This document shows, piece after piece, positions 1 to 64,000 of a stretch of DNA of 64,000 nt. Numbering within the stretch: position 1 is the first letter of the stretch; the number at the start of each line of letters is the position of its first letter. The notes below the pieces were generated by a model that worked only from the letters and a program-made list of their open reading frames with translations, searched no databases and was not told where the DNA came from. The stretch is from a bacterium (lineage in GTDB: Bacteria; Planctomycetota; UBA1135; UBA2386). The stretch is taken from assembly GCA_030432695.1 (NCBI GenBank), contig JAUILN010000011.1, forward strand, positions 152,950 through 216,949. Reading direction: 5' to 3'. A program made the position numbers and the translations under genes.

Positions 1-1
1 C

Positions 2-2137
2 GCGGAAATTCCGAAGTCCGGACTCGAGAGTCCGATCGAGGACCTGGAGGTCCGCATCGGAAACAGGAAGGCGGCCGTCGGCGACAGGCTCGGCGCCATC
101 GCGATCGCGGAGAAGAAGGGTGCGATCGCCAGAAGGCTCGACGAGATCGCAACCGCCGTGAAGGCCGACGCGAACCTCGCGGCCCAGATCGAAAGCCTCG
201 ATGGAGTTCTGGAGGACATCGACGCCGGCGACGACTGGACCGAACTACGCAACCGCGCGACAGCACTCCAGCTCGACGCCAGGGTGCGCCTGTTCACGGC
301 CCGCGTGACCGAACTCGAAACCGACTTCGAACAGGGCGGCCCGAGCTCCATCCTGACCCGGCTGGAGGCGTTGGTCTCGGAACTCGAACCGAAGACACAG
401 CCCGAACTCGCAGAGCTCAAGACCCGAGCCCGGCGCCTCGATGAAGATGCCCGCAACGTCGCACGGCTACAGCTCGACATTGCCGCCGCACCGGTGATCA
501 GCTACCCGTTCGAGGCGATCAAGACCTGGATCGAGTCGATCCACGGCAAGGCCGCAATCGCGAAGCGGGACGCTAAGACGCCGATCCTCGCCGGATCGAA
601 GGAAGAGAAGACGATCGTCGCGAAGTGGGTCGACCGGGAGATCGAAGACCGGCTCGGCGACGAGGAGCTACACGGACCCATCGGCAAGGCGCTCGCAGAG
701 AAGTGGCAGGAATGCCTCGCCGCCAAGGAAGCCGAAACAGCAAAGAAGGCCGCTGACCCGAAGCACACGATCGACGTCGAGCCGACCGCCGCGCGGAGCA
801 GCGCCTTGACCCGCGCCATCGCGAATCTCGCGAGCCTGCCGGACTTCGACGCGAACGCGTTCGCACCCTCCGAGGAGCGCCGAGAGATCGCCGAGTGGAT
901 CACCTCGAACGAGGGGCGGAAGGAACTCATCGAACGGATTCGAAAGGCGATCGACGAGCAACGATCGACCGGGTCGCTCGCCCGATGGGGGGCGGTCCGT
1001 GACAACGCCGACATCACCCGGAAGTCCCTCGCGGCGAAGGCGGAGGGCGACGAGGAGATGGGTCGACTGGTCGAGAGCCTCGACGCGACGATCGGGTTCT
1101 GGCGAGCCATGGCCGCGACCGCCGAGGGCACGCTGACCGACCTCGCGACCGGACGCCTCGGCGCGGCGATCCGCAGACTCGAGTTCGCGGACCTCGACGA
1201 ACCACCGGTTCCGCCACTGCAGATCCCGGAGATCGACACGCTTCACGAGGCGGTCCTGGCGATGGACGCCGGATACGAGGCGCTGTTGGTCCGGCTGGAG
1301 CCGGAGACCGCAACCCGCCGCCTGCGCGATGCGCAGACCGAGTTGCTGAGGCTGCCAGAGGGCATCGGCAACACGGCTTCCGTCCGCACTCGGCTCGACC
1401 GCGCGATCGAGCGCATCGGCGCACTCGCAGCCGTGACCCAGGACATGGCTCCGGTGGTCGGCGGTCTCGCCCGGATCAACACGTCCCAGAGGAACCTGGC
1501 CGGCGACCACGACGTGACGTCGTTCTTCATCGACCGCACCGAGGTGAGCCGCCGCGACTTCCTCGCTGCCCTTGACGCGAACCGACTCACCACCATCCCC
1601 ACCTCGGAACTCACGGCCCTGAAGTCACGTCGCTCCCAATGGACGGACTTCCCGGACGAACCTGCGGACGGCATCAGCCGGGTCGCCGCCGCGGACTTCC
1701 TGCGCTCGAAGGACAAAGACCTGCCGACCTACGCGGAGTGGTGGTTGGCGATCAAGGGTGCCGGGCAGACGACTCCATTCCCCTGGGGCTCACTATTCCC
1801 CAACGGGAACGTCGAAATGCGCTCCAGCCCGACTTCCGTTGCGGGCGGCCGGAGCCAGCTCCAGGTCGGGAACAAGGACCTGTTCCACGCCATCGGCAAC
1901 GCCGCCGAGTGGCTGGCGGACGACATGCCCGGCGGCAACGGTCAGGTCGGCATGTTGGCGGGCGGCGGCTACGGCGAGCCGCAGGCTGAACTGATCGAGG
2001 CGGCGAGAGGGCACGTCAATCGAGCCTCACTGGTCCAGCCCCCGCCGCGCAACGCCGGCTGCCGCGGCGTCCTTCGCCCGCAGCGGTTCCTCGGCGACCT
2101 CGCGCCCGCCGATCGGGCCTACCCGCGCAAGGAGTGA
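2..2137 (+). CDS. coiled-coil protein with C-terminal FGE-sulfatase (SUMF1-like) domain, 5' end outside window
   Basis: The frame is open from base 2, upstream of the first GTG at 158, so the true N-terminus lies left of the window. The visible part begins with about 480 residues of charged, Glu/Arg/Ala-rich helical sequence that looks like coiled coil. The last 200 residues form a formylglycine-generating-enzyme-type fold: FFIDRTEVSRRDF opens the domain, then LPTYAEWWLAIKGA, FPWGSLFPNGN, GNAAEWLAD and finally RNAGCRGVLRP. Family members bind or oxidise substrates in the envelope, but many bacterial copies are non-catalytic ligand-binding domains. I do not see the paired active-site cysteines expected of a true sulfatase-maturing enzyme, so a binding or structural role is more likely. 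In planctomycetes such domains are often attached to kinases; the missing N-terminus could hold one. Confidence 0.8.
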   Translation, partial: AEIPKSGLESPIEDLEVRIGNRKAAVGDRLGAIAIAEKKGAIARRLDEIATAVKADANLAAQIESLDGVLEDIDAGDDWTELRNRATALQLDARVRLFTARVTELETDFEQGGPSSILTRLEALVSELEPKTQPELAELKTRARRLDEDARNVARLQLDIAAAPVISYPFEAIKTWIESIHGKAAIAKRDAKTPILAGSKEEKTIVAKWVDREIEDRLGDEELHGPIGKALAEKWQECLAAKEAETAKKAADPKHTIDVEPTAARSSALTRAIANLASLPDFDANAFAPSEERREIAEWITSNEGRKELIERIRKAIDEQRSTGSLARWGAVRDNADITRKSLAAKAEGDEEMGRLVESLDATIGFWRAMAATAEGTLTDLATGRLGAAIRRLEFADLDEPPVPPLQIPEIDTLHEAVLAMDAGYEALLVRLEPETATRRLRDAQTELLRLPEGIGNTASVRTRLDRAIERIGALAAVTQDMAPVVGGLARINTSQRNLAGDHDVTSFFIDRTEVSRRDFLAALDANRLTTIPTSELTALKSRRSQWTDFPDEPADGISRVAAADFLRSKDKDLPTYAEWWLAIKGAGQTTPFPWGSLFPNGNVEMRSSPTSVAGGRSQLQVGNKDLFHAIGNAAEWLADDMPGGNGQVGMLAGGGYGEPQAELIEAARGHVNRASLVQPPPRNAGCRGVLRPQRFLGDLAPADRAYPRKE

Positions 2138-2189
2138 GTTTCGGCGTGGGGTCGCTCCACGCCGCGCGCGCCCGCTCGATGTCCTCCGC

Positions 2190-2573
2190 TCAACCGCCGA
2201 TGTAATTCGGGTTCACTCGGAGGATGAACAGGTGCTTGCGCGGGTCGGTGAGCTGCACTTCCCGGATCTCCTCCAGGAACGGCTTCTCCGCGGCATCGTC
2301 CGGCGGAACGATGTTGCCCTGCGAGTTGCGGGTCGCCGGCACCAGCTTGAGGTTCATCCGCGGCTTGGTGAACTCCACCACGACCTCGCAATCGGTGTAA
2401 CGCTGGGCCTCGAGCGCCTCGCTGGTGTCGCGGTCGACGACCACGAGGCACGGCACGCTGTTGCCGTCGAAGTCGATGGCGGAGATGTCGAAGGTCTTCT
2501 TCGGGATCGAGCCACACGCCGCGAGCGAGGCGACAGCGCCGAAGGACAGGAGAGTGCGCGTCAACGAATTCAT
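2190..2573 (-). CDS. small lipoprotein of unknown function
   Basis: Predicted 127-residue lipoprotein. The start at 2573 gives a clean signal peptide (MNSLTRTLLSFGAVASLAAC) ending in an LAAC lipobox; the more upstream in-frame start at 2603 would only add a charged tail before it. The mature part is a short beta-rich domain (CLVVVDRDTSEAL, CEVVVEFTKPRMNLKLVP, HLFILRVNPNYIG) that I do not recognise. It is convergent with the FGE-sulfatase-domain gene and followed upstream by another small lipoprotein in the same orientation, so the two may form an envelope-protein pair. Function unknown. Confidence 0.65.
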   Translation of the reverse strand: MNSLTRTLLSFGAVASLAACGSIPKKTFDISAIDFDGNSVPCLVVVDRDTSEALEAQRYTDCEVVVEFTKPRMNLKLVPATRNSQGNIVPPDDAAEKPFLEEIREVQLTDPRKHLFILRVNPNYIGG

Positions 2574-2690
2574 CTGGATGTGCTTTCGGGCCCCTAGGTG
2601 CACGGCCCGGTGACGGTCACGGCGGATTCAGTACCAATCACAGTCAGGCCAATCGAAGCGAGGGCCGATCGGATTCAACACCGGTCGCGA

Positions 2691-2984
2691 TCAACGCAGG
2701 TCGAACGGAAGCTCGCCGGTCGTCGGCAGGCTCTCCTCGGTCAGGATCTGGGTCCCCACGTAGCGGCCCGCGGGATGGACGACCTGCACGTAGACCTTCT
2801 CCCCTTCGCCGAACGGAAGCACGACATCGGCCGGCGTATTGCCGGCGAGCACGCCGTTGACATAGACCCGCGCAGTCTCCGGCTGGGACGTGACATGGAT
2901 GCGCGGCGCGCCACTACACGCGGTGAGACAGACGAGCGGGGCGCACAATGCCCAGAGACCGCTCCGACGATTGCTCGAGTTCAT
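2691..2984 (-). CDS. PEGA-domain lipoprotein
   Basis: A 97-residue protein with a signal peptide ending in lipobox LTAC (residues about 20-23) followed by a single PEGA-like domain: VTSQPETARVYVNGVLAGNT and then the VVLPFGEGEKVYVQVVHPAG strands. PEGA domains are small extracytoplasmic beta-sandwich modules found in bacterial surface proteins, with a suspected binding role. Here the domain is nearly the whole mature protein. It is in tandem with the lipoprotein at 2190-2573 on the same strand (gap about 117 bases). Confidence 0.7.
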   Translation of the reverse strand: MNSSNRRSGLWALCAPLVCLTACSGAPRIHVTSQPETARVYVNGVLAGNTPADVVLPFGEGEKVYVQVVHPAGRYVGTQILTEESLPTTGELPFDLR

Positions 2985-3144
2985 GGATCTTCCTCACCCT
3001 GGACGGGGCCCCTCAGCGTGGCATTCGGACGGGTTGCAGGCAAGCAGGAAGGCCCTCTCCCGAGCCGCTCCCTGCCCATGGATCAAGCGAGCGCCCCCCG
3101 GATCCCGACAGGGAATGCAGGCCCGGACGACGCTCCACGCCCCC

Positions 3145-3375
3145 ATGCGCATCACCATCATCGACATCCTCGGCTTCCTGGTCGGCGCGTGCGTCGCCAC
3201 CTGGGTCGCCCTCTGGATCGGCCGCAGCTCGACCCTCGGGGTCGCGTTGGTGAGCTGGCCGATCACCTGCCTGTTGGCCCATTACCTGGCCTGCTTCCCG
3301 ATCGCGCTGTGCTACGCGGCGTGGGCGACCGTCCGGGAGGCCGCCCAGCGCCGGCGCGGAGCTCCGGAGCAGTAG
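3145..3375 (+). CDS. small two-helix membrane protein
   Basis: A 76-residue protein starting at ATG 3145. It has two hydrophobic segments (IIDILGFLVGACVATWVALW and VALVSWPITCLLAHYLACF, the second running on towards ALCYAAW) and a short basic tail (REAAQRRRG). The same frame stays open upstream to 2890, but that extension is Arg/Pro-rich, lacks a signal and is unlikely to be translated. It lies 66 bases before the membrane-tethered ECF sigma gene in the same direction, so co-transcription is possible. I do not recognise a family. Confidence 0.5.
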   Translation: MRITIIDILGFLVGACVATWVALWIGRSSTLGVALVSWPITCLLAHYLACFPIALCYAAWATVREAAQRRRGAPEQ

Positions 3376-3441
3376 GATCGGATTCGGCGCCTCCGATCTC
3401 CGGGCCGCGGGCACGAAACCTCTCGGAGAAAGCCGCAGCCG

Positions 3442-6393
3442 ATGCACCCCGAGAAGCCCGCGACCGACCCACTCGAAGCCCTGCAGCAGCAGGCCGGCTT
3501 CGTGCGCCGCCTGGCGCGCGAGTTCCTGCGCGACGCCGACCTCGCCGACGACGTGGCCCAGGAGACCGCGCTGGCCGCGATGCACGCGGGTTCGACGCCC
3601 CGGAGCGTCGCGGCCTGGACCGGCGGTGTGGTGCGCAACGTCGCCGCCCGCCTGCGCCGTGACCGCCGACGGAGCAGTCGCCGGGAAGCCCTGGTCGCCC
3701 GCCCCGAAGCCCAGCCCTCGACCGTCGACCAGCTCGCCCGCGAGGAGTCGCTGCGCAGCGTCACCGACGCGGTGCTCGCCCTGCCGCAGCCGTACCGGGC
3801 GACGGTGCTGGCGCGGTTCTTCGAGGACCTGCCACCGCGGGAGATCGCCGCGCGGGATCGCGTGCCGGTCACCACGGTGAAGAGCCGGCTACGCCGCGGG
3901 CTCGCGCTCCTGCGCACCGAACTCGACGGCGAGCACGGCGGCGACCGGCAGGCCTGGGCCCTGCCACTGGCTGGGCTCGCGGGTCTCGATCCGGTGGCGC
4001 TCGGGCTCGCGGCCGGCGGCAGCGCTTCGGCTTCGGCCGCCTCCACGTCCACGCTGACCGCCATGACCTGGATCGCTGTCGTGAAGACCAAGACCACCGC
4101 CCTCACATTCGCCGCCCTCGGCATTCTGACGATTCTCGGCGCCTGGGCGCTCGCCCGCTCCGGATACGGGGAAGGCAGTTCCGAGATCCCGACCCGGACA
4201 CCGCTGGCGGGCACCTGGAACGTGGCCGACGAGGCCGAGCCGTCGGCCCGCGCGAGTTCCGCGGCCCCGACGCGACGCGAGGTCTCACTTGCCGCGGACG
4301 TCGCACCGCCGGAGCGTGGCAGCGTCGTCGCCACGCTCCGCTGGCGCGACGGCTCGCCGGTCCCCGCGGCGAAGGTCCGCATGAGTCCGTGGGGCGCCGA
4401 ACAAGCGTTCCTCGCGGCGCAGGTCTCGACCACGGACGAGGCGGGCGTGGTCCGCTTCGACGACGTCGCGCCGGGCACGGTCACGGTCTACGGGCATCGC
4501 TCGGGTGGTGCCCGAGGCACCCTCGAAGCCGGGGGCGTACTGCATCTCGACGTCACGCTCGAGGATGGCATGACGGTGCACGGCACGGTCATCGACGACC
4601 TCGGGCGGCCGGTGCCCCAGGCCAGCATCGTGCTCGCCGGCGGCGACGACAGCCTGGTCGTCACCTACACCGACGCGGCGGGTCGCTTCGAGCTGCGCGG
4701 CGTGACCGACCAGCGGGAACTCGGGGCACGGGCTCCCGGCTACGTGCCGGCCGCCGGCGTGCGGGTCCGCGGCAGCGACCGCGAGCAGAAGCAGGTCGAC
4801 TTCGTGCTCGGGTCCCGCGGATCCGGACTGCGGCTGGAGATCGTCGACGCCGACCACGACCGACCGCTGCCGCACGCGAAGGTGCGGATCGACATGGGCT
4901 CGTTCGTCGATGGTGGCGGCCCACCTGGCTACACCGGAACGGCGGACGAGCATGGCGTCTTCGAAGCCCGGAGCGTCAACCCCGGGACCAGCGAGGTCCA
5001 GGTTGCGGTCGCCGGCTACGCGCCGTGCAAGATCGAGGTGCCGATCGCCGCAGGCCACACCGAAACGCTCCGAATCCCGCTGCGGATCGGCGCCACCGTA
5101 GCTGGCATGGTCCGCGACCAGGAGGGCACCCCGTTGGAGGGCGTGTTGGTGATGCATGGTTCGTACGGCGGCCTGAGTTCCCGCTCGACCCGGACCGACC
5201 CGGCCGGCCGCTACCGGTTGACCGGACTCCCACTCGGAACATTCGCCCTCGGAGCCACCGCCCGGAACGTCGGCCAGGCCTCGGTCGAACTGACCGGTGC
5301 GCTGGGCGAAGTCCTGGAACACGACTTCGTCCTCGATGCCGGCCGCGTGCTGAAGCTGCGGCTCGCGGACGACCGCGACCGACCGTTGGTCGGCTGGATG
5401 GTCAACGCTCTGGGTCCGGAACATCCCGGCAAGCGACGGTTCCGTGGCCAGGCGATCAGCGACGCAAAGGGTCGAGTGCGCATCGCGAACTGCCCCGCGG
5501 ACCCGCTCGAACTACAGGCGATGGACCGCAGCCGGGCCATCGTGTTCGTGCACGCGCAGCGCTCGGGTGTCGAGGCCGGAACCGGGGAGGAATTCGCCTG
5601 GGTGATCCCGCGAGCAGAACAGCCGAGTGCGTTCGTAGCTGGACGCGTCGTGGGCAGCTACGGAGACCCGGCTCCCGCACGACTGCTGCTCGGCAGGCTG
5701 GACCCGCCCGACACCGACGCGCCACGCGCACGTGGCAACAGCCACATCGAGACCGGGGACTTCCGCATCGGCCCCCTGGTGCCGGGTCGCTACGAGATCA
5801 GCGCGGAGCGTGAAGACGAGGGGCTCCGCTCCGACCCGGTCCGGTTCACGCTGACAGCCGACGAGGAACTCCGGCTCGACGACCTCGTCCTCGCGCCGCC
5901 CGGCACGCTTCGACCGCGCTTCGAGATCGAAGGGACGCTGGAGGGTTCGCCGTGGGTCACGGTAGGAACCGACGGGCCCCTCCTGATCGGTAAGCACGGC
6001 TCGCGGCTCGACCATTGGCCGGAGCACGGCGTCCCGCTACCCGCCGGTCGCTACCGCATCCTGATCGCGGGCGGCAATGCCCTGCCCTCGGAGCACAGCG
6101 TCGAGATCACCGCCGGCGAAACCGCGACCCCGACCCTCCGCATCGAGACCGGCACACGCATCCGCTACGAGGCGCGCGACGGCGAGATGCCGGAGAAGCT
6201 GAGTCTCCGTGCCACCGATGGCCAGGGCACCGCACTCGGCGGCGCGACGAAGTTTCCGCGCGAGTGGCCGATGCGCGACTCCTTCGTGGTCCGCCGCGCC
6301 GACGCCTATGCGATCGAGATCGAATCAGCCGATGGGCGCCGCGACGCCGCGCAGTACGTGCCCGGCCAACCCCTCGTCCTCACGCTCCGCTGA
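3442..6393 (+). CDS. membrane-tethered ECF sigma factor with extracytoplasmic carboxypeptidase-regulatory-like domains
   Basis: A 983-residue protein. Residues 1-165 carry sigma region 2 (FVRRLAREFLRDADLADDVA, then QETALAAM) and region 4 (LPQPYRATVLARFFEDLPPR, then EIAARDRVPVTTVKSRLRRG), so this part should bind core RNA polymerase and promoter DNA. A Gly/Ala/Ser linker follows, then one hydrophobic helix near residues 218-237 (ALTFAALGILTILGAWALA). The remaining 740 residues are repeated beta-sandwich modules of the CarboxypepD_reg type, with recurring pattern V-x-G-x-V-x-D...G-x-P-[VL]-x-x-A...T-D-x-x-G-[RV]-[FY] (for example VHGTVIDDLGRPVPQASIVL). Topology would place sigma in the cytoplasm and the modules outside. 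No separate anti-sigma gene is adjacent, so the C-terminal region may itself be the sensor. A paralogue lies at 13800-16586. Confidence 0.85.
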   Translation: MHPEKPATDPLEALQQQAGFVRRLAREFLRDADLADDVAQETALAAMHAGSTPRSVAAWTGGVVRNVAARLRRDRRRSSRREALVARPEAQPSTVDQLAREESLRSVTDAVLALPQPYRATVLARFFEDLPPREIAARDRVPVTTVKSRLRRGLALLRTELDGEHGGDRQAWALPLAGLAGLDPVALGLAAGGSASASAASTSTLTAMTWIAVVKTKTTALTFAALGILTILGAWALARSGYGEGSSEIPTRTPLAGTWNVADEAEPSARASSAAPTRREVSLAADVAPPERGSVVATLRWRDGSPVPAAKVRMSPWGAEQAFLAAQVSTTDEAGVVRFDDVAPGTVTVYGHRSGGARGTLEAGGVLHLDVTLEDGMTVHGTVIDDLGRPVPQASIVLAGGDDSLVVTYTDAAGRFELRGVTDQRELGARAPGYVPAAGVRVRGSDREQKQVDFVLGSRGSGLRLEIVDADHDRPLPHAKVRIDMGSFVDGGGPPGYTGTADEHGVFEARSVNPGTSEVQVAVAGYAPCKIEVPIAAGHTETLRIPLRIGATVAGMVRDQEGTPLEGVLVMHGSYGGLSSRSTRTDPAGRYRLTGLPLGTFALGATARNVGQASVELTGALGEVLEHDFVLDAGRVLKLRLADDRDRPLVGWMVNALGPEHPGKRRFRGQAISDAKGRVRIANCPADPLELQAMDRSRAIVFVHAQRSGVEAGTGEEFAWVIPRAEQPSAFVAGRVVGSYGDPAPARLLLGRLDPPDTDAPRARGNSHIETGDFRIGPLVPGRYEISAEREDEGLRSDPVRFTLTADEELRLDDLVLAPPGTLRPRFEIEGTLEGSPWVTVGTDGPLLIGKHGSRLDHWPEHGVPLPAGRYRILIAGGNALPSEHSVEITAGETATPTLRIETGTRIRYEARDGEMPEKLSLRATDGQGTALGGATKFPREWPMRDSFVVRRADAYAIEIESADGRRDAAQYVPGQPLVLTLR

Positions 6394-6436
6394 TCCTCGG
6401 CAGGAGGCCGTGCTGAATAGCGCTCGCGGAATCGCA

Positions 6437-6442
6437 TACCCT
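6437..6442 (+). promoter_or_regulatory. possible -10 element TACCCT of a near-leaderless transcript
   Basis: TACCCT matches a TAnnnT -10 pattern and lies 7 bases upstream of ATG 6450, which would put the transcription start at or next to the start codon. No convincing -35 hexamer is visible. Confidence 0.25.
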
Positions 6443-6449
6443 GCGCCCC

Positions 6450-6611
6450 ATGTCTCCCAACCGCTTCCGGGGCCTCTCGATTCCCTTCGTCATCCTCGCG
6501 ATCGCCGCGGTCTTCGCCGGTCCACTCGGCGTCACGATCGCGATGTCGGTCGTGCTGCTCTGTGGCACGCTGGTGGTCTGCACCGACGAGCTGGCGAAGT
6601 CTCGCGCGTGA
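6450..6611 (+). CDS. small two-helix membrane protein
   Basis: A 53-residue reading frame (ATG 6450, TGA 6609-6611) between the sigma-factor gene and the CAP-like gene. It has a basic N-terminus (MSPNRFRGLS), two hydrophobic stretches (IPFVILAIAAVFAGPLG and TIAMSVVLLCGTLVVC) and a charged end (TDELAKSRA). The positive-inside N-terminus and two helices of suitable length argue for a real membrane micro-protein. It has no recognisable family. Confidence 0.45.
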   Translation: MSPNRFRGLSIPFVILAIAAVFAGPLGVTIAMSVVLLCGTLVVCTDELAKSRA

Positions 6612-6614
6612 CCC

Positions 6615-6658
6615 GAGGGACTGGAGGCGCGAGGGACTGGAGGCGCGAGGGACTGGAG
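6615..6658 (+). repeat. 16-bp tandem repeat, 2.75 copies
   Basis: The unit gagggactggaggcgc occurs perfectly at 6615-6630 and 6631-6646, then partly at 6647-6658. It sits immediately after the stop of the small membrane protein and just upstream of the presumed promoter of the CAP-like gene. It is likely slippage-prone and could vary between strains. Confidence 0.8.
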
Positions 6659-6675
6659 ACACTGACCTCCCTCCG

Positions 6676-6681
6676 TAGGAT
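6676..6681 (+). promoter_or_regulatory. possible -10 element TAGGAT
   Basis: TAGGAT lies 9 bases before ATG 6691, with TGGAGA 16 bases upstream as a weak -35 candidate. If real, the transcript would have almost no leader. Confidence 0.25.
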
Positions 6682-6690
6682 GCCCGCGCC

Positions 6691-8100
6691 ATGCCCTCCC
6701 CCGAGACCCTCCTGCGCAGCGCCCTACCGCTCGGACTGCTCCTCACCGCCGCGATCCCCGCCCAGTCCAAGGCGTGCGGCCGTTACCCGCTCGACGCCGA
6801 CCTGCTCCACCCCGAGCTGGTCGACGGCCTGCCCACCTCGGCGAGCCGCGACGTGTTCCCACCGAACCTCGGCCTGCACGGCAGCCTGCCGACCGACGCA
6901 CAGCTCGAGCCCGGCAAGCGGCCCGGACAGTTCGAGCTGATCCAGGGCCGCAAGAAGAAGAAGGTCGTGCTGCCGGGCATCTTCGAGATCGAGCTGCGGT
7001 TCTCGAAGCGCGAGAGCCGCGAGCACCGGTTCTACCTGCGCGAGTCGTCGGGCCGTTTCCTGCTCCGCTCGGATTCGGGCTGCAACGTGGAGCTGCTCGG
7101 CCACGAGGTCTGGTTCGCCGACCTCGACGCCGACGGTGCCTTCGGCGGCCCGAACGATGGCTGGATCGCCCGCGGACCGCGGGCCAGGCGCTGGGTGGAG
7201 GAGGGCGCCGACAAGGCACTGTTCCAGACCATGGACTCGCCGTTGGAGCTGCCCGACGGCCAGGTGTTCTTCGACGTCGACCCGCGCGGCTTCCACGTGA
7301 ACGTACTGCCGGAGCTGCCCGAGCCGGATCCTGCCGCGGAGTCCGCCGACCGGATGGCACAGATGGAGGCGGCGGTCGAGCTCTGGAACGCGGCGCGGGC
7401 GCGGATCGGCGCCGACCCCGTCGAACTCGACGAGGAGCTTTCGCAGGGCTGCGCCGACCTCGCGGTGTTCAAGGCGATCCATGGCGCGGCGCAGGAGGTC
7501 CGGCCCGGTCTCGCCGGCTTCACCAAGGCGGCGATGAAGGCCTACAGTGTGGCACCGAGCGTGCGGACCCGCGACCCCGTGCTGGCGATCCACGTATGGC
7601 TCGGCGGCTTCAACAACCGCGCGCTGCTCCTCGACCCACGCAACCGCAAGGTCGGGCTGGCGGTCGAGTCCGGCAGCGCGTTCGTCGACACCGTCAATGG
7701 CCGCGGTGCGAAGCGTTTCGATCCGTACGTCTGGCCGCCGGACGCCGCCGCAGGCGTGCCGCTCCACTCCCCGTCCGGTGAGTCGCCGAGCCCGCTGGGC
7801 GACGCGCCATTCGATCCGGACAGCGCACCGCGCTACGGCTACCCGGTGACGCTGACCTTCCCCTCGCCGAACGTCGCCGACGTGCAGGTCGAGCTGCTGG
7901 AGGACGGCAAGTCGATGCCGGTGCGCTTCACCTCGCCCGAGCAGCCCGGCTACCCGTCACGACCCGACAACGCCAACACCGTGTGGATCGTCTCGACGCG
8001 GCCCTTCCGACCCGGCACGGAGTACACCGCCCGCATCCGCTGCACCTTCGCCGACGAGCCCTACACCCGCGAGTGGTCGTTCACGACCGAGGGGAAGTAG
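6691..8100 (+). CDS. secreted CAP/SCP-like domain protein
   Basis: A 469-residue exported protein: the signal peptide (SALPLGLLLTAAIPAQSKAC) has a likely AQ/S cleavage site. An N-terminal beta-rich region of about 200 residues is followed near residue 225 by a helix of CAP/SCP type (VELWNAARARIGADPVELDE, then LSQGCADLAVF). That matches the LNxxRxxxGxxPLxxDxxL...A opening of cysteine-rich secretory/PR-1 domains, with VGLAVESGSAFVDTVNG in the position of the conserved later strand. The C-terminus (YPVTLTFPSPNVADVQVELL up to EYTARIRCTF) looks like an Ig-like strand set. The usual CAP histidine pair is not obvious, so activity cannot be assumed. Its 3' end overlaps the convergent PPK2 gene by 20 bases. 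Confidence 0.55.
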   Translation: MPSPETLLRSALPLGLLLTAAIPAQSKACGRYPLDADLLHPELVDGLPTSASRDVFPPNLGLHGSLPTDAQLEPGKRPGQFELIQGRKKKKVVLPGIFEIELRFSKRESREHRFYLRESSGRFLLRSDSGCNVELLGHEVWFADLDADGAFGGPNDGWIARGPRARRWVEEGADKALFQTMDSPLELPDGQVFFDVDPRGFHVNVLPELPEPDPAAESADRMAQMEAAVELWNAARARIGADPVELDEELSQGCADLAVFKAIHGAAQEVRPGLAGFTKAAMKAYSVAPSVRTRDPVLAIHVWLGGFNNRALLLDPRNRKVGLAVESGSAFVDTVNGRGAKRFDPYVWPPDAAAGVPLHSPSGESPSPLGDAPFDPDSAPRYGYPVTLTFPSPNVADVQVELLEDGKSMPVRFTSPEQPGYPSRPDNANTVWIVSTRPFRPGTEYTARIRCTFADEPYTREWSFTTEGK

Positions 8101-9562
8101 CGGCCTCGAGCTCTTCGGCGGCGAGGCGCAGCACCTCGAGCCGCGCGTGGTGCTTGTCGTCGGCGGCAACCACGTGCCAGGGCGCGACCGAGCCGGTGCG
8201 TGCCAACATCTCGTCGACTGCCGCCTCGTAGGCGCCGCGCTTCTCGCGGTTGCACCAGTCCTCGTCGGTGAGCTTGTGGCGCTTGTAGGCCACCTCGCGC
8301 CGCGCCTCGAACCGCCGCAGCTGCTCGGCGTCCGACAGGTGCAGGAAGAACTTCACCAGCAGGTAGCCGTGCTCGACGAGCTGCCGCTCGAAGTCCTCGG
8401 TCTCGGCATAGGCCCGCTGCCAGTCGGCTTCGCTGGCAAAGCGCTCGACCCGCTCCACCAGCACGCGGCCGTACCAGCTCCGGTCGAAGACCGACACCTT
8501 GCCGCGGGTCGGCAGCCGCCGCCAGAACCGCCACAACCACGGCCGTGACTTCTCGCGCGCGTCCGGCGCGGCGATCGGGAAGATCTTGTAGTGCTGCGCA
8601 TCCATGGCGCGCACCAGCCGTCGGATCGCGCCGCCCTTGCCGGCCGCGTCCCAGCCCTCGAACACGAACACCACGCCGGCCTGCTTCTGGACCGCCTTGC
8701 GGTGCGCGGTGGTGATGCGGGCCTGGTAGTCGTGACGCAGTCGATCGTAGCCAGCCTCCTCGGGCCCCCGCGCGTCGAGGTCGACCTCGGCCAGCTGCGG
8801 GGCGCGCGGCCGGGCGGGAGCGAGTTCGAGCGGTGGCGGCGAAGCATGACTCGCGTCGAGACGGTGCCGGAGCGCCTGGACGATCCGCGTGCCCACTTCG
8901 AGGTCGCGCGCCCGCCGGTCGTCGCCGCGCAGCACGTGCCAGGGCGCCCACTCGGTGTCGGTCTCGCGCAGCACGCGGCGCGCGACGTCGCGGCCCTCGT
9001 CGTAGTGCTTCGCGAGCGCCCACTCCTCCTCCTGCACGGTCCACTTGCCCTTCTTCCGGGCCTTGTCGAGCCGTCGCTCCAGCGTGTCCTTGTCGACGTG
9101 CAGCCAGAACTTGAGGATCAGCGCGCCCTCGGCGGCGAACTGTCGCTCCAGCCGCTGCACGTGCGCGATGCGGGGACCCAGGGTCGCATCGTCGAGTTCA
9201 CCGAACGAACGGCGCGCGATCAGCGACGCGGTCCACGAGCGCCGCACCAGCCAGACCGTCCCGACCGGCGGCAGGTTGAGCCAGTAGCGCCACAGCCACG
9301 GGTAGCCGCTCTCGTGAGCGGTCGGCGCACCGTAGGCGTCGGAGCGCAGGAAGCGGGCGTCGAACCACTCGTGCAGGCGTTCGAACACGTCGTCGCCGCC
9401 GGTGAGGTCGGGGCCGTCGATGCACAGGATCACCGGGAAGTCGCGGTCGGCGAGGTCCTCCTGGGCGCGGAGCAGCGCGGTGCGCAGGGTCAGCTCGTGG
9501 GCGTGGAACTCTTCCTTGGTGATCTTGTCGTCGGGCACGCGCCCTATGGTGGCACGCGCCAT
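8081..9562 (-). CDS. two-domain polyphosphate kinase 2 / polyphosphate:AMP phosphotransferase family
   Basis: A 493-residue protein with two tandem PPK2 domains, the size and layout of class II PPK2 (polyphosphate:AMP phosphotransferase), which makes ADP from AMP using polyphosphate. The second domain has an intact P-loop (GWDAAGKGG, residues 303-311), the lid/catalytic motif DRSWYGRVLVERV (360-372) and KFFLHLSDAEQLRR. The first domain keeps the fold but has a degraded P-loop (DGPDLTGGDD, 49-58) and RRSW instead of DRSWY, as is usual for the non-catalytic N-terminal half. The start at 9562 is chosen because the ORF upstream is antisense to the next gene; GTG 9538 is an alternative that would avoid start overlap. 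Cytoplasmic, nucleotide and phosphate metabolism. Confidence 0.88.
   Translation of the reverse strand: MARATIGRVPDDKITKEEFHAHELTLRTALLRAQEDLADRDFPVILCIDGPDLTGGDDVFERLHEWFDARFLRSDAYGAPTAHESGYPWLWRYWLNLPPVGTVWLVRRSWTASLIARRSFGELDDATLGPRIAHVQRLERQFAAEGALILKFWLHVDKDTLERRLDKARKKGKWTVQEEEWALAKHYDEGRDVARRVLRETDTEWAPWHVLRGDDRRARDLEVGTRIVQALRHRLDASHASPPPLELAPARPRAPQLAEVDLDARGPEEAGYDRLRHDYQARITTAHRKAVQKQAGVVFVFEGWDAAGKGGAIRRLVRAMDAQHYKIFPIAAPDAREKSRPWLWRFWRRLPTRGKVSVFDRSWYGRVLVERVERFASEADWQRAYAETEDFERQLVEHGYLLVKFFLHLSDAEQLRRFEARREVAYKRHKLTDEDWCNREKRGAYEAAVDEMLARTGSVAPWHVVAADDKHHARLEVLRLAAEELEAATSPRS
9545..9550 (+). promoter_or_regulatory. possible -10 element TATGGT
   Basis: TATGGT lies 10 bases upstream of ATG 9561 and inside the 5' end of the divergent PPK2 gene. 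It fits the TAnnnT pattern seen before other genes in the window; the -35 is unclear. Confidence 0.25.
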
Positions 9563-10649
9563 GTGTTCCGTCTGCATCCGAGTGCTCGCACCGCTCGCGT
9601 TCGCGGCCACTGCCGCGCTTCCCGCCCAGTCCGACGCCGAGCGAGCGATGGTGGAGGCCGTCGACCTGATCTGGGACCGCGCGCCGCACGCGGCCTTCGT
9701 CGACATGGTGCACTGGCGCGGCAGCCTGTGGTGCGCGTTCCGCGAGGGCACCGGCCACGTGCCGGGGATCGACGGCGTGGTGCGCATCCTGCGCAGCGAC
9801 GACGGGATGAACTGGCAGAGTGCGGCACGGATCGCCGAAGAGGGCGTCGACCTCCGCGACCCGAAGCTCTCGGTCACGCCGTGGAGCGATCTGATGGTCC
9901 TGATCGGCGGGTCCGTCTACCGAGGCGGCGAGCGGGTGTCGATGGGACCCCGGGTGGCGTTCGGCTCGATCGACTCCTCGCCGGAGTTGCGCTTCCGCAT
10001 GGGAGAGATCCAGCCGGTCCAACTCCCCGAGGACCTGACGACCGGCCAGGATTGGTTGTGGCGCGTCACATGGCGTGAGACGACCGCATGGGAAGTGGTC
10101 TACCAGATCACCGACGACGGCCGCCGTCTGCAGCTGGTGTTCTCGGAGGACGGCCGCCGCTACGTGCACGTCGCGAAGCTTCCCGTCGACCCGGCTTCGA
10201 TCCCCAACGAGACCACGCTGCGGTTCCTGCCCGATGCGCGGATGGTCGCCGTGGTGCGTCGCGAGGGCGCGGAGAAGACCGGACTGATCGGCCATGCCGC
10301 ACCGCCCTACCGAGAGTGGTCGTTCGCCGAGCTGCCGGTGAAGCTCGGCGGCCCCGACCTGTTCGTGGTTCCCGATAGTGCCCGCGTGGCCGGAGACCAC
10401 CCCGTGCTGCTGCTCGCCAGCCGTGCCTACGACCCGGGCGGTGCACGGACGATGCTCGGCCGCGTGACGCTCGACGGCGGGTTCGAACGACTGCTCACGC
10501 TGCCGTCGGGTGGCGACTGCAGCTATCCGCGACTCCTGCCCGACCCGCTCGATCGACGGCGACTGCTCTGCGCGTACTACTCCTCGCACGTCGGCGGTCG
10601 CGCGGCGATCCATCTCGCGACGCTGCGGACCGCGCGGCTCCTCGATTGA
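9561..10649 (+). CDS. secreted sialidase-like (BNR-type beta-propeller) protein
   Basis: A 362-residue protein whose start at ATG 9561 gives a signal peptide (RVLAPLAFAATAALPAQS). The mature part resembles six-bladed sialidase propellers: HWRGSLWCAFREGTGHVPG, then VVRILRSDDGMNWQSAARI and EEGVDLRDPKLSVTPW. The RDPKL motif and the S-x-D-x-G-x-x-W Asp-box-like element are typical of exo-alpha-sialidase/BNR families. Substrate cannot be told from sequence; it could act on a sialylated or other glycan. The gene begins head-to-head with PPK2, the two start codons sharing the palindrome CATG at 9560-9563. Confidence 0.65.
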   Translation: MCSVCIRVLAPLAFAATAALPAQSDAERAMVEAVDLIWDRAPHAAFVDMVHWRGSLWCAFREGTGHVPGIDGVVRILRSDDGMNWQSAARIAEEGVDLRDPKLSVTPWSDLMVLIGGSVYRGGERVSMGPRVAFGSIDSSPELRFRMGEIQPVQLPEDLTTGQDWLWRVTWRETTAWEVVYQITDDGRRLQLVFSEDGRRYVHVAKLPVDPASIPNETTLRFLPDARMVAVVRREGAEKTGLIGHAAPPYREWSFAELPVKLGGPDLFVVPDSARVAGDHPVLLLASRAYDPGGARTMLGRVTLDGGFERLLTLPSGGDCSYPRLLPDPLDRRRLLCAYYSSHVGGRAAIHLATLRTARLLD

Positions 10650-10830
10650 CCGCGGTTGATCCGAGCGAAGTCCCACTCGACTCCGCACTTGCCTCGCCAT
10701 GAGCTGTTCCGCGCCAGACAGGTGACTTTGGGAGATCGTGCGTGTGCCCTCTCGGCGTGCGGCACTGCGACGTAGCCGCGGCGGGTCGATCGACCCGCTT
10801 CGTTCCTCGTCGCACAAGGAGTTCCCCCCC

Positions 10831-12234
10831 GTGAGTCGTTCCCTGTTCCTCGCCGCGGCCCTCGCCGCCACCACCTCGCTCGCCGCCCAAGAGTCCTACT
10901 GGATCGCCAACCGCGGATCCCTGGACGTCATGGAGATCTCCGCCTGCGGTGAGGTGCTCAACACCTACCCGCTCGGCATCCCGCTCCGCTCCGCCCACCT
11001 CGCGCCCGACGGCAAGATCTGGGTGGTCCGTTCCGGCAGCACCCAGTTCGACATCCTCAACCCGGACGGGACCGTCGCCGTCTCCCCGAACGGCGCGCTC
11101 GGCTCGCCCTACGAGATCGCCTTCGACGCGGCGGGCCATGCCTGGGTCTCCGGCGGCACGGGCGTCGAGGAGTTCGACGCCAACGGCAACTCGCTCAATA
11201 CCTACCCCCTCACCGCGGGTGCCCCGCTCGGCATCACCGTCGACGCCGACGGCAACAAGTGGATCGCGCACCGCGTCGGGCCTCCCGGCAGCGTGTCGCG
11301 CATCGACGGGACCACCGGCGCGGTGACCAACATCCCGCTCACCCCCAACTCGCTGATCCTGCCCACCAAGGTCTACGCCGATGCGCGAGGCCCCGGCAAC
11401 TCGAGCCACATCTGGGTGATCGGCGACAACCGCGGCGCCGGCGAGATCCTGGAGCTCGACCCCGCGGGCATGCTCCTGCGGCAGATCATTCCCGATCCGA
11501 GCGGCAGCTTCGGCTCGATCACCGCCGACGTCGATCCGGCCACGGGCGTGGTGCGCAACGTCTACGTCGGCGACTTCCGCAATGGCAACATCTGGACCGT
11601 CGATGCCAGCACCGGGACGTTCGGGCCTCCGACGCTCGGCGGCGCAACGGTCCTCGGCCTGACGACGGGAGGCTTCGGCAACGTCTGGTCGACCGACCGG
11701 ACCTCGGTGGCACTCAACCGACTGGACCCGATGACGCTGAACCAGGAGACCGCGACCACGGTGGGCGCCGGCGTGCAGTCGGCCGTGGCGACCCTGTGGC
11801 AGCACGCCACCGTCGTCGATCCCTTCGGCGATCCCGACGGCGACACCATCCCGAGCTTCCTCGAGATCCAGAACGGCTCATCGCCCTTCGACGCCTGCTC
11901 GACCCCTCGCGCGTCGCTGTCGGTCGAGGGCGCCGCGTCGATCGGCTCGGCCACGGCGCTGCAGCTCAATTCGTCGGGCGGATTCACCGGAATCTACTTC
12001 GGCACCGGCCGCGCAACGCCGCCGCTGACGATTCCTGGCATCGCCTGCACCGGCGGCATCGACCCGATGACCGTGCTGCCGTTGTCGCTGGTCTTCACCG
12101 GAACGTCGACGCTGCCACTGACGATCCCCGCCGACCCGGGCTTGGTGGGCACAACGCTGTACGCGCAAGGCGTCAACCAGCTCACCGGCACGCCGGACAC
12201 GTTCTGCAACACCACCTGCTGGGTCTTCTATTGA
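10831..12234 (+). CDS. secreted Vgb-like beta-propeller protein with recurrent C-terminal module
   Basis: A 467-residue protein. GTG 10831 is preceded by AAGGAG (10816-10821) at a good spacing and yields a signal peptide (VSRSLFLAAALAATTSLAAQ), so it is preferred over the far-upstream in-frame start. The body has streptogramin-lyase-like/NHL-like blades (APDGKIWVVRSG, AAGHAWVSGGTGVEEFDANG, DADGNKWIAHRVG). A DGDTIPSFLEIQ segment resembles a thrombospondin-3/EF-hand-like Ca-binding spacer. The last 110 residues form the module shared by several secreted proteins here (LPLTIPADPGLVGTTLYAQG). It is a tandem paralogue of the next gene. The lytic residues of true Vgb were not verified, so an enzymatic role is not claimed. 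Confidence 0.75.
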   Translation: MSRSLFLAAALAATTSLAAQESYWIANRGSLDVMEISACGEVLNTYPLGIPLRSAHLAPDGKIWVVRSGSTQFDILNPDGTVAVSPNGALGSPYEIAFDAAGHAWVSGGTGVEEFDANGNSLNTYPLTAGAPLGITVDADGNKWIAHRVGPPGSVSRIDGTTGAVTNIPLTPNSLILPTKVYADARGPGNSSHIWVIGDNRGAGEILELDPAGMLLRQIIPDPSGSFGSITADVDPATGVVRNVYVGDFRNGNIWTVDASTGTFGPPTLGGATVLGLTTGGFGNVWSTDRTSVALNRLDPMTLNQETATTVGAGVQSAVATLWQHATVVDPFGDPDGDTIPSFLEIQNGSSPFDACSTPRASLSVEGAASIGSATALQLNSSGGFTGIYFGTGRATPPLTIPGIACTGGIDPMTVLPLSLVFTGTSTLPLTIPADPGLVGTTLYAQGVNQLTGTPDTFCNTTCWVFY

Positions 12235-12354
12235 CGGCACGAGCCGCACGGTGTTCTTCGAGACGTCCGTGCGATTCGTGAGCGGTGGTCACTGAGTCGG
12301 CATCGAGGCCGCAAGGGCGTCCTCGGTGCCATCCCCCCAACTCAGGACCATCCC

Positions 12355-13755
12355 ATGACCCCGCCCCTCCGGCGCATCGCAGCCGCCGCGCTGCTGTCCC
12401 TCCCCCTCACCGCCCAGGACGCCTACTGGATCGCCAACCTCGACAGCAACGAGGTCCGGCAGATCGCGCCGACCGGTGAGGTGCTCCAGACCGTCGACCT
12501 CGGCCACCGCCTCACCGGCGCGCACCTGGCCCCGGACGGCAAGGTCTGGGTGATCCGCTACTCCACCAACCGCTTCGACATCCTGCGAGCGGACGGCAGC
12601 CTGCACGGCTCGCCGACCTTCGCGTTCGTCAGCGCGGCACGGGTCGCCTTCGACGCGCAGGGTCACGCCTGGGTCTCCGGCGACCGCGGCGTGCAGGAGT
12701 TCGACGCCGACGGCCAGCCGCTGCGCGCGATCACGCTCGCGCACGACCACGCGTTCGGCGTGACGATCGACGCCGACGGCAACAAGTGGGTCGCCCACCA
12801 CACCGCGCCACCCTCCTACCTGTCGCGCATCGACGGCATCACCGGCGCGGTCACCGACCACATCCTGTCGCCGAACTCGCAGCTCCGACCGAGCGAGCTG
12901 GTGGCCGACCAGCGCGGGCCGGGCACTCCGGGCCACGTCTGGGTGATCGGCGATGGCGCCGGCGGTGAGGTCATGGAGTTCGACTCGACCGGCCGCTGGC
13001 TCCGCACGCTGCAGCTCGACCCGCTGGGCTCGTTCGGCTCGCTGACCTGCGACATCGACCCGGCGTCCGGCCGGACCCGGCGCGTCCTGGTCGGCGACTT
13101 CCGGAGCGGCAACGTGTGGCGCATCGACGTGCAGACCGGCGCGGCGACCGCGACCCGGGTCGGATCGAGCGCCGTCGGCCTGGCGTTCGGCGACTTCGGC
13201 AACCTCTGGGTCACCAACAGCCTGACCGATCGCCTGCACCGCCACGACGCGGCGTCGCTGGTCCTCGAGACCGAGACCGCGCTCGGAGCCGGGTCGTTCA
13301 GCCCGCTCGGGACGCTGTGGCACCACGCCACCGTGGTCGCGGCCGGCGCCGACCACGACGGCGACGGCGTGCCGAGCCTCGCCGAGATCCAGGGCGGATC
13401 GTCGCCCTTCGATCCGCAGTCGACGCCACGGGTCTCGCTGTCGGTGGAAGGACCGACCGAGCTGGGTTCGACGACCGCACTACGGATCCGCTCGAGCGGC
13501 GCGACCACCGGGGTCTTCCTCGGCACGGCCCGCGCGAGCAGCCCGTTCGGTCTGCCCGGCGTGGCAGGACTCTGCGGGATCGACCCGGGCTCGACGCTGC
13601 CGATCACGCTGGTCGCCACCGGCGACGCGACCTTCCACTTCGGCATCCCGCGCGACGTGCGCCTGCAGGGCGTGACGCTGCTGGCGCAGGCCGTCCACCA
13701 GCAGAGTCGCTTCGACAGCGCATTCAGCAACGTGACCGGCTGGCGGTTCTTCTGA
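12355..13755 (+). CDS. secreted Vgb-like beta-propeller protein, tandem paralogue
   Basis: A 466-residue protein with signal peptide (RRIAAAALLSLPLTAQD) and the same order of blocks as its upstream neighbour: AYWIANLDSNEVRQI, APDGKVWVIRYSTNRFDIL, AQGHAWVSGDRGVQEFDADG, DADGNKWVAHH, then DGDGVPSLAEIQGGSSPFDP and a C-terminal module with FGIPRDVRLQGVTLLAQAV. The similarity is evident along the full length, so the pair arose by tandem duplication followed by clear divergence. The gap of 120 bases and the same orientation allow co-transcription. An AGGA 8 bases upstream of the ATG may serve as ribosome binding site. Likely extracytoplasmic; ligand unknown. Confidence 0.75.
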   Translation: MTPPLRRIAAAALLSLPLTAQDAYWIANLDSNEVRQIAPTGEVLQTVDLGHRLTGAHLAPDGKVWVIRYSTNRFDILRADGSLHGSPTFAFVSAARVAFDAQGHAWVSGDRGVQEFDADGQPLRAITLAHDHAFGVTIDADGNKWVAHHTAPPSYLSRIDGITGAVTDHILSPNSQLRPSELVADQRGPGTPGHVWVIGDGAGGEVMEFDSTGRWLRTLQLDPLGSFGSLTCDIDPASGRTRRVLVGDFRSGNVWRIDVQTGAATATRVGSSAVGLAFGDFGNLWVTNSLTDRLHRHDAASLVLETETALGAGSFSPLGTLWHHATVVAAGADHDGDGVPSLAEIQGGSSPFDPQSTPRVSLSVEGPTELGSTTALRIRSSGATTGVFLGTARASSPFGLPGVAGLCGIDPGSTLPITLVATGDATFHFGIPRDVRLQGVTLLAQAVHQQSRFDSAFSNVTGWRFF

Positions 13756-13799
13756 CCGGAATCCGGGAACGCTGCTCGTCTGCTGCGACGATCAGGAGC

Positions 13800-16586
13800 G
13801 TGACCGCCTCGCCCCTCGACCGCGACTTCGCCCGCTACCGGGACTCCGGCGACCCCGACGCACTCGCGCGGGTGTTCGACGCCGCGGCGCCCCGCCTGCT
13901 GCTGGTCGCCACGCAGCTCGCACCGCGCGATGCGGAGGACCTGCTGCAGTCCACGTTCGTCCGTGCGATCCAGCGCGCCGCTGCCTGGGATCCGGAGCGA
14001 CCGCTGTGGCCGTGGCTCACCGGCATCCTCGCGCACGAGGCGCGCAACCTGCACCGTCGCCAGGCGCGGCAGCCCGACCCGGAGCGTCTGCGGGATACGA
14101 CGAGTCCTTCTCCGGAGGAGTTGGCGAGTCGCAACGAGACCGTCGCGAGCATCGCTCGGGCCGTCGACCGCCTGCCGGAGCCCTTCGCGCAGGTGGTCGC
14201 GCTGCGATTGGTCCACGACCTCGAGCCGGTGCAGATCGCGCGGGTGCTCGGCGTGCCGGCGGAGACGGTCCGCTCGCGGCTGCATCGCGGACTGGCGCGG
14301 TTGCGCCTGGTGCTGCCTGCTGGAGTGGCGGGACTCTCCGCACTCGCGGCGACACGCCCGGCGCTGGCGGCGATCCGCGACCGCGTGCTCGCCGAGTCGG
14401 TCCGCGCCCGGCCCTACCTGCCACCCACTGCGACGACCACCGCGCCGGTGCTCGGAATCACGATGACCAAGAAGCTCGTTGCCGTCGTGGTGCTCGCCGC
14501 GACCGCGTGGTTCGCGTGGCCCCTGCTCCGTGCGTCGGAAGACGCCGCAACGCGACCCGACGCGGTGGCTCAGGCCGATTGCGCCGGAGCAGCCGCGAGT
14601 TCCGATGGGAGGACTGCAGGCCAGCCCGACCGGCAGGTCGCGGTCGCCGAGCAGGTGGAGCGCCACGTCGTCGGACCTGGAGCCGGATGGTGGCTCGACG
14701 GAACCGTCCGGACCGATGCGGACGGCGACGGCCCCGTGCCTGCGCACTCGGCAGCAGGAGCCACGGTCGAAGCCTTCGTGTCACGCGGCCAACTGGAGGA
14801 ATCGCTGGGCACCACGTCCACCGACGACGACGGGAGCTACCGCATCGCCCTCCACCCGATCCTGAAGCTGAGCGCGATCCAACGCCACACCGCGCGGGTC
14901 CGGGTGGTCGCATCGCTCGCCGGCCAACGGATCGGCCATGCGCCAGCCACGCCCGAGGACCTGGACCCCGGCACACCGCTGCGTGCCGATCTGATCCTCG
15001 AGCCGGAACGCGGTGTGGCCATCGGTCGAGTACTCGACGCGGACGGCCGGCCCGTAGCTGCCGCGCACGTGTTGCTCCGCTGGGCGAATCCCAACGGCGG
15101 CCTGTTCAGCGCGGTCGATCACGACAGCGCGACCGACGTCGACGGCACGTTCCGCATCGACTTCGACCACGACGGCGAGCACTCGCTGTCGGTGGGCTCC
15201 GCGACCGCGGGGCAGGCGTGGGTGCCGCCGCTGGATCTGTCCGCGGACGGCACGCACGACTTCGGCGACGTGGTGCTCCAGCGCGACGGCGGGGAGCTGG
15301 CCTTCCGCCTGGTGATGTGTGACGGCACTCCGGCAGGTGGATTGGACTTCGACGTGCGTGCGGTCGAGGAGCGGCAGCTCGCGCTGATCCACACGCCGGC
15401 GGTATCGACCGGGCCGGGGAAGGGTCCCAGGGCGGTGCTCGGCCAGCCCGCGCCGATCCCCACGGTGAGCGACGGCGTGCTCGAAAGGATCACGCACTTC
15501 TCCAGCACGACACTGCCCGACGGGACGTTCCGCACCTTTCGCATGCAGGCGGGACGCTACCTGGTGAGGGTGCGTGACCGGTTCCGAGGCGAGCAGGAGT
15601 TCGAGGTCGAGACCGGCGCCATGCAGCACGAACTCGAATTGGCAGGACAGCTTCTGACCGTGCAGATCCATGAGCGCGGCTCGGGACCGCTACCCGGCGC
15701 GCAGCTCTCGGCCCATGCGTATCCGTCTCCTGAAGCGGCCGACGACCAGGAGAGCCGCACCGACCTGATGAGCGCCGTCACGCTCGACGACTGCGCCGCC
15801 GCCTGCACATTCCTGGCCCCGTGGAACTCGGCCTGGGTCTTCCACTGCGGTCTGGACGGCGCCATGCCGGTCGCCGTGCAGCACGTGGCCGAACCAGGCA
15901 TCGGGCACGCGACCGTGGTCCTCGAACTCGAACCACTGGTCCGGATCGGCAACATCCAGTTCGAGTTCCTGCCAAGGGGCGCCGCGCCACCTGCGACCAC
16001 CACCGCGCGCCTGCGGTTCGCCGGCATGGACGCGTATGCGATCGCGGACTACACGTTCGACCCGCGCATGACCCGCACCTGGTCAGTACCCGCCGGCGAC
16101 TGGCAGTTGGAACTCCAACCCGGTGAAGCCCTGTTCGGGCAACACTGCATCCGCGCGATCACCGAGCGTGTCCAGGTCCGCCACGGCGAGACCACCCGGG
16201 TCCGCGTCCCGATCGAACGACTCGGGCTCGTCGCCGTGCGCCTGACCGGGACACCGCCCGAGTCCGGAGTCTGGCGTGACGTCCGCGCGACCCTCGACGA
16301 CGGCAGCGGTCCGCGCGAGGAGGCGGGGTTCGTGCTGGTCGAGGACCCGCCCGAGAAAGTCAGCGAACGCGACGGCGAGCTTCGGCCGGCAATCCTGTCG
16401 ACGACATGGCAAGGAGTGCCATACCGCACGCTGCGTCCCGACACCCTCACCGTCCTCCGACTTCCGGTCCGCCCCGGCAACGTCGCCCTCGCGCTCTGCG
16501 CCAAGGACTACGCGACCGTCTTCCGTACCGTGCAGGTGCGCGCCGGTGAAGTGACGGTCGTCGAGATCCCGATGCAGCGCGAGTGA
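13800..16586 (+). CDS. membrane-tethered ECF sigma factor with extracytoplasmic beta-sandwich region (paralogue)
   Basis: A 928-residue protein from GTG 13800, the only start in frame after the preceding stop at 13755. Sigma region 2 spans DPDALARVFDAAAPRLLLVA, then DAEDLLQSTFVRAIQRAA and WPWLTGILAHEARN; region 4 is LPEPFAQVVALRLVHDLEPV followed by QIARVLGVPAETVRSRLHRG. A membrane helix (KKLVAVVVLAATAWFAWPLL, about 224-243) follows a proline/threonine linker. The remaining 680 residues are extracytoplasmic beta domains with CarboxypepD_reg-like signatures (GRVLDADGRPVAAAHVLLRW, DVDGTFRIDF, LPDGTFRTF). The layout is the same as at 3442-6393, but the two are quite divergent and this copy has fewer clear repeats. 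It follows the tandem propeller pair by 44 bases, so it might sense or control those neighbours; that is inference. Confidence 0.82.
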   Translation: MTASPLDRDFARYRDSGDPDALARVFDAAAPRLLLVATQLAPRDAEDLLQSTFVRAIQRAAAWDPERPLWPWLTGILAHEARNLHRRQARQPDPERLRDTTSPSPEELASRNETVASIARAVDRLPEPFAQVVALRLVHDLEPVQIARVLGVPAETVRSRLHRGLARLRLVLPAGVAGLSALAATRPALAAIRDRVLAESVRARPYLPPTATTTAPVLGITMTKKLVAVVVLAATAWFAWPLLRASEDAATRPDAVAQADCAGAAASSDGRTAGQPDRQVAVAEQVERHVVGPGAGWWLDGTVRTDADGDGPVPAHSAAGATVEAFVSRGQLEESLGTTSTDDDGSYRIALHPILKLSAIQRHTARVRVVASLAGQRIGHAPATPEDLDPGTPLRADLILEPERGVAIGRVLDADGRPVAAAHVLLRWANPNGGLFSAVDHDSATDVDGTFRIDFDHDGEHSLSVGSATAGQAWVPPLDLSADGTHDFGDVVLQRDGGELAFRLVMCDGTPAGGLDFDVRAVEERQLALIHTPAVSTGPGKGPRAVLGQPAPIPTVSDGVLERITHFSSTTLPDGTFRTFRMQAGRYLVRVRDRFRGEQEFEVETGAMQHELELAGQLLTVQIHERGSGPLPGAQLSAHAYPSPEAADDQESRTDLMSAVTLDDCAAACTFLAPWNSAWVFHCGLDGAMPVAVQHVAEPGIGHATVVLELEPLVRIGNIQFEFLPRGAAPPATTTARLRFAGMDAYAIADYTFDPRMTRTWSVPAGDWQLELQPGEALFGQHCIRAITERVQVRHGETTRVRVPIERLGLVAVRLTGTPPESGVWRDVRATLDDGSGPREEAGFVLVEDPPEKVSERDGELRPAILSTTWQGVPYRTLRPDTLTVLRLPVRPGNVALALCAKDYATVFRTVQVRAGEVTVVEIPMQRE

Positions 16587-16712
16587 TCCGCGACCGGCAG
16601 TGTGCGGCCCCTGCACCTCTCGGGACACCCGGAGAGCCGGCCGGGTCGAGAGCCTGGATTCCTTCGTGCGCGGCAGCGGAGATGTCGTTCTGGCCGCGGA
16701 GGAACCATGACC

Positions 16713-18794
16713 ATGCCGAGCATGAACCGCGCCGCTGTCGCTCTCACCCTCGCTCTCTCGGCCCTACCGGGCCTTCCATCCCAGTCCACACCGACGCCCG
16801 CGACGCGTCTCGCGCCTTCGACGCCGGTGCAGTTCACGCTCGGCCCCGCCGGCTGCGACTGCACCGGCTGTGCTGCGGACCGCGGAGGCGCCGCTCATCC
16901 GTCCGGCGGCTACGTCTTGCTGCCGTACAGTTGGGCGCCGCCGAGCCAGGAGTCGATCCCCTACTACATCAGCACGTCGTTCCGCGGGGCGCTGGTCGAC
17001 CAGAGCTACGACGAAGCGATCGCGGCCATCCATTCGGCGGCGGATCAGTGGACCCAGCAGGGGCGGAGTACTGCGAGGTTGGTCTTCCAGGGGTTCACGG
17101 ACCAGGCCGGCATCGCTCGGGACGGTGTGAACATCGTCAGCTTCGATCCGAATCCCTGCCCTTTCGGATCAGTCTGCGTCGCCGCGGCTTCGATCTGGTA
17201 CGACCCCTCGACGCTCGCGAATCGTGAGTTCGACATCGTGGTCTACGGCCGCAACTCCTATGGCCATTCCATACCCTGGGGGTCCGGCGGCCTGCCGTGG
17301 TTGCCCGGCATTCGTATGGTCATGGCACACGAGTTCGGCCACGTGCTCGGACTCGACCATTACCTCGGCGGCGTGATGCAGCCGAGTATCCTCACAGGGG
17401 TGGCCGATTTCCCCCTCTCGGACGAGGACATCGCCGGAGTCCAGCACCTCTACGGCAGCCCGCTCCTCGGTGTGACGGCCTCCCACGGCAGCTACGCCGC
17501 CGTGTACCTGGGAAGGAACTTCCTGATCCGCTCCGATCCGGGCCACGCCGGGCGCTCGGTGGTGCTCTTGAGCACTCTCAGTGGCACTTCGCCAGGATTC
17601 TCGATCTTCGGCCGATCGATCCCCCTCAACTGGGACCTCTTCACGGGATTCCTGCTCGACACGCCGGCACTCCCGGCGCTGGCCACCCTCCAGCCTCATT
17701 CCCGACTGCCGTTCTCCCAAGCCGACCTCCGCTGGACCGGACTGCCGGTGAGTGTTCCTGGCAGCCTTCGCGGAGGATCGATGCACAGCGTCGCAGTGGT
17801 GCTCGGGCCGAACGGCAGCGGCATCGAATCCGTGAGCTCGCCCATGGAGACCCGCCTCGTCGAAGACTCCGGGCTGTGGTACTTCGGCGGGTTCGGCGTG
17901 GCGCGCGGTTTCGGCACGGCCGGCGTCTACCTTCCCACCCTCGGCTCGGTCGCCATCCACGGCGGCTGGCTCGGCAAGATCCTCGGCCACGGCAATGCGC
18001 TGTCGACCTGGAACAGCACTCCCGCTGGGTGGCGCGTGCAGACGTTCGCCGGCCCCGCGCCACGCGAGTCCCACGCGATGGCCGTCGACCCGCAGCGCAA
18101 CGAAGCGGTGCTGTTCGGCGGCATCGACTCCACGGTGTTCGGTGACACCTGGACACTCGCAGGCACGAGCTGGCAACAACGACAGCCCGCGACCCAGCCC
18201 GGATCCCGCTACGGCCACGCGATGGCCTACGACGCGGCGCGGCAACGGGTCATCCTGTTCGGCGGCTGCCTGGGCATCGGCGGCTTCTCCGACGAGACCT
18301 GGGAATGGGACGGCAACGACTGGGTGGCCCGCAGCCCGGCGAATCGACCGACAGCGCGACGCGGCGCGGTGCTCTGGTTCGACCCGGCGCGCAACACCGT
18401 GATGCTGTTCGGTGGCCGGACCGCTTCGGGAGTCCAGTCGGACACCTGGGAATGGAACGGCAGCAACTGGACGCAGCTCGCGTTGGCGACCACTCCGCCG
18501 GCCCGCGCCGCCGCGATGGCCACCTACGACTCCGCGCGGCAACGCGCGGTCCTCTTCGGCGGCGAGGACGATCCCGGCGGAACGCTGGCCGACACCCGGA
18601 CCTGGGAATGGGACGGAGCGGCCGGAGCCTGGCAGGTCGTCTCGACGACCGGTCCGCGCCCGCGACGCAATGCCGCACTGGTCTTCGATCCGGTGCTCGG
18701 CGTGTCGGTCCTGGCCGGGGGCTGGAACGACCAACACGGCTTCCCGTCCGACACCTGGGCCTGGAACGGCTCGAGCTGGCAACGCTGGCAGTGA
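16713..18794 (+). CDS. secreted matrixin-type metalloprotease fused to Kelch repeats
   Basis: A 693-residue exported protein. ATG 16713 is chosen because GGAGGA (16698-16703) lies 9 bases upstream; ATG 16707 is also possible. After the signal peptide (AAVALTLALSALPGLPSQS) comes an M10-type catalytic domain with the full zinc motif HEFGHVLGLDH (His206 onward) and a Met-turn-like GVMQPS. A central beta domain (about 250-430) follows, then five Kelch-type blades, each with VLFGG-like and TWEWDG-like signatures (VILFGG...ETWEWDGNDW, VMLFGG...DTWEWNGSNW, VLFGG...RTWEWDG). It probably acts outside the cell on protein, the Kelch propeller giving binding specificity. Fusion of matrixin to bacterial Kelch blades is unusual. 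The stop is 68 bases from the end of the convergent PhyH gene. Confidence 0.85.
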   Translation: MPSMNRAAVALTLALSALPGLPSQSTPTPATRLAPSTPVQFTLGPAGCDCTGCAADRGGAAHPSGGYVLLPYSWAPPSQESIPYYISTSFRGALVDQSYDEAIAAIHSAADQWTQQGRSTARLVFQGFTDQAGIARDGVNIVSFDPNPCPFGSVCVAAASIWYDPSTLANREFDIVVYGRNSYGHSIPWGSGGLPWLPGIRMVMAHEFGHVLGLDHYLGGVMQPSILTGVADFPLSDEDIAGVQHLYGSPLLGVTASHGSYAAVYLGRNFLIRSDPGHAGRSVVLLSTLSGTSPGFSIFGRSIPLNWDLFTGFLLDTPALPALATLQPHSRLPFSQADLRWTGLPVSVPGSLRGGSMHSVAVVLGPNGSGIESVSSPMETRLVEDSGLWYFGGFGVARGFGTAGVYLPTLGSVAIHGGWLGKILGHGNALSTWNSTPAGWRVQTFAGPAPRESHAMAVDPQRNEAVLFGGIDSTVFGDTWTLAGTSWQQRQPATQPGSRYGHAMAYDAARQRVILFGGCLGIGGFSDETWEWDGNDWVARSPANRPTARRGAVLWFDPARNTVMLFGGRTASGVQSDTWEWNGSNWTQLALATTPPARAAAMATYDSARQRAVLFGGEDDPGGTLADTRTWEWDGAAGAWQVVSTTGPRPRRNAALVFDPVLGVSVLAGGWNDQHGFPSDTWAWNGSSWQRWQ

Positions 18795-18800
18795 GCTCGT

Positions 18801-18874
18801 GAGACGCGGAGTGCCCAGACACCCGGGGCCAGACACGCAATGCCCGGCACACCCGGTACGAATCACCGCGTCTC
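18801..18874. repeat. hairpin-forming repeat between convergent genes, degenerate GGTGCC/GGCACC family
   Basis: Outer arms gagacgcgg (18801-18809) and ccgcgtctc (18866-18874) are perfectly complementary. Inside are near-repeats gtgcccagacacccgg and atgcccggcacacccgg. It spans the gap between the convergent protease and PhyH genes and enters the last 12 bases of PhyH, so it may act as a two-way terminator. The core resembles the cleaner palindromes at 22739 and 26370. Confidence 0.45.
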
Positions 18875-19690
18875 GCCGTCGATCCCCACGCCGTCGAGCA
18901 CGTCCTTCTCGTCGTTGTGGCTGTGGGTGAAGCCCAGCTCGCGCTCGGTGGCCACCGTGTCGACGCTGCGGAAGGCGATGATGTAGGCGCGGCGCCAGCG
19001 GTTCGAGGTGTTGGGGCCCGAGCCGTGGACCACGCGCTCGTCGTGGACGGTCACGTCGCCGCGGGCGATCTCCGCACAGTGCACGGTGTCGACCGACTCG
19101 TCGACCACGGTGCCCAGCGCGTGCGACTCCTCGCGGGTCCGGCCCACCGGCTGGTGCGGACGCAGCTTCGGCTCCTTCTGCGAGCCGGGCACGAAGCGCA
19201 TGCAGCCGTTGCCGACATCGGAGTCGTCGAAGGCACACCAGATCGTCGCGGTGCGGGTGTCGGGGGTGTCCGGCCAGTAGGCCATGTCCTGGTGCCAGGC
19301 GAACACGGCGTCCTCCTTGCCGGGCCGCTTCGCCAGGAGCTGGTCGTAGTCGAGGATCAGGCCCGCGCCCTGCAGCTGCTCGGCGATCGACGCCGCGCGC
19401 CGCTCGAGGATGTTGCCCTGCCATGCGGCGTGGTACTTCCGCGGCAGCATCACGTTGATGATCGAGAACTCCTCGGGCTTGCGGCCGTAGCCGCCGGCCA
19501 TGTCGCAGTAGTCCTTGCCCGGCACCTCGATCTCGCGGTTCACCAGCCGGTCGTAGTCGACCTCCAGCTCCTTGACCTCGTCTTCGGAGAGAACGCCCCG
19601 CAGGTGCACGTAGCCATCGCGGCGGAAGGCCTCGATGTCCGTGGGCTGAACGACGTAACGATCACCCTGGCGACGCTGGCTCGGATCCAT
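18863..19690 (-). CDS. phytanoyl-CoA dioxygenase (PhyH) family protein
   Basis: A Fe(II)/2-oxoglutarate-dependent dioxygenase of the PhyH superfamily, about 275 residues. Metal-binding residues are visible as His-x-Asp in WHQDMAYWPD and a distal His in VVHGSGPN, with the 2-oxoglutarate-binding Arg plausibly in NRWRRAYIIAF. The family hydroxylates small organic substrates (acyl-CoA, ectoine, secondary metabolites); the substrate here is unknown. Start: ATG 19699 is in frame but falls inside a TAACAT -10-like element (19703-19698), so ATG 19690, 7 bases downstream of it, is preferred. Cytoplasmic, apparently monocistronic; convergent with the protease gene. Confidence 0.85.
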   Translation of the reverse strand: MDPSQRRQGDRYVVQPTDIEAFRRDGYVHLRGVLSEDEVKELEVDYDRLVNREIEVPGKDYCDMAGGYGRKPEEFSIINVMLPRKYHAAWQGNILERRAASIAEQLQGAGLILDYDQLLAKRPGKEDAVFAWHQDMAYWPDTPDTRTATIWCAFDDSDVGNGCMRFVPGSQKEPKLRPHQPVGRTREESHALGTVVDESVDTVHCAEIARGDVTVHDERVVHGSGPNTSNRWRRAYIIAFRSVDTVATERELGFTHSHNDEKDVLDGVGIDGETR

Positions 19691-19697
19691 GCCACGC

Positions 19698-19703
19698 ATG
19701 TTA
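19698..19703 (-). promoter_or_regulatory. possible -10 element TAACAT of the PhyH gene
   Basis: On the minus strand TAACAT lies 7 bases before ATG 19690, with TTGATC 15 bases further upstream as a -35 candidate. It decides between the two start codons and implies a leaderless message. Confidence 0.3.
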
Positions 19704-19720
19704 GCCGTCGCCTACCCGGA

Positions 19721-20833
19721 TCAATCCAAGCGCTTCTTGAAGCGGAAGATCGCCAGCGCCATCGCGACCACGAAGAAGCCCCCGAGATAGCCCAGATCCC
19801 CCGCCAGCCCGGCGAGCGCCGCGTCGCGCAGGACCACCGCCCGGACGATCCGCATGAAGTGCGTCATCGGCAGCACCTCCGCCAGATGCTGCGCAAGCTC
19901 CGGCATGCCCTGGTACGGGAACATGAATCCGGACAGCAGGATCGAAGGCAGGAACAGGAAGATGAACAGCTGGATCGCGCCCATCTGGGTCCGCGCGATC
20001 GTCGACAGCAGGAGCCCCAGTGCCAGGTTCGCGAAGATGAACACCAGGCAGCAGCCGACCAGGAGCAGCCAGCTCCCCGCCACCGGCACCTGGAACAGCA
20101 TCCAGCCGAGCCACAGGATGATCGACATCTGCAGCAGCCCGATCAGCACGTAGGGCACCAGCTTGCCCGCCATCAGCTCGACCGTCTGCACGGGAGTCGC
20201 GATCAGCAGCTCCATGTTGCCCCGCTCGCGCTCCCGGACGATCGCCACGGCGGTGAACATCACCATGGTCATCGTCAGGATCAGGCCCAGCAGACCCGGG
20301 ATGGTATTGAGCTCGGAGCGCTGCGAGGGGTTGTAGAGCAGGGTCACCGCGAGGTTGCCGGGATCGCGGACCATGGGCACCACGTCGCCGGGCACGAACG
20401 GAAAGTGGCCGAGGCTCTTCAGGGCACTGGCCAGCACCGTGTCCGAACCGTCGACGAGCAGCTGCGCGATCGGCTGGCCGTTCGCCGCGTAGTAGCGATG
20501 CTCGCAGTCGTGCGGGATGAACAGTCCGGCGCTGACCTCGCCATTGCGGACCATCTCCTCGAGGCGGCTCGGGTCGCTCACCTGCCGGTCGATGCGCACC
20601 ACCTGCGAGGCCTGCACGTCCTGGGCGAGCTGCCGCGAGAACGACGACGCCGCGTGGTCGCAGACCGCGATCGGGATATGACGGATCTTGGTGTTGATCG
20701 AGTAGCCGAACATCAGCAACTGCATCAGCGGGATCATCACGACCATCGCGAAGGTCAGACGGTCCCGGCGCAGCTGCATCACCTCCTTGACGCAGACCGC
20801 GGCGACGCGCGCAGGCGACAGGCGACGGGTCAT
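19721..20833 (-). CDS. ABC-2 type transporter permease
   Basis: A 370-residue inner-membrane permease of the ABC-2 (YbhR/YhhJ-like) type. There is an N-terminal helix (LTFAMVVMIPLMQLLMFGY), a large extracytoplasmic loop (residues about 45-170), then five hydrophobic helices including LLGLILTMTMVMFTAVAIVR, the conserved RERERGNMELLIATPVQTVE cytoplasmic segment, and ILLSGFMFPYQGMPELAQHL before the final helices. The start ATG 20833 overlaps the ATPase stop by 4 bases (ATGA), indicating translational coupling. It is the last gene of an adaptor-ATPase-permease operon. The likely role is export of a lipophilic compound or drug; substrate unknown. Confidence 0.9.
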   Translation of the reverse strand: MTRRLSPARVAAVCVKEVMQLRRDRLTFAMVVMIPLMQLLMFGYSINTKIRHIPIAVCDHAASSFSRQLAQDVQASQVVRIDRQVSDPSRLEEMVRNGEVSAGLFIPHDCEHRYYAANGQPIAQLLVDGSDTVLASALKSLGHFPFVPGDVVPMVRDPGNLAVTLLYNPSQRSELNTIPGLLGLILTMTMVMFTAVAIVRERERGNMELLIATPVQTVELMAGKLVPYVLIGLLQMSIILWLGWMLFQVPVAGSWLLLVGCCLVFIFANLALGLLLSTIARTQMGAIQLFIFLFLPSILLSGFMFPYQGMPELAQHLAEVLPMTHFMRIVRAVVLRDAALAGLAGDLGYLGGFFVVAMALAIFRFKKRLD

Positions 20834-21774
20834 TCGGCGCGCGCCTCCTGGCGGGTGTTCAGCACGAATACATCCTCGATCGACGGCTCGACCTCGTCGA
20901 CGGCGGTGACCGCGTCGCCGAGCCCGCGGATCTGCTGCTCCACGCCGGACGCACCCGCGGCGACGAGCACGCGGAGCCGTGTCGCCACCTGGTTGATCTG
21001 CAGCACGCCGTCGAAGGCGGCGATCCGTGGCACCAGCGCGGTGACGTCCCGCCCCTCGACCCGCAGCACCTTCGGCTCGAACGAGTCCTTCAGGTCGGCC
21101 ACCGTGCCGTCCGCGACCACCCGGCCGCGGTTCATCACCGTCAGATGGTGACAGCGCTCGGCCTCGTCCATCAGATGGGTCGAGAGCAGCAGCGTCTTGC
21201 CCTGGTGCGCGAGCTGGAAGAAGTGCTCCCACATCTCGCCGCGCGTGTTCGGGTCGACCTCGGAGGTCGGCTCGTCGAGGATCAGCAGCTCGGGGTCGGT
21301 GAGCACCGCGGCCGCCAACGCGATGCGTCGCTTCTGCCCGCCGGACATCGGCCCGACCCGCATGTCGATCAGGTCCTCGAGACGGAACTGCTCGACCACC
21401 TCGCCGATCCGCTCGCGCCGCGCCCGCCGCCCGAAGCCGTGGATCCGGCACAGGAAGGTCAGGTTCTCGGCGATGCTGAGGTCTTCGTACAGCGAGAACC
21501 GCTGGGTCATGTAGCCCACCCGCCGCCGCACCTCCTCGACGCCGCGCGGCAGGCTGTGGCCGAGCACCTGCACGGTCCCCGCGCTCGGCTCCATCAGCCC
21601 GCACATCATCCGGATCGCGGTGGTCTTGCCCGAGCCGTTGGGCCCGAGGAAGCCGTGCACCGAGCCGCGGCGGATCCGCATGTCGATGCCGTCCACCGCA
21701 GTGAACGACCCGAAGCGGCGGGTCAGGCCCGCGACCTCGATGACGACCACCGGGCCGTCGCCGGACTCATCCAC
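20830..21774 (-). CDS. ABC transporter ATP-binding protein (YbhF-like)
   Basis: A 314-residue ATPase with Walker A GPNGSGKTT, Q-loop YMTQRFSLYEDLS, signature MSGGQKRR, Walker B LLILDEPTSEVDP and switch His in LSTHLMDEAERC. The C-terminal 80 residues (DSFEPKVLRVEGRD to the end) are an accessory domain typical of ABC-2 efflux ATPases. It is the middle gene of the operon, overlapping the adaptor by 8 bases and the permease by 4. It powers the permease encoded at 19721-20833. Cytoplasmic face of the inner membrane. Confidence 0.93.
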   Translation of the reverse strand: MDESGDGPVVVIEVAGLTRRFGSFTAVDGIDMRIRRGSVHGFLGPNGSGKTTAIRMMCGLMEPSAGTVQVLGHSLPRGVEEVRRRVGYMTQRFSLYEDLSIAENLTFLCRIHGFGRRARRERIGEVVEQFRLEDLIDMRVGPMSGGQKRRIALAAAVLTDPELLILDEPTSEVDPNTRGEMWEHFFQLAHQGKTLLLSTHLMDEAERCHHLTVMNRGRVVADGTVADLKDSFEPKVLRVEGRDVTALVPRIAAFDGVLQINQVATRLRVLVAAGASGVEQQIRGLGDAVTAVDEVEPSIEDVFVLNTRQEARAE

Positions 21775-22720
21775 GGATCAGCCCCATGCGGAGCGGCAGG
21801 CCGAGCGGCAGCGACGCGGCATCGGCGCCCAGATCGACCATCGTCACGTAGGTCAGCCGCTGGCGGTCCTGCTCGGAGAGGGTGTAGTACGGCGTGAACG
21901 ACGGTTCGGTCTCGATCGAGCGGATCCGCCCCAGGAACGGCTCGGCACGGCCGTCGACGAACACCTGGACCTGGTCGCCCGCCGTGACCTCGGCCCGCAT
22001 CGGCTCGGGCAGGTAGACCCGGGCCCACGGTGCATCGCCGGCCAGCACGGTGGTCAGCACCGCGCCGACCGGCGGCTCGTCACCGAGCTTGAACGGCAGC
22101 GCATCCACCAGTCCGGCCCGCTCGGCGCGGACCGTGTGCTTGTCGAGCCAGGTCTCCGCCAACCGCAACTCCGCCTCCGCGGCGGCGAGGCGGGCCCGCG
22201 CCTGTGCGACCTCCTCCTCGCGGTAGCCGCTCCTCAGGAGATCGAGCTGCTCCCGCGCCGCGTCCTCACGCGCCCGGGCCTGCGCCAACTGGTTGGTGCT
22301 GTCCTCGATGCTCTCGCCGCTGACGATGTCCTCGCTGCCGAGATCGGTCTGCCGCTTCAGCCGGGCTTCCCAGGTCTTGCGGTTCTGCGCCGCCGCCTCC
22401 AGCTCCGCGGCCGCCGACTGGATGTCCTCCTCGCGATAGCCGGCCTCGAGTTGACGCAGCGACCAGCGGGCCGCCTCGACGTCGGCACGTGCACGGGCCA
22501 CGGTCTCCTGCTGCAAGCGCGGGTTGATCCGGACCAGCGGCTGTCCCGCCTCGACCCGATCACCCTCCTTCACCAGGATCTCGAGGATCGGCTCGGAGAC
22601 CACCGCGCGGCCTTCGACGCGGTCCCATTCCAACGTGCCGAGGGCCTGGAGTTCGGATTCCGCGCAGGAGGCCAGGAGCACCAGAGGTAGGAGCGCGAGC
22701 TTCGTTCGTCGGCGGGTCAT
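21767..22720 (-). CDS. HlyD-family periplasmic adaptor lipoprotein
   Basis: A 317-residue membrane-fusion (adaptor) protein. ATG 22720 gives a lipoprotein signal (RRRTKLALLPLVLLASCAE) with lipobox LASC. A biotinyl-lipoyl-like half (PILEILVKEGDRVEAGQPLV) precedes a long alpha-helical hairpin (residues about 70-200, rich in ARARA/AELEAA heptads, with the near-repeat GYREEDIQSA/GYREEEVAQA). The second lipoyl half and beta-barrel follow (TVRAERAGLVDALPFKLGDE, VQVFVDGRAEPFLGRI). It should link the ABC-2 permease to an outer-membrane channel, but no TolC-like gene is in the window. First gene of the three-gene operon. Confidence 0.9.
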   Translation of the reverse strand: MTRRRTKLALLPLVLLASCAESELQALGTLEWDRVEGRAVVSEPILEILVKEGDRVEAGQPLVRINPRLQQETVARARADVEAARWSLRQLEAGYREEDIQSAAAELEAAAQNRKTWEARLKRQTDLGSEDIVSGESIEDSTNQLAQARAREDAAREQLDLLRSGYREEEVAQARARLAAAEAELRLAETWLDKHTVRAERAGLVDALPFKLGDEPPVGAVLTTVLAGDAPWARVYLPEPMRAEVTAGDQVQVFVDGRAEPFLGRIRSIETEPSFTPYYTLSEQDRQRLTYVTMVDLGADAASLPLGLPLRMGLIRG

Positions 22721-22738
22721 GTCGATGCGTCTTCCTGG

Positions 22739-22779
22739 CCTTCTTTCTACTTGGTGCCTGGCCCCGAGTGGAAAGAAGG
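22739..22779. repeat. 20-bp-arm palindrome with GGTGCC core in a divergent intergenic region
   Basis: Left arm 22739-22758 (ccttctttctacttggtgcc) and right arm 22760-22779 pair at 17 of 20 positions around a single-base loop (22759). The core ggtgcc-t-ggccc matches the palindrome at 26370-26400. It lies between the divergent adaptor gene and the SUI1 gene, where a terminator is not expected. Confidence 0.7.
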
Positions 22780-22803
22780 ACGGCATCGGCGACGATCCCC
22801 GCC

Positions 22804-23127
22804 ATGTCAGCAGGACGCATCGTCTGGGACGACGACTTCGGAGGCCGGCCACCGCAGCGCAAGAAGTCGAAGCCGCTGCCGGAGAGCGACGGGTTCGTGC
22901 GGATCCGGCGCGAGACGGGGAGTCGGGGTGGCAAGACCGTGACGACGATCCGTGGGATCCCGCTGCGCGATGACCAGCTCCAGGCACTCGCCAAGGAGCT
23001 GAAGAAGAAGTGCGGCGTCGGCGGATCGGCCAAGGACGGAGTGATCGAGATCCAGGGCGACAAGCGCGACCAGGTCGAGGCCTTCCTGATCGGCAAGGGC
23101 TACAAGGTGAAGAGGGCGGGCGGATGA
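22804..23127 (+). CDS. SUI1/eIF1-family translation factor (YciH-like)
   Basis: A 107-residue protein from ATG 22804. It has a flexible basic N-terminus (PPQRKKSKPL) followed by the SUI1 fold: FVRIRRETGSRGGKTVTTIR, then GIPL, LQALAKELKKKCGVGGSAKD, and GVIEIQGDKRDQVEAFLIGK with a final GYKVKRAGG. Length and motifs are those of bacterial YciH-type proteins, which affect start-site selection on the 30S ribosome. Its stop overlaps the start of the following secreted protein as ATGA, so the two are translationally coupled although their roles seem unrelated. Confidence 0.92.
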   Translation: MSAGRIVWDDDFGGRPPQRKKSKPLPESDGFVRIRRETGSRGGKTVTTIRGIPLRDDQLQALAKELKKKCGVGGSAKDGVIEIQGDKRDQVEAFLIGKGYKVKRAGG

Positions 23128-25040
23128 GGGTGCTTGCAATGGCCGCGGTGCTCGCGGCGGGTGTCGTCGCCCAGGACGCGACCCTGCCCCACCCGTCCGA
23201 CACGGCGATCAGCATGCACGCCGATCCGCGGCTCGACGCCGACGCGTTCACGATCGCGGTGGAGGTCCGGCTACGAAGCCCACGCGAGCCGCAGGTGTTC
23301 GCGTCGCGCGGCGCGCGTGGCGAACTGTTCACGCTCTACCTCTACAAGGGCCAGGTGCGGATGTTGGTGGCGCACGATGCGCCCGAGTACACCCACGTGC
23401 GGGTGAGCCCGCCCGAGCTCGACCGGTGGACCACGCTGGTCGGCGCCTACGACGGAGAGCAGCTCCGGATCTGGTCGGACCAGGGAACCGCCTCCACGCG
23501 GGTGCCCGGACGGCTGGCACATGGCGAAGCAGGCCTGTGGATCGGCGGCCGGGAGAACGGCGCCGACCGCGTCACGGGCGCCATCCGCCGGGCGCGCTTC
23601 TGGGATCGGATGCTGACTGCTGAGGAAGCCACGCAAGTCCGGCAGGGCGAGGACGTCGCCCCCGACCACCTCGTCCTCGACATCTACCCCGAACCCGCCA
23701 AGCCCCCCGTCCCGGTCGACCTCCCCACCGCCGACGGCTACCGCGGCATCTGGTACTCCAACCAGCCGACCGGCGACGACCTCGCCTTCAAGTACTCCGG
23801 CGGCTTCGGCACCTACCCCCAGCAGCACGTCCCGATCGCGATCCACGACCCGGCCGCCAACAAGACCTGGTTCGCGTTCGGAGCACGCGGCGTGGACGGC
23901 TCGCTCGAGCACCAGATCGCCTGCCTCGACCACGCGACCTTCACCGTCACGGCACCGCGCATCCTGCTCGACAAGGAGACCACCGACGCGCACGACAACC
24001 CGACGCTGGCCCTCGATCCGCAGGGCCACCTGCTGGTGTTCTCCAACAGCCACGGCACCGGCCGCCCGTCGTTCGTGCACCGCAGCGCGGCACCCCACGA
24101 CCACACCAGCTTCGTCCGCACCTGGACGACCAACTTCAGCTACGGCCAGCCCTGGTGGATGGATGGTGAGGCCGGCGAACTGGTGTTCCTGCACACGCTC
24201 TACCAGGACGGTCGGCGGATGCTCCACATCACGCGCGGCAACGGCGCCGACGAAGCGTGGTCTGCGCCGCGGCCGCTGGCACGCATGGAACGCGGCCACT
24301 ACCAGGTGAGCTGGAGCGATGGCAACGAGCGCCTCGCCACCGCCTTCAACCGCCATCCCGACGACGGTGGCCTGAATGCTCGCACCGACCTGCACTACAT
24401 CGAGTCGGTGAGCGTCGGCCGCGACTGGCGGACCGCGGCCGGCGAGAGGGTCGATCTCCCCTTGACCGATCCGAAGGGCCCGAGCCTCGTCCACGCCTTC
24501 AGCGAAGAAGATCGTCTCGTCTACCTGAAGGACCTCGCCTTCGACTCCGACGGCCGGCCGGTGATCCTGTTCGTCACCTCGTCGGGCTGGCAGCCGGGGC
24601 CGCAGCCGACCCCGCGCCGCTTCCTCACCGCGCGCTTCGACGGCGAGCGATGGCAGATCCGGGCCGGCCCCGAGGTCGATCACAACTACGACCACGGCTC
24701 GCTGCTCGTCGACGCCGACGGCGGCTGGCGGCTGATCGCGCCGACCGGCCCCGGCCCGCAGCCCTGGCTCACCGGTGGCGAGGTCGAGGTCTGGCACAGC
24801 GGCGACCGCGGCGGGGCGTGGGAGAAGGTCCGCTCGCTGACGCCGGCCCCAGACCGCCATCACACGTATGTCCGCAAGGTCGTGGACGCGCATCCCGACT
24901 GCGAGGTGGTCTGGGCCGATGGCGACCCCCTGCGGCCGAGCGACAGCCGCTTCTGGTTCGCGACCCGGGACGGGCGCGTCTTCGGGTTTCCGGCTCGGAT
25001 CGGGACGGAGGCCGTGCGACCCACCCCCCTTCTGCACTGA
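23124..25040 (+). CDS. secreted LamG-like plus BNR-repeat protein
   Basis: A 638-residue exported protein starting at ATG 23124 with signal peptide (RVLAMAAVLAAGVVAQD). Residues about 25-195 form a concanavalin-like/LamG domain (FTIAVEVRLRS, LFTLYLYKGQVRMLV, ITRAR-like RARFWDRMLTAEEATQVRQG). The remainder resembles the BNR_4 family of five-bladed propellers (GYRGIWYSNQPTGDDLAFKY, HDNPTLALDPQGHLLVFSNS, GHYQVSWSDGNERLATAFNR, NYDHGSLLVDADGGWRLIAP). This family is common beside carbohydrate-active enzymes and polysaccharide lyases; catalytic activity is uncertain. It is translationally coupled to the SUI1 gene. Confidence 0.75.
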   Translation: MRVLAMAAVLAAGVVAQDATLPHPSDTAISMHADPRLDADAFTIAVEVRLRSPREPQVFASRGARGELFTLYLYKGQVRMLVAHDAPEYTHVRVSPPELDRWTTLVGAYDGEQLRIWSDQGTASTRVPGRLAHGEAGLWIGGRENGADRVTGAIRRARFWDRMLTAEEATQVRQGEDVAPDHLVLDIYPEPAKPPVPVDLPTADGYRGIWYSNQPTGDDLAFKYSGGFGTYPQQHVPIAIHDPAANKTWFAFGARGVDGSLEHQIACLDHATFTVTAPRILLDKETTDAHDNPTLALDPQGHLLVFSNSHGTGRPSFVHRSAAPHDHTSFVRTWTTNFSYGQPWWMDGEAGELVFLHTLYQDGRRMLHITRGNGADEAWSAPRPLARMERGHYQVSWSDGNERLATAFNRHPDDGGLNARTDLHYIESVSVGRDWRTAAGERVDLPLTDPKGPSLVHAFSEEDRLVYLKDLAFDSDGRPVILFVTSSGWQPGPQPTPRRFLTARFDGERWQIRAGPEVDHNYDHGSLLVDADGGWRLIAPTGPGPQPWLTGGEVEVWHSGDRGGAWEKVRSLTPAPDRHHTYVRKVVDAHPDCEVVWADGDPLRPSDSRFWFATRDGRVFGFPARIGTEAVRPTPLLH

Positions 25041-25094
25041 GACCTGCAATCATGGGGGAGACTTCAGCCCCCCTTCCCTCTGCCGTTCTCGCCG

Positions 25095-26363
25095 ATGACT
25101 TCCCGCCACCTCCGACTCGCCGCCGCGTCCGTCTTCGCCTCCTCCGCCCTGCTCGGGACGCACGCCGCCACCGCCCAGACCCTGCAACCGCCGTTCGACT
25201 CCGTCTACTCGGTGCGCGACCTCGGCTCCGTGCCCGGTGTCCCGTCACCCTACGGCGGCATCACCTTCAAGTACGACGATCCGGACGTTCTGCTGATCGG
25301 CGGCAGCGCCAACTCGACGACCGGCGCGATCTACGCGATCCGGGTCACCCGCGGATCGAGCGGCGAGATCACTGGCTTCCAGGGCACGGCCACCGTGCAC
25401 GCCCAGGCGCCCAACAACGACGGCGGACTGCAGTACGGCCCCAACAACGTGCTGTTCTATGCACGCTACAACCGGACCGAGATCGGTCAGATCAAGGTGG
25501 GCAGCAGCAGCCCCGACAAGGTCATCGCGCTGACCTCGGTGACCGGATGGAGCGGCGCATCGCCTGGAGCCCTGTCGTTCGTGCCGCCGGGCTACCCGGG
25601 AGCGGGTCAGTTCAAGGTCTGCTCCTATTCCGGCGGGTCCTTCCATCGCTGCGATGTGTCGCCGGACGGCAACGGCACCTTCGACCTGGTGAACATGACC
25701 GGTGTGCTGGCGCTCCCCGGCGGACCCGAGGGTCTGCTCTACCCGCCGCCCGGCTCGCCGCTGATCGCCGACTACCAGACCATCATGATCTCGGAGTACT
25801 CGGCGGCCGCGATCTCGATCTACGACGTCGACGGCCAGGGCGATCCGGTTGCCGGCACGCGCCGCGCGTTCATGACCGGCGTCGGCGGCGCCGAGGGCTC
25901 GACCATCGACGCCAGCTCCGGCGGCTTCCTGTTCTCGACCTTCGGTGGCGGCAACCGCGTGCTGGTGGTCGACGGCTTCGGCTCCTGCGGGACCTTCACC
26001 GCCTACGGATCGGGCATCCCGAACGCGCAGGGCGGAACCCCCGCGATCCGCGGCACCGGCTGCGCGAGCTTCAACCGGGCGATCAACTTCCAGGTCGGCA
26101 ACGGCCCGGCCAACGCCATCGGCGCCTTCAACGTGGGCTTCACGCGGATCAACGTGCCGCTGTTCGGCGGCTTCGTGTTGAACACGCCGGACATCCCGAT
26201 CGCGCACGGACTGGATGCCAACGGCGAGTGGACCACCACCTTGAACACGCCCAACGACCCGAGCCTGGTCGGCAACAGCATCTTCTTCCAGGCGGCCTAC
26301 TTCGACGCCACAGCACCCTTCGGCGTCACCGCGAGCTACGGCCTCGACATGCTGGTGCGCTGA
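25095..26363 (+). CDS. secreted propeller-like protein with recurrent C-terminal module
   Basis: A 422-residue exported protein (signal AAASVFASSALLGTHAATAQ). The body consists of beta-strand-rich repeats (DPDVLLIGGSANSTTGAIYA, GLQYGPNNVLFYARYNRTEI, GPEGLLYPPPGSPL), probably a propeller. The end carries the shared module in a variant form: GANG-like DANGEWTTTLNTPNDPSLVG followed by NSIFFQAAYFD. The function is unknown; export to the envelope or medium is likely. It follows the BNR gene by 54 bases in the same direction and ends before a strong palindrome. Confidence 0.7.
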   Translation: MTSRHLRLAAASVFASSALLGTHAATAQTLQPPFDSVYSVRDLGSVPGVPSPYGGITFKYDDPDVLLIGGSANSTTGAIYAIRVTRGSSGEITGFQGTATVHAQAPNNDGGLQYGPNNVLFYARYNRTEIGQIKVGSSSPDKVIALTSVTGWSGASPGALSFVPPGYPGAGQFKVCSYSGGSFHRCDVSPDGNGTFDLVNMTGVLALPGGPEGLLYPPPGSPLIADYQTIMISEYSAAAISIYDVDGQGDPVAGTRRAFMTGVGGAEGSTIDASSGGFLFSTFGGGNRVLVVDGFGSCGTFTAYGSGIPNAQGGTPAIRGTGCASFNRAINFQVGNGPANAIGAFNVGFTRINVPLFGGFVLNTPDIPIAHGLDANGEWTTTLNTPNDPSLVGNSIFFQAAYFDATAPFGVTASYGLDMLVR

Positions 26364-26369
26364 CGAAGA

Positions 26370-26400
26370 CGTACACCTGGTGCCAGGCACCAGGTGTACG
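26370..26400. repeat. perfect 15-bp-arm palindrome with GGTGCC-N-GGCACC core
   Basis: cgtacacctggtgcc (26370-26384) and ggcaccaggtgtacg (26386-26400) are exact reverse complements separated by one base. It lies between the convergent ends of the gene at 25095-26363 and that at 26418-26807, with no T-run, so it could be a bidirectional hairpin terminator or a REP-like element. Confidence 0.85.
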
Positions 26401-26417
26401 AATCGGACGGCCGGGTC

Positions 26418-26807
26418 TCAGTCGCGCTGCGCCGGCGGATCGTTCGCGAAGATCTGCTGCCACTCGCTCTCGTCGAGCAGGGCATGCATGTGATCGCGCA
26501 GGTCCAGCATCTCGAGTTGGACGCCGCGACGGATCTCGCGGGTCACCAGGATGTGCGCGCGCAGCTCGTCGCGGGTCGAGTCCTTGCGGCGCAGGGCCTC
26601 GAGGAAACGCTCCTCCTGAGCCTGGAAGCGCTCCACCGCGGCCTCGAGGTCGGTGACGAACTCGCCGGTGACCACTTCGATCCGGGCCCGGCGCGCGGGG
26701 TCCTGCACCACCGCGGCCGCGCGCGCCCGCATCGCGTCGACGGCATCCATGACCGGTCGCTCGCCGCCGGTCCCGAACAGGAGATAACCGAGCAGGATCC
26801 AGATCAT
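26418..26807 (-). CDS. small membrane-anchored coiled-coil protein
   Basis: A 129-residue protein with a short hydrophobic N-terminus (IWILLGYLLFGTGG) and a long charged helical body (AMRARAAAVVQDPARRAR, LEAAVERFQAQEERFLEALR, REIRRGVQLEMLDLRDHMHA). It overlaps the upstream lipoprotein gene by 4 bases, so the two are probably co-translated and may work together as envelope proteins with coiled-coil contacts. No family recognised. Confidence 0.6.
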   Translation of the reverse strand: MIWILLGYLLFGTGGERPVMDAVDAMRARAAAVVQDPARRARIEVVTGEFVTDLEAAVERFQAQEERFLEALRRKDSTRDELRAHILVTREIRRGVQLEMLDLRDHMHALLDESEWQQIFANDPPAQRD

Positions 26808-27280
26808 CCGTCGCGCTCCTCCGTCGATGTCGCGCTGTGCACCAGCCCGGCCTGCATGAGCTGCCGGCGGTAGGTGTTCAGTGACAGCTCGACGATGTCA
26901 CCCCACTCGTCGTCGGTGGCCAGGTCTCGCACCGCGAGCATCCCGTCCAGCAGATCATCCTGCACCTGCGCCCGCAGGCGGTTGTGGCGTTGGAACAACT
27001 GGTCGATCCGGTCCCGACTCGCGTCGTAGCGGCCGTTCGCGGCGCGCATCTCGACGCCCAGTTCGCGGAGTGCCCGATTGAAGTCGTCCAACCGCTCCTT
27101 GGCCCGGTCGATCTCCACCTGCATCGCAGTGGCGCGCTCGGGATCGTCGACCCGCTCGGCGATGTAGGTGCGCAGATCGTCGAGGGTCTGCGGCTCGGAG
27201 CTGAACAACGAACAGCCGAGCGGAATCGAGAGCGCCAGCACTCCGAGGAGGACCGACAACAGGCGCGTGGATCTGGTCAT
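26804..27280 (-). CDS. coiled-coil lipoprotein
   Basis: A 158-residue predicted lipoprotein. ATG 27280 gives signal RSTRLLSVLLGVLALSIPLG followed by the lipobox Cys (IPLGC); the ORF extends upstream to 27499 but that part overlaps the ABC gene and has no export signal. The mature part is helical and charged (LDDLRTYIAERVDDPERATA, MQVEIDRAKERLDDFNRALR, LFQRHNRLRAQVQDDLLDGM). Its 3' end overlaps the next gene by 4 bases, so the pair forms a small operon. A TATCCT -10-like element lies at 27323-27318. Confidence 0.65.
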   Translation of the reverse strand: MTRSTRLLSVLLGVLALSIPLGCSLFSSEPQTLDDLRTYIAERVDDPERATAMQVEIDRAKERLDDFNRALRELGVEMRAANGRYDASRDRIDQLFQRHNRLRAQVQDDLLDGMLAVRDLATDDEWGDIVELSLNTYRRQLMQAGLVHSATSTEERDG

Positions 27281-27317
27281 GAAGAGGCACCGCGAATCGC
27301 GGGCGAGGCAGCCAGGG

Positions 27318-27323
27318 AGGATA
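27318..27323 (-). promoter_or_regulatory. possible -10 element TATCCT
   Basis: Minus-strand TATCCT, 37 bases upstream of ATG 27280 of the coiled-coil lipoprotein; fits the TAnnnT pattern seen elsewhere in the window. Confidence 0.25.
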
Positions 27324-27386
27324 GCGGGCCGGTGCAACGACGCAGGGCACGGATCTTCCCCGATCCCGCCATTCCACTCATCCCCC

Positions 27387-29186
27387 TCACTGGCGCGCAT
27401 CGAGCGCCGCGTAGCGCCCACCGAGCGCCAGCAGCTCGCCGTGGTCGCCCTGCTCGACGATTCGCCCGCGCTCCAGCACCAGGATCCGGTCGGCGTCACG
27501 GATGGTCGACAGGCGGTGCGCGATGACGATCGAGGTCCGACCCTGCATCACCCGCGCCACCGCCTCCTGCAGCAACTGTTCGGTGTGCGCATCGACGTTC
27601 GACGTCGCCTCGTCGAGCGCCAGCACCTTGGGTTCGGCCAGCAGCATCCGCGCGAACGCGATGAGCTGCTTCTCGCCGGCCGACAGGTTGCGCCCGCGCT
27701 CCGCGACCCGCTCGGCGTAACCGCCCGGGAACCGCCGGACCACCTCGTCGAGGTGCAGCGCCTGCGCCGCAGACAGCACCTCCTCGTCGCTCGCATCCGG
27801 CCGGCCGAGCCGGATGTTGTCGAGGATCGTGCCGTTGAACAGGAACACGTCCTGGGTCACCACGCCGACCGCGCGGCGCAGGTCGGCGCGCCGCAGCTCA
27901 CGGACGTCGGCCTCGTCGAGACGGATCGCACCGGTCTGCACGTCGTACAGCCGGGTCAGCAGGCTGAGGATCGTGGTCTTGCCCGCACCGGTCGGCCCCA
28001 CCACCGCCACCGTCTCGCCGGGCGCGACATCGAGATCGAAGTCGACCAGCACCGGCTCGCGCGGGTCGTAGCCGAAGGTGACCCGCTCGAAACGCACGCG
28101 TCCCGGCCCGTCGGCCCGCTTCGGATCCTCGGGATCGGCCGGTTCCGTCTGCTCGTCGAGCAGCGAGAAGATCCGCTCGCTGGCGACCATCGCGTTCTGG
28201 AACACCGTGTAGCGCAGGCTCAGGTCGTTCAGCGGCACGAACATCCGCTGCATGTAGTCGACGAACGCGTAGAGCGTGCCGATCGTGAGACCACCGGCCG
28301 CCGCGGTCTCCGCGTCGACACCCAGCCGCTCCAGCACCAGGCTGCCGCCCCAATAGAGGATCAGCGCCGTGGTGAACGAACCGAGCATCTCGGTCGCGGC
28401 CGACAGCAGCGACTCCCAGCGCACCGTGGCCAGCTGGCTCTTCAGCACCCCGCGGTTGCTCTCGGCGAAGCGCGACGCGCTCTGATCCTCCTGACCGAAG
28501 AGCTGCACGATCTCCATGCCCGACACCTGCTCGTGCAGGTCGGCGTTCATCTGCGACAGTCGATTGCGCAGCTCCTGGTAGGCGCTCCTCGCCCGTTTGC
28601 GCACCGCCACCGTGACCCACACGAACACCGGCACCACCAGCAGCGAGGCGAGGGTGAGCGGCACGCTCAACGACAGCAGGATCGCCACCGCCGCGACCAG
28701 GAACACCAGGTCGCCGAGCACCGTGACCAGGCCCGAGGAGAACATCTCCTGCAGCGACTCGACGTCGGTGGTGGCGCGGCCGACCAGTCGACCGGTCGGC
28801 GTGCGGTCGAGGTAGCGCATCGGCAGACGCTGCAGGTGGCGGAACACTTTCAGCCGCAGGTCGAGCAGCGAGTCCTGACCGGCCCGCTCCAGCGCCAGCA
28901 GTTGGCCGCGGCGCGCGGCCCATTCGGCGGCGGCCACGCCCAGGAACAGCGCGGCGAGACCGAAGAAGCCATCGAGCGAGTCGGCGACCAGGTGGTCGTC
29001 GAGGGCGGTCTTCACCAGCCAGGGCTGCAGGAGCCGCGTCCCGGCGTTCACCAGGAGCAGCACGAAGCTGATCCAGATCCAGCGCTGGTGCGGACGGACG
29101 ACGTCCCACAGCCGCCCGAGCAGATGGGATGCTGGGCGCTCCGGGCGGGTGGCGCGGTCATCGGAAGAGCCGGCGGGAGGGGTCAT
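27387..29186 (-). CDS. ABC exporter half-transporter, MdlB-like (canonical ATPase site)
   Basis: A 599-residue type I ABC exporter subunit: six-helix membrane domain (first helix WIWISFVLLLVNAGTRLLQP; EFF-type loop RYLDRTPTGRLVGRATTDVE) and an ATPase with Walker A GPTGAGKTT, Q-loop VTQDVFLFNGTI, signature LSAGEKQ, Walker B VLALDEATSNVDAHTE and switch His in VIAHRLSTI. The catalytic Glu is intact. LSAGE in place of LSGGQ and DEATSNVD are typical of the active-site partner in heterodimeric exporters (MdlB, TM288, BmrA-like pairs). The likely partner is the MdlA-like protein at 35584-37392 on the same strand. ATG 29186 is used because the frame upstream runs under the divergent kinase promoter. 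Substrate unknown (lipid or drug). Confidence 0.9.
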   Translation of the reverse strand: MTPPAGSSDDRATRPERPASHLLGRLWDVVRPHQRWIWISFVLLLVNAGTRLLQPWLVKTALDDHLVADSLDGFFGLAALFLGVAAAEWAARRGQLLALERAGQDSLLDLRLKVFRHLQRLPMRYLDRTPTGRLVGRATTDVESLQEMFSSGLVTVLGDLVFLVAAVAILLSLSVPLTLASLLVVPVFVWVTVAVRKRARSAYQELRNRLSQMNADLHEQVSGMEIVQLFGQEDQSASRFAESNRGVLKSQLATVRWESLLSAATEMLGSFTTALILYWGGSLVLERLGVDAETAAAGGLTIGTLYAFVDYMQRMFVPLNDLSLRYTVFQNAMVASERIFSLLDEQTEPADPEDPKRADGPGRVRFERVTFGYDPREPVLVDFDLDVAPGETVAVVGPTGAGKTTILSLLTRLYDVQTGAIRLDEADVRELRRADLRRAVGVVTQDVFLFNGTILDNIRLGRPDASDEEVLSAAQALHLDEVVRRFPGGYAERVAERGRNLSAGEKQLIAFARMLLAEPKVLALDEATSNVDAHTEQLLQEAVARVMQGRTSIVIAHRLSTIRDADRILVLERGRIVEQGDHGELLALGGRYAALDARQ

Positions 29187-29205
29187 GCGGGCGGGTGCGG
29201 GACGG

Positions 29206-29212
29206 TAGGCTA
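29206..29212. promoter_or_regulatory. overlapping divergent -10-like elements (TAGGCTA)
   Basis: TAGGCT on the plus strand (29206-29211) and TAGCCT on the minus strand (29212-29207) overlap in one 7-bp site between the divergent ABC exporter (start 29186, 20 bases away) and kinase (start 29293). Both fit TAnnnT, so the site could serve either direction. Confidence 0.3.
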
Positions 29213-29292
29213 CGGCGGCGGGGAAACCGACCCACGCGCCCGAATTCCCGTTCGATCCGCTCACGCGCGGCGAGTTCCGGGGCACCCCACCG

Positions 29293-32217
29293 ATGACCGA
29301 GCACCCGGATCTCCCCGCACCCGACCGCAACGAGCCCGAGCCGCAGCTCTCGCGCCTCGCCGACGCGATCGACGCCTACCTGGAGCGCTCGGGAGACGGC
29401 GCACTGTCCGACTCGGCGCTGCTCGACCAGCATTCCGATCTCAGCGAGTTCCTCGGCCCGATGCTCGACGAACCGAGCGACGTCGACCCGAGCCAGCCCG
29501 AGTCGATCGGCGGCTACGTGATCGAACGCGAGGTCGGCCGCGGCGGGATGGGGATCGTCTACGAAGCCGTCCACGAGACCCTCGGCCGCCGCGTCGCGCT
29601 CAAGGTCCTGCCGGTGCTGCTGTCGGTGTCGCCGCGGCGCATCGAACGCTTCCTCCGCGAGGCCCGCGCGGTGGCGAAGCTCGAGCATCCCAATCTGGTG
29701 CGCATCCACGAAGTCGGCGAGGCGCAGGGCACCTGGTTCTTCGCAATGGAGCTGGTGCCCGGCCAAAACCTCCGCGAGGCCTTCGCGGCGGTGCGCGACC
29801 GGGTCGGCCGCGACCCGCGTCGCTTCGACGGCCACGCCGCGCTCGGCATCGGCGGCTGCCGGGACTGGCACGACGAGGTCGCCGAACTCGGCGCCAGCCT
29901 CGCCGACGCGCTGGCCTGCGCGCACCGCGCCGGGCTGGTCCACCGCGACGTCAAGCCGCACAACGTGCTGGTCGGCGCCGACGGCCGCGCAAGACTGGTC
30001 GACTTCGGTCTCGCCAAGGACCTGGAGGACGAGAGCCTCACCCACAGCGAGGACTTCGCCGGCACCCCGCACTACGCCTCCCCCGAGCAGATCGACCCGC
30101 AGGGCCCCAACCTCGACGGCCGTGCCGACGTGTTCGCACTGGGCACGATGCTCTACGAGCTGCTGGCGTGGCGGCGTCCGTTCGACGGCGCGACCACCGA
30201 GGAGATCCTGCACGCGATCCTCACCGAGGAACCGAAGCCGCTCAGGGCGCTGGCGCCGGCGGTGCCGGCCGACCTGGAGACGGTCGTCCTGCGCGCGCTC
30301 GAGAAGGACCGCGACTGCCGCTATCCCTCCGCCGACGAGCTGGCCGACGACCTGCGGCGCTTCCGCCAGGGTGCGGCGATCCATGCCCGTCCGGTGACCG
30401 CGCGGCGCCGCCTGTTGCGCTTCGCGAAACGGCACAAGGGCGCCAGCGCCGCGATGGTGCTGGCCTTCGGCCTGTTCGTCGTGGCTCCCACGATCGGCCT
30501 GTTGGTCGTCGACGCCAAGAACCGTGAGCTGATCGCCGAGCGCGACCGCGCCAACCGCCTCGCCGAACAGGCGCGCGCGGCGGTCGATCGACTGTTCTTC
30601 CGGGTAGCCGAGCAGGAGCTGCCCGATACCCCGCACAACCAGGAGTTCCGCCGCGCCCTGCTGGCCGACGCGGTGGGGTTCTACGGTCGCCTCCGCGAGG
30701 ACTTCCCGGACGATCCCGACCTGCAGCGCCTCGAACTCCGCGCCCGAACCAACTTCGCGACCGCTGCGATCGAACTGGAGCGCCACGGCGAGGCGATCGC
30801 CCAACTCGATGCGCTGGTCGACGGGCTCGACTCGTCGGATGCACCGCCCGAGGAGCTGCTCCAGCTCGCCGGAGCACTGGCCGACCGGGGCATCAGCCGG
30901 ATCGTCCTCGGCGATCGGACGGCCGGTGGGCGGGACCTCGGGCAAGCCGAACAGCTTTGCGCTCGGGTCGCGGAACTCGGGAACCCCCGCGGACGCGTGA
31001 CCGACCGCGCGCGCGCAGTCGCCGCCCGGATCGCGATGCTTCGCGTGCGCAACCACGCGCTGGCCGAAGGTACTGACGTCGACAGGGTGCTGGCCGGCGC
31101 GCTCGACACGCTCGATCGCCTGCCCGAACCGGAGCGCAGCGAACCGGAGGTCCTGATGGACGAGGTCAGCATCCTGCTGACCCAGGGCGACCGCGCGCGG
31201 GCGGTCGGTCGACTCGAAGACGCCGAACGGCTCCTGTCCCGCGCGGAAGACACGCTGCCGGCGACCAGTGGACGACGCACCCGGCTGCGCTCGCTGCGCG
31301 CGTCACTCCACCGCGAGCGCAGTTCGCTGCGCACGGCGCAGGCTCGTTTCCCCGACGCCGCACGCGAGCTCGGTCTCGCCATGCAGCTGCACCGCGCCCT
31401 GCACACCGACTTCCCCAACGACGACGGCATCCTGTTCGATCTGGCGTCGGCCGGAGAAGCTGCCGCCCGCGCCGAGCTCAACGCACAGCGCCGTCACGAG
31501 GCCCGCGACTACGCGCACGAAGCCCGCCGGGACGCCGAGAAACTTCGCACCCGACTCGGCGGGCGGAGCACCGGGAGTTCGGTGAACGTCGATCCCCTGT
31601 GGGCTCGCGTGCTCGGCACCTGGGCGCTGGTCGAAGGGCAGCTCGAAGCACCGGACGTCGCCACGGTGATCGCAGCGCACGAGGAGAGCGAAACGCTGCT
31701 GCGCGCGATGCTCGCCACCGGCCCGACGGCCCAGGTCTGGCGCTCGCTCGGCGCCGACCTGCACAACCACGCCTTCCTGCGCTTCCGGGTCCGCGTCGGG
31801 ACCGATGCCGAACTCGCCGAGCTGCTCGACGAAGCGATCGCTGCCCAACGCGAAGCGCTGCGCCTCGACCCCGAGATCGCGATCGCCCGCGAGTTCCTGC
31901 TCAACCACCTGGAGCTCCGTTCCGAGTGCGCCTACCGCTCGCGCGACCTGGAGTCGATGGCCCACCACCTCCTCGAGGCCGTGCCCGTCAGCCCGACTCC
32001 CGCCCGGGACCTCGGCGTCGCGGTGCGCATGAGCCGCTGCCTCGCCGCCGGCCTGCACCCCGAGGGCCAGCTCGGCCGCCACTGCCGAGAGGCCGCGGTG
32101 GACCTCCTGCAACGAGCGCTGGACGCCGACCCGACCCTCCGCCGACAGCTGCAGAACCCGACCTTCGCGCCGCTGCACGCCGAGCCGCGCTGGGCCGCGC
32201 TGGCCGACGGCAACTGA
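29293..32217 (+). CDS. membrane Ser/Thr protein kinase with helical repeat sensor region
   Basis: A 974-residue Hanks-type kinase. The N-terminal 70 residues are acidic and helical; the kinase domain starts with GYVIEREVGRGGMGIVYEA, Lys104 in VALKVLP, HRDVKPHN (His217-Asp219), DFGLAK, and TPHYASPEQ in the P+1 region. A charged insertion of roughly 25-30 residues sits between the hinge and the catalytic loop. One membrane helix (AAMVLAFGLFVVAPTIGLLV, about 386-409) leads to some 560 residues of helical TPR-like repeats outside the membrane or in the periplasm. The ECF sigma gene follows 72 bases downstream, which is the planctomycete kinase-sigma pair; kinase phosphorylation of the sigma factor is a reasonable inference. 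Confidence 0.92.
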   Translation: MTEHPDLPAPDRNEPEPQLSRLADAIDAYLERSGDGALSDSALLDQHSDLSEFLGPMLDEPSDVDPSQPESIGGYVIEREVGRGGMGIVYEAVHETLGRRVALKVLPVLLSVSPRRIERFLREARAVAKLEHPNLVRIHEVGEAQGTWFFAMELVPGQNLREAFAAVRDRVGRDPRRFDGHAALGIGGCRDWHDEVAELGASLADALACAHRAGLVHRDVKPHNVLVGADGRARLVDFGLAKDLEDESLTHSEDFAGTPHYASPEQIDPQGPNLDGRADVFALGTMLYELLAWRRPFDGATTEEILHAILTEEPKPLRALAPAVPADLETVVLRALEKDRDCRYPSADELADDLRRFRQGAAIHARPVTARRRLLRFAKRHKGASAAMVLAFGLFVVAPTIGLLVVDAKNRELIAERDRANRLAEQARAAVDRLFFRVAEQELPDTPHNQEFRRALLADAVGFYGRLREDFPDDPDLQRLELRARTNFATAAIELERHGEAIAQLDALVDGLDSSDAPPEELLQLAGALADRGISRIVLGDRTAGGRDLGQAEQLCARVAELGNPRGRVTDRARAVAARIAMLRVRNHALAEGTDVDRVLAGALDTLDRLPEPERSEPEVLMDEVSILLTQGDRARAVGRLEDAERLLSRAEDTLPATSGRRTRLRSLRASLHRERSSLRTAQARFPDAARELGLAMQLHRALHTDFPNDDGILFDLASAGEAAARAELNAQRRHEARDYAHEARRDAEKLRTRLGGRSTGSSVNVDPLWARVLGTWALVEGQLEAPDVATVIAAHEESETLLRAMLATGPTAQVWRSLGADLHNHAFLRFRVRVGTDAELAELLDEAIAAQREALRLDPEIAIAREFLLNHLELRSECAYRSRDLESMAHHLLEAVPVSPTPARDLGVAVRMSRCLAAGLHPEGQLGRHCREAAVDLLQRALDADPTLRRQLQNPTFAPLHAEPRWAALADGN

Positions 32218-32289
32218 TCGGGACCGCCCTCCTGCAGTTGCGCGAGACGGTCGAGCCGGGCAACCTCTCCGGCGAGGTCCCTCCCCGCC

Positions 32290-32916
32290 GTGACGCCCGT
32301 CTCCCGTACCCCGTCCGACTCGAGCGACGACCGGGAACTGCTCCGTCGGGCCCGCGCCGGCGACCGCGCCGCGCTGCACACCTTGGTTCTGCGCCACGCC
32401 GACTGGCTCCGCGCCGTCGTCCGCCGCCGCCTGCACCCCTCGCTGCGCCGCGAGTTCGACAGCGCCGACATGCTGCAGGACGTGATGGTCGGTCTCCTCA
32501 AGACCACCGCCCTGCAGACCGCCAAGGACCCGGACCACTTCAAGGCACTGCTGGCCCGCGCGGTCGAACGCGACGTCCTCGACGCGCTCCGTCACGCCGG
32601 TCGTGCTCGCCGGGCCCGCGCGCGCGAACACACCCTGCACGGCGACAGCAGTTGGGCCGCGCGGCCGCCGCGCGACTCGGTGACGCGGCCCAGCCAGCAC
32701 GCGATCCGCGACGAGCGGGTCGCCTGGATCCGCCTGGCGATGCAGCGCTTGGCGCCCGCCGAACGCGAGATCCTCAAGCTGCGGGTCTGGGAAGGCCTCG
32801 AGTTCCAGCAGATCGCCGAGCGGCTGGAGCTGTCGCCGGACGCGACGCGGATGCGGTTGAACCGGGCGCTGAAGCGGCTGGCGCAGACGATCGAGGCGTT
32901 GAAGGCGCGGGGGTGA
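32290..32916 (+). CDS. ECF sigma factor paired with Ser/Thr kinase
   Basis: A 208-residue sigma-70 family factor from GTG 32290. Region 2: LRRARAGDRAALHTLVLRHA and FDSADMLQDVMVGLLKTTAL (DxxDxxQ-like core binding). Region 4: LAPAEREILKLRVWEGLEFQ followed by QIAERLELSPDATRMRLNRA. There is no C-terminal extension and no anti-sigma neighbour; instead it directly follows the kinase gene. Kinase-adjacent ECF factors (for example the EcfP-PknT pair described in Vibrio) are switched on by phosphorylation in region 2, and the same logic may apply here. Cytoplasmic. Confidence 0.9.
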   Translation: MTPVSRTPSDSSDDRELLRRARAGDRAALHTLVLRHADWLRAVVRRRLHPSLRREFDSADMLQDVMVGLLKTTALQTAKDPDHFKALLARAVERDVLDALRHAGRARRARAREHTLHGDSSWAARPPRDSVTRPSQHAIRDERVAWIRLAMQRLAPAEREILKLRVWEGLEFQQIAERLELSPDATRMRLNRALKRLAQTIEALKARG

Positions 32917-32965
32917 CGGTCTGGCCCGTGCCGGACAGCAACGTCCGAAGCGGGCCCTATCGCCC

Positions 32966-35134
32966 CTACCAAGAATTGCCGGAAATCGTCATGTTCTGCA
33001 TGGTGTCAGTCCGGATGTTGTCGACCTGCGAATCTCGCGGCAACGACGTTAATACGTTGTCAATCACACGTACATTACCACAGTACGCCGCCACAACCAA
33101 TGACGCCTCCTGATCAGACGAGGAGTACGTCGGCAAGCCAGGCCGCAGCAGAGGATTGTCCCTGGAATCGAGCGCCCGGCAATACTGGGCCCCAAATTCA
33201 TTTCCTTCGATCGTCACCCCCTGCGCCGACCCGACACTGATTCCGGCGCGATCGAATCTATCGATGATATTGCCTCGGATCAGCACGTCACGAATTGGCC
33301 TGCGCGAGCGATCCGACACGGCTTCGCCCGCTCTGACGCGCCTCACTGGAGTATTGCTGCTACCTGTTGCGACCCAGTAGTAGCCAACGTCGATTGCTCC
33401 CAATGCGTTGCGCCAGTAGTCGCCGATCCTCCAGCCGAACTCGTGCCCCGCATACAGGTCATTCCAGGCCACGCCGATGAACGGATTGCACCCCTCAACG
33501 CGGTTCCCGGTAATTGCCGTGTGATATATCACTCCAGCATGTCGCTCGAGATTGCCGTTGCGGCTGTAGACCCCATGAACACGGATTCCTGGCCCCGATG
33601 TGTTCTGCATGGTACAGTTCTCGATCGCCACAGAGGATCCACTGGTGATGATCCCAGCACCTCGCCCCCCAATAATAGTGCAATTCCTGAAGAGGATATG
33701 ATTCGGGGCATACCCAGGGATATCAAGCGGATCCCCCACTTGAGGCGGGCTCGAAGCATTCACGAAGACAGGAGAGAGCGTGAGCGTCACGGACTGGATC
33801 TCAGGAGGATTGGATCCAGGGACATACGTATATGCAGTCGGAGCACTAATAACGTATTCCGCCTTCAACTCCGTTAAGCTTGTATCATAGACTCTCACTT
33901 CGCTTCCGACAGTCAGATCAAGCGCGCCCCAACTACTCGGATCCGTGTGCGCAAAGTCGTTCGAGTCGTTCGTTGTCTTGATATTGAATCCGCCGCCGAG
34001 GCTATCGATATACGCCCAAACATGGCCAGTGATATCCAGCGCATCATCAAGCGCACCTTCGATTCGACAATCCACGAAAGATACGCTGCCCCGTAGACCA
34101 TAGAGGCCATTGGTCGCGCCTCGCGTCACCCCGACGAGCGATTTGTCGTTCACGGGCAGGACCTGCAAGCCCCGAACCTCGAGGCCTCGAGTCCTGTCCG
34201 CGGCAATCGCGGCCGCCATACACCGAACAGTCAGGTTTTCGACCAATACATTCGAGCAGTCTTTACAGGTGAAGGCCGTCGCTCTCCACATATCATGAAA
34301 GAGGTGAATGAATGCCATATGCGGAGCCACCTCGCCCAAGGAATCAAATACTCCCCAGTCGGAGTCACGAATACCCAACAAGTCAATTCGTAACTCCGGC
34401 TTGCCGGTCGTAGGGTTGAGACGCCGCTTCGCAGACCATTGATACTTGCCCATGATCCGGTCAGTCCACCATATCCCTGGCACAAATGCGCAACCCGCTA
34501 AGTCCTCTGACGGACCGAAGAAGGGGATCATCGCATCGATTTGCACGACATGATTAGTCCAAGTACTACTCCAGCCTGCTGTAGTCAGGACGTTGACGAG
34601 ATCCACGTAGCATCTGTAATCACGAACAGTATTTGACCCGACTACGTATTCCGTATGTGATATACCTGCAAACACACCTTCCGTAGCGAGCGGATTGGCG
34701 TCCAGCATGTTCGGATTGGAGGTTGGCGCAGGGAGCCTTGTACGGACTTGGACGTTTCTGATCACGAGGTTGTCACAGGAAGTGATCAGGAAGCCGCTCC
34801 TCCAATTCGCTCCACCACCCACCTGCGCACGGTTGAAACCTATGAACTCGATTTCGGCTTGGTGATTGAACCCCTGGATCAGGAGGTTATCCCGACTATT
34901 GCCGTTCTGATCATCGTCTTTGATCTCGATGCGCCCAGTGATCTTGAACGGCAAACCGTTCGGATGGGGAAGCAGACGCAACTCGCTGTTGTCGGTCAAG
35001 GCTAACGCAGCAGCCTGGAACGCAGCGGTGTCATCGACTCCGTTCGGCGTGAGTGCAAGGAACTGCGTGGTCGGCGGCAACGAGAAAGACAGATTGGCGA
35101 TTGCGAGGAACGCAACCCCGATGAGGTTTCGCAT
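32966..35134 (-). CDS. secreted right-handed beta-helix protein, probably acquired
   Basis: A 722-residue protein from ATG 35134 with a signal peptide (RNLIGVAFLAIANLSFSLPP). It begins like a pectate-lyase/phage-tailspike beta-helix (LTPNGVDDTAAFQAAALALT) and has many beta-helix rungs (NLVIRNVQVRTRL, VLVENLTVRCMAAAIAADRT, HILFRNCTIIGGRGAGIITS, GVTIEGNEFG). Members bind or cleave polysaccharides; catalytic residues cannot be assigned by eye. The base composition is strikingly lower in G+C (near half by eye) and codon choice differs from both neighbours, indicating horizontal acquisition. It sits between the two halves of an MdlAB-like exporter. The frame is open upstream to 35317, but that part lacks an export signal. 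Confidence 0.8.
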   Translation of the reverse strand: MRNLIGVAFLAIANLSFSLPPTTQFLALTPNGVDDTAAFQAAALALTDNSELRLLPHPNGLPFKITGRIEIKDDDQNGNSRDNLLIQGFNHQAEIEFIGFNRAQVGGGANWRSGFLITSCDNLVIRNVQVRTRLPAPTSNPNMLDANPLATEGVFAGISHTEYVVGSNTVRDYRCYVDLVNVLTTAGWSSTWTNHVVQIDAMIPFFGPSEDLAGCAFVPGIWWTDRIMGKYQWSAKRRLNPTTGKPELRIDLLGIRDSDWGVFDSLGEVAPHMAFIHLFHDMWRATAFTCKDCSNVLVENLTVRCMAAAIAADRTRGLEVRGLQVLPVNDKSLVGVTRGATNGLYGLRGSVSFVDCRIEGALDDALDITGHVWAYIDSLGGGFNIKTTNDSNDFAHTDPSSWGALDLTVGSEVRVYDTSLTELKAEYVISAPTAYTYVPGSNPPEIQSVTLTLSPVFVNASSPPQVGDPLDIPGYAPNHILFRNCTIIGGRGAGIITSGSSVAIENCTMQNTSGPGIRVHGVYSRNGNLERHAGVIYHTAITGNRVEGCNPFIGVAWNDLYAGHEFGWRIGDYWRNALGAIDVGYYWVATGSSNTPVRRVRAGEAVSDRSRRPIRDVLIRGNIIDRFDRAGISVGSAQGVTIEGNEFGAQYCRALDSRDNPLLRPGLPTYSSSDQEASLVVAAYCGNVRVIDNVLTSLPRDSQVDNIRTDTMQNMTISGNSW

Positions 35135-35583
35135 AATGCGCACAGTGCGAGACCGCCACCAGACCGTCAAGGTATCGTCTATGTGAATCCGATGAATTCC
35201 GGGATCCCCGCCGATGACTCCACTGTCTTCCATCCATCCCAGCTTAGGCGCAGATCCGTTCGCATCAGACCCGGCACAGCCATTCTTGACGCCCTTACCG
35301 GAGGACTTGATGCCCATGCCATCCTCCCCTCGGCAGGCCCCGGGAGGCTGGATCGAGGCATACAGCCCGCACCGGCGCGTGAACTCCGGTCCACGATACT
35401 GCCGCGAAACGCAGCCTCATCGACGGATTCAGCGAGGCGTCACGGCGAAGTCCGCGGTGCCCGGGCATGTCCTGGGCGAAACGATCTCCGCCGACCGTGG
35501 ATGCGGGACCCGAGGCAACTCCGATGGAGTCCAGCTCGACGCGAGCTTCCCGAGCGCGCGCCTGACAGCGCAAGCATCCGGAT
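35135..35583. other. intergenic stretch holding a dispersed repeat
   Basis: No convincing gene. Its left 170 bases share the lower G+C of the beta-helix gene. The right part returns to high G+C and holds the hairpin repeat at 35378-35497. Open frames here (for example 35183-35617 plus strand) have Arg/Pro/Ser-rich translations without recognisable features. Confidence 0.5.
35378..35497 (+). repeat. dispersed hairpin-containing repeat, copy A
   Basis: Alignable with 55099-55217 at roughly three quarters identity by eye. The core contains an imperfect inverted repeat: ccgcgaaacgcagcctcatc (35402-35421) against gattcagcgaggcgtcacgg (35426-35445). The following shared tail includes atgtcctgggcgaaacgatctc versus a close variant in copy B. 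Confidence 0.6.
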
Positions 35584-37392
35584 TCAGCTCTGCTGCTTCT
35601 GCCACAACGACGCGTAGAGACCCTCCCGGGCCAATAGCGCCGCGTGATTCCCCCTCTCCACCACCCGCCCCTCGTCCAGCACCAGGATCTGATCGGCCCT
35701 GGAGACGGTGGCGACCCGGTGCGCGACGATCACCGTGGTCCGCCCACGCATCAGTGGCTCGATCGCGCCGAGGATCTCGGCGGCGGTGTGGGTGTCCACT
35801 GCGGAGAGGGTGTCGTCGAGGAGCAGCAGGGTCGGCTCGAGCAGGACCACGCGGGCCAACGCGGTGCGTTGGCGCTGGCCGCCGCTGAGCTGGACGCCGC
35901 GCTCGCCGACCATCGTGGCGAGGCCGTCGGGGAGCTGGGCCATATCGCGCTCGAGGCGGGCGGTGGCCAGCGCGGACTTCACCGCGTCGCGGCTGGAACC
36001 GGGTCGGCCGAAGGCGATGTTCTCCTCGAGGCTGCGGCTGAACAGGAACGACTCCTGCGGCACCACGCCGACCGCGCGGCGCAGCTCGCGGAGCGGCAGG
36101 TCGTTGACGTCGACGCCGTCGAGGAACACGGTGTCGCGCGGCACCTCGACCATGCGGGTCAGGGCGCGCAGCAGCGTGGTCTTGCCGGAACCGGTGGGGC
36201 CGACCACGCCGAGCGTCTTGCCCGGGGCGACCTCGAACGACACATGGTCGAGGACCCGCCGCGCGCCCCCCGCCCCCTCGCCGATCTCCTCGGGCAGGCT
36301 GCCGGACAGGTGCGGCTGCTCGCGGAGGTCGGGGAACTCGATCGTCAGGTCGCGGACCTCGATGCGGCCGTCGCGCAGGGCGCCGCTCCGCACCTGTTCG
36401 GCGTCGCGGATCGTCACCGGCATGTCGAGCAGTTCGACGAGCCGATCGAGCGCCGCCGCACCGCGCTGCAGCGAGCTCATCACGAAGCCCAGCGTGCCGG
36501 TCGGGCCGGCGACGATGCCGAGGTAGAAGACGAACGACACCAGTTCGCCGACCGTCAGCTCCCCGGCGACGACCCGCGGACCGCCGAAGGCCAGCGCGAC
36601 CAGGGTGCTGAGCGCGGCCAGGAACAGCATCGTCGGCTGCAGCCAGCTCCGCGCCGCGGCCAGCTCGAGCATGGTGCCGCGGTAGCGCTGGGCCTCGGCC
36701 TCGAAGGCGGCACGGTCGCGTTCCTCGAGTGCCAGGCCGCGCACCACCCGCTGGCCGCTCAGCGACTCGTCGAGTTTGGCGCTGACCTCACCGAGTTGCT
36801 CCTGAGAAGTGCGCGACAGCACCTGGATGCGCGCGGCGATGCGGCGCGCGAACCACAGGAAGAACGGAAAGGGCGCGACTCCGAGCAGGGTCAGCCACGG
36901 GTCGGTGGCGAGCATGAAGGTCAGACCGACCGCGTAGAGCACGCCGGTCTCGACCAGGTAGAGGAACACCGGGCCGGTCAGGCCCTGCACGTTCTGCACG
37001 TCGTTGACGCAGCGCGACATCACGTGGCCGGTCCGGTGGCGCACGTAGAACGACGGCGACAGGCGCAGCAGGTGGTCGAACAGGTCGGTGCGCAGGTCGT
37101 GCACGACCTTGCGGCTGTTGCCGAGGATGCACAGGCGACTGCCGGTGCGGACCACCGCGCCGACTGCTGCGGCAGCGACCATCGCCACGGCGACCACGAC
37201 CAGGTGCTGGGCGGCGCCCGGATCGCCGCCCTCGAGGCGGGCGCGCAGGGTGTCGATCGCGTCACCCAGCAGGGTGGGCAGCAGGAGCCGCAGCACCACC
37301 GCGGACACCACCAGGACCGCGCCCAGCGCGTAGAGGCCACGGAGCCGGCGCGCGTAGGGCACGAGCCGGGCGAATCGGGAGAGCGCGCTCAA
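35584..37392 (-). CDS. ABC exporter half-transporter, MdlA-like (degenerate ATPase site)
   Basis: A 602-residue type I exporter subunit: membrane domain (LYALGAVLVVSAVVLRLLLP; SPSFYVRHRTGHVMSRCVND) and ATPase with Walker A GPTGSGKTT, Q-loop VPQESFLFSRSL, signature LSGGQRQRTALARV and switch His IVAHRVATV. Walker B reads LLLLDDTLSAVDTHT: the catalytic Glu is replaced by Asp, a hallmark of the non-hydrolysing subunit in heterodimeric exporters such as MdlA and TM287. Its natural partner is the MdlB-like protein at 27387-29186, on the same strand and in the usual A-then-B order but 6.4 kb away. The start is TTG 37392. An insert of about 25 residues precedes the Walker A region (LREQPHLSGSLPEEIGEGAG). 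Confidence 0.9.
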   Translation of the reverse strand: MSALSRFARLVPYARRLRGLYALGAVLVVSAVVLRLLLPTLLGDAIDTLRARLEGGDPGAAQHLVVVAVAMVAAAAVGAVVRTGSRLCILGNSRKVVHDLRTDLFDHLLRLSPSFYVRHRTGHVMSRCVNDVQNVQGLTGPVFLYLVETGVLYAVGLTFMLATDPWLTLLGVAPFPFFLWFARRIAARIQVLSRTSQEQLGEVSAKLDESLSGQRVVRGLALEERDRAAFEAEAQRYRGTMLELAAARSWLQPTMLFLAALSTLVALAFGGPRVVAGELTVGELVSFVFYLGIVAGPTGTLGFVMSSLQRGAAALDRLVELLDMPVTIRDAEQVRSGALRDGRIEVRDLTIEFPDLREQPHLSGSLPEEIGEGAGGARRVLDHVSFEVAPGKTLGVVGPTGSGKTTLLRALTRMVEVPRDTVFLDGVDVNDLPLRELRRAVGVVPQESFLFSRSLEENIAFGRPGSSRDAVKSALATARLERDMAQLPDGLATMVGERGVQLSGGQRQRTALARVVLLEPTLLLLDDTLSAVDTHTAAEILGAIEPLMRGRTTVIVAHRVATVSRADQILVLDEGRVVERGNHAALLAREGLYASLWQKQQS

Positions 37393-37451
37393 GAGGGCGA
37401 TCTTCGGCCGGGTTCAGCGCTTCCCAAGGGTCGGATCAGCTGCGCGCCGGT

Positions 37452-37742
37452 TCAGACGCCGTCGGACTTGGGACCCGGGTCGAAGCCCGGATCGTCGAGC
37501 AGATGCGACGCGTTGTCGGCGGCGCGCATCGCGCTCCGAGCCGCTTCGAGTTTGTCGGCCGGGACCTGGATCCGGACCTCGCGGGTGTTGGTCAGGGTCT
37601 CGCTGATCGCCACGGGGTCGGTCAGCAGGTGACCCGCCACGAAGGTCTTGATGCCGGCCTCGCGGAGCACGCCGGCCACGACCTGGGCGTCGAACGGGGT
37701 CTTCGCGACCAGGAGGTCGACGACGTCGGGATGTTCGCTCAT
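37452..37742 (-). CDS. DUF2007-like small protein
   Basis: A 96-residue protein from ATG 37742. The N-terminal half (VDLLVAKTPFDAQVVAGVLR, then EAGIKTFVAG) matches the ferredoxin-like DUF2007/putative signal-transducing-protein pattern, in which the A-x-x-A/L-x-x-x-L-x-x-x-G-I core is conserved; IQVPADKLEAARSAM follows. The C-terminus (LLDDPGFDPGPKSDGV) is acidic and probably disordered. Function unknown. It is 59 bases upstream of the MdlA-like gene on the same strand, so co-transcription is possible. Confidence 0.6.
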   Translation of the reverse strand: MSEHPDVVDLLVAKTPFDAQVVAGVLREAGIKTFVAGHLLTDPVAISETLTNTREVRIQVPADKLEAARSAMRAADNASHLLDDPGFDPGPKSDGV

Positions 37743-37860
37743 CGCGGGGAGTGTAACCCCGCGCCCCGCGAGGTTCTTCTTTCGGCGAGGTTCCGCGTCG
37801 GCCCGATCGACCAGCTCCGGGCGACTGGTGGGATCGGCCGACAGCGGCGACGATCTGGGC

Positions 37861-39762
37861 GTGAAGCGCTCGCTCCTCCTCTCGTGCCTGGCCGCCGGCT
37901 CCCTGCCCCTCGCAGCGACCGTCGCCCAGGATCTGGCCCTCACCGACGTGACCCTCGCCGCCGGCATCACGTGGCAGCACAACGACGGCGCCACGATGAT
38001 GGGCGCCTGCGGGGCGTTCCTCGACTACGACAAGGACGGTCGCCTCGACCTGCTGCTCGGCGGTGGGTTCAGCCAGACGACCCTCTACCGGAACGTCGGC
38101 GGAGGCCGCTTCGCCGAGGTCACTCCGCCGCCGTTCCCGGCACCGGACGGCTGGGAGACCATGTGCCTGACCGTCGCCGACTTCGACGACGACGGCGACC
38201 CCGACGTGTTCGTGGGCCGCTACGGACCGAACCGGCTGTTCCGCAACGACGGCGTAGGCCCCGGCGGCACCCCGACCTTCACCGACATCACCACCGGCGC
38301 ACTCGCCGGCACGGACTTCACGACCACCGCGGCGTTCGGCGACTACGACGGCGACGGCAACCTCGACCTGTTCGTCGGCAACTACATCGGCCCGCGCGGC
38401 AGCTACCCGAACCACCAGCCCACGCCCGACCACCTGTTCCGCGGCCACGGCGACGGCACCTTCACCGATGTGACCGACCCGGGCCTCGCCGGCCAGGGCA
38501 CCGCGCTGGCCAGCGCGTTCACCGACTTCGACCAGGACGGCGACGTCGACCTGTGGGTCTGCAACGACTTCGGCGCGACGGTCGAGCCCAACCGCCTGCA
38601 CCGCAACGACGGTCCGAACCCGGTCGGCGGCTGGAGCTTCGCGCAGATCGCGAACACCGCCGGCACCGACCTGGCGATGTTCTGCATGGGCATCGCCTCG
38701 GGCGACTACGACCACGACGGCGACCTCGACCGCTACTTCACCAACCTGGGTCGCAACGTGCTGCTCAGGGACGATGGCGGAGTCTTCGCCGATGTGACGG
38801 CCACGGCCGGCGTGGAGCTGACCCACGATCCGGACACCACGCCGCAGTTGCTGGCCACCAGTTGGGGCTGCGGCTTCCACGACTTCGACCACGACGGCTG
38901 GGTCGACCTCTACGTGTCGAACGGCCACATCCCCGCAGCCCCGGCGATCGCCAATGGGCGCAACACGCGCAACACCCTGTATCGCCACGACGGCGCCAGC
39001 CTGACCTTCACCGAGACCGGCGGCCGGCTCGACGACGGGATCGGCCGCGGGGCCGCGTTCGGCGACTTCGACAACGACGGCGACGTCGACGTGCTGCAGG
39101 TGAACATCGACCGGCGGCCGGTGCTGCTGCGCAACGACTCGCCGCGACGCGGGCAGTGGTTCGCGCCGCGGCTGATCGGCCGGCTGAGCCACCGAGATGC
39201 GATCGGTGCCTTCGCCCGCGCCGAGGTCGCGACCTTCACCGCGGTGCGCGAGGTGCGCCGCAACGACTCGTTCGAATCGTCGTCGGAGCCGCGGCTGCAC
39301 TTCGGACTGGGCCAGACCGATCGGGTCCGGGCCTTCGACGTGCGCTGGCCCTCGGGCATCGAGCAGCAGCTCTACGACCTGCCGGTCGACGGTCGACTCG
39401 ACCTGGTGGAACCGGTGGTCACCGTCGAGGGACTCGCCGTGCAGCGACAGGCCACCGCCTCCGGCGAGACGATCCGGTCCTCGGCGACCCTGGTGAACCA
39501 CGACAGCCGCTCGGTGGCGGTCGTGTGGATCCCCGACGTGCGGGCCGGTGACGCGACCACGCGGCCCGGAATCCCCGCCGGCACGCGCGTGTGGTCGGGC
39601 CGGCTGTCCCTGGCGATCCTGCAGCCCGGCGAGCGCCGGCCGATCTCGTTCACCGAGAACGTCGGACCGGGCCCGCATGCAGTGCCCGACCTCGCTTGCG
39701 TGTTCACCGTCTGGGACGGCTACGCGATCGACCAGGCCCGGGCCGCCGTGCCGGGCAGCTGA
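37861..39762 (+). CDS. secreted FG-GAP/VCBS repeat protein with ASPIC/UnbV domain
   Basis: A 633-residue exported protein from GTG 37861 (signal RSLLLSCLAAGSLPLAATVA). It holds at least seven FG-GAP/VCBS-type repeats with Ca-binding DxDxDGxxD loops (DYDKDGRLDLLL, DFDDDGDPDVFV, DYDGDGNLDLFV, DFDQDGDVDLWV, DYDHDGDLDRYF, DFDHDGWVDLYV, DFDNDGDVDVLQ), probably one propeller. The ASPIC/UnbV domain follows: HRDAIGAFARAEV, FESSSEPRLHFGLGQTDRVR, AFDVRWPSGIEQQ. This layout is abundant in planctomycetes and of unknown function, probably adhesion or surface recognition. The last 110 residues are an extra beta domain. Confidence 0.88.
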   Translation: MKRSLLLSCLAAGSLPLAATVAQDLALTDVTLAAGITWQHNDGATMMGACGAFLDYDKDGRLDLLLGGGFSQTTLYRNVGGGRFAEVTPPPFPAPDGWETMCLTVADFDDDGDPDVFVGRYGPNRLFRNDGVGPGGTPTFTDITTGALAGTDFTTTAAFGDYDGDGNLDLFVGNYIGPRGSYPNHQPTPDHLFRGHGDGTFTDVTDPGLAGQGTALASAFTDFDQDGDVDLWVCNDFGATVEPNRLHRNDGPNPVGGWSFAQIANTAGTDLAMFCMGIASGDYDHDGDLDRYFTNLGRNVLLRDDGGVFADVTATAGVELTHDPDTTPQLLATSWGCGFHDFDHDGWVDLYVSNGHIPAAPAIANGRNTRNTLYRHDGASLTFTETGGRLDDGIGRGAAFGDFDNDGDVDVLQVNIDRRPVLLRNDSPRRGQWFAPRLIGRLSHRDAIGAFARAEVATFTAVREVRRNDSFESSSEPRLHFGLGQTDRVRAFDVRWPSGIEQQLYDLPVDGRLDLVEPVVTVEGLAVQRQATASGETIRSSATLVNHDSRSVAVVWIPDVRAGDATTRPGIPAGTRVWSGRLSLAILQPGERRPISFTENVGPGPHAVPDLACVFTVWDGYAIDQARAAVPGS

Positions 39763-39765
39763 CGC

Positions 39766-41211
39766 TCACGGAGTGATCGTGAGCACCACCGCGTTCGACA
39801 GGTACGGCCGGTATAGGTCACCGGCGAAGGCCTGGAACGCCAGGATCCCGACCAGGGCCGGATCGTTGGGAATCGTCAGCGGCACGTCGAGGCGACCGTT
39901 GGAGTTCGCGTTCGCGGCCAGGAACGAGATCAGCAGCGAGGTGTCGAGCTCGATCTCGCCGACGGGCGGCAGGGGCAGCGGGTTGGCAGCGAGGCCGATC
40001 GACACCGTGAGGCCGACCGAGTCGCCACCGCGCGGGGTGAAGGTGCTGAGCGTGGTCGCGGCACCGAGGCGGACCGTGGCCGGCTGGATGCTCAGCCGCG
40101 GAGCCGCCATGAACGACGCGCCGCGCGGGGTGAGCGCGGTGGCGCTGACCGTCTCGTCGTAGGCCTCGAACGACTCGCCGGCGTCGAGCGCGTCGCCGTC
40201 GGCGTTCAGGTCGCGCAACGCGGTGAGGCGGTTGGGAGTCTGATCCTCGCAGAGGAACACGGTGCCGTCCTCACGCAGAACCACGTCCCAGAAGGTCGAC
40301 GCGGCCGTCTGGTAGAAGACGCCCTCCTCGCTGGCCTGGATCACGCCGTCGTTGTTGGCGTCGCGGGCCCGCCAGACCTGCTCGTTGCCGTGGTCGGTGA
40401 TGTAGAAGGTGCCATCGGGCGCCACCGCGAGGCCCCAGTAGAACGGGTTGCCACCCGACGACGGCGCCCAGAACAGCGACACCTCGCCCGGGTCGTTGGC
40501 GTCGCCATCGGTGTTGAGGTCGTCGCAGCGATACACGCCCTTGATGTTCACGCCGGTCGCACCGACCTCGGCGTAGTAGAGCTTGCCGTCCGGCGCGACC
40601 ACGACCTCGGTCGGGATCGAATCGCCCAACGCCAGCTGGTTGGGGATCTGGCAGTAGATGACCGCCTCGCCGATGTCGTTGGCGTCGCCGTCGGCGTTCA
40701 GGTCGGTGAGCTTCAGGATCATGTCGACGCCGACGCTCGAGGTGTTGGAGACCGCGACGAAGACGTTGCCGAGCAGGTCGGCGGTGATGCCCTGCGCCGA
40801 CGCCATCGCCACGCCCGACGCGTTGTTGACGCCGTCGAAGAACACCTTGTGCTCGCCGCCTCCCAACGCGCTGCCGTTGCCGTCGACGTCCTCGAGCATC
40901 AGGACGATGTCCACCGTCGAGTCGCAGACGTAGGCCACGCCGTTCAGACCGACGACGATGGCGGTGGGGTTGGTCAACGCGATCGAGCCGATCGTGTCGT
41001 CGTAGAAGACGTTGATCTCGCCGGGGTCGTTGAACGAGCCGTTCTGGTTGAAGTCGGAGATCCGCCAGACGCCGTCGAACGAGCTGTCGACGACCAGCAG
41101 ATCGAGCGTGGCCGACCGCGGGATCAGCGGAGCGAACTGGGCGGGCAGGGCCGCGGGAAGTGCGGCCGCGGCAAGCGCGGCGAGGAACAGGTGGGAATGT
41201 GGCGTGTGCAT
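39766..41211 (-). CDS. secreted propeller protein with EF-hand-like calcium loops and recurrent C-terminal module
   Basis: A 481-residue exported protein from ATG 41211 (signal LFLAALAAAALPAALPAQ). Repeats alternate a propeller-type strand set (AIVVGLNGVAYVC, TEVVVAPDGKLYYAEVG, GLAVAPDGTFYITDHGNEQV) with Asp-rich loops DFNQNGSFNDPGE, DVDGNGSALGGGE, DLNADGDANDIGE, DLNTDGDANDPGE, DANNDGVIQASEE and DLNADGDALDAGE. These look like dockerin/EF-hand calcium loops ending in Glu. The C-terminal 110 residues are the shared module in variant form (VPLTIPNDPALVGILAFQAF). Export and calcium-dependent folding are inferred; the ligand is unknown. It is convergent with the FG-GAP gene (3 bases apart). Confidence 0.75.
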   Translation of the reverse strand: MHTPHSHLFLAALAAAALPAALPAQFAPLIPRSATLDLLVVDSSFDGVWRISDFNQNGSFNDPGEINVFYDDTIGSIALTNPTAIVVGLNGVAYVCDSTVDIVLMLEDVDGNGSALGGGEHKVFFDGVNNASGVAMASAQGITADLLGNVFVAVSNTSSVGVDMILKLTDLNADGDANDIGEAVIYCQIPNQLALGDSIPTEVVVAPDGKLYYAEVGATGVNIKGVYRCDDLNTDGDANDPGEVSLFWAPSSGGNPFYWGLAVAPDGTFYITDHGNEQVWRARDANNDGVIQASEEGVFYQTAASTFWDVVLREDGTVFLCEDQTPNRLTALRDLNADGDALDAGESFEAYDETVSATALTPRGASFMAAPRLSIQPATVRLGAATTLSTFTPRGGDSVGLTVSIGLAANPLPLPPVGEIELDTSLLISFLAANANSNGRLDVPLTIPNDPALVGILAFQAFAGDLYRPYLSNAVVLTITP

Positions 41212-41434
41212 GATGCTGAGACCGAATCTCACCAGGACAGGTGAATTGCGGAATGGCCGGATCTTCGTCGATCGGGTCCCAGGGCGCGCACCCCCGGATC
41301 CACCAGGGCGTGGGCTGGCCCATCCGACCGAGGCGGTTCTGGCGCACTTTGATGCGCCCCACCGCGCGCGCACTGCGCCGCGGCGCGTGACGCTCGCCCG
41401 AACGGCTGCGCGGCGCGGTCGAGGAGACCCGCGG

Positions 41435-41440
41435 TACAGT
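41435..41440 (+). promoter_or_regulatory. possible -10 element TACAGT
   Basis: TACAGT, 34 bases upstream of ATG 41475 of the BNR lipoprotein; matches TAnnnT. The -35 region is not clear. Confidence 0.25.
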
Positions 41441-41474
41441 GGTCTAGGCCGCCCCCTCCTCCCCGCACGCACCG

Positions 41475-44207
41475 ATGACACTCTCCCTCCACGCACCTCG
41501 CCAGCTCGTGTCTGCGTCGACCCTCGCGCTGGTGGCCCTCGCCGGCTGCTCCGCGCCCGTCGAACCCGCCGACCCCGAGGTCTTCCGCCCATCCAAGCAC
41601 GACGGCCGCGACCGCAACGCACCCGACTTCCCCGGCGACGCGTTGCGCTGGCAGACCGAGCGCTGGCAGGACGAACGCGGCGTGATCGCGGACGGCGCGT
41701 GGCTGCAGGCACTCCGCCAACGCGCGGCCCTGGTCGCCACACCGAAGCCGGAGCACACCGCCGGCGTCGCGCCGCAGGCTTGGCAGCAGCGTGGCCCGTT
41801 CAACGTGGCCGGCCGCTCGCGGACGCTGGTGGTCGACCCACGCAACCGCAACGTGCTCTGGTCGGGCGGGGTCGGCGGCGGGATCTGGAAGAGCCTCGAC
41901 GCGGGCCAGAACTGGACGGTGGTCGACGACTGGTGGAGCAACCTCGCGGTCGCGTCGCTGACCCTCGACCCGAGCGACCCCGACACGATGTACGTCGGCA
42001 CCGGCGAAGGCTTCGTCAACGTCAACGTGGCGCGCGGCGTGAACTCCAGCTCGGTGCGCGGTGCGGGCATCTTCAAGTCGAGCGACGGCGGCGGCACCTG
42101 GACCCACCTCGCCGCCACCGCGAACTGGCCGTACGTGTCGCGCGTCGCGGTGTCGCCCACCAATCCGAACGTGCTGCTGGCCTCGGTCCGCCCCGGCGGC
42201 ATCCAGCGCTCGACCGACGGCGGCAGCACCTGGAGCCAGGTCGATGCCAGCTTCGCCAGCTACCAGGTTGCGTTCGATCCGAACGACGGCCAGAAGGCGG
42301 TGGCCCACGCGATGGACCAGAGCCTCGCGACCCACCGGGTGCTGCGCTCGACCGACGCCGGCGCGAGCTGGCAGCCGGCGAGCAGCGGTCTCGCCAACGT
42401 CGCCGGCTACGACGCGCGGATCGAGCTGTGCTACGCGGCGTCGAGCCCGGGCGTGGTCTACGCGTCGGTCGGCGAGAACGGCGGGACGATCTGGCGGTCG
42501 GCGGACGGCGGCGCGAACTGGGTGCGGCGGACCACCAGCGGCGCCTCGGCCTGCAACTGGTACTACAACGGCTTCTGGGTCGATCCGACCAACGAGAACG
42601 TGATGGTGGTCGGCGCCTTCCACGTGTGGCGCAGCACCGACGGCGGCCGCACCCTGACCCAGATCACCGACGGCTACATCATGACCGTCGACCCGCACCT
42701 CGACGTCCACCACGTGGTGGCCGATGCGGGCTACGACGGCAGCTCGAACCGCCGGGTCTACGTGACGACCGACGGCGGGATCCACGTGGCCGACGACATC
42801 CTCACGGCGCGGCAGCGCAGTGGCTGGCGCGACCTCGACGACACGCAGGTCTCGACGCAGTTCTACTCCGCGGCCGGCTACGCCCCGACCGGCCTCTTGG
42901 TCGCCGGCGCCCAGGACAACGGCACGCAGCGCCTGCTGGGAACGAGTGCGACGCGGTCGAACATGACCTTCGGCGGCGACGGCGGCGTGGTGCAGATCGA
43001 CCCGACCAACCCGAGCTACGTCTACGGCGAGTACGTGTGGCTCCGCGTGTTCCGCTCCACCAACGGCGGCAGCTCCGCGAGCTTCCGCTACTCGGGGATC
43101 ACCGAGGCCGACAGCAGCGGGGCCAACTTCATCGCCCCGTTGGTCCTCGACCCGAACGACCCGCGCCGGCTCTACGGCGGCGCGTCGAGCCTGTGGCGCA
43201 CCGACGACGCGCGGCGCTCGACGATCCAGTGGCGCGCGGTGAAGCCGCCGGTCGGCAGCTTCATCTCGGCGATCGCGGTGGCGGACGGCGACCCGAACCA
43301 GGTCTGGGTCGGACACAACGACGGGCGGGTCTACCGCACCACCAATGGCACGGCGCTCAACCCCACCTGGCAGGCAGTCGACGACAACGCCGGCCTCGAC
43401 CCGCTGCCGAACCGCTACGTCGAGCGCATCGTGGTGGACGCCACCGACCACCGCCGGGTGTTCGTGACCCTCGGCGGGTTCTCGCCGGGCAACGTCCGGC
43501 TGACCACCGACGCCGGCGCGACCTTCACCGATGCGTCGGGCACCGCGCCGTTCCGCCTGCCCGACGCACCGGTCCACGGCCTCTGCCTGCACCCCGACGA
43601 CCCGCAGGTGGTCTACGCCGCCACCGAGGTCGGCCTGTTCGCCAGCGACGACGGTGGCCAGCACTGGTCGGCCAACAACGACGGCCCCGCCAACGTCTCG
43701 TGCCAGGAGATCGCGTTCCAGCACGGCTCGCGGACGCTGCTGCTCGCGACGCTCGGTCGCGGGCTATGGACCGCAGACGTGCAGCGACCCGGTGCGCTGA
43801 GCTACGGCGCCGCGTGCGCCAATGACTCGACGCCGCCCGCACTCGCCACCGACCCACGCCGCCCGGCGCGCATCGGCTTCGAACTCGGCCTCGAGGCCAA
43901 CTCCTTCCCGCCCGCCTCGCCGGCCTTTCTGATGCTCGGCGTGTCGGACACGATCTGGTCGGGTGGCAGCCTGCCGCAGCCACTCGACTCCATCGGCATG
44001 CCCGGCTGCGCGCTGCTGCAGAGCAACGACGTAGCGTTCGGTGTGACGGTCGACGCCGGCGGCGTGGCGAGCTGGTCGATCCCGCTCCCCGCCGATCCGA
44101 ACCTGCTCGGCCTGCGCCTGTTCACCCAGGCGATCGGCAGCGAGCCGGGGCTGAACGCGCGTGACCTGGCGACCACGTCCGGACTGGCGCTGACGATCGG
44201 GCGATGA
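41475..44207 (+). CDS. lipoprotein with sortilin/BNR-type beta-propeller and recurrent C-terminal module
   Basis: A 910-residue protein. The signal sequence ends in lipobox LAGC (ALVALAGCSAP). The body is a large BNR/VPS10-like propeller with repeated Asp-box motifs S-x-D-x-G-x-[ST]-W (KSLDAGQNWTVV, KSSDGGGTWTHL, RSTDGGSTWSQV, RSTDAGASWQPA, RSADGGANWVRR, RSTDGGRTLTQI, ASDDGGQHWSAN). Such propellers may be glycosidases (GH74-like) or binding proteins; no catalytic pair was identified. The last 130 residues are the clearest copy of the shared module: ASPAFLMLGVSDTIWSGGSL, MPGCALLQSNDVAF, GVASWSIPLPADPNLLGLRL then FTQAIG. Its final 530 bases are duplicated at 54078-54607. Confidence 0.85.
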   Translation: MTLSLHAPRQLVSASTLALVALAGCSAPVEPADPEVFRPSKHDGRDRNAPDFPGDALRWQTERWQDERGVIADGAWLQALRQRAALVATPKPEHTAGVAPQAWQQRGPFNVAGRSRTLVVDPRNRNVLWSGGVGGGIWKSLDAGQNWTVVDDWWSNLAVASLTLDPSDPDTMYVGTGEGFVNVNVARGVNSSSVRGAGIFKSSDGGGTWTHLAATANWPYVSRVAVSPTNPNVLLASVRPGGIQRSTDGGSTWSQVDASFASYQVAFDPNDGQKAVAHAMDQSLATHRVLRSTDAGASWQPASSGLANVAGYDARIELCYAASSPGVVYASVGENGGTIWRSADGGANWVRRTTSGASACNWYYNGFWVDPTNENVMVVGAFHVWRSTDGGRTLTQITDGYIMTVDPHLDVHHVVADAGYDGSSNRRVYVTTDGGIHVADDILTARQRSGWRDLDDTQVSTQFYSAAGYAPTGLLVAGAQDNGTQRLLGTSATRSNMTFGGDGGVVQIDPTNPSYVYGEYVWLRVFRSTNGGSSASFRYSGITEADSSGANFIAPLVLDPNDPRRLYGGASSLWRTDDARRSTIQWRAVKPPVGSFISAIAVADGDPNQVWVGHNDGRVYRTTNGTALNPTWQAVDDNAGLDPLPNRYVERIVVDATDHRRVFVTLGGFSPGNVRLTTDAGATFTDASGTAPFRLPDAPVHGLCLHPDDPQVVYAATEVGLFASDDGGQHWSANNDGPANVSCQEIAFQHGSRTLLLATLGRGLWTADVQRPGALSYGAACANDSTPPALATDPRRPARIGFELGLEANSFPPASPAFLMLGVSDTIWSGGSLPQPLDSIGMPGCALLQSNDVAFGVTVDAGGVASWSIPLPADPNLLGLRLFTQAIGSEPGLNARDLATTSGLALTIGR

Positions 44208-44214
44208 CGATCGG
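43685..44214 (+). repeat. 530-bp direct repeat, copy 1 (3' end of BNR lipoprotein gene)
   Basis: Nearly identical to 54078-54607 in the same orientation, with scattered single-base differences. The match starts at the coding sequence for PANVSCQEI, covers the last propeller blade and the whole C-terminal module, and stops 7 bases after the stop codon (shared tgacgatcgg). Confidence 0.92.
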
Positions 44215-44547
44215 CGCCGCGCCGCGGTCGAGGCTTCGTTGCCCGCACCCGGCGGCGCGGTCGGACCAAGGCTACCGCAGATCCCGGATAGCGGTGCGGC
44301 ACATCGTCGACCGGGCGCTGCGCGCCGTTGGTAGTCCTCCCAACCTCCCCGTGCAGCCGCCAGACGACCCCCGGATCCGCAAACTGTCGATCAAGAGCAT
44401 GACCATCAGCCTGGCGGATGAGGAAACGGGTGAGGAACCAGATCCAAGCGTCTCCGACGAAAAAGGGATCCAGACCCAGTCAGAACCGCGGGCGGCGATC
44501 GGAATCCCGCGGCTCTTGGTGATCGCCAACACCCGTGACCGGACCGT
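44208..44547. other. intergenic stretch without recognised gene
   Basis: It lies between the convergent ends of the BNR lipoprotein gene and the minus-strand ECF gene. The first 7 bases belong to the 530-bp repeat. Short frames exist on both strands (for example 44272-44532 minus) but their translations have no signal, motif or composition to support them. Confidence 0.4.
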
Positions 44548-45213
44548 TCACACCGAGCCGTCACCCGGCGCACCGCCCCCCGACTCGGTCTCGGTGCGTC
44601 CGACCGACTTCTCGAGGCGGTCCAACTCCTGGACCAGACGGGCACGGGCCCGGTGGAGCAGCTGGCGAACAGACGGCTCGTTGCGCTGCATCCGTTCCGC
44701 GATCTCCGCGTAGGAAAGCTTCATGATGCCGCGCAGACAAATCACCTCGCGGTCGTCGGCGGACAACCGCTCGATCGCCCGCTCGATCCGTTCCACCGCC
44801 TCCTTCTCCGCCAGGTGCCGACTCGGAGTCCAGACGCTCCGGTAGGCACCGAGTAGCTGCTCGGGACGGGAGACGCGGTCGTCAAGCCGGACCTGGCGAT
44901 CGAATCCACGCTTCTCCGCCGCGAAGCCGCGCGCCCGCGACCGGATCTTTCGCTCCGCCAAGGTCGACAGCCACGACCGGAACTCGCCCTCCGTGGTGCC
45001 ACGAAAGTCCTCGAAGTCCTCGAGGACGACCCGGCAGACCGACTGGACCAGATCCGAGCTGGACTCCAGCTGACGCATCCGCTCGCCGCAGTTCAGGCGC
45101 ACGTAGGCCCTCAGGTCGGGCTCCACGATCTGGAGGAGCCGACCGAGCGCGTCTCGGTCACCACCGATCGCCGCAGCGAGCGCCGCAGCGAGTTCCTTCT
45201 GTTGCTCCTCCAT
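44548..45213 (-). CDS. ECF sigma factor paired with Ser/Thr kinase
   Basis: A 221-residue sigma factor. Region 2: PDLRAYVRLNCGERMRQLES then SSDLVQSVCRVVLEDFEDFR; region 4: LSADDREVICLRGIMKLSYA then EIAERMQRNEPSVRQLLHRA. It has a Gly/Glu-rich tail (TETESGGGAPGDGSV). The start is 3 bases after the kinase stop, a tight two-gene operon with the kinase first, the same order as at 29293-32916. The sequences of the two sigma factors are clearly different, so the pairs are old paralogues or separate acquisitions. Likely controlled by phosphorylation. Confidence 0.9.
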   Translation of the reverse strand: MEEQQKELAAALAAAIGGDRDALGRLLQIVEPDLRAYVRLNCGERMRQLESSSDLVQSVCRVVLEDFEDFRGTTEGEFRSWLSTLAERKIRSRARGFAAEKRGFDRQVRLDDRVSRPEQLLGAYRSVWTPSRHLAEKEAVERIERAIERLSADDREVICLRGIMKLSYAEIAERMQRNEPSVRQLLHRARARLVQELDRLEKSVGRTETESGGGAPGDGSV

Positions 45214-45216
45214 GAT

Positions 45217-47847
45217 TCAGCGAACCTCCAGCAGTCCATCGAGTTCCAGCCGGTGCCGCAACCTGGTAGCCACGGCCGGGTCCAGGCCAGCGGTCAACCT
45301 GCCGAGCAGTTCCTCGATGTGGTCTCCGAGGACGTCACCGTGCCGACGAATTACCATGAGCGCATCGACCGGAGCCACTGCCGCGAGCGACTCGGCCAGC
45401 CGCCGCGCGGTCTGCCAGTCGGTCGGGTCCTCGGCCAGACGACGCGCGCACTGATACTCCCCGAGTGCTCGTCGCAGCTCCGGGCCGCATTCCAACGCAT
45501 CGCCGAGAAGCAGACGCTCCAGGTAGTCCGCCAGGACCTCGGTGTGCGGCTCCAGGCGAAGCGATCGCGCGACGGCCAAGCAACGCTCTTCCAGAGACCC
45601 TTCCGACAAGGCGGCTGCAACCGACAGGTTGGTGCGCAGCGCATCGTTGCGGATTCCCGTCCGCGCCTCGCGCGGCAGGTCCGCGAGCCGCGAGAAGGTC
45701 TCGAAACCGCGGTGGAACAACGCGTCCGCCGCGTCCGGATCTTCGCTGGCGAGGCCTTCGTGGACGTCCACGGTGGCCAGCGAGAACTCCTCGAGAACAC
45801 CGTCGAGTCTCTCCCGTGCGACTTCTCGGGCCTCCGCGAACCGCTGCTGGTCGCGCAGCACGAGGTGCAGCTGCATCGGGTAGTTCGGGTGGCTCGGCGT
45901 ATGCGCCATGGCCCGGCGGGCGAGTTGCTCCGCGAGTTCCAACGAGCCACGCCGCCGGTAGGCGCGAGCCAGGTTGAGCATCGACGGCAGGTGGTCGGGC
46001 GCGCGCTCCAACACGGCCGCGAACGCGTCCAGGGAGTCGTTGCCGATCCGACCGTAGGCGGATTCCGCCGCACCCTGGAAGAACCACAGGAACGCCGTGT
46101 CGTGCGGCACACGATCCGACCGCTCACCGAGCATCGACTTGCCTTCGGCCAGCCTCCCACACTCGAACAAGCCGGTGATGCGGAGCCGCTCCAGCAAGGA
46201 AGCAAGAGTCTCGGCCCTCGGTGCCAGAGCGATGGTCAGGTCGATCACCCTGCTGATCTCCCGGCGATTCCGCAGCGCATCCGCCAGAGCGTCGATCCCG
46301 GTGAGGATCTCGTCGTCGATACCGTTCTGCAGAATCCGTCGGTCCTCACCCGCCTTCGCCTGGTCCTCGGCCGCAGCGGATTCGACCAGGACGAGCCAAC
46401 GCAGGTAGCGGGCCTCGAGATCGTCGGCGTCGAGAGCCAGTAGCTCGTCGAGCGCGGCGAGGTCGCTGCCGCGCCCGGGATCCCGCAGGCGTTCCTCGGC
46501 CGTCCCGGACAAGCCGAGAGTCGGACTCAACGCTGCGCGCAGTTCGCCGCGCCGTGCCTCACGCGCGTTCGACTCCCGCTCCAGACGACTCGCCATCGGG
46601 CCTGCCAGCGTCACGGCCCCGCCCACCATCAGGGCGGCGACCAACAGACCGGCGGGAACTGCGATCCGCGCCGGCGGGGCGTAGCGACGCGCCAGGCCAC
46701 CAACCCGCCGCAGCGCACGCGGCCAACGGGAGCCGCGAGCCACGACCGGCTCGTAGCGGAGCAACCGCCGCAGGTCGGCCCCGAGCTCCGCTGCCGTGGG
46801 GTAGCGGTCTGCGGGGCTCTTGCGCATCGCCTGCTGGCAGACCGCCGCGAAGTCGCGAGGCACCCGGTGGCGGCGCTCCGCTGACGGGCTCGGTTCCTCG
46901 AACTGCACGGCGGCGAGCACCTCGCTCGACGTGCCCCGGAACGGGCGCTCCAGGTACAGCAACTCGAACAGCGTCACGCCGACGCCGTGCAGGTCGGTAC
47001 GGGTGTCAGCCGTCTCACCGCGCACCTGCTCGGGAGCCATGTAGGCCGGCGTGCCGAGCATCGCACGGGTCGCGGTCAACGATCCGTCTCCAGCCACCGC
47101 AGCCAACCCGAAGTCGAGCAGGCGGATCCGGCCGGAACGGTCGAGCATGAGGTTGCCGGGCTTGAGATCGCGGTGGACGACACCCGCAGCGTGGGCCGAA
47201 TCCAGCGCGTCACAGATCTCGATGCCGAACTGCGCCACGACGGCGGGCCAGGGTCTCAGCAGGTGCTCGGGCAACTCGGCGCCGTCCAGACCCAGCAGTT
47301 CGGACCAGCGGTCGCGGGCGTCACGCGGTCCGTCCCGCGACGTGGTACTGTCGGCATGCACCCACGAGAACTGCTCGATGCATCGACTGAGGTCCACGCC
47401 CTCGATCCGGTCCATGACCATGAAGGTGGGGTCCCCCTCTTGGATGTCGTGGACCCGCGCGATCCCGGCGTGGTCCAGTCCGGCAAGCACCTGCGCCTCG
47501 CGTCGAAAACGCGCCAGGAGTTCCGGATTCGACCATTGGGCGCCCGGCAGGATCTTCACCGCGACGGTCCGGCCCAGGCGTTCGTCGACGGCCTCGTGAA
47601 CGACCCCCATGCCGCCGGAACCAAGCCGACGACCGAGGACGTAGCGGGCGTCGAGCCGACGCCCGATCCACGGATCAATTCCGCTGAATTCCTCGGGGAG
47701 ATCACCGGCAGTCGCCACCAGGGATCGAAGCCGCGCGGCCAAGTCGGGATCACCGGAGCACAGCGACTCGAGATCCGGAGTGACTCCGCTCTCCGCGAAC
47801 TCGAAGTAGCGGGCCAGCAGGCTTTCGAGGACATCGTCTCGGGACAT
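45217..47847 (-). CDS. membrane Ser/Thr protein kinase with helical repeats
   Basis: An 876-residue Hanks-type kinase from ATG 47847. N-terminal helix (DVLESLLARYFEFAESG), then kinase: LGRRLGSGGMGVVHEA (71-86), Lys98 (VAVKILP), HRDLKPGN (225-232), DFGLAA (245-250), GTPAYMAPEQ. A 40-residue insertion at about 160-200 (HADSTTSRDGPRDARDRWSE onward) separates hinge and catalytic loop. A membrane helix at 394-416 (AVPAGLLVAALMVGGAVTLA) is followed by about 450 residues of TPR-like helices (DHLPSMLNLARAYRRRGSLE and similar). The downstream sigma gene is 3 bases away. The upstream secreted-protein gene ends 44 bases before, so all three may be one transcript. Confidence 0.92.
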   Translation of the reverse strand: MSRDDVLESLLARYFEFAESGVTPDLESLCSGDPDLAARLRSLVATAGDLPEEFSGIDPWIGRRLDARYVLGRRLGSGGMGVVHEAVDERLGRTVAVKILPGAQWSNPELLARFRREAQVLAGLDHAGIARVHDIQEGDPTFMVMDRIEGVDLSRCIEQFSWVHADSTTSRDGPRDARDRWSELLGLDGAELPEHLLRPWPAVVAQFGIEICDALDSAHAAGVVHRDLKPGNLMLDRSGRIRLLDFGLAAVAGDGSLTATRAMLGTPAYMAPEQVRGETADTRTDLHGVGVTLFELLYLERPFRGTSSEVLAAVQFEEPSPSAERRHRVPRDFAAVCQQAMRKSPADRYPTAAELGADLRRLLRYEPVVARGSRWPRALRRVGGLARRYAPPARIAVPAGLLVAALMVGGAVTLAGPMASRLERESNAREARRGELRAALSPTLGLSGTAEERLRDPGRGSDLAALDELLALDADDLEARYLRWLVLVESAAAEDQAKAGEDRRILQNGIDDEILTGIDALADALRNRREISRVIDLTIALAPRAETLASLLERLRITGLFECGRLAEGKSMLGERSDRVPHDTAFLWFFQGAAESAYGRIGNDSLDAFAAVLERAPDHLPSMLNLARAYRRRGSLELAEQLARRAMAHTPSHPNYPMQLHLVLRDQQRFAEAREVARERLDGVLEEFSLATVDVHEGLASEDPDAADALFHRGFETFSRLADLPREARTGIRNDALRTNLSVAAALSEGSLEERCLAVARSLRLEPHTEVLADYLERLLLGDALECGPELRRALGEYQCARRLAEDPTDWQTARRLAESLAAVAPVDALMVIRRHGDVLGDHIEELLGRLTAGLDPAVATRLRHRLELDGLLEVR

Positions 47848-47891
47848 GTGGAATGCCTCGTTGGGTGTACGCGGGTCGGCGCCCCCAAGGC

Positions 47892-49388
47892 TCAGTAGTT
47901 GAAGTAGAGCAACTCGGAGATTCCGACCTGACCAAGCCCGTCCATCGCCGCGACCGCGAGGTAGAGGGTCTGCGACCGGAGCGGCGAGTTCCGGATCGGC
48001 ATCAACAGCCCGCCCACCCGCATGGGCAACGCGCTCGTCTTTGCCGGCCAAGACATCGGAGGTTCGAACGGGAGCGGCATGAACGGCAGGTTGCTGCTCC
48101 GGAAGAACACGATCGCCGCGATCCCCGACCCAGTGAACTGCGGCCACATCCTGGCATGGACCGAGAGCGCATCCACCGAGTTGGGATCGGACGGACCCGC
48201 CTGGACCCGGAAACAGCTCGCCTGGATGGTCGGAGCCCCGGGAAAGACCGAGCGGAGGGAGCTTCGCACCGGAAAACCGACCAGGCGAGTCACCGAGTCG
48301 TATGGTTGGCCTTGCAAGGGATCCTCTTCCGGATCGAGGATGCAGATCGCGTCGATGTCGTCGGTGTTCGTCATCCCGGGCGCGAGGACCCGCCCCACCG
48401 GGCCACGGATCCGGAACTCGTACGGGACCGGCGGCCCGGAACCCGGTTGTGCGCCGTAGAGATACACCATCAACTGCTCATCCACCGGTGCCCCGGCAGT
48501 GGAGAACACCAATCGCTGCTGCGCGGCGTCCACCGACAATGCATCCAGTTCGGCACTCGCGCTCAGTCCGAGATCAGCCGCGCTCCGGAAGACCGACGGC
48601 CCGGCCCATGAACCACCCCCCCCCGGGCTCGGAGTCCACTCCATCTTCAGGATCGCCGCACCGCTCGGCACGTCCATCCCCCACCACGCCGGAGGCGAGA
48701 TCTGCGCGCTCGCGCTCGTGAGGGAGAAGTAGAACGTCGGAGCCGTACTCAGGACTGCGCCGACGACGTCCGAGCCCGGCGCGGTGTAGTAGGCCATGTT
48801 CAGATCGAGTGCGTCGATCTCGCCCTGGGGGTCGATCCCGAGCTCCTCGTCCTCGTTCGACAGCACAATGACGTCGGCGGTTCCTCCGGGAACCGCCGTA
48901 CTCCCCGGATAGAAGTATCCGAACAGGTCCGCGCCATTGTCCGGCAACTGCGCCGGGACCGCGTCCTTGAACACCCCGCCGCGGACAACCGACATCGTCA
49001 GGAATCCCCAAGCAGGGACACCCGGGGGATCGGGAATCACCGGCCTGCCATCGCTCAGGATCTGCAGGTTGATGTAGGCCTCACCGATCGACATTGCGTC
49101 GACGTCCAGACTGGCCAAGACCCACATTGCCGCGCTGCTGAAGTCCGGCAGCCCTCCCGTCGCCGGAGCGAATTCGGCGGCGCCGCCCTGGGCACCTGCC
49201 GGGATCGACACCGGGAAACCGGCGGGCAGAGCGCCGCCCGTGGAACTGCCGGTCCCCGAAGCGACGGAGATGCCGTGAGGAGCCGAGGCAAGTGGAGCGA
49301 CCGGTTCCGCCGCGACCTGAGCCATGACGGTCGGGGACAGCGAGGCGGCGAGCGCGAATGCCACCGCACCAGCGAATGGTGTCGACAT
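47892..49388 (-). CDS. secreted protein of unknown function upstream of kinase-sigma pair
   Basis: A 498-residue exported protein. ATG 49388 is preceded by AAGGAG at a 7-base spacing, one of the clearest ribosome binding sites in the window, and gives signal AGAVAFALAASLSPTVMAQ. The sequence is beta-rich and contains repeats of a type seen in planctomycete secreted proteins: LASLDVDAMSIGEA, EIDALDLNMAYYT, ELDALSVDAAQQRLVFST, DIDAICILDPEEDP and SVDALSVHARMW, all variants of a D-x-D-A-[LMI] motif followed by a strand. This suggests five related propeller-like or sandwich units. Function unknown; position suggests it could deliver or sense the signal for the kinase behind it. Confidence 0.65.
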   Translation of the reverse strand: MSTPFAGAVAFALAASLSPTVMAQVAAEPVAPLASAPHGISVASGTGSSTGGALPAGFPVSIPAGAQGGAAEFAPATGGLPDFSSAAMWVLASLDVDAMSIGEAYINLQILSDGRPVIPDPPGVPAWGFLTMSVVRGGVFKDAVPAQLPDNGADLFGYFYPGSTAVPGGTADVIVLSNEDEELGIDPQGEIDALDLNMAYYTAPGSDVVGAVLSTAPTFYFSLTSASAQISPPAWWGMDVPSGAAILKMEWTPSPGGGGSWAGPSVFRSAADLGLSASAELDALSVDAAQQRLVFSTAGAPVDEQLMVYLYGAQPGSGPPVPYEFRIRGPVGRVLAPGMTNTDDIDAICILDPEEDPLQGQPYDSVTRLVGFPVRSSLRSVFPGAPTIQASCFRVQAGPSDPNSVDALSVHARMWPQFTGSGIAAIVFFRSSNLPFMPLPFEPPMSWPAKTSALPMRVGGLLMPIRNSPLRSQTLYLAVAAMDGLGQVGISELLYFNY

Positions 49389-49612
49389 GGGACTTCTCCT
49401 TCGAAACGAACCTTCGAACAGTAGACCGTCTCGCAAGACCTGACCAGCCGCGCACCGACCAGATCTGGTAGCCACACATTTGCCGAGATCGCGGTCACAT
49501 CCGACTCGGCATCGCACCCCACCTCAACTCACCTCACCGAGGAACCACGGCCGCCCCCGCCCAGAGCGTCCGGCGTGCCGGCCATCCAAATCGAGAATCG
49601 GAGAGTTCGAAC

Positions 49613-52480
49613 ATGAAGAGGGATCGAAGCTCGTGGAGACACCTGTCGATGCTGGTGTGGCTCTGCACAGGTGCCGCGTCCGCACAGTCCGCAGCGCCGA
49701 GATCGGCCGAGGAGATCCTCGCCGACACGGATCTGGTCGTCGCTGGAACGGTGCAGGAGGCACACGCGGAGTGGCTCGACCGGTCGGTCGGCTCGATCGC
49801 GACGGTCTACTCGCTGAAGCTGCAACACACGGTGTTCGACCACCGCGCCCTCGTTGCGGGACTGCGCGACGCCGACGGGCTGCGGCTGCGTTTCGCCGGA
49901 GGAGAGATCGGCGACCAGGGCTTCCGGATCGCCGGAGTACCCGCGATGACCGTCGGTGAAACGGTGGTGCTATTCGTATCGGCACGCGATCTGGGATCGG
50001 CCTGCCCGCTTGCGGGAGGGGCCGCGGGATTGTTCCGGGTCTCTTCGACGAACACCGTATGCGACGCCGCGGGAAGCCCGGTCACGCGGCGCTACCTCTC
50101 CACGGAAGAGGACCGGCCGGGTGGTTTCACGTGCGCAGACTTTCTCCAGGAAGTGGCACGGGCCCGCCCCCTCGTGAATGCGCTCCAGTCGCCGCGGGGC
50201 GGATCGACGCGACAGAGTGACTGCGGAGTTCCGATCTGCCAGCCGATCCGCGTCGCTCCGGAGGACCGTCGTGACCCGCCGCATCCTTCCGGAGCCATTC
50301 CCGCACCTATCACGGGAGGAACCCGCCGAGCAGCGGCCTCGGGTGGCGGCGGCTGCCAGAACCCCAACGGCGTGCGCCCACTGTTCGGGTACTCGTTGAC
50401 GATCCCCGACCTCTACAGCGCGCCCTCACCGTGGAGAGCCGCAGTTCGCCGCGGCATCGGTCGCTGGCGCACGTATGCGTCGGGCGTGTTCTTCGACTAC
50501 GTCGGCACCCACAACACCTACGGGTTCTTCAATGGCTTCAACGATTTCGCGTTCGCCGACGACGCGGGAATGCAGACCGCCTACGGGATCACGTTCGGCT
50601 CCTACATCACCTACACCGCGCTGCGGACCGTCCGGCAGAACCACCAGTGGAACATCGTCGAGGCCGACATCCTGGCCCGCTTCGACGCCGGCTGGACCAC
50701 CGATCCACAGCAGGCCCACCTCGGACGGGCCTACCTTCTCGAAGGCATCTTCGCACGGGAACTCGGCTACGCGGTCGGCATGGATCGGCAGGGGAACTGC
50801 GCCCCCAACTCGAACTGCAACTCGGTGATGAACAACGGACCCGGCCCGATCGACCTGCTGTCGGCCCTGGTCGCGGCCCCCTACCGGGTCGACATCGAGA
50901 AGCTGCTGGCGCCGGACATGTACCCGTTGAATTCCACGAACATCACCGACTTCGGGATCCATCTGTTCCGGACCGTCGGCGGACCGACCGGCATTCCGGG
51001 AGGTGTCCGCGCCGCCTGGGCCTCCCACCCGGCTTCGGTGACACGCGGCAACTCGTTCGCACTGCAGGGATTCTCCGCCGAACACCTGATCGGTGTCGGT
51101 AGTGCTCCGACCGTGGAATTCCGACTGACCCCGGCTCGCGGGAGTCTCGCCGGAGCCATCGTCTGCAACCGCGTCCAACTGCCGTTCCTGAGCAACTCCT
51201 CGATCGTCACCAATGCGTCGGTGACGGTCCCCGGACACACCCCTCCCGGGAGCTACCACCTCGCCGCGGTTGTGGTGTCGCCAGACGGCAATGCGCACAA
51301 CGATGTGTCCTGGTCGGGCAGCCCCCTGCGCGTGGACCTGCCCCTGCACACCCTCCGGGTCGATGCAGCTCCGGCACCTACCCGTACGATCGTGACCTTC
51401 TCGGTCAACGGTGGCCCCCACCAGGACCATTGGACTCCGGTCGCGCAGAATCACCCCGAAGGAACGGGACTCGATCTCTGGGCCATCCCGCTGGCGAACC
51501 GTCGACCGTTCGACCGGTGGATCGTCGACGGAGTGCCGCAGACACCGGGCAACGTCCATACCCGCGTGACGATGAACGCCGCGCACACCCTGGTCGCCCA
51601 GTATGGCGCGCCCTTCCTCTACGGTTCCTACCGCGCCTACGGGACCGGCTGCGGTGGATCTACGACCTGCGCGAGCCTCAATGGATCCGCGCCGAGCCTG
51701 GCAGGTCTCACCGTGCCGACGAGACGGCGTTTCGCCCTGCAACTGGCCGGTCTCCCGCCGACGGTCGTGACGAGTGCCGAACTCCGGATACGGGCGAACC
51801 GTTCGCTATCGATTCCGATCGAGATCCAGGCACAGGACCCCGCCACCGGCGGGCCATCCGGAGTCACGCTCGCCTCCACGACCCTGCAGGCCAGCACACA
51901 ATCAGTCTGGCAACGCGCCACCTTCGCCAATCCCGTGACGCTCCCGGCCGGCGACTACTTCCTGCTGCTGGAGTCCCCCGGGCCCGAACTCGAGCTGCCG
52001 GTCGCCGCCAGCGGCAATCTCGGCAACCACCACGTGGAGATCGCACCGGGCAACTGGGTCGGCCCGTTCGCCCTGGAGTGGGCCTGGCGAATTCTGTGTC
52101 CCGGCGCCGGCCCGACACTGACGAACGTCGGTACGCCGGAGATCGGACGCCCTGTCACCATCCGCCTCGATCAGGCGCCGCCCGCGCACCAGGCATTCCT
52201 AATGACCGGGTTCTCGAACACATCCTGGGGCCCCCGCCCCCTGCCGTTCTCACTCGATCCATTGGGGGCGCCCGGCTGTTCCGTGCTCGCCAGCTGTGAA
52301 GTGGTCGACTCGGTGACCACCAGCAGCATCGGGACCGCTTCGGTCACGCTACGGATTCCGGGCTCGCTGCAGTTCTACGGAGCCCGCTTCTACAACCAGT
52401 GGGCAGTCCTCGATCCGAGCGCAAATCCGCTCGGCCTGCGTTTGAGCAATGCGGGCAGCGGTTTCGTCGGCCATCCCTGA
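49613..52480 (+). CDS. secreted degenerate matrixin-like protein with recurrent C-terminal module
   Basis: A 955-residue exported protein (signal LSMLVWLCTGAASAQSA). An N-terminal 180-residue domain is followed by a region resembling a matrixin fold (WRAAVRRGIGRWRTYASGVF, then FDYVG), where the zinc helix reads RELGYAVGMDR (382-392) in place of HExxHxxGxxH: the Glu and Gly remain but all three His are lost. NSVMNNG stands where the Met-turn would be. Ig-like and beta-sandwich domains follow (LRITPA-like FRLTPARGSLAGA; LQASTQSVWQRATFANPV). The last 120 residues are the shared module (LGAPGCSVLASCEV ... RIPGSLQFYGARFYNQWAVL). If it is a pseudo-protease it may bind proteins without cutting. It starts divergently from the gene at 47892-49388. 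Confidence 0.7.
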   Translation: MKRDRSSWRHLSMLVWLCTGAASAQSAAPRSAEEILADTDLVVAGTVQEAHAEWLDRSVGSIATVYSLKLQHTVFDHRALVAGLRDADGLRLRFAGGEIGDQGFRIAGVPAMTVGETVVLFVSARDLGSACPLAGGAAGLFRVSSTNTVCDAAGSPVTRRYLSTEEDRPGGFTCADFLQEVARARPLVNALQSPRGGSTRQSDCGVPICQPIRVAPEDRRDPPHPSGAIPAPITGGTRRAAASGGGGCQNPNGVRPLFGYSLTIPDLYSAPSPWRAAVRRGIGRWRTYASGVFFDYVGTHNTYGFFNGFNDFAFADDAGMQTAYGITFGSYITYTALRTVRQNHQWNIVEADILARFDAGWTTDPQQAHLGRAYLLEGIFARELGYAVGMDRQGNCAPNSNCNSVMNNGPGPIDLLSALVAAPYRVDIEKLLAPDMYPLNSTNITDFGIHLFRTVGGPTGIPGGVRAAWASHPASVTRGNSFALQGFSAEHLIGVGSAPTVEFRLTPARGSLAGAIVCNRVQLPFLSNSSIVTNASVTVPGHTPPGSYHLAAVVVSPDGNAHNDVSWSGSPLRVDLPLHTLRVDAAPAPTRTIVTFSVNGGPHQDHWTPVAQNHPEGTGLDLWAIPLANRRPFDRWIVDGVPQTPGNVHTRVTMNAAHTLVAQYGAPFLYGSYRAYGTGCGGSTTCASLNGSAPSLAGLTVPTRRRFALQLAGLPPTVVTSAELRIRANRSLSIPIEIQAQDPATGGPSGVTLASTTLQASTQSVWQRATFANPVTLPAGDYFLLLESPGPELELPVAASGNLGNHHVEIAPGNWVGPFALEWAWRILCPGAGPTLTNVGTPEIGRPVTIRLDQAPPAHQAFLMTGFSNTSWGPRPLPFSLDPLGAPGCSVLASCEVVDSVTTSSIGTASVTLRIPGSLQFYGARFYNQWAVLDPSANPLGLRLSNAGSGFVGHP

Positions 52481-52597
52481 CCGACATCCAACGGATTCCT
52501 CGATCTCCGGGTGTCACGCATTCCGCGCGGCGGCACCCCATAGAACGACCGCGCGACCCAGGACGTCCCTGTGGACCGCGCGAGACGGTAGATCGAG

Positions 52598-53818
52598 ATG
52601 ACCATCAACAAGCCATCCATGGGGCGCCTGTCGGGCGCCGTTCTCGCGTTCGCTCTCACCGCGCTCGCCCCGCCGACGAACCTCGCTGCGCAGAGCGACC
52701 AGCACGACTTCTCGCAGGATCAGGTCGTGGCCGGCGGCCTCAGCGACGTGGACAAGCGGCGCCTCCTCGACCTCGACTGGTCGGCGGCACGCTTCGATGT
52801 CCCGACTCAGGCCCCGGTGGAAGTGATCGCCAGGACCAGGTTCGGGTTCGAGAACGTGATCCTCCGCATCCCGGCCGGAACCGTTGTCTTCCATCCCGAC
52901 CCGCTGGACGGGCCCGCAGTCGTCGCACAGTGCGGCAACACGACCTGCTGGCGGTGGCTCGTCGACGCGCCGCACGTCGACATCACTGCCAGCGAGATGG
53001 CTCGACTGGCCCACCTTCCACCGCCCGGCCCGCCGACCGACCCGGTCGTGCAGTTCGTGTCGATCGACTATCCCGCGCGCTCGGGGCAACTCGGCTACGT
53101 CTATCCCCAGTCGGTGATTCGCGACCTCGCGAACCTCACGGGCTACACCGGAAGACCGCGCATGACGATCGACCTCGGCCCCTCGACTCCTGCCAGCATG
53201 CCGATCTCGCTCGGCATCCAGGGGGTCGTCGGAGACCTGGTCTACTACTTCGTCGGCCTCGACGCAGCACCGACGCCGACTCCGCTCGGACTGCTGATGC
53301 TCGATCTGAATAACCACGTGTTCCTCGGCCCGGGCACGATCGATCCCGAGGGATACAGCCAGCTGTCCGTGGTCGCCCCCACCGCGGTGCTGGCGAGCCC
53401 GCAGGACCTCGGCTTCCAGGCGGTGCTCGTCGACCCGCTGTACGCCCGTCCGGCGCTCAGTGAACCGGCCTACATCAGTATCTCGAACGGCAGCAGCGAC
53501 ACGGCGATCGCCGCCTACGGCACCGAGTCGAACGACACTCCCTGGGGACCGGGATCGGCCGTCAACTTCGACGGGATCGTGGTGCTCCCGAACGTCGCCG
53601 CCGGGAAGATCATCCAGCTCATCCTCAACGTGCACGACCAACTCGGCAACAGGAGCGAGAGGGTCGCCGGACAGACGACCTCGACCGGCGGCGAGATCCG
53701 GATCCGACTGCGCGGCCGACTGGTCTATCCCGACTACGTGACCGTGAAGATCATCTGCCCGGACGGGAGCTTCGAAGTGATCCGCCTGCGGATCCCGGCC
53801 TCGAGCGGACCGAACTGA
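52598..53818 (+). CDS. secreted protein of unknown function
   Basis: A 406-residue exported protein (signal RLSGAVLAFALTALAPPTN, cut near LAAQ/S). The mature part is beta-rich without a recognised domain: VEVIARTRFGFENVILRIPA near residues 75-95, a two-Cys loop (CGNTTC), VSIDYPARSGQLGYVYP, and a C-terminal sandwich (GIVVLPNVAAGKIIQLILNV; IRIRLRGRLVYPDYVTVKII). It is in tandem behind the degenerate matrixin gene with a gap of 117 bases and may be co-expressed with it. No catalytic motif seen. Confidence 0.6.
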   Translation: MTINKPSMGRLSGAVLAFALTALAPPTNLAAQSDQHDFSQDQVVAGGLSDVDKRRLLDLDWSAARFDVPTQAPVEVIARTRFGFENVILRIPAGTVVFHPDPLDGPAVVAQCGNTTCWRWLVDAPHVDITASEMARLAHLPPPGPPTDPVVQFVSIDYPARSGQLGYVYPQSVIRDLANLTGYTGRPRMTIDLGPSTPASMPISLGIQGVVGDLVYYFVGLDAAPTPTPLGLLMLDLNNHVFLGPGTIDPEGYSQLSVVAPTAVLASPQDLGFQAVLVDPLYARPALSEPAYISISNGSSDTAIAAYGTESNDTPWGPGSAVNFDGIVVLPNVAAGKIIQLILNVHDQLGNRSERVAGQTTSTGGEIRIRLRGRLVYPDYVTVKIICPDGSFEVIRLRIPASSGPN

Positions 53819-54077
53819 CGCAGGTCGCCTACCGGCCAGCGGTCCCTTGCAAGGCCGGGAATCGCCGAGCGAGGGATTCGCGAGACAAGTGCGCGGCCTT
53901 CGCGAGCACTGGCCCGCAGAGACTGCTAATCTGGCGAGCCTTGCCTCGGGGACGACCGCGCAGTGCGAGACTCCGAATGTTCGCTCCGCGGACCCTCTGG
54001 AACCTCCTACCCGACCCTGACCGCCAACCACTCGTCTAACCCGTGGCGATCTCGCGGGGCTGTAGAGGCCTCGGTTC

Positions 54078-54600
54078 CCCCGCCAACGTCTCGTGCCAGG
54101 AGATCGTGTTCCAGCACGGCTCAAGGACGCTGCTGCTCGCGACGCTCGGTCGCGGGCTATGGACCGCAGACGTGCAGCGACCCGGCGCCCGGAGCTACGG
54201 CTCCGCGTGCGCCAACGACTCGACGCCGCCGCGCCTCGCCACCGACCCACGCCGCCCGGCGCGGATCGGCTTCGAACTCGGCCTCGAGGCCAACTCCTTC
54301 CCGCCCGCCTCGCCGGCCTTCCTGATGCTCGGCGTCTCCGACACGGTCTGGTCGGGCGGCGGTCTCCCACAGCCACTCGACGGCGTCGGCATGCCCGGCT
54401 GCGCCCTGCTGCAGAGCAACGACGTGGCGTTCGGTGTAACGGTCGACGCCGGCGGCGTGGCGAGCTGGTCGATCCCGCTCCCCGCCGATCCGCACCTGCT
54501 CGGCCTGCGCCTGTTCACCCAGGCGATCGGCAGCGAGCCGGGGCTGAACGCGCGTGACCTGGCGACCACGTCCGGACTGGCGCTGACGATCGGGCGATGA
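54078..54600 (+). pseudogene. truncated copy of BNR lipoprotein C-terminus (promiscuous module fragment)
   Basis: This frame is open from 54043 and encodes SPANVSCQEIVFQHGSRTLL and so on, nearly identical to the last 175 residues of the lipoprotein at 41475-44207, including PLPADPHLLGLRLFTQ. It has no signal peptide and lacks all but the last propeller blade, so it is a 3' fragment rather than a complete gene. The frame is undamaged over its length, which points to a recent duplication or to gene conversion with the intact copy. Confidence 0.85.
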
Positions 54601-54607
54601 CGATCGG
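54078..54607 (+). repeat. 530-bp direct repeat, copy 2
   Basis: Second copy of the repeat at 43685-44214. Ends coincide at the shared tgacgatcgg after the stop codon; left border is in a run of C residues before gccaacgtctcg. Confidence 0.92.
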
Positions 54608-55229
54608 ACGACTTCCTTCCGACCTGGTGGCAGGCACCGCATCGCCCCGCAGCTCGACCGACGCCCAGGGGATCCGCCTCGGCCGCGGGATCGACTTCGC
54701 GAGGACCGCGGAACCCGAAGCGGGCCGAGAAGGCCCCAGCCTGCGCGGCCGCTTCGGAGTCGGCGGCCCGCTCGCCAAGCACGTGCGGTGGAAATCGGTT
54801 GAGGCACGATGATCTCAGGTCGAGCAGTTGGTCCGTCCGGATCGCCCATGCCCTCCGCAGCCTCACCTCGAACCGCGCACGTCCCGACAACGGAAGTCGT
54901 GAACCCCTACCCGTGGGTCCTCGACAGCCTCCCCGTCGTCGCCTCGGTCGCCTTCGCCACCGTCGTGTCGCTCCGGCACGACGGCCGCCCCACAGGGATC
55001 GCGATGCTGCTCGGCCCCTGGGCAGGGCTGCCACTCGGTCACTCGGACTGAACCATGGCCACCTAGAGGCCGGGTCACGGGACACGTTCCGATCCAGTGC
55101 GTGAACCCGTGCCTGGGACGAAGCCGCGAGACGTAGCCGAATCGGTGGATTCGGCGAGGCTTCGCGGCGATGTCCTGGGTGCGAGGGCGCGTGCTGGGCG
55201 GAATGGTCTCCCGTGACCCTGACTCCTAG
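54608..55229. other. gene-poor stretch
   Basis: No confident gene. A frame at 54849-55051 encodes a Ser/Pro-rich start then VLDSLPVVASVAFATVVSLR, which could be one membrane helix, but evidence is thin. The right part holds copy B of the dispersed hairpin repeat. The region looks like decayed or rearranged DNA next to the duplicated module. Confidence 0.4.
55099..55217 (+). repeat. dispersed hairpin-containing repeat, copy B
   Basis: Matches 35378-35497. Inverted arms are ccgcgagacgtagccgaatc (55124-55143) and gattcggcgaggcttcgcgg (55148-55167), pairing at 16 of 20 positions with a 4-base loop. Confidence 0.65.
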
Positions 55230-55397
55230 ATGCCGGCGACCACGCTCGGGATCGTGGTGGCCGCGCCAATCGTGCTCGGGACCATCATCGCGCTGCCCGG
55301 ACGAGCCCGCCGCGTGCTCGGCGCCCTGCTGCTCGGCACGTGGTTGCTGGTCTGGACGCTGCTGGGCGCGATGTCGCTGATCAATGCGTCGATGTGA
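55230..55397 (+). CDS. small two-helix membrane protein
   Basis: A 55-residue frame (ATG 55230, TGA 55395-55397) with two hydrophobic helices, TTLGIVVAAPIVLGTIIALP and VLGALLLGTWLLVWTLLGAM, joined by a basic turn (GRARR). Composition and topology are those of a genuine micro-membrane protein. It lies alone in a gene-poor stretch directly after the hairpin repeat. No family recognised. Confidence 0.4.
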   Translation: MPATTLGIVVAAPIVLGTIIALPGRARRVLGALLLGTWLLVWTLLGAMSLINASM

Positions 55398-55703
55398 CCA
55401 CGCTGCGAAGAACAGCGGGAGGAGTCTCAGGGCTAGGGCTTGAAGCAGCGCCTGTGGCCCCCTCGCCTTCACAGGCCGCCTGGGCCGGGCGGCCGTCCCA
55501 ACATCCTTCGAATGCCGGAAGCACTCTCGCGCTGAGCGCGGGGTCACCCAGAACGATCCTCCGCCGAACCTGCGAGGACCGGATGGATCCGAGCACGGGA
55601 ATCCGCCAGGAGGAGCCGAAACCACGCTCGGCCGGTGGGCACGTCCGCGGCAGCTGTGCAATTCCGAAACCGTGGCCGGGCCGCGTGACGTCTCCGGGTC
55701 GCC
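55398..55703. other. intergenic stretch, nothing recognised
   Basis: No gene, clear hairpin or promoter-like element was recognised. Minus-strand frames here are Arg/Gly/Pro-rich and look like by-products of high G+C. Confidence 0.4.
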
Positions 55704-56114
55704 ATGAGCCAAACCCTACGCTGTCTCGCCCTTGTCCTGTTCGCCCTGGCCGCTCCTGCCGCAGCCCAGATCCCGCCGCTCCACTCTCCTCCGGCGAACG
55801 GGATGGTCGGTGAGTCCTGGGACCTGTTGACCCTCGACGGCGCGCCCGTGGCACCGCCGGCCGAGTACTACATGGAGGTCACCGAGGACGACAACGGGGT
55901 GGTCAAGGGGCAGTTCTGGAAGAAGTCCGGCGGCACCCCGCCGGTGAAGTACGAGGGAGCCATCGTGCTGCACGGCGGTCCATTGCGCTACACCTGGGAG
56001 CTCGGCGAGCTCAGCGGCTGGATGCAGTGGAATCCGTTCTCGAACAGCTACGTCTACTACACCTCCGCGCGCGGCGGGCTGACGCGGCAGCTTCGCCAGC
56101 GTGACGAGGACTGA
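55704..56114 (+). CDS. small secreted protein of unknown function
   Basis: A 136-residue exported protein (signal RCLALVLFALAAPAAAQ). The mature part is one compact beta domain: YYMEVTEDDNGVVKGQFWKK, KYEGAIVLHGGPLRYTWELG, SGWMQWNPFSNSYVYYTS. The G-x-F-W / Y-x-G-x-I pattern recalls lipocalin-like barrels, but that is only an impression. It stands alone between two gene-poor stretches on the plus strand. Confidence 0.6.
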   Translation: MSQTLRCLALVLFALAAPAAAQIPPLHSPPANGMVGESWDLLTLDGAPVAPPAEYYMEVTEDDNGVVKGQFWKKSGGTPPVKYEGAIVLHGGPLRYTWELGELSGWMQWNPFSNSYVYYTSARGGLTRQLRQRDED

Positions 56115-56636
56115 CTCAGCTCCGGTGCTGCAAACGCTGCCGGCCGCAACCTATTCCGCTCCGTCTGCCGCGAGAGGGCATCCGACTCGACCTCGTCGTG
56201 CAACACAGGGGGCGAGGCGAGACCGATCGGGTCTCCGTGTTCCACGGCGGTCGGGTTCTGCGAGTCCCACGTGCCGACAGAACCTGCTCGAGAACCGCAA
56301 CCTCAGCGGCATCACCGCGGTGGTCGAACGAACCACCACCGCCGCGCAGACCTGGGCCTGCGTGCGAAAGCACGGCGCCCCCGAAGGCGACGCTTCCGCC
56401 GACGTCGGGTTCGAGTTCGTCCGCGCTGCTGTTGGCCAGGGTCAAGGACGAGCCAACCGAACCGGAGACCGAGTCGACGGACCGCGCGAAGATGTCCCGG
56501 GCAGAGCTGCGATTGGCGGAACGGCTCGACGCCGACTGATCGCCGCACCGATACGGCCCACCTTCCGTGTGATCACGAAAGGTGCGCGCCGCCACCCGAC
56601 CCGAACCGGAAGGAAGACAGATGGCGGGCGCCGCCC
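56115..56636. other. intergenic stretch without recognised gene
   Basis: All six frames carry open stretches because of high G+C. One plus-strand frame ends with LLLARVKDEPTEPETESTDR and AKMSRAELRLAERLDAD before a stop at 56539, which looks more protein-like than its surroundings, but it has no plausible start or N-terminal part. It may be the tail of a decayed gene. Confidence 0.35.
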
Positions 56637-59027
56637 TCAGTCCTGCGTGTCGCCGGTCGACGCCGGTGCCAGGTTGGCGAAGTGCAGGCGCTTCAGGGTG
56701 CCCTCGAAGGCGAAGGGGGCACGTTGGTAGTAGTCGTCGGCGACCGGCGAGTTGGTGTCGACGCCGACGTCGAAGGTCTCCGAGGCGGTGAACACGCTGG
56801 GAACGGTGCGACGCACCGTGCCGCCGGCCGCCTCCTCGCCGTTGATCCAGAAGCGCAGTTCGGCGGGCGCGGCGCGCTGCAGCGGGGTCCGCATCTCGAG
56901 CACGATCTCCACATCGCCGGCCGGCAGGCTGCCGACGTGGATCTTGTCGCGCCTGAGCAGCAGCGCGCTGTACTCGTAGTAGAGCTCGCCGTCCAAGGCG
57001 TAGAGGCTCACTCCACCCCCGTAACCCCCCATCGCGAACAGGACTCCGTCGACCCCTTCCGGGACCTCGGCGGAGATCTCCGCCCGGACGTTGCCGCTGC
57101 GGACGTTCGGCGCCTGGCTCTCGGGGATCCGGGTCATACCCGGGAACAGGTTCCACTCGGTGTTGCTGCTGCGCTTCATCTCCTGCGGATTCAGCCCGGT
57201 GTAGAGCGCACCACCGATCGGCAGCACCTTGTTGGCCCGCGCCTCACGCAGGAACAGCTCCCGGAGTTCGGCCAGCCTCTCCGGCTTCACCGCGGCCAGG
57301 TCGTTCATCAGGGTGTAGTCGTTCCGCGTGTCGAACAGCTGCCAGGCGTCGTTCGCCGGGTCCCAGCCCACCAGTCCCGACATGTCCGCCACCCAGGGGG
57401 TGCGCGGCCCGAAGGTGCTGGCCATCCAGCCGTCGTGGTAGACGCCACGGCTGCCCATGATCTCGAAGTACTGGGTCTTCTTGCGCTCGGGAGCGTCCGG
57501 GTCGTCGAAGGTGTAGGCGAAGCTGACGCCGTCGAGCGGGTCCTGCACGTGCCCGTCCACGACATCCGGCGGCACGATGCCGAGGATCTCGTAGAGGGTC
57601 GGCACCACGTCGTTCACGTGGTGGAACTGGGAGCGCGGAGTGTCGTCGGGCTCGATGCGAGCCGGCCACGACACCACCATCGGCGTGCGGGTCCCGCCCC
57701 AGTCCGAGGCGATCAGCTTGGTGTAGCGGAACGGGCTGTCCCCGGCCCAGGCCCAGGCCGAGTGGTACATGTTGTCCATCTCCGGACCGCCGATCGCATC
57801 CAGGCCACCCAGCTCCTCGGCGATCGCGATGTGCTCTTCCACCGTCGTGGGGATCCCGTTCTGGGCGTTGAGCTCCGCGACGCTGCCGCCCATCCCCTCG
57901 GCCGACGCGCCGTTGTCCGAGAAGATGTAGACGATCATCGTGTTGTCGCGGATGCCGCGCGCTTCGAGTTCGTCCACCAGCCGTCCGACCTGGGTGTCGG
58001 TGTGCTCCAGGAAGCCTGCGTAGACCTCCATCAGGCGAGCCTGGAAGGCCTTCTCGTCGTCCGGGATGTCCTCCCAGGCCGGAATGCCGGCAGGGCGCGG
58101 CGCGAGCTGCGCATCCTCGGGGATCCAGCCCATCGCCTTCTGCCGCTCGAAGGTGCGCTGCTGGTAGACGTCCCAGCCGTCGTCGAACTTGCCCGCGTAC
58201 CTGTCGGCCCACTCCTTGGCCACGTGATGGGGACCGTGCACCGCGCCCGGCGTCCACCACATCAGGAAGGGTCGGTCCGGGTTCAGCGCCAGATGCCGCT
58301 GCATCCAGGTGATCGCCTTGTCGGCCATCGCCTCCGTGAGGTGGAAGTCCTCGTGGTTCTCGACCTCGGGCAGGGAGATCGGCGACGTGTTCTCCCAGAG
58401 CACCGGCTCCCACTGCGAGGTCTCGCCCGCGATGAAGCCGTAGAAGTAGTCGAAGCCGCGACCGGTCGGCGTGCGGTCGTACGGCCCGTTGGCGATCTGC
58501 TCGATGGGCGTGTTGTGGTCCTTGCCGAAGGCCGCGGTCGCGTAGCCGTAGTAACGCAGCACCTCGGCCACGGTCGCCGACGACTTCGGGATCACGCCGG
58601 TGTAGCCGTCCCAGTCATTGGCGAACTCGGCGATCTGACCGGCGCCCACCCGATGGTGGTTTCGCCCGGTCATCAGCGCTGCGCGGGTCGGTGAGCACAT
58701 CGCCGTGGTGTGGAACCGGTTGTAGGCGATGCCCTCCGCCGACAGCCGACTGAGCGTCGGGGTGTGGATCCCTCCGCCGAAGGCGCTCGGATTGCCGAAG
58801 CCCGCGTCGTCGAGCATGACGATCACGATGTTCGGCGCATCCTCGGGCAAGTGCCGCGGCGTCTCACGCCACTTGTGCACCGAGTCCTGCATGGTCATCC
58901 CGACCGAACCGCCCATGGGGGGATCGGGGAACGGCAGGCTGCTCTCGGTGCCCTGGCACCCCACCACCGACAACACCAGCAGCGTCGTAGCGCCGCCGAC
59001 TCGTCTCTTCGTGATCTCGAGATTCAT
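56637..59027 (-). CDS. lipoprotein arylsulfatase
   Basis: A 796-residue sulfatase from ATG 59027. Lipobox SVVGC (Cys24). The alkaline-phosphatase-superfamily fold is clear: NIVIVMLDDAGFGNPSAFGG (metal-binding Asp-Asp), the formylglycine signature CSPTRAALMTG with Cys111, GKDHNTPIEQ, and SDNGASAEG for the second metal site, with KLIASDWGGTRTPMVVSWPA near the active site. Cys111 is the residue that must be converted to formylglycine. The last 170 residues are an extra beta-sandwich (RAEISAEVPEGVDGVLFAMG and following). It hydrolyses sulfate esters on the outer or periplasmic face, and sulfated polysaccharides are typical planctomycete substrates. Divergent from the regulator at 59271. Confidence 0.92.
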   Translation of the reverse strand: MNLEITKRRVGGATTLLVLSVVGCQGTESSLPFPDPPMGGSVGMTMQDSVHKWRETPRHLPEDAPNIVIVMLDDAGFGNPSAFGGGIHTPTLSRLSAEGIAYNRFHTTAMCSPTRAALMTGRNHHRVGAGQIAEFANDWDGYTGVIPKSSATVAEVLRYYGYATAAFGKDHNTPIEQIANGPYDRTPTGRGFDYFYGFIAGETSQWEPVLWENTSPISLPEVENHEDFHLTEAMADKAITWMQRHLALNPDRPFLMWWTPGAVHGPHHVAKEWADRYAGKFDDGWDVYQQRTFERQKAMGWIPEDAQLAPRPAGIPAWEDIPDDEKAFQARLMEVYAGFLEHTDTQVGRLVDELEARGIRDNTMIVYIFSDNGASAEGMGGSVAELNAQNGIPTTVEEHIAIAEELGGLDAIGGPEMDNMYHSAWAWAGDSPFRYTKLIASDWGGTRTPMVVSWPARIEPDDTPRSQFHHVNDVVPTLYEILGIVPPDVVDGHVQDPLDGVSFAYTFDDPDAPERKKTQYFEIMGSRGVYHDGWMASTFGPRTPWVADMSGLVGWDPANDAWQLFDTRNDYTLMNDLAAVKPERLAELRELFLREARANKVLPIGGALYTGLNPQEMKRSSNTEWNLFPGMTRIPESQAPNVRSGNVRAEISAEVPEGVDGVLFAMGGYGGGVSLYALDGELYYEYSALLLRRDKIHVGSLPAGDVEIVLEMRTPLQRAAPAELRFWINGEEAAGGTVRRTVPSVFTASETFDVGVDTNSPVADDYYQRAPFAFEGTLKRLHFANLAPASTGDTQD

Positions 59028-59228
59028 GTACGTGCTCTCGCTCCGGTAGACGCAACGATCCTCACGGACGCCGTCTGTGCGCGGTCGCAAGGAGGACGCT
59101 CGATTCCCGAAGCCTGCCCCGATGAGAAGGCCACCCACTTCACCGCGGCAAGCCAGAGGATCGCCGAAACACCCACCACGGTGCGCCTCCCGATCAGGAA
59201 GGGAAGGACGCTCTCCCAGAGCAAACTG

Positions 59229-59234
59229 TAGGCT
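59229..59234 (+). promoter_or_regulatory. possible -10 element TAGGCT
   Basis: TAGGCT within GTAGGCTAC, 36 bases before ATG 59271. The same GTAGGCTAC-like core occurs before the kinase at 29206, also in a divergent region. Confidence 0.25.
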
Positions 59235-59270
59235 ACATCGCACTCCGGGACCTGCGCCCCCCTGCCGAGC

Positions 59271-60875
59271 ATGGACGACGCCTGCAATCACAAGCCGCTC
59301 GCCGCGCCCGCTGCAGAGCCAGTCCGAGCACAGCTCGACCGGATCCTCGGCAGCGCCGAGTTCCACGCGACCGATCGGCTTCGTGCCATGCTGCGCTTCG
59401 TCGTCGAGCAGCAGCTCGAGGGCCACGGCCAGCGCCTGCACGGCTATTCGATCGCGGTCGAGGTCTTCGGACGCAGCACCGACTTCGATGCCACCCACGA
59501 CCCGGTGGTCCGCGTGGAGGCCCGGCGGCTGCGCGCGGCCCTGGAGCGCTACTACCTGACCGCGGGCTCCTCCGATCCAGTGCTGATCGAGATCCCGAAG
59601 GGTGGCTACGTGCCGGTGTTCTCCGCTCGGACCGCGCACAGCGATCGCTCTCGGCCCGGGGGCTTCGACGTGGGCCGACGCCCGCGCCTCGCGGTCATGC
59701 CGCTCGAGGTGATGCCCACGGACGACCACCAACAGGCGTTCGCCTCGGGTCTCACCGAAGAACTCGTCACCGAGCTGACCCGGTTCCAGGACCTCGCGGT
59801 CGTCTCGTGCCAGCCGCTCCCCGCAGCCGCCGCGAACCTCGGTCGACCGGAGGACCTGGCCCGGCAGCTCGAGGCCCGCTTCCTGCTCTGCGGTGCAGTG
59901 CGGCGCGACCCCGACTCCATCAAGGTCTCCGCGCGCCTGAGCGACGTCCGGGAAGACCGGCAGATCTGGGCCGAGTCCTTCACCCGACCGGCGGCAGCCA
60001 GCGAGCTCATCTCGACCCAGGAACAGATCGCCGAGGCCGTGGTGGGCTCGATCGCCGGCGCCTTCGGCATCATCAGCCGCCACCTGTCCTCGGAGTCCCG
60101 GAAGAAGCGGCCGGCCGAGCTCGCCACCTACGAGGCGATGCTCCGCTACTACAGCCATCAGATGGATCCGCGTCCCGAGTCGGCGCGGGCCTGCTTCACC
60201 GCGCTGCAGGCCGCCGCCGAGCGCGAACCCGACTACGGCGCGGCCTGGTCCGCCCTGGCCACGCTGTTCGCCCAGATGCACACCTTCGACGTGCCCGGCT
60301 TCGACCATCCTCTCGAGACCGCGCTCGACTTCGCCCGCCGGGGCGTGCAGCTGGATCCCGGCTCGCAGCTGGCCCACATGGTCCACGCCTACTCCTGCCA
60401 CCTCGCTGGAGACTCCAGGAGCTTCCTCGAGGAGGCCCGCAACACCCTCCGGCTGAACCCCTGCTCGCCCTACCCGGTGGGCGCGATCGGCTACTTCCAT
60501 GCGATGCGCGGCGAGTTCAGCGACGGCCTCCCGCTGATCGACCGGGCGATCGCCAGCACACCCAACCACCCGAACTGGTTCCACTCCGCGTACGTGCTCG
60601 AGCACCTGCACGAAGGAGACGACGAGGCCGCCCTCGCGGCGACCACGCTACACCAGCCGTTCCTGGAGTATTGGGACGACGTCGCGACCGCGGCGATCCT
60701 CGGCCGGATGGGACGACGCGCACAGGCGGCGCCACACCTGGCGCGCCTCGGCCAAGCCAAGCCCGACTTCGCGCAGCGGGCCCGCGAGCTGATCGAGCGC
60801 TCGCTCAAGAGCCCGACATTGGTCGACCTGCTGCTGGACGGCCTGCGCAGCGCGGGGCTGCGGACCGCGGGCTGA
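59271..60875 (+). CDS. winged-helix-like/FlgO-TolB-like/TPR regulator
   Basis: A 534-residue protein. N-terminal domain (RILGSAEFHATDRLRAMLRF, then SIAVEVFGRSTDFDATHDPV, then VRVEARRLRAALERYY and LIEIPKGGYVPVF) is the widespread winged-helix-like N-terminus of putative adenylate-cyclase-like and TPR regulators. A FlgO/TolB-like domain follows (PRLAVMPLEVMPTDDHQQAF, ASGLTEELVTELTRFQDLAV, IKVSARLSDVREDRQIWAES). The C-terminal 250 residues form TPR repeats (ARACFTALQAAAEREPDYGA, then AWSALATLFAQ). No membrane helix is seen, so it is probably cytoplasmic. It is divergent from the sulfatase with a 243-base gap, which suggests that it regulates sulfatase expression. Confidence 0.75.
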   Translation: MDDACNHKPLAAPAAEPVRAQLDRILGSAEFHATDRLRAMLRFVVEQQLEGHGQRLHGYSIAVEVFGRSTDFDATHDPVVRVEARRLRAALERYYLTAGSSDPVLIEIPKGGYVPVFSARTAHSDRSRPGGFDVGRRPRLAVMPLEVMPTDDHQQAFASGLTEELVTELTRFQDLAVVSCQPLPAAAANLGRPEDLARQLEARFLLCGAVRRDPDSIKVSARLSDVREDRQIWAESFTRPAAASELISTQEQIAEAVVGSIAGAFGIISRHLSSESRKKRPAELATYEAMLRYYSHQMDPRPESARACFTALQAAAEREPDYGAAWSALATLFAQMHTFDVPGFDHPLETALDFARRGVQLDPGSQLAHMVHAYSCHLAGDSRSFLEEARNTLRLNPCSPYPVGAIGYFHAMRGEFSDGLPLIDRAIASTPNHPNWFHSAYVLEHLHEGDDEAALAATTLHQPFLEYWDDVATAAILGRMGRRAQAAPHLARLGQAKPDFAQRARELIERSLKSPTLVDLLLDGLRSAGLRTAG

Positions 60876-60883
60876 TCACCGAG

Positions 60884-61064
60884 ATGGAGATGGACGGGGC
60901 CTTCGATGCGCGCGACTCCTGGCACCTCGCCCGCGACGCCGCGGCGCTCGGAATCCTGCCGGACATCGGCGGAACCGCACACTGGTCGATCCCACTCCCG
61001 GAGCCAGCGGCAGACGTGGGTGGCAGAACGGTCATCCGACGGTTACAGCAGCAACCTGCTGATG
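60884..61064 (+). pseudogene. possible decayed remnant of the recurrent C-terminal module
   Basis: Starting at ATG 60884, one frame reads MEMDGAFDARDSWHLARDAA, then ALGILPDIGGTAHWSIPLPE and PAADVGGRTVIRRLQQQPAD. It aligns with the intact module DAGGVASWSIPLPADPNLLG and LRLFTQAIGSEPGL, with WSIPLP conserved exactly. No complete host gene remains and the segment runs into the following gene, so it looks like a relic. Confidence 0.45.
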
Positions 61065-64000
61065 GCCTGCGCCGCAAACCACCCGCCTACCGAGCCTCGA
61101 TCGCATGTCTCGCGGGTCGGCGCGTGGACATTGCGCTTCACCTGTGCGTTCACCGCACTCCTCTGGTCGACGGTTGCGGCCCAGGAGCGGCACTGGTCGC
61201 TGCGCCCGGTCGCCGACCCGCCGACGCCGCAGGTCGCCGACGCGTCGTGGCCGCGAACCGACCTCGACCACTTCGTGCTCGCCCGGCTCGAGTCGGCGGG
61301 CCTCGCTCCCGCGGCCGAGGCCGACCGGCGCACCCTGATCCGGCGTGCGGCGTTCGTGCTGACCGGACTTCCCCCGACCGCGGAACAGGTCGATGCCTTC
61401 GTCGCCGACGACGCACCCGAGGCCTGGCACACGGTCGTCGAGCGGCTGCTCGCCTCCGACGCCTACGGCGAACGCTGGGGCCGGCACTGGCTCGATCTCG
61501 CCCGCTACTCCGACACCAAGGGCTACGTCTACGGCGGCGAGGAGCGGCGCTTCGTCCATAGCCACGTGTATCGCGACTGGGTGATCCGGGCGTTCCGCGA
61601 CGACGTCCCGTACGACCGCTTCTTGAAGCTGCAGCTCGCCGCCGACCAGATGGTCGACGCACCCGACGCGCCCGACCTGGCCGCGATGGGCTTCCTGACG
61701 CTCGGTCCACGGTTCCTCGGCGTGGTCCACGACATCATCGACGACCGCATCGACACGACGTTCCGCACCATGCAGGGACTGACCGTCGCGTGCGCCCGGT
61801 GCCACGACCACAAGTACGACCCGGTCCCGACCACCGACTACTACGCGCTCTACAGCGTGTTCGCGTCGTCGCGCGAACGGACCCGCACCCTTGCCGAACC
61901 GGCGAGGGCTCCCGACCGTCGCCCCTCCGAGCAGGTCGCCGCGTACGAGCAGGAGCACGCGAAGCGCCGCGACGCGCTCGCCGCGAAGCTGACCACCAGC
62001 CGGACCGCGCTCGAGGCGCGCCTGCGCGCGAAGGCCAGGGAGTACCTCGTGGCCGTCCTCGACGTCGAATCGCTTCCGACCGAGGACTTCGTGATGCTGC
62101 TCGGCGACGACGACATCAACCCGGTCTTCGTCCGCCAATGGCGTGACTGCATCGACGCCCGGAGCGCCGAGGACGATCCGATCTTCGGTCCGTGGCACGC
62201 GTACCGGGAGCTGCCCGAGGCCGGGTTCGCGGATCGCGCTCGGGACCTGGCGACGCATTGGCGCACGGCCCCCGCCAACGTCAATCCGCACGTCGGTGCA
62301 CTGTTCGACGACACAGTCCCAACCTCGATGCGCGAGGTCGCGGAGCGCTACGGAGAGCTGTTCGCGACGGTCGACCGGACGTGGCGCGGTCTGCTCGAGG
62401 ATGCGGCATCGAGCAGTGCCCCCGCGCCGGCCGCCTTCGAGGACCCCGACCGTGAAGCCCTGCGGCAGATGCTGTACGGCCAGGACGCACCGACGCGGGT
62501 CGCCGAGGGCCCGGTCGTCGAGCTCGAGTGGTACTTCCCTGCCGCGGAACGCGCAGCGCTACGTAAGCTGCAAGGAGCCCTCGACACCCTGGCCTTCGAA
62601 CACCCGGGCGCCCCACCGCAGGCGGTCCTCCTCGAGGACCGTCCCGAACCGCACGACGGACGGGTCTTCGAACGCGGCAACCCGGCTCACCCTGGAGCAC
62701 GCGTCGCCCGGCGATTCCCCGCCGCCCTGTCCCCGACCGACCGCGGCGACTTCCAGCACGGCAGCGGACGCCTGGAGATGGCTCGCGCGATCGCGTCGCC
62801 CGACAACCCGCTGACCGCGCGCGTCATGGTCAATCGGATCTGGCAGCAGCACTTCGGCGCCGGACTGGTCCGCACCCCGAGCGACTTCGGCACGCGGGGC
62901 ACCCCACCGACCCACCCGGAGCTGCTCGACTTCCTGGCGTCGCGGTTCGTCGAGGACGGCTGGTCGATCAAGGCCCTGCACCGGCGCATCCTGAGATCGG
63001 CGACGTGGCGGCAGTCGTCCTCGGTATCCGTCGAGGCGATCGCTCGCGACCCCGAGAACCGACTGCTCGGCCGCGCGCGGCGACGCCGCCTCGAGTTCGA
63101 AGCACTGCGCGACTCCCTGCTCGCGGTCAGCGGCGAGCTCGACCGCACCGCCGGTGGCCCCGGCTTCGAGCTGACCGCCCGGCCCACGGTCCCCCGCCGC
63201 ACGGTCTACGCGCGCATCGACCGCGGCTTCGTCCCTTCCGTGCTGCGCACCTTCGACTTCGCGAATCCCAAGCACCACGCGGCCGAGCGCTTCGAGACCT
63301 CGATCCCGCAGCAGGCGCTGTACCTGCTCAATGCGGACTTCGTGGCAGACCGCGCGCGGGCCCTCGTCGCGGGTCTCGACGCCGCGGCGGGGAGCGAGCC
63401 GACAGCACGGATCGCACACCTCTACCGCAGGCTCTACCAGCGCCCGCCCACTGCGCGCGAGCTCGAAGCAGGCCACCGCTTCGTGACCGAAGCGATCGTC
63501 GAGCCTGCCGAACCCCCGACACCCGGCGCCGCCGACTGGAGCTACGGCTACGGTCGGTTCGACCCGGCGACCTCGCGCACGGTCGACTTCGCAGCCCTCC
63601 CGCACTTCACCGGCAGCGCCTGGCAAGGTGGCCCGAGCCTGCCGGATCGGACGCTCGGCTGGGTCCGGCTCACCGCCGACGGCGGGCACACCGGCAACGA
63701 CCTGGCCCACGCCGCGATCCGCCGCTTCCAGGCGCCGCGCGCCGGGAAGCTGTCGATCGAGGGCGTGCTCCGCCACGAGCTCGCCGAAGGGGAAGGAATA
63801 CGCGGTCGCATCGTCTCCAGCCGGAGCGGCCTGCTGGCGACCTGGGAGCTGCACGACCAGCAGGCGACGACCGCGATCGACCCGGTGCACGTCGAGGCCG
63901 GCGAGACCTTGGACTTCGTCGTCGACTTCCGCACCACGCTCGGTTGGGACACCTTCCACTGGGCGCCGGTGCTCCGCGCGATCGACGGCGGCGACGAGGT
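61062..64000 (+). CDS. DUF1549/DUF1553 planctomycete protein, 3' end outside window
   Basis: The frame is open to the end of the window (about 980 residues visible). ATG 61062 is the most upstream sensible start; TTG 61131 would give a compact signal peptide (RFTCAFTALLWSTVAAQ) and may be the real one. DUF1549: DLDHFVLARLESAGLAPAAE, RRAAFVLTGLPPTAEQVDAF, YGERWGRHWLDLARYSDTKG, and a CxxCH heme-like motif in VACARCHDHKYDPV. DUF1553: PLTARVMVNRIWQQHFGAGL, PTHPELLDFLASRFVEDGWS, RRILRSATWRQSS, IPQQALYLLNADFV. The usual N-terminal PSD1 cytochrome domain is absent, as DUF1549 begins right after the signal peptide. Such genes usually precede a DUF1501 protein and belong to planctomycete polysaccharide-degradation-type loci; the periplasm is the likely place of action. 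Confidence 0.85.
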   Translation, partial: MACAANHPPTEPRSHVSRVGAWTLRFTCAFTALLWSTVAAQERHWSLRPVADPPTPQVADASWPRTDLDHFVLARLESAGLAPAAEADRRTLIRRAAFVLTGLPPTAEQVDAFVADDAPEAWHTVVERLLASDAYGERWGRHWLDLARYSDTKGYVYGGEERRFVHSHVYRDWVIRAFRDDVPYDRFLKLQLAADQMVDAPDAPDLAAMGFLTLGPRFLGVVHDIIDDRIDTTFRTMQGLTVACARCHDHKYDPVPTTDYYALYSVFASSRERTRTLAEPARAPDRRPSEQVAAYEQEHAKRRDALAAKLTTSRTALEARLRAKAREYLVAVLDVESLPTEDFVMLLGDDDINPVFVRQWRDCIDARSAEDDPIFGPWHAYRELPEAGFADRARDLATHWRTAPANVNPHVGALFDDTVPTSMREVAERYGELFATVDRTWRGLLEDAASSSAPAPAAFEDPDREALRQMLYGQDAPTRVAEGPVVELEWYFPAAERAALRKLQGALDTLAFEHPGAPPQAVLLEDRPEPHDGRVFERGNPAHPGARVARRFPAALSPTDRGDFQHGSGRLEMARAIASPDNPLTARVMVNRIWQQHFGAGLVRTPSDFGTRGTPPTHPELLDFLASRFVEDGWSIKALHRRILRSATWRQSSSVSVEAIARDPENRLLGRARRRRLEFEALRDSLLAVSGELDRTAGGPGFELTARPTVPRRTVYARIDRGFVPSVLRTFDFANPKHHAAERFETSIPQQALYLLNADFVADRARALVAGLDAAAGSEPTARIAHLYRRLYQRPPTARELEAGHRFVTEAIVEPAEPPTPGAADWSYGYGRFDPATSRTVDFAALPHFTGSAWQGGPSLPDRTLGWVRLTADGGHTGNDLAHAAIRRFQAPRAGKLSIEGVLRHELAEGEGIRGRIVSSRSGLLATWELHDQQATTAIDPVHVEAGETLDFVVDFRTTLGWDTFHWAPVLRAIDGGDE

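Follow-up and report, generated by a model that had tools for sequence, protein, structure and literature searches.

The closest described relatives of the gene studied here are ECF sigma factors in which the sigma factor and a membrane part belong to one protein. IutY of Pseudomonas putida (ECF243) is a sigma factor fused to a membrane anti-sigma factor, and the part of PMC8999054 that deals with it describes its activation by proteolysis. The same part reports that proteolytic activation has been proposed for ECF48, ECF52 and ECF53 (SCO4117, Streptomyces coelicolor), actinobacterial proteins that join a sigma factor, one or several C-terminal helices and an outside domain, that carry a zinc-finger anti-sigma domain and for which it mentions no internal start. 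Closer in taxonomy, the relevant sections of PMC8567305 describe planctomycete ECF factors with a large C-terminal extension of the WD40 type, also with no mention of an internal start there, and report that several ECF factors of Tuwongella immobilis came from Triton- or SDS-soluble fractions, that is, from membrane-type ones. Pairs of products from a single frame are documented elsewhere: cheA, infB and ccmM have in-frame internal starts, so that one frame with two starts gives two N-terminal forms, according to the corresponding part of PMC11005335. A literature search that joined ECF sigma factors with the carboxypeptidase regulatory-like domain, and whose scope lay outside the planctomycete surveys of Jogler 2012 and Wiegand 2020, found no publication; another on membrane-tethered, transmembrane or fused sigma factors returned, judging by titles, none about the architecture described below. 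The fused transmembrane plan itself is already known, and what sets the present family apart, to judge from its sequences, is the kind of module found outside, the number of copies in a genome and a probable second translation start.

The gene occupies positions 3442..6393 on the forward strand of the window, the whole stretch of 64,000 nucleotides that was analysed. It starts with an ATG and encodes a protein of 983 aa made up of an ECF sigma factor, a linker, one transmembrane helix and an extension of about 740 residues composed of beta modules. Sigma region 2 (3493..3672, residues 18-77) matches PF04542 Sigma70_r2 with an E-value of 2.6e-7 and sigma region 4 (3754..3912, residues 105-157) matches PF08281 Sigma70_r4_2 with an E-value of 1.3e-9; the Sigma70_r3 and r1 models are absent from the 17 Pfam families that match the protein at E-values up to 1. 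The linker between region 4 and the helix (3934..4098, residues ~165-219) is about 50 residues long, mostly of low pLDDT or disordered, and contains the family motif LDxEHGGDRxAWALPLA. After the sigma factor, exactly one segment reaches a mean Kyte-Doolittle hydropathy (KD) of at least 1.6 over 19 residues, the putative transmembrane helix at 4099..4155 (residues ~220-238, KD 2.03), with the positive charge of VVKTKT ahead of it. Since positive charges precede the helix, the sigma factor would lie in the cytoplasm and, beyond this single helix, the beta modules would lie outside. These modules form a chain of beta sandwiches (4318..6156, residues 293 to ~905), recognized both by Pfam, with CarboxypepD_reg in five stretches (9e-48) plus CarbopepD_reg_2 and Big_1, and by structural modelling. 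The AlphaFold2 model, based on 27 sequences, has a mean pLDDT of 75; its sigma part (residues 10-164) is helical and confident, and pLDDT drops below 50 at residues 190-227 and 235-288. Foldseek matches the helical part with the ECF factor SigL of M. tuberculosis (6dv9_F, 30 percent identity); for the beta part it finds pilins, adhesins and macroglobulins, that is, generic Ig-like stacks.

An earlier note, made from the letters of the window alone, had proposed one continuous frame combining ECF regions 2 and 4 with a single helix, on which the ORF, Pfam and hydropathy now agree, followed by about 740 residues of CarboxypepD_reg-type modules, which the HMM matches and the beta modules of the AlphaFold2 model bear out; the membrane helix on which this proposal was made to depend is present at residues ~220-238 (KD 2.03). 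We infer from these features that the product is an ECF sigma factor anchored in the membrane, with its sensor in the same chain. The possibility that the linker holds an anti-sigma domain of its own was also considered and rejected, as none of the 17 Pfam families found at E-values up to 1 is an anti-sigma family; among other family members, none appeared in the first 25 of 40 and the first 25 of 38 Pfam families. The protein thus resembles IutY in that sigma factor, helix and outside part belong to one chain, from which release would be by cutting, but the extension of IutY serves, as the available part of PMC8999054 has it, as the anti-sigma factor in a cell-surface system for iron, whereas no such domain was found here and the outside modules are CarboxypepD_reg-like, in a family with at least 80 members in a single genome. 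It likewise shares with ECF48, ECF52 and ECF53 the order of sigma factor, C-terminal helix and outside domain described in that source, but not their zinc-finger anti-sigma domain, and with the planctomycete WD40 factors a large C-terminal extension, in this case made of CarboxypepD_reg modules instead of WD40.

The genome that contains the window consists of 10.03 Mb in 37 contigs. Sigma70_r2 was searched in this genome and the best 150 of 291 candidates were scored, all 150 of them over the cut-off; because only these were scored, the family counts for this genome are lower bounds. At least 81 ORFs in the fetched stretches had a sigma match followed by 250 or more residues, with region 2 recognized in 81/81, region r4_2 in 80/81 and CarboxypepD_reg in 74/81. 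One of the 81 (L090), the extension of which looked by eye like another, soluble kind, was set aside before the start tests, and the family is counted as at least 80 members in this genome, two of them in the window. The second window member (13800..16586, forward strand) also has a sigma factor, a transmembrane segment and an extension, GTG 13800 being its likely, although unproven, start. A hydrophobic helix directly follows the sigma factor in 79 of the 80 own-genome members and in 219 of 220 over all samples, compared with 96 of 847 windows of equal length taken inside the extensions.

A first contig scan with the window protein as a single query revealed no relative. Matches to the full protein were found in 21 of 21 genomes of the same order, some of them short sigma matches only. 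A profile over sigma factor, linker and helix was run against 119 genomes of the phylum, the best 20 candidates of each being scored; its best E-value was below 1e-40 in 27 genomes, and many of the matches listed lie in frames of 600-1800 residues; at 1e-20 it matched in 107 of the 119, a level that ordinary sigma factors reach too. A scan of named genomes yielded 46 loci, the best of which all belong to Planctomycetota, the isolate Pla86 among them; the tests described below include 31 ORFs from the loci of this phylum that extend by more than 200 residues beyond the sigma factor. The architecture that the earlier note had suggested looking for elsewhere is therefore found in many copies in the same genome and in similar genes across Planctomycetota. 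The sigma domains of 80 fused and 36 short proteins were compared in a tree, the largest pure clades of which comprise 38 fused sequences including the window gene (support 0.93), 32 fused (0.90), 30 short (0.84) and 7 fused (1.0). As the fused sigma domains form clades of their own, the fusion is old and had one or few origins. A shared ECF promoter motif was not found upstream of the 80 own-genome genes, where GAAC-type hexamers reached a z of 2.1 at most and other hexamers were weakly enriched.

A lysine-rich stretch precedes the helix of these proteins, and a methionine is found 1-6 residues before Lys/Arg in 62 members of a first sample of 111. The 15 nt upstream of such internal ATGs were paired with the anti-Shine-Dalgarno sequence of the 16S rRNA and the duplex energies were averaged; the null distribution was obtained by randomly swapping each codon for synonymous codons at the usage of the gene itself. 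The anti-Shine-Dalgarno sequence CACCTCC is found at a 16S-type 3' end of the same genome (G000:C36:373263), and its pattern was matched in 6 of 13 genomes, that of the window included. For the 62 methionines the mean Shine-Dalgarno (SD) duplex energy was -5.94 kcal/mol, against -4.46 in the synonymous sequences (sd 0.23; z -6.5, 0/500), whereas the 888 other internal methionines of the same genes deviated in the opposite direction (-3.45 against -3.65, z +3.5). Since this sample had suggested the test, the fair ones are the two that followed, from which 4 and 8 duplicate ORFs, respectively, were removed: 51 methionines among 78 new members from other genera gave a z of -4.2 (0/1000), and 20 among 31 new members, most of which belong to other families in the phylum, a z of -4.4 (0/1000). 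All three z values come from members chosen as fused ORFs, which the resampling treats as independent.

The same signal can be read from individual codons. A glycine codon at -5 to -3 was GGA in 30/54, 28/35 and 17/25 cases in samples 1, 2 and 3, respectively, compared with 12.7, 17.2 and 14.7 percent of the glycine codons elsewhere. An SD-like 4-mer, where there is one, ends 8-9 nt before the ATG in 33 of 52 members, and the minimum of the energy profile is located there. Other counts are less favourable to an internal start. Only 34 of the 80 own-genome members have a start-type codon with an SD of -5 or lower, as do 22 of 31 members in one of the other two sets and 37 of 78 in the second. 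Within the own genome, the clade of 38, to which the window gene belongs, has a z of -2.2 (14/1000) and the clade of 32 one of -3.9, while no methionine of this kind occurs in those of 7, 2 and 1. Nor does GC3 dip after the internal start. Taken together, codon choice and spacing suggest that most genes of the family probably make two products, the sigma-helix-sensor chain and the anchored sensor alone. Unlike cheA, infB and ccmM, such genes would lose a whole sigma factor through the second start while the membrane sensor remains, and would do so across a gene family.

Ordinary starts have weaker SD sequences. Signal-type starts of other genes have a mean SD of -3.08 in the own genome (44 genes) and -3.42 in relatives (25), operon-internal starts -4.01 (43) and -3.62 (18), and the first ATGs of 54 fused genes -3.37. 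This weakness agrees with the remark, in the part of PMC5397173 concerned, that SD genes make up a small share in Planctomycetes, and the internal signal therefore stands out; the weak general use of SD can also be read as a possible reason for caution about that signal. A strong in-frame SD would make sense if an internal start cannot use leaderless initiation.

The two window genes differ in this respect. The earlier note had named a restart at the in-frame ATG at 4063..4065 (forward strand), yielding two separate proteins, as evidence that would speak against the single chain. No SD-like sequence lies upstream of this ATG, and the in-frame GTG at 4081..4083 on the same strand, just before KTKT, where relatives start internally, has a weak one (-3.1 kcal/mol against a resampled mean of -0.4), so that the second start in this gene would be at best weak. 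The second member, by comparison, has an internal in-frame ATG (MTKKLVAVVVLA, 14463..14465, forward strand) preceded by CTCGGAATCACG, with a moderate SD of -5.3. A restart before the helix thus finds codon-level support in the family and little in the gene in which it had been considered; and since no stop separates the two halves, it would come in addition to the fused chain instead of replacing it.

These observations can be combined in a scenario that we consider fairly probable as a whole, in which the tethered sigma factor is freed by cutting and a sigma-free form is made jointly from the second start. The sigma factor would be kept at the membrane by its tether, with no anti-sigma domain involved, and would be inactive or less active there. 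A signal on the outside modules would then cause the chain to be cut within or close to the helix, which would free the sigma factor, as for IutY. The second start before the helix, for which most members have codon-level support, would produce an anchored sensor devoid of sigma, and this form may mix or compete with the long one and thereby determine how many of the sensors are joined to a sigma factor. Extended to the phylum, it seems quite probable that these are nested genes that encode a tethered sigma-sensor and use a conserved internal ribosome-binding site to make a sigma-free sensor as well; the ratio of the two would set the response, with at least 80 such channels in one genome and two starts replacing the two-gene logic of sigma and anti-sigma factors. 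If this is true, it represents a compact transmembrane signal path, with sigma factor, anchor and sensor in one frame and a sigma-free sensor from the second start, and it would explain how at least 80 sigma-sensor channels in one genome manage without separate anti-sigma genes. The way in which the long C-terminal extensions of planctomycete ECF factors signal would become directly testable, and annotation pipelines would be listing one protein where two are made.

The main rival to release by cutting is a factor that acts without being released. ToxR and CadC are membrane-anchored factors that work without cutting, and the anchored sigma factor could similarly act while tethered, the outside modules altering its shape or dimer state. 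The lack of an anti-sigma domain in the window protein and the long disordered linker, which leaves the sigma factor free to act, lend this alternative some substance, yet the disordered tail between helix and modules suits cutting too, and IutY, which has been studied best among the fused transmembrane ECF factors, is activated by proteolysis according to the available part of PMC8999054. Action in the tethered state is accordingly regarded as possible, but clearly the less likely of the two.

Setting aside how the sigma factor is released, the proposed second start could itself have another meaning. The internal SD and ATG could be relics of the fusion between a sigma gene and an anchored-sensor gene, the old start of which has not decayed. 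Such an origin of the fusion is plausible, given that sensors with this kind of N terminus also occur as genes of their own in these genomes, but old neutral signals should fade, and GGA is nevertheless 4-5 times enriched in three samples. Moreover, the signal is found at synonymous sites of proteins that are about 20-30 percent identical to each other, with near-identical sigma domains in 1/24090 member pairs, and most fused sigma domains belong to two clades, of 38 and of 32, separate from that of the 30 short ones. We therefore hold the relic interpretation to be unlikely.

An even less likely explanation would make the SD-like sequence a site of pausing, which would let the sigma factor fold before the helix is synthesized, and not a start at all. 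Its position between sigma factor and helix would suit this role, but the excess depends on the codon that follows. When all 220 members were grouped with no start codon required, leaving out 11 members with no Lys/Arg in the zone and 1 with no helix, the excess was strong in the ATG group (n=133, z -7.1, 0/200), slight in the GTG/TTG group (n=31, z -1.8, 9/200) and absent from the group with no start codon (n=44, z -0.3, 71/200). When a start codon was required, 40 members lacking the methionine gave a z of -5.3 (0/200), and valine in the pre-helix zone of those lacking it is encoded by GTG in 20 of 31 cases, against 41.5 percent. The spacing, mostly 8-9 nt, is also that of a start, and GTG or TTG replace ATG. 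As the SD excess is tied to a start codon, with GTG standing in for ATG, it speaks for initiation. Finally, that only two separate products matter and the full-length chain is never made is hardly credible: the strong second start of most members would agree with it, but a stop codon between the halves was found in 0/220 members, a continuity partly built into the sample because members were selected as fused ORFs, and the only other arrangements seen are a split pair (L023) and extension-like ORFs near a short sigma gene (L244).

Both of these arrangements may be sigma/anti-sigma forerunners of the fusion, in that extension-like ORFs are close to a short sigma gene. The L023 locus (minus strand, 6631-8622 in strand coordinates) has a sigma ORF of 195 aa and then an overlapping frame with a helix and an extension resembling those of fused members; L244 is the 1 of 20 short-sigma loci with extension-like ORFs nearby. 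Anchored-sensor ORFs with no sigma ORF nearby number 12 in the fetched stretches, 2 of which begin at the end of a stretch and have no clear N-terminal helix. Anchored sensors that stand alone, with an extension of this type and no sigma gene close by, were observed at L034, L046, L047, L052, L053, L058, L064, L033 and L082. That of a relative (L099) starts MKTKILAATAVLAAG, directly after an unrelated gene, and resembles the internal starts.

Family genes can also be clustered. Ten sigma-helix-extension genes occur in about 50 kb at the loci L027, L028 and L029 (G000 contig C15, 654-705 kb), forming a subgroup with a linker type of its own (LGKVALAGP, SAKS) and neither internal Met nor SD. An arrangement that links kinases with ECF sigma factors is known from planctomycetes, and the window contains one: the gene at 29293-32217 encodes a serine/threonine kinase that has a helix, and a short ECF sigma gene (32290-32916) comes immediately after it. 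Two adjoining genes (10738-12234 and 12355-13755), which directly precede the second family member, encode similar secreted repeat proteins that are possible targets or partners.

Follow-up and report, generated by a model that had tools for sequence, protein, structure and literature searches.

A predominantly C-terminal Ig-like module on diverse exported proteins of a planctomycete: a possible targeting or surface-attachment domain

Several systems are known in which a terminal feature shared by many exported proteins determines where these proteins end up. SLH modules are terminal attachment modules which occur on many exported proteins, are functional from either end of the protein and are built from repeated helical units. 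PEP-CTERM/exosortase and LPXTG tails, by which unrelated exported proteins are sorted through their C-termini, are short and combine a motif with a transmembrane helix and a basic end. Substrates of type IX secretion carry a Sec-type signal peptide and a C-terminal Ig-like domain, which is found on many diverse proteins in large copy numbers (PMC10202324), and published descriptions confine these C-terminal domains (CTDs) to Bacteroidota. The type IX CTDs fall into the families type A (TIGR04183/PF18962) and type B (TIGR04131/PF13585). Here, we describe a module of a member of the Planctomycetota which, with a probability of roughly one half, we regard as a terminal targeting or retention (surface-attachment) domain whose action would be comparable to that of type IX CTDs and SLH anchors, while it belongs to neither.

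The starting point is a window of 64 kb, meaning the whole stretch of DNA analysed (C10:152950-216949), from an assembly of 10.03 Mb in 37 contigs that is 88% complete. The original prediction had named six proteins, a fragment and a relic as carriers of a common C-terminal module. By an iterated HMM the six proteins indeed end in one homologous module of about 125 residues, each at the extreme C-terminus, with bit scores of 103 (41475), 102 (49613), 63 (25095), 42 (10738), 40 (12355) and 34 (39766, minus strand). The features, with proteins named after one of their coordinates in the window and the part in front of the module called the passenger, are the following:

10738-12234 protein, module at 11869-12231, plus strand: C-terminal module, weak subfamily, of a Vgb-like propeller protein
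12355-13755 protein, module at 13390-13752, plus strand: C-terminal module, weak subfamily, of a Vgb/SGL-like protein, the adjacent paralogue of the 10738-12234 protein
25095-26363 protein, module at 26004-26360, plus strand: C-terminal module
39769-40140, minus strand: C-terminal module (weak subfamily) carried by an NHL/Ca-loop propeller protein which ends at 39766
41475-44207, plus strand: BNR/Sortilin-type propeller protein of 910 residues with a lipoprotein-like signal peptide, which carries the reference module
43800-44204, plus strand: C-terminal module of the 41475-44207 protein, the reference copy (YGAAC linker, invariant GC cysteine)
49613-52480 protein, module at 52094-52477, plus strand: C-terminal module
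54078-54607, plus strand: 531-bp segment copied from 43685-44214 (94.9% identity) with the module and stop codon, without the full passenger
60926-61120, plus strand: decayed short relic of the module (tblastn, 33.8% identity over 65 residues, E 1.6e-5)

The fragment at 54078 does carry the module (bit score 103) but is no independent gene: it is the end of the 41475 gene, its C-terminal part, duplicated without the passenger. A further piece of this gene end (80 bp, 87.5%) lies on the same contig in region L108 at 10010-10089. The relic noted near 60884 is genuine, though weak and short. That the N-terminal parts are unrelated does not apply to the 10738 and 12355 proteins, which are neighbouring Vgb-propeller paralogues with modules 51% identical, while the passengers are otherwise diverse. 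Beside the 41475 gene, the translations reveal the ORFs of an ECF-type sigma factor and of a Ser/Thr protein kinase (44548-48147, minus strand).

The weak and the strong copies belong to one family: a profile built from weak copies only, including four copies of the window, aligns with the profile of the strong copies over 112 columns (hhalign, E 1.1e-20), and the weak window copies are therefore true relatives. Both sets also show the same strand pattern in AlphaFold2 predictions. For 90 module members no match beyond chance was obtained in Pfam and NCBIfam, a PDB sequence search with the module was negative, a search of phage and plasmid collections with a single module copy returned nothing significant, and the open-licence literature yielded no account of a domain of this kind from planctomycetes. 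An exact DNA pattern of the module gave no match in GTDB contigs, this pattern being so strict that it misses every locus of the source genome as well. None of the libraries searched has a family model for the module, which exists on a larger scale than had been implied before.

The consensus of 90 copies contains near-invariant Pro14, Gly17, Gly38, Leu53, Gly57, Gly60, Pro88, Gly95, Gln101, and Asn110, and an invariant Cys61, the cysteine of the GC pair of residues. A second cysteine precedes the HMM start by about 10-20 residues, often within [YF]GxGC, and the upstream and the module cysteine are both present in 147 of 183 copies (odds ratio 8.6, p 0.0009). From this co-occurrence, the domain very probably includes the upstream segment and a disulfide; the pairing of cysteines is as expected for a location outside the cytoplasm. 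The domain starts about 16 residues before the motif first proposed for it, at [YF]GxGC. AlphaFold2 predicts an all-beta sandwich both for the 41475 copy (43827-44204; mean pLDDT 97.2) and for the 10738 copy modelled with the weak set (mean pLDDT 86.1), so that the strong and the weak sets appear as alike Ig-like beta-sandwiches and the fold comparison that had been suggested supports a single family. Foldseek retrieved generic Ig-like and neocarzinostatin-type structures only (best E about 0.002-0.003, TM about 0.4-0.5) and none at E <= 0.001. The module is accordingly modelled as an extracytoplasmic Ig-like domain of about 125 residues that would be stabilised by a disulfide, as the statistical association of the two cysteines suggests.

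When the module of the 41475 protein was used as single query against the source genome, at least 150 significant places were obtained from 431 candidates. A set of 100 regions around those matches (2.0 Mb) was taken and the HMM was iterated over all their ORFs, by which the module was found in 250 distinct ORFs, the six window proteins and the 54078 fragment among the matches. A random sample of twenty 20-kb regions contained 19 module ORFs, and extrapolation from these 20 regions gives about 480 copies genome-wide (476; 95% interval 287-744). If this estimate of 290-740 holds, approximately 1 gene in 20 of the genome carries this one unnamed domain, and as there is no Pfam or NCBIfam model, it is missing from the annotation of hundreds of proteins per genome. 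Across the phylum, 76 of 392 sampled genomes have module matches. The same order accounts for 41 of these, the source genome included, and no genome of this order is among the negatives listed, which start with other orders; the other 35 positive genomes are scattered across other families. Twelve chosen other genomes of the phylum hold from 7 to at least 119 copies each, several of these counts being lower bounds. Within the source genome, module genes often occur in runs of several neighbouring paralogues (regions L009, L010, L015, and L016).

The module had been described as fixed at the C-terminus, and this is borne out for most copies: 234 of the 250 module ORFs (94%) have at most 18 residues between the module and the stop codon, and 9 more have a tail of 34-41 residues, with which about 97% are terminal. 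Although the seed and the first matches were C-terminal copies, a local HMM search is equally able to report internal ones. All 26 copies of the random regions and the window have tails of at most 38 residues, and of 37 copies examined in other genomes 36 lie at the C-terminus. The rule is broken by the remaining one of these 37 and by about 2.4% of the copies in the source genome, namely six clearly non-terminal ones, of which those in L085 and L051 and the two in L081 directly follow the signal peptide and those in L041 and L097 lie mid-protein; one further ORF (L031) is of doubtful position. The L041 (9461-11116, minus strand) and L097 (9011-10780, plus strand) proteins are related and continue behind the module with a similar C-terminal domain of 180 residues. 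Two candidates were rejected. The apparently internal copy in L050 (9455-12160, plus strand) results from two module genes joined in one ORF, where the stop of the first is missing through a lost stop codon or an assembly error and the second keeps its own signal peptide. The ORF in L060 (9128-10246, plus strand), in which a kinase fragment is in frame with a module C-terminus directly behind the remains of a sigma factor, is a decayed mosaic. Fragments of a sigma factor and a kinase adjoin a module in L060, as sigma factor and kinase ORFs stand beside the 41475 gene.

These positions bear on the function of the module. It might be a strictly C-terminal signal for secretion through an outer-membrane export system not yet described, a functional twin of type IX; the signal would be read by a translocon and possibly be removed or conjugated afterward. 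In 94-97% of the copies the architecture agrees with that published for type IX substrates (PMC10202324), which speaks for this explanation; we nevertheless consider it unlikely, if worth serious consideration, as the few N-terminal or internal copies oppose it. Since such copies exist, the module is not an obligatory C-terminal signal; in view of the few N-terminal ones, an attachment domain able to act at either terminus is likelier than an export signal confined to the C-terminus, and attachment or binding is the better-fitting role.

The copy number within single proteins and the history of the copies concern another explanation, by which the module would be an accessory ligand-binding beta-sandwich (for a glycan, mineral, or protein) that is C-terminal by chance, was spread by gene duplication and has no common sorting role. 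Such a domain would agree with the generic nature of Ig-like folds, with weak PDB fold matches that include a carbohydrate-binding module and nanobodies, with the N-terminal or internal position of some copies and with the duplication of modules together with their passengers. However, none of the 250 ORFs has two significant module copies, which sets the module apart from repeated adhesion or binding domains, and the terminal position is almost fixed across families of the phylum; few passengers are carbohydrate-active (the Pfam lists contain a single CBM96 and no family of glycoside hydrolases), and we judge this explanation to be quite unlikely, more so than a strict signal.

The joint history of modules and passengers can be followed by sequence identity. 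The only full-length relatives of the 41475 protein that were obtained come from three Planctomycetota MAGs, on which ground the source genome is taken as that of a planctomycete; all of these relatives keep the module, and in the two that were aligned the passenger is 65-67% and the module 45-47% identical to the 41475 protein. Within the source genome, nearest module neighbours at >=60% identity have homologous passengers in 19 of 19 cases, and neighbours at 45-60% identity in 43 of 51; at 35-45% identity the fraction is 41 of 111, compared with 6% for random pairs. As recent module relatives have homologous passengers in nearly all cases, most copies arose together with the passenger by gene duplication, and the recombination of the module with new passengers is older. 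The term promiscuous, by which the module had been characterised, is hence appropriate over long times but not for recent copies.

The passengers themselves are diverse. Among 149 module proteins scanned, about 25 contain Kelch and about 12 FG-GAP repeats; others are sulfatases, subtilases, M28 and reprolysin-type (M12B) peptidases, beta-lactamase-like proteins, a peroxidase, RCC1 and beta-helix proteins, while ELWxxDGT repeats occur in 11 of 74 module proteins. The only glycosylhydrolase-named match is that of the 41475 protein itself, and it is below its cut-off. Propellers (Kelch, Vgb, BNR, and FG-GAP) are over-represented, as would be expected if the module were a cap that helps exported repeat proteins such as propellers to fold or shields them from proteases, without any targeting function. 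This is very improbable, given that the module is also found on sulfatases, peptidases, a peroxidase and beta-helix proteins, and that polar Gln101 and Asn110, which a cap would not need although they may be structural, are conserved across modules of 25-40% identity.

Export of the passengers is supported by a signal-peptide heuristic, which is positive or near-positive for 80% of 205 module proteins, compared with 46% of 770 other genes and 10% when it is applied to gene interiors. Many of the remaining module proteins have an obvious signal peptide by eye which was missed by the rule or by the choice of the start. The 41475 protein has a lipobox in common with its relative in L129, which by inspection is the sole convincing lipobox among module proteins. 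From its sequence the 41475 family looks lipidated too, and the module is hence not always the only anchor.

For a domain that is single, terminal, extracytoplasmic and indifferent to its passenger, a role in targeting or attachment is the best explanation. The passenger proteins would leave the cytoplasm via a Sec-type signal peptide, the module would fold and be oxidised once outside, and a common receptor, on the cell surface or within the matrix, would bind it, by which hundreds of unrelated passengers would be delivered to or kept at one place. The common receptor, the surface location, the export route and a passage of the outer membrane driven by binding are postulated elements of this scheme; neither a receptor nor a partner secretion machinery was identified in the source genome. 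Secretins are encoded there at 5 loci, which are not specific and which nothing ties to the module; given these secretins, a folded substrate could use a type II-like route. The 6-7 non-terminal copies, the apparent lipidation of the 41475 family and the joint retention of passenger and module in recent duplicates count against the targeting or attachment reading. The sorting, anchoring or surface-attachment role put forward in the original prediction is strengthened by a single C-terminal module on diverse exported proteins throughout the phylum, and tempered by the N-terminal and internal copies.

The type IX-like secretion system that had been envisaged as a companion of the module was searched for with models of its components. 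None of TIGR04183, PF18962, PF13585 and relatives matched among 90 module members, and the TIGR04183 profile had no match in the whole source genome while a control genome was positive. In the same assembly, 88% complete, the models of the PorU sortase and of PorV were without match, the only control match of the latter being below the cut-off, and SprA_N had no match in 392 genomes of the phylum, with no control genome positive either. A basic end as in type IX, where secretion depends on basic residues of the final strand, is likewise absent, Lys occurring in the last 13 residues of only 16 of 248 modules; the terminal arginine, considered as such a motif, was rejected as it is no commoner than in other exported proteins. 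All this weighs further against a strict C-terminal signal. Many Planctomycetota may, as a tentative and somewhat doubtful extension of our analysis, possess an undescribed sorting system independent of type IX, in which the Ig-like domain would mark hundreds of substrates per genome and an unannotated envelope protein would serve as receptor or translocon. Should the module serve as a tag for sorting or attachment, sequence alone would suffice to list the exported and surface proteins of many Planctomycetota, and a search for the partner which recognises the tag would have a definite target; otherwise, an Ig-like family that is so expanded and positionally fixed still wants another explanation.

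Compared with known systems, the module shares its fold class with generic Ig-like and neocarzinostatin-type sandwiches of the PDB, to which there is no functional link. It differs from carbohydrate-binding or other repeatable accessory domains, which mostly accompany carbohydrate-active enzymes and often stand internally or in tandem, in its passengers and in the lack of tandem copies. Like PEP-CTERM and LPXTG tails it is a C-terminal feature of unrelated exported proteins; however, it is a folded domain, and TM-like C-terminal ends (3 of 248 module proteins) and LPxTG-like strings (one among 248 C-termini) are rare. With SLH it has in common that a terminal attachment-type module is carried by many exported proteins, whereas it is not homologous by Pfam and consists of a single Ig-like domain instead of repeated helical units. 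Judged by the family models, it is not a type IX CTD, from which it differs by its greater length (about 125 residues), its conserved cysteine pair and its occasional N-terminal or internal copies, and which it resembles in being a C-terminal Ig-like sandwich present in many copies on unrelated proteins with a Sec-type signal peptide.
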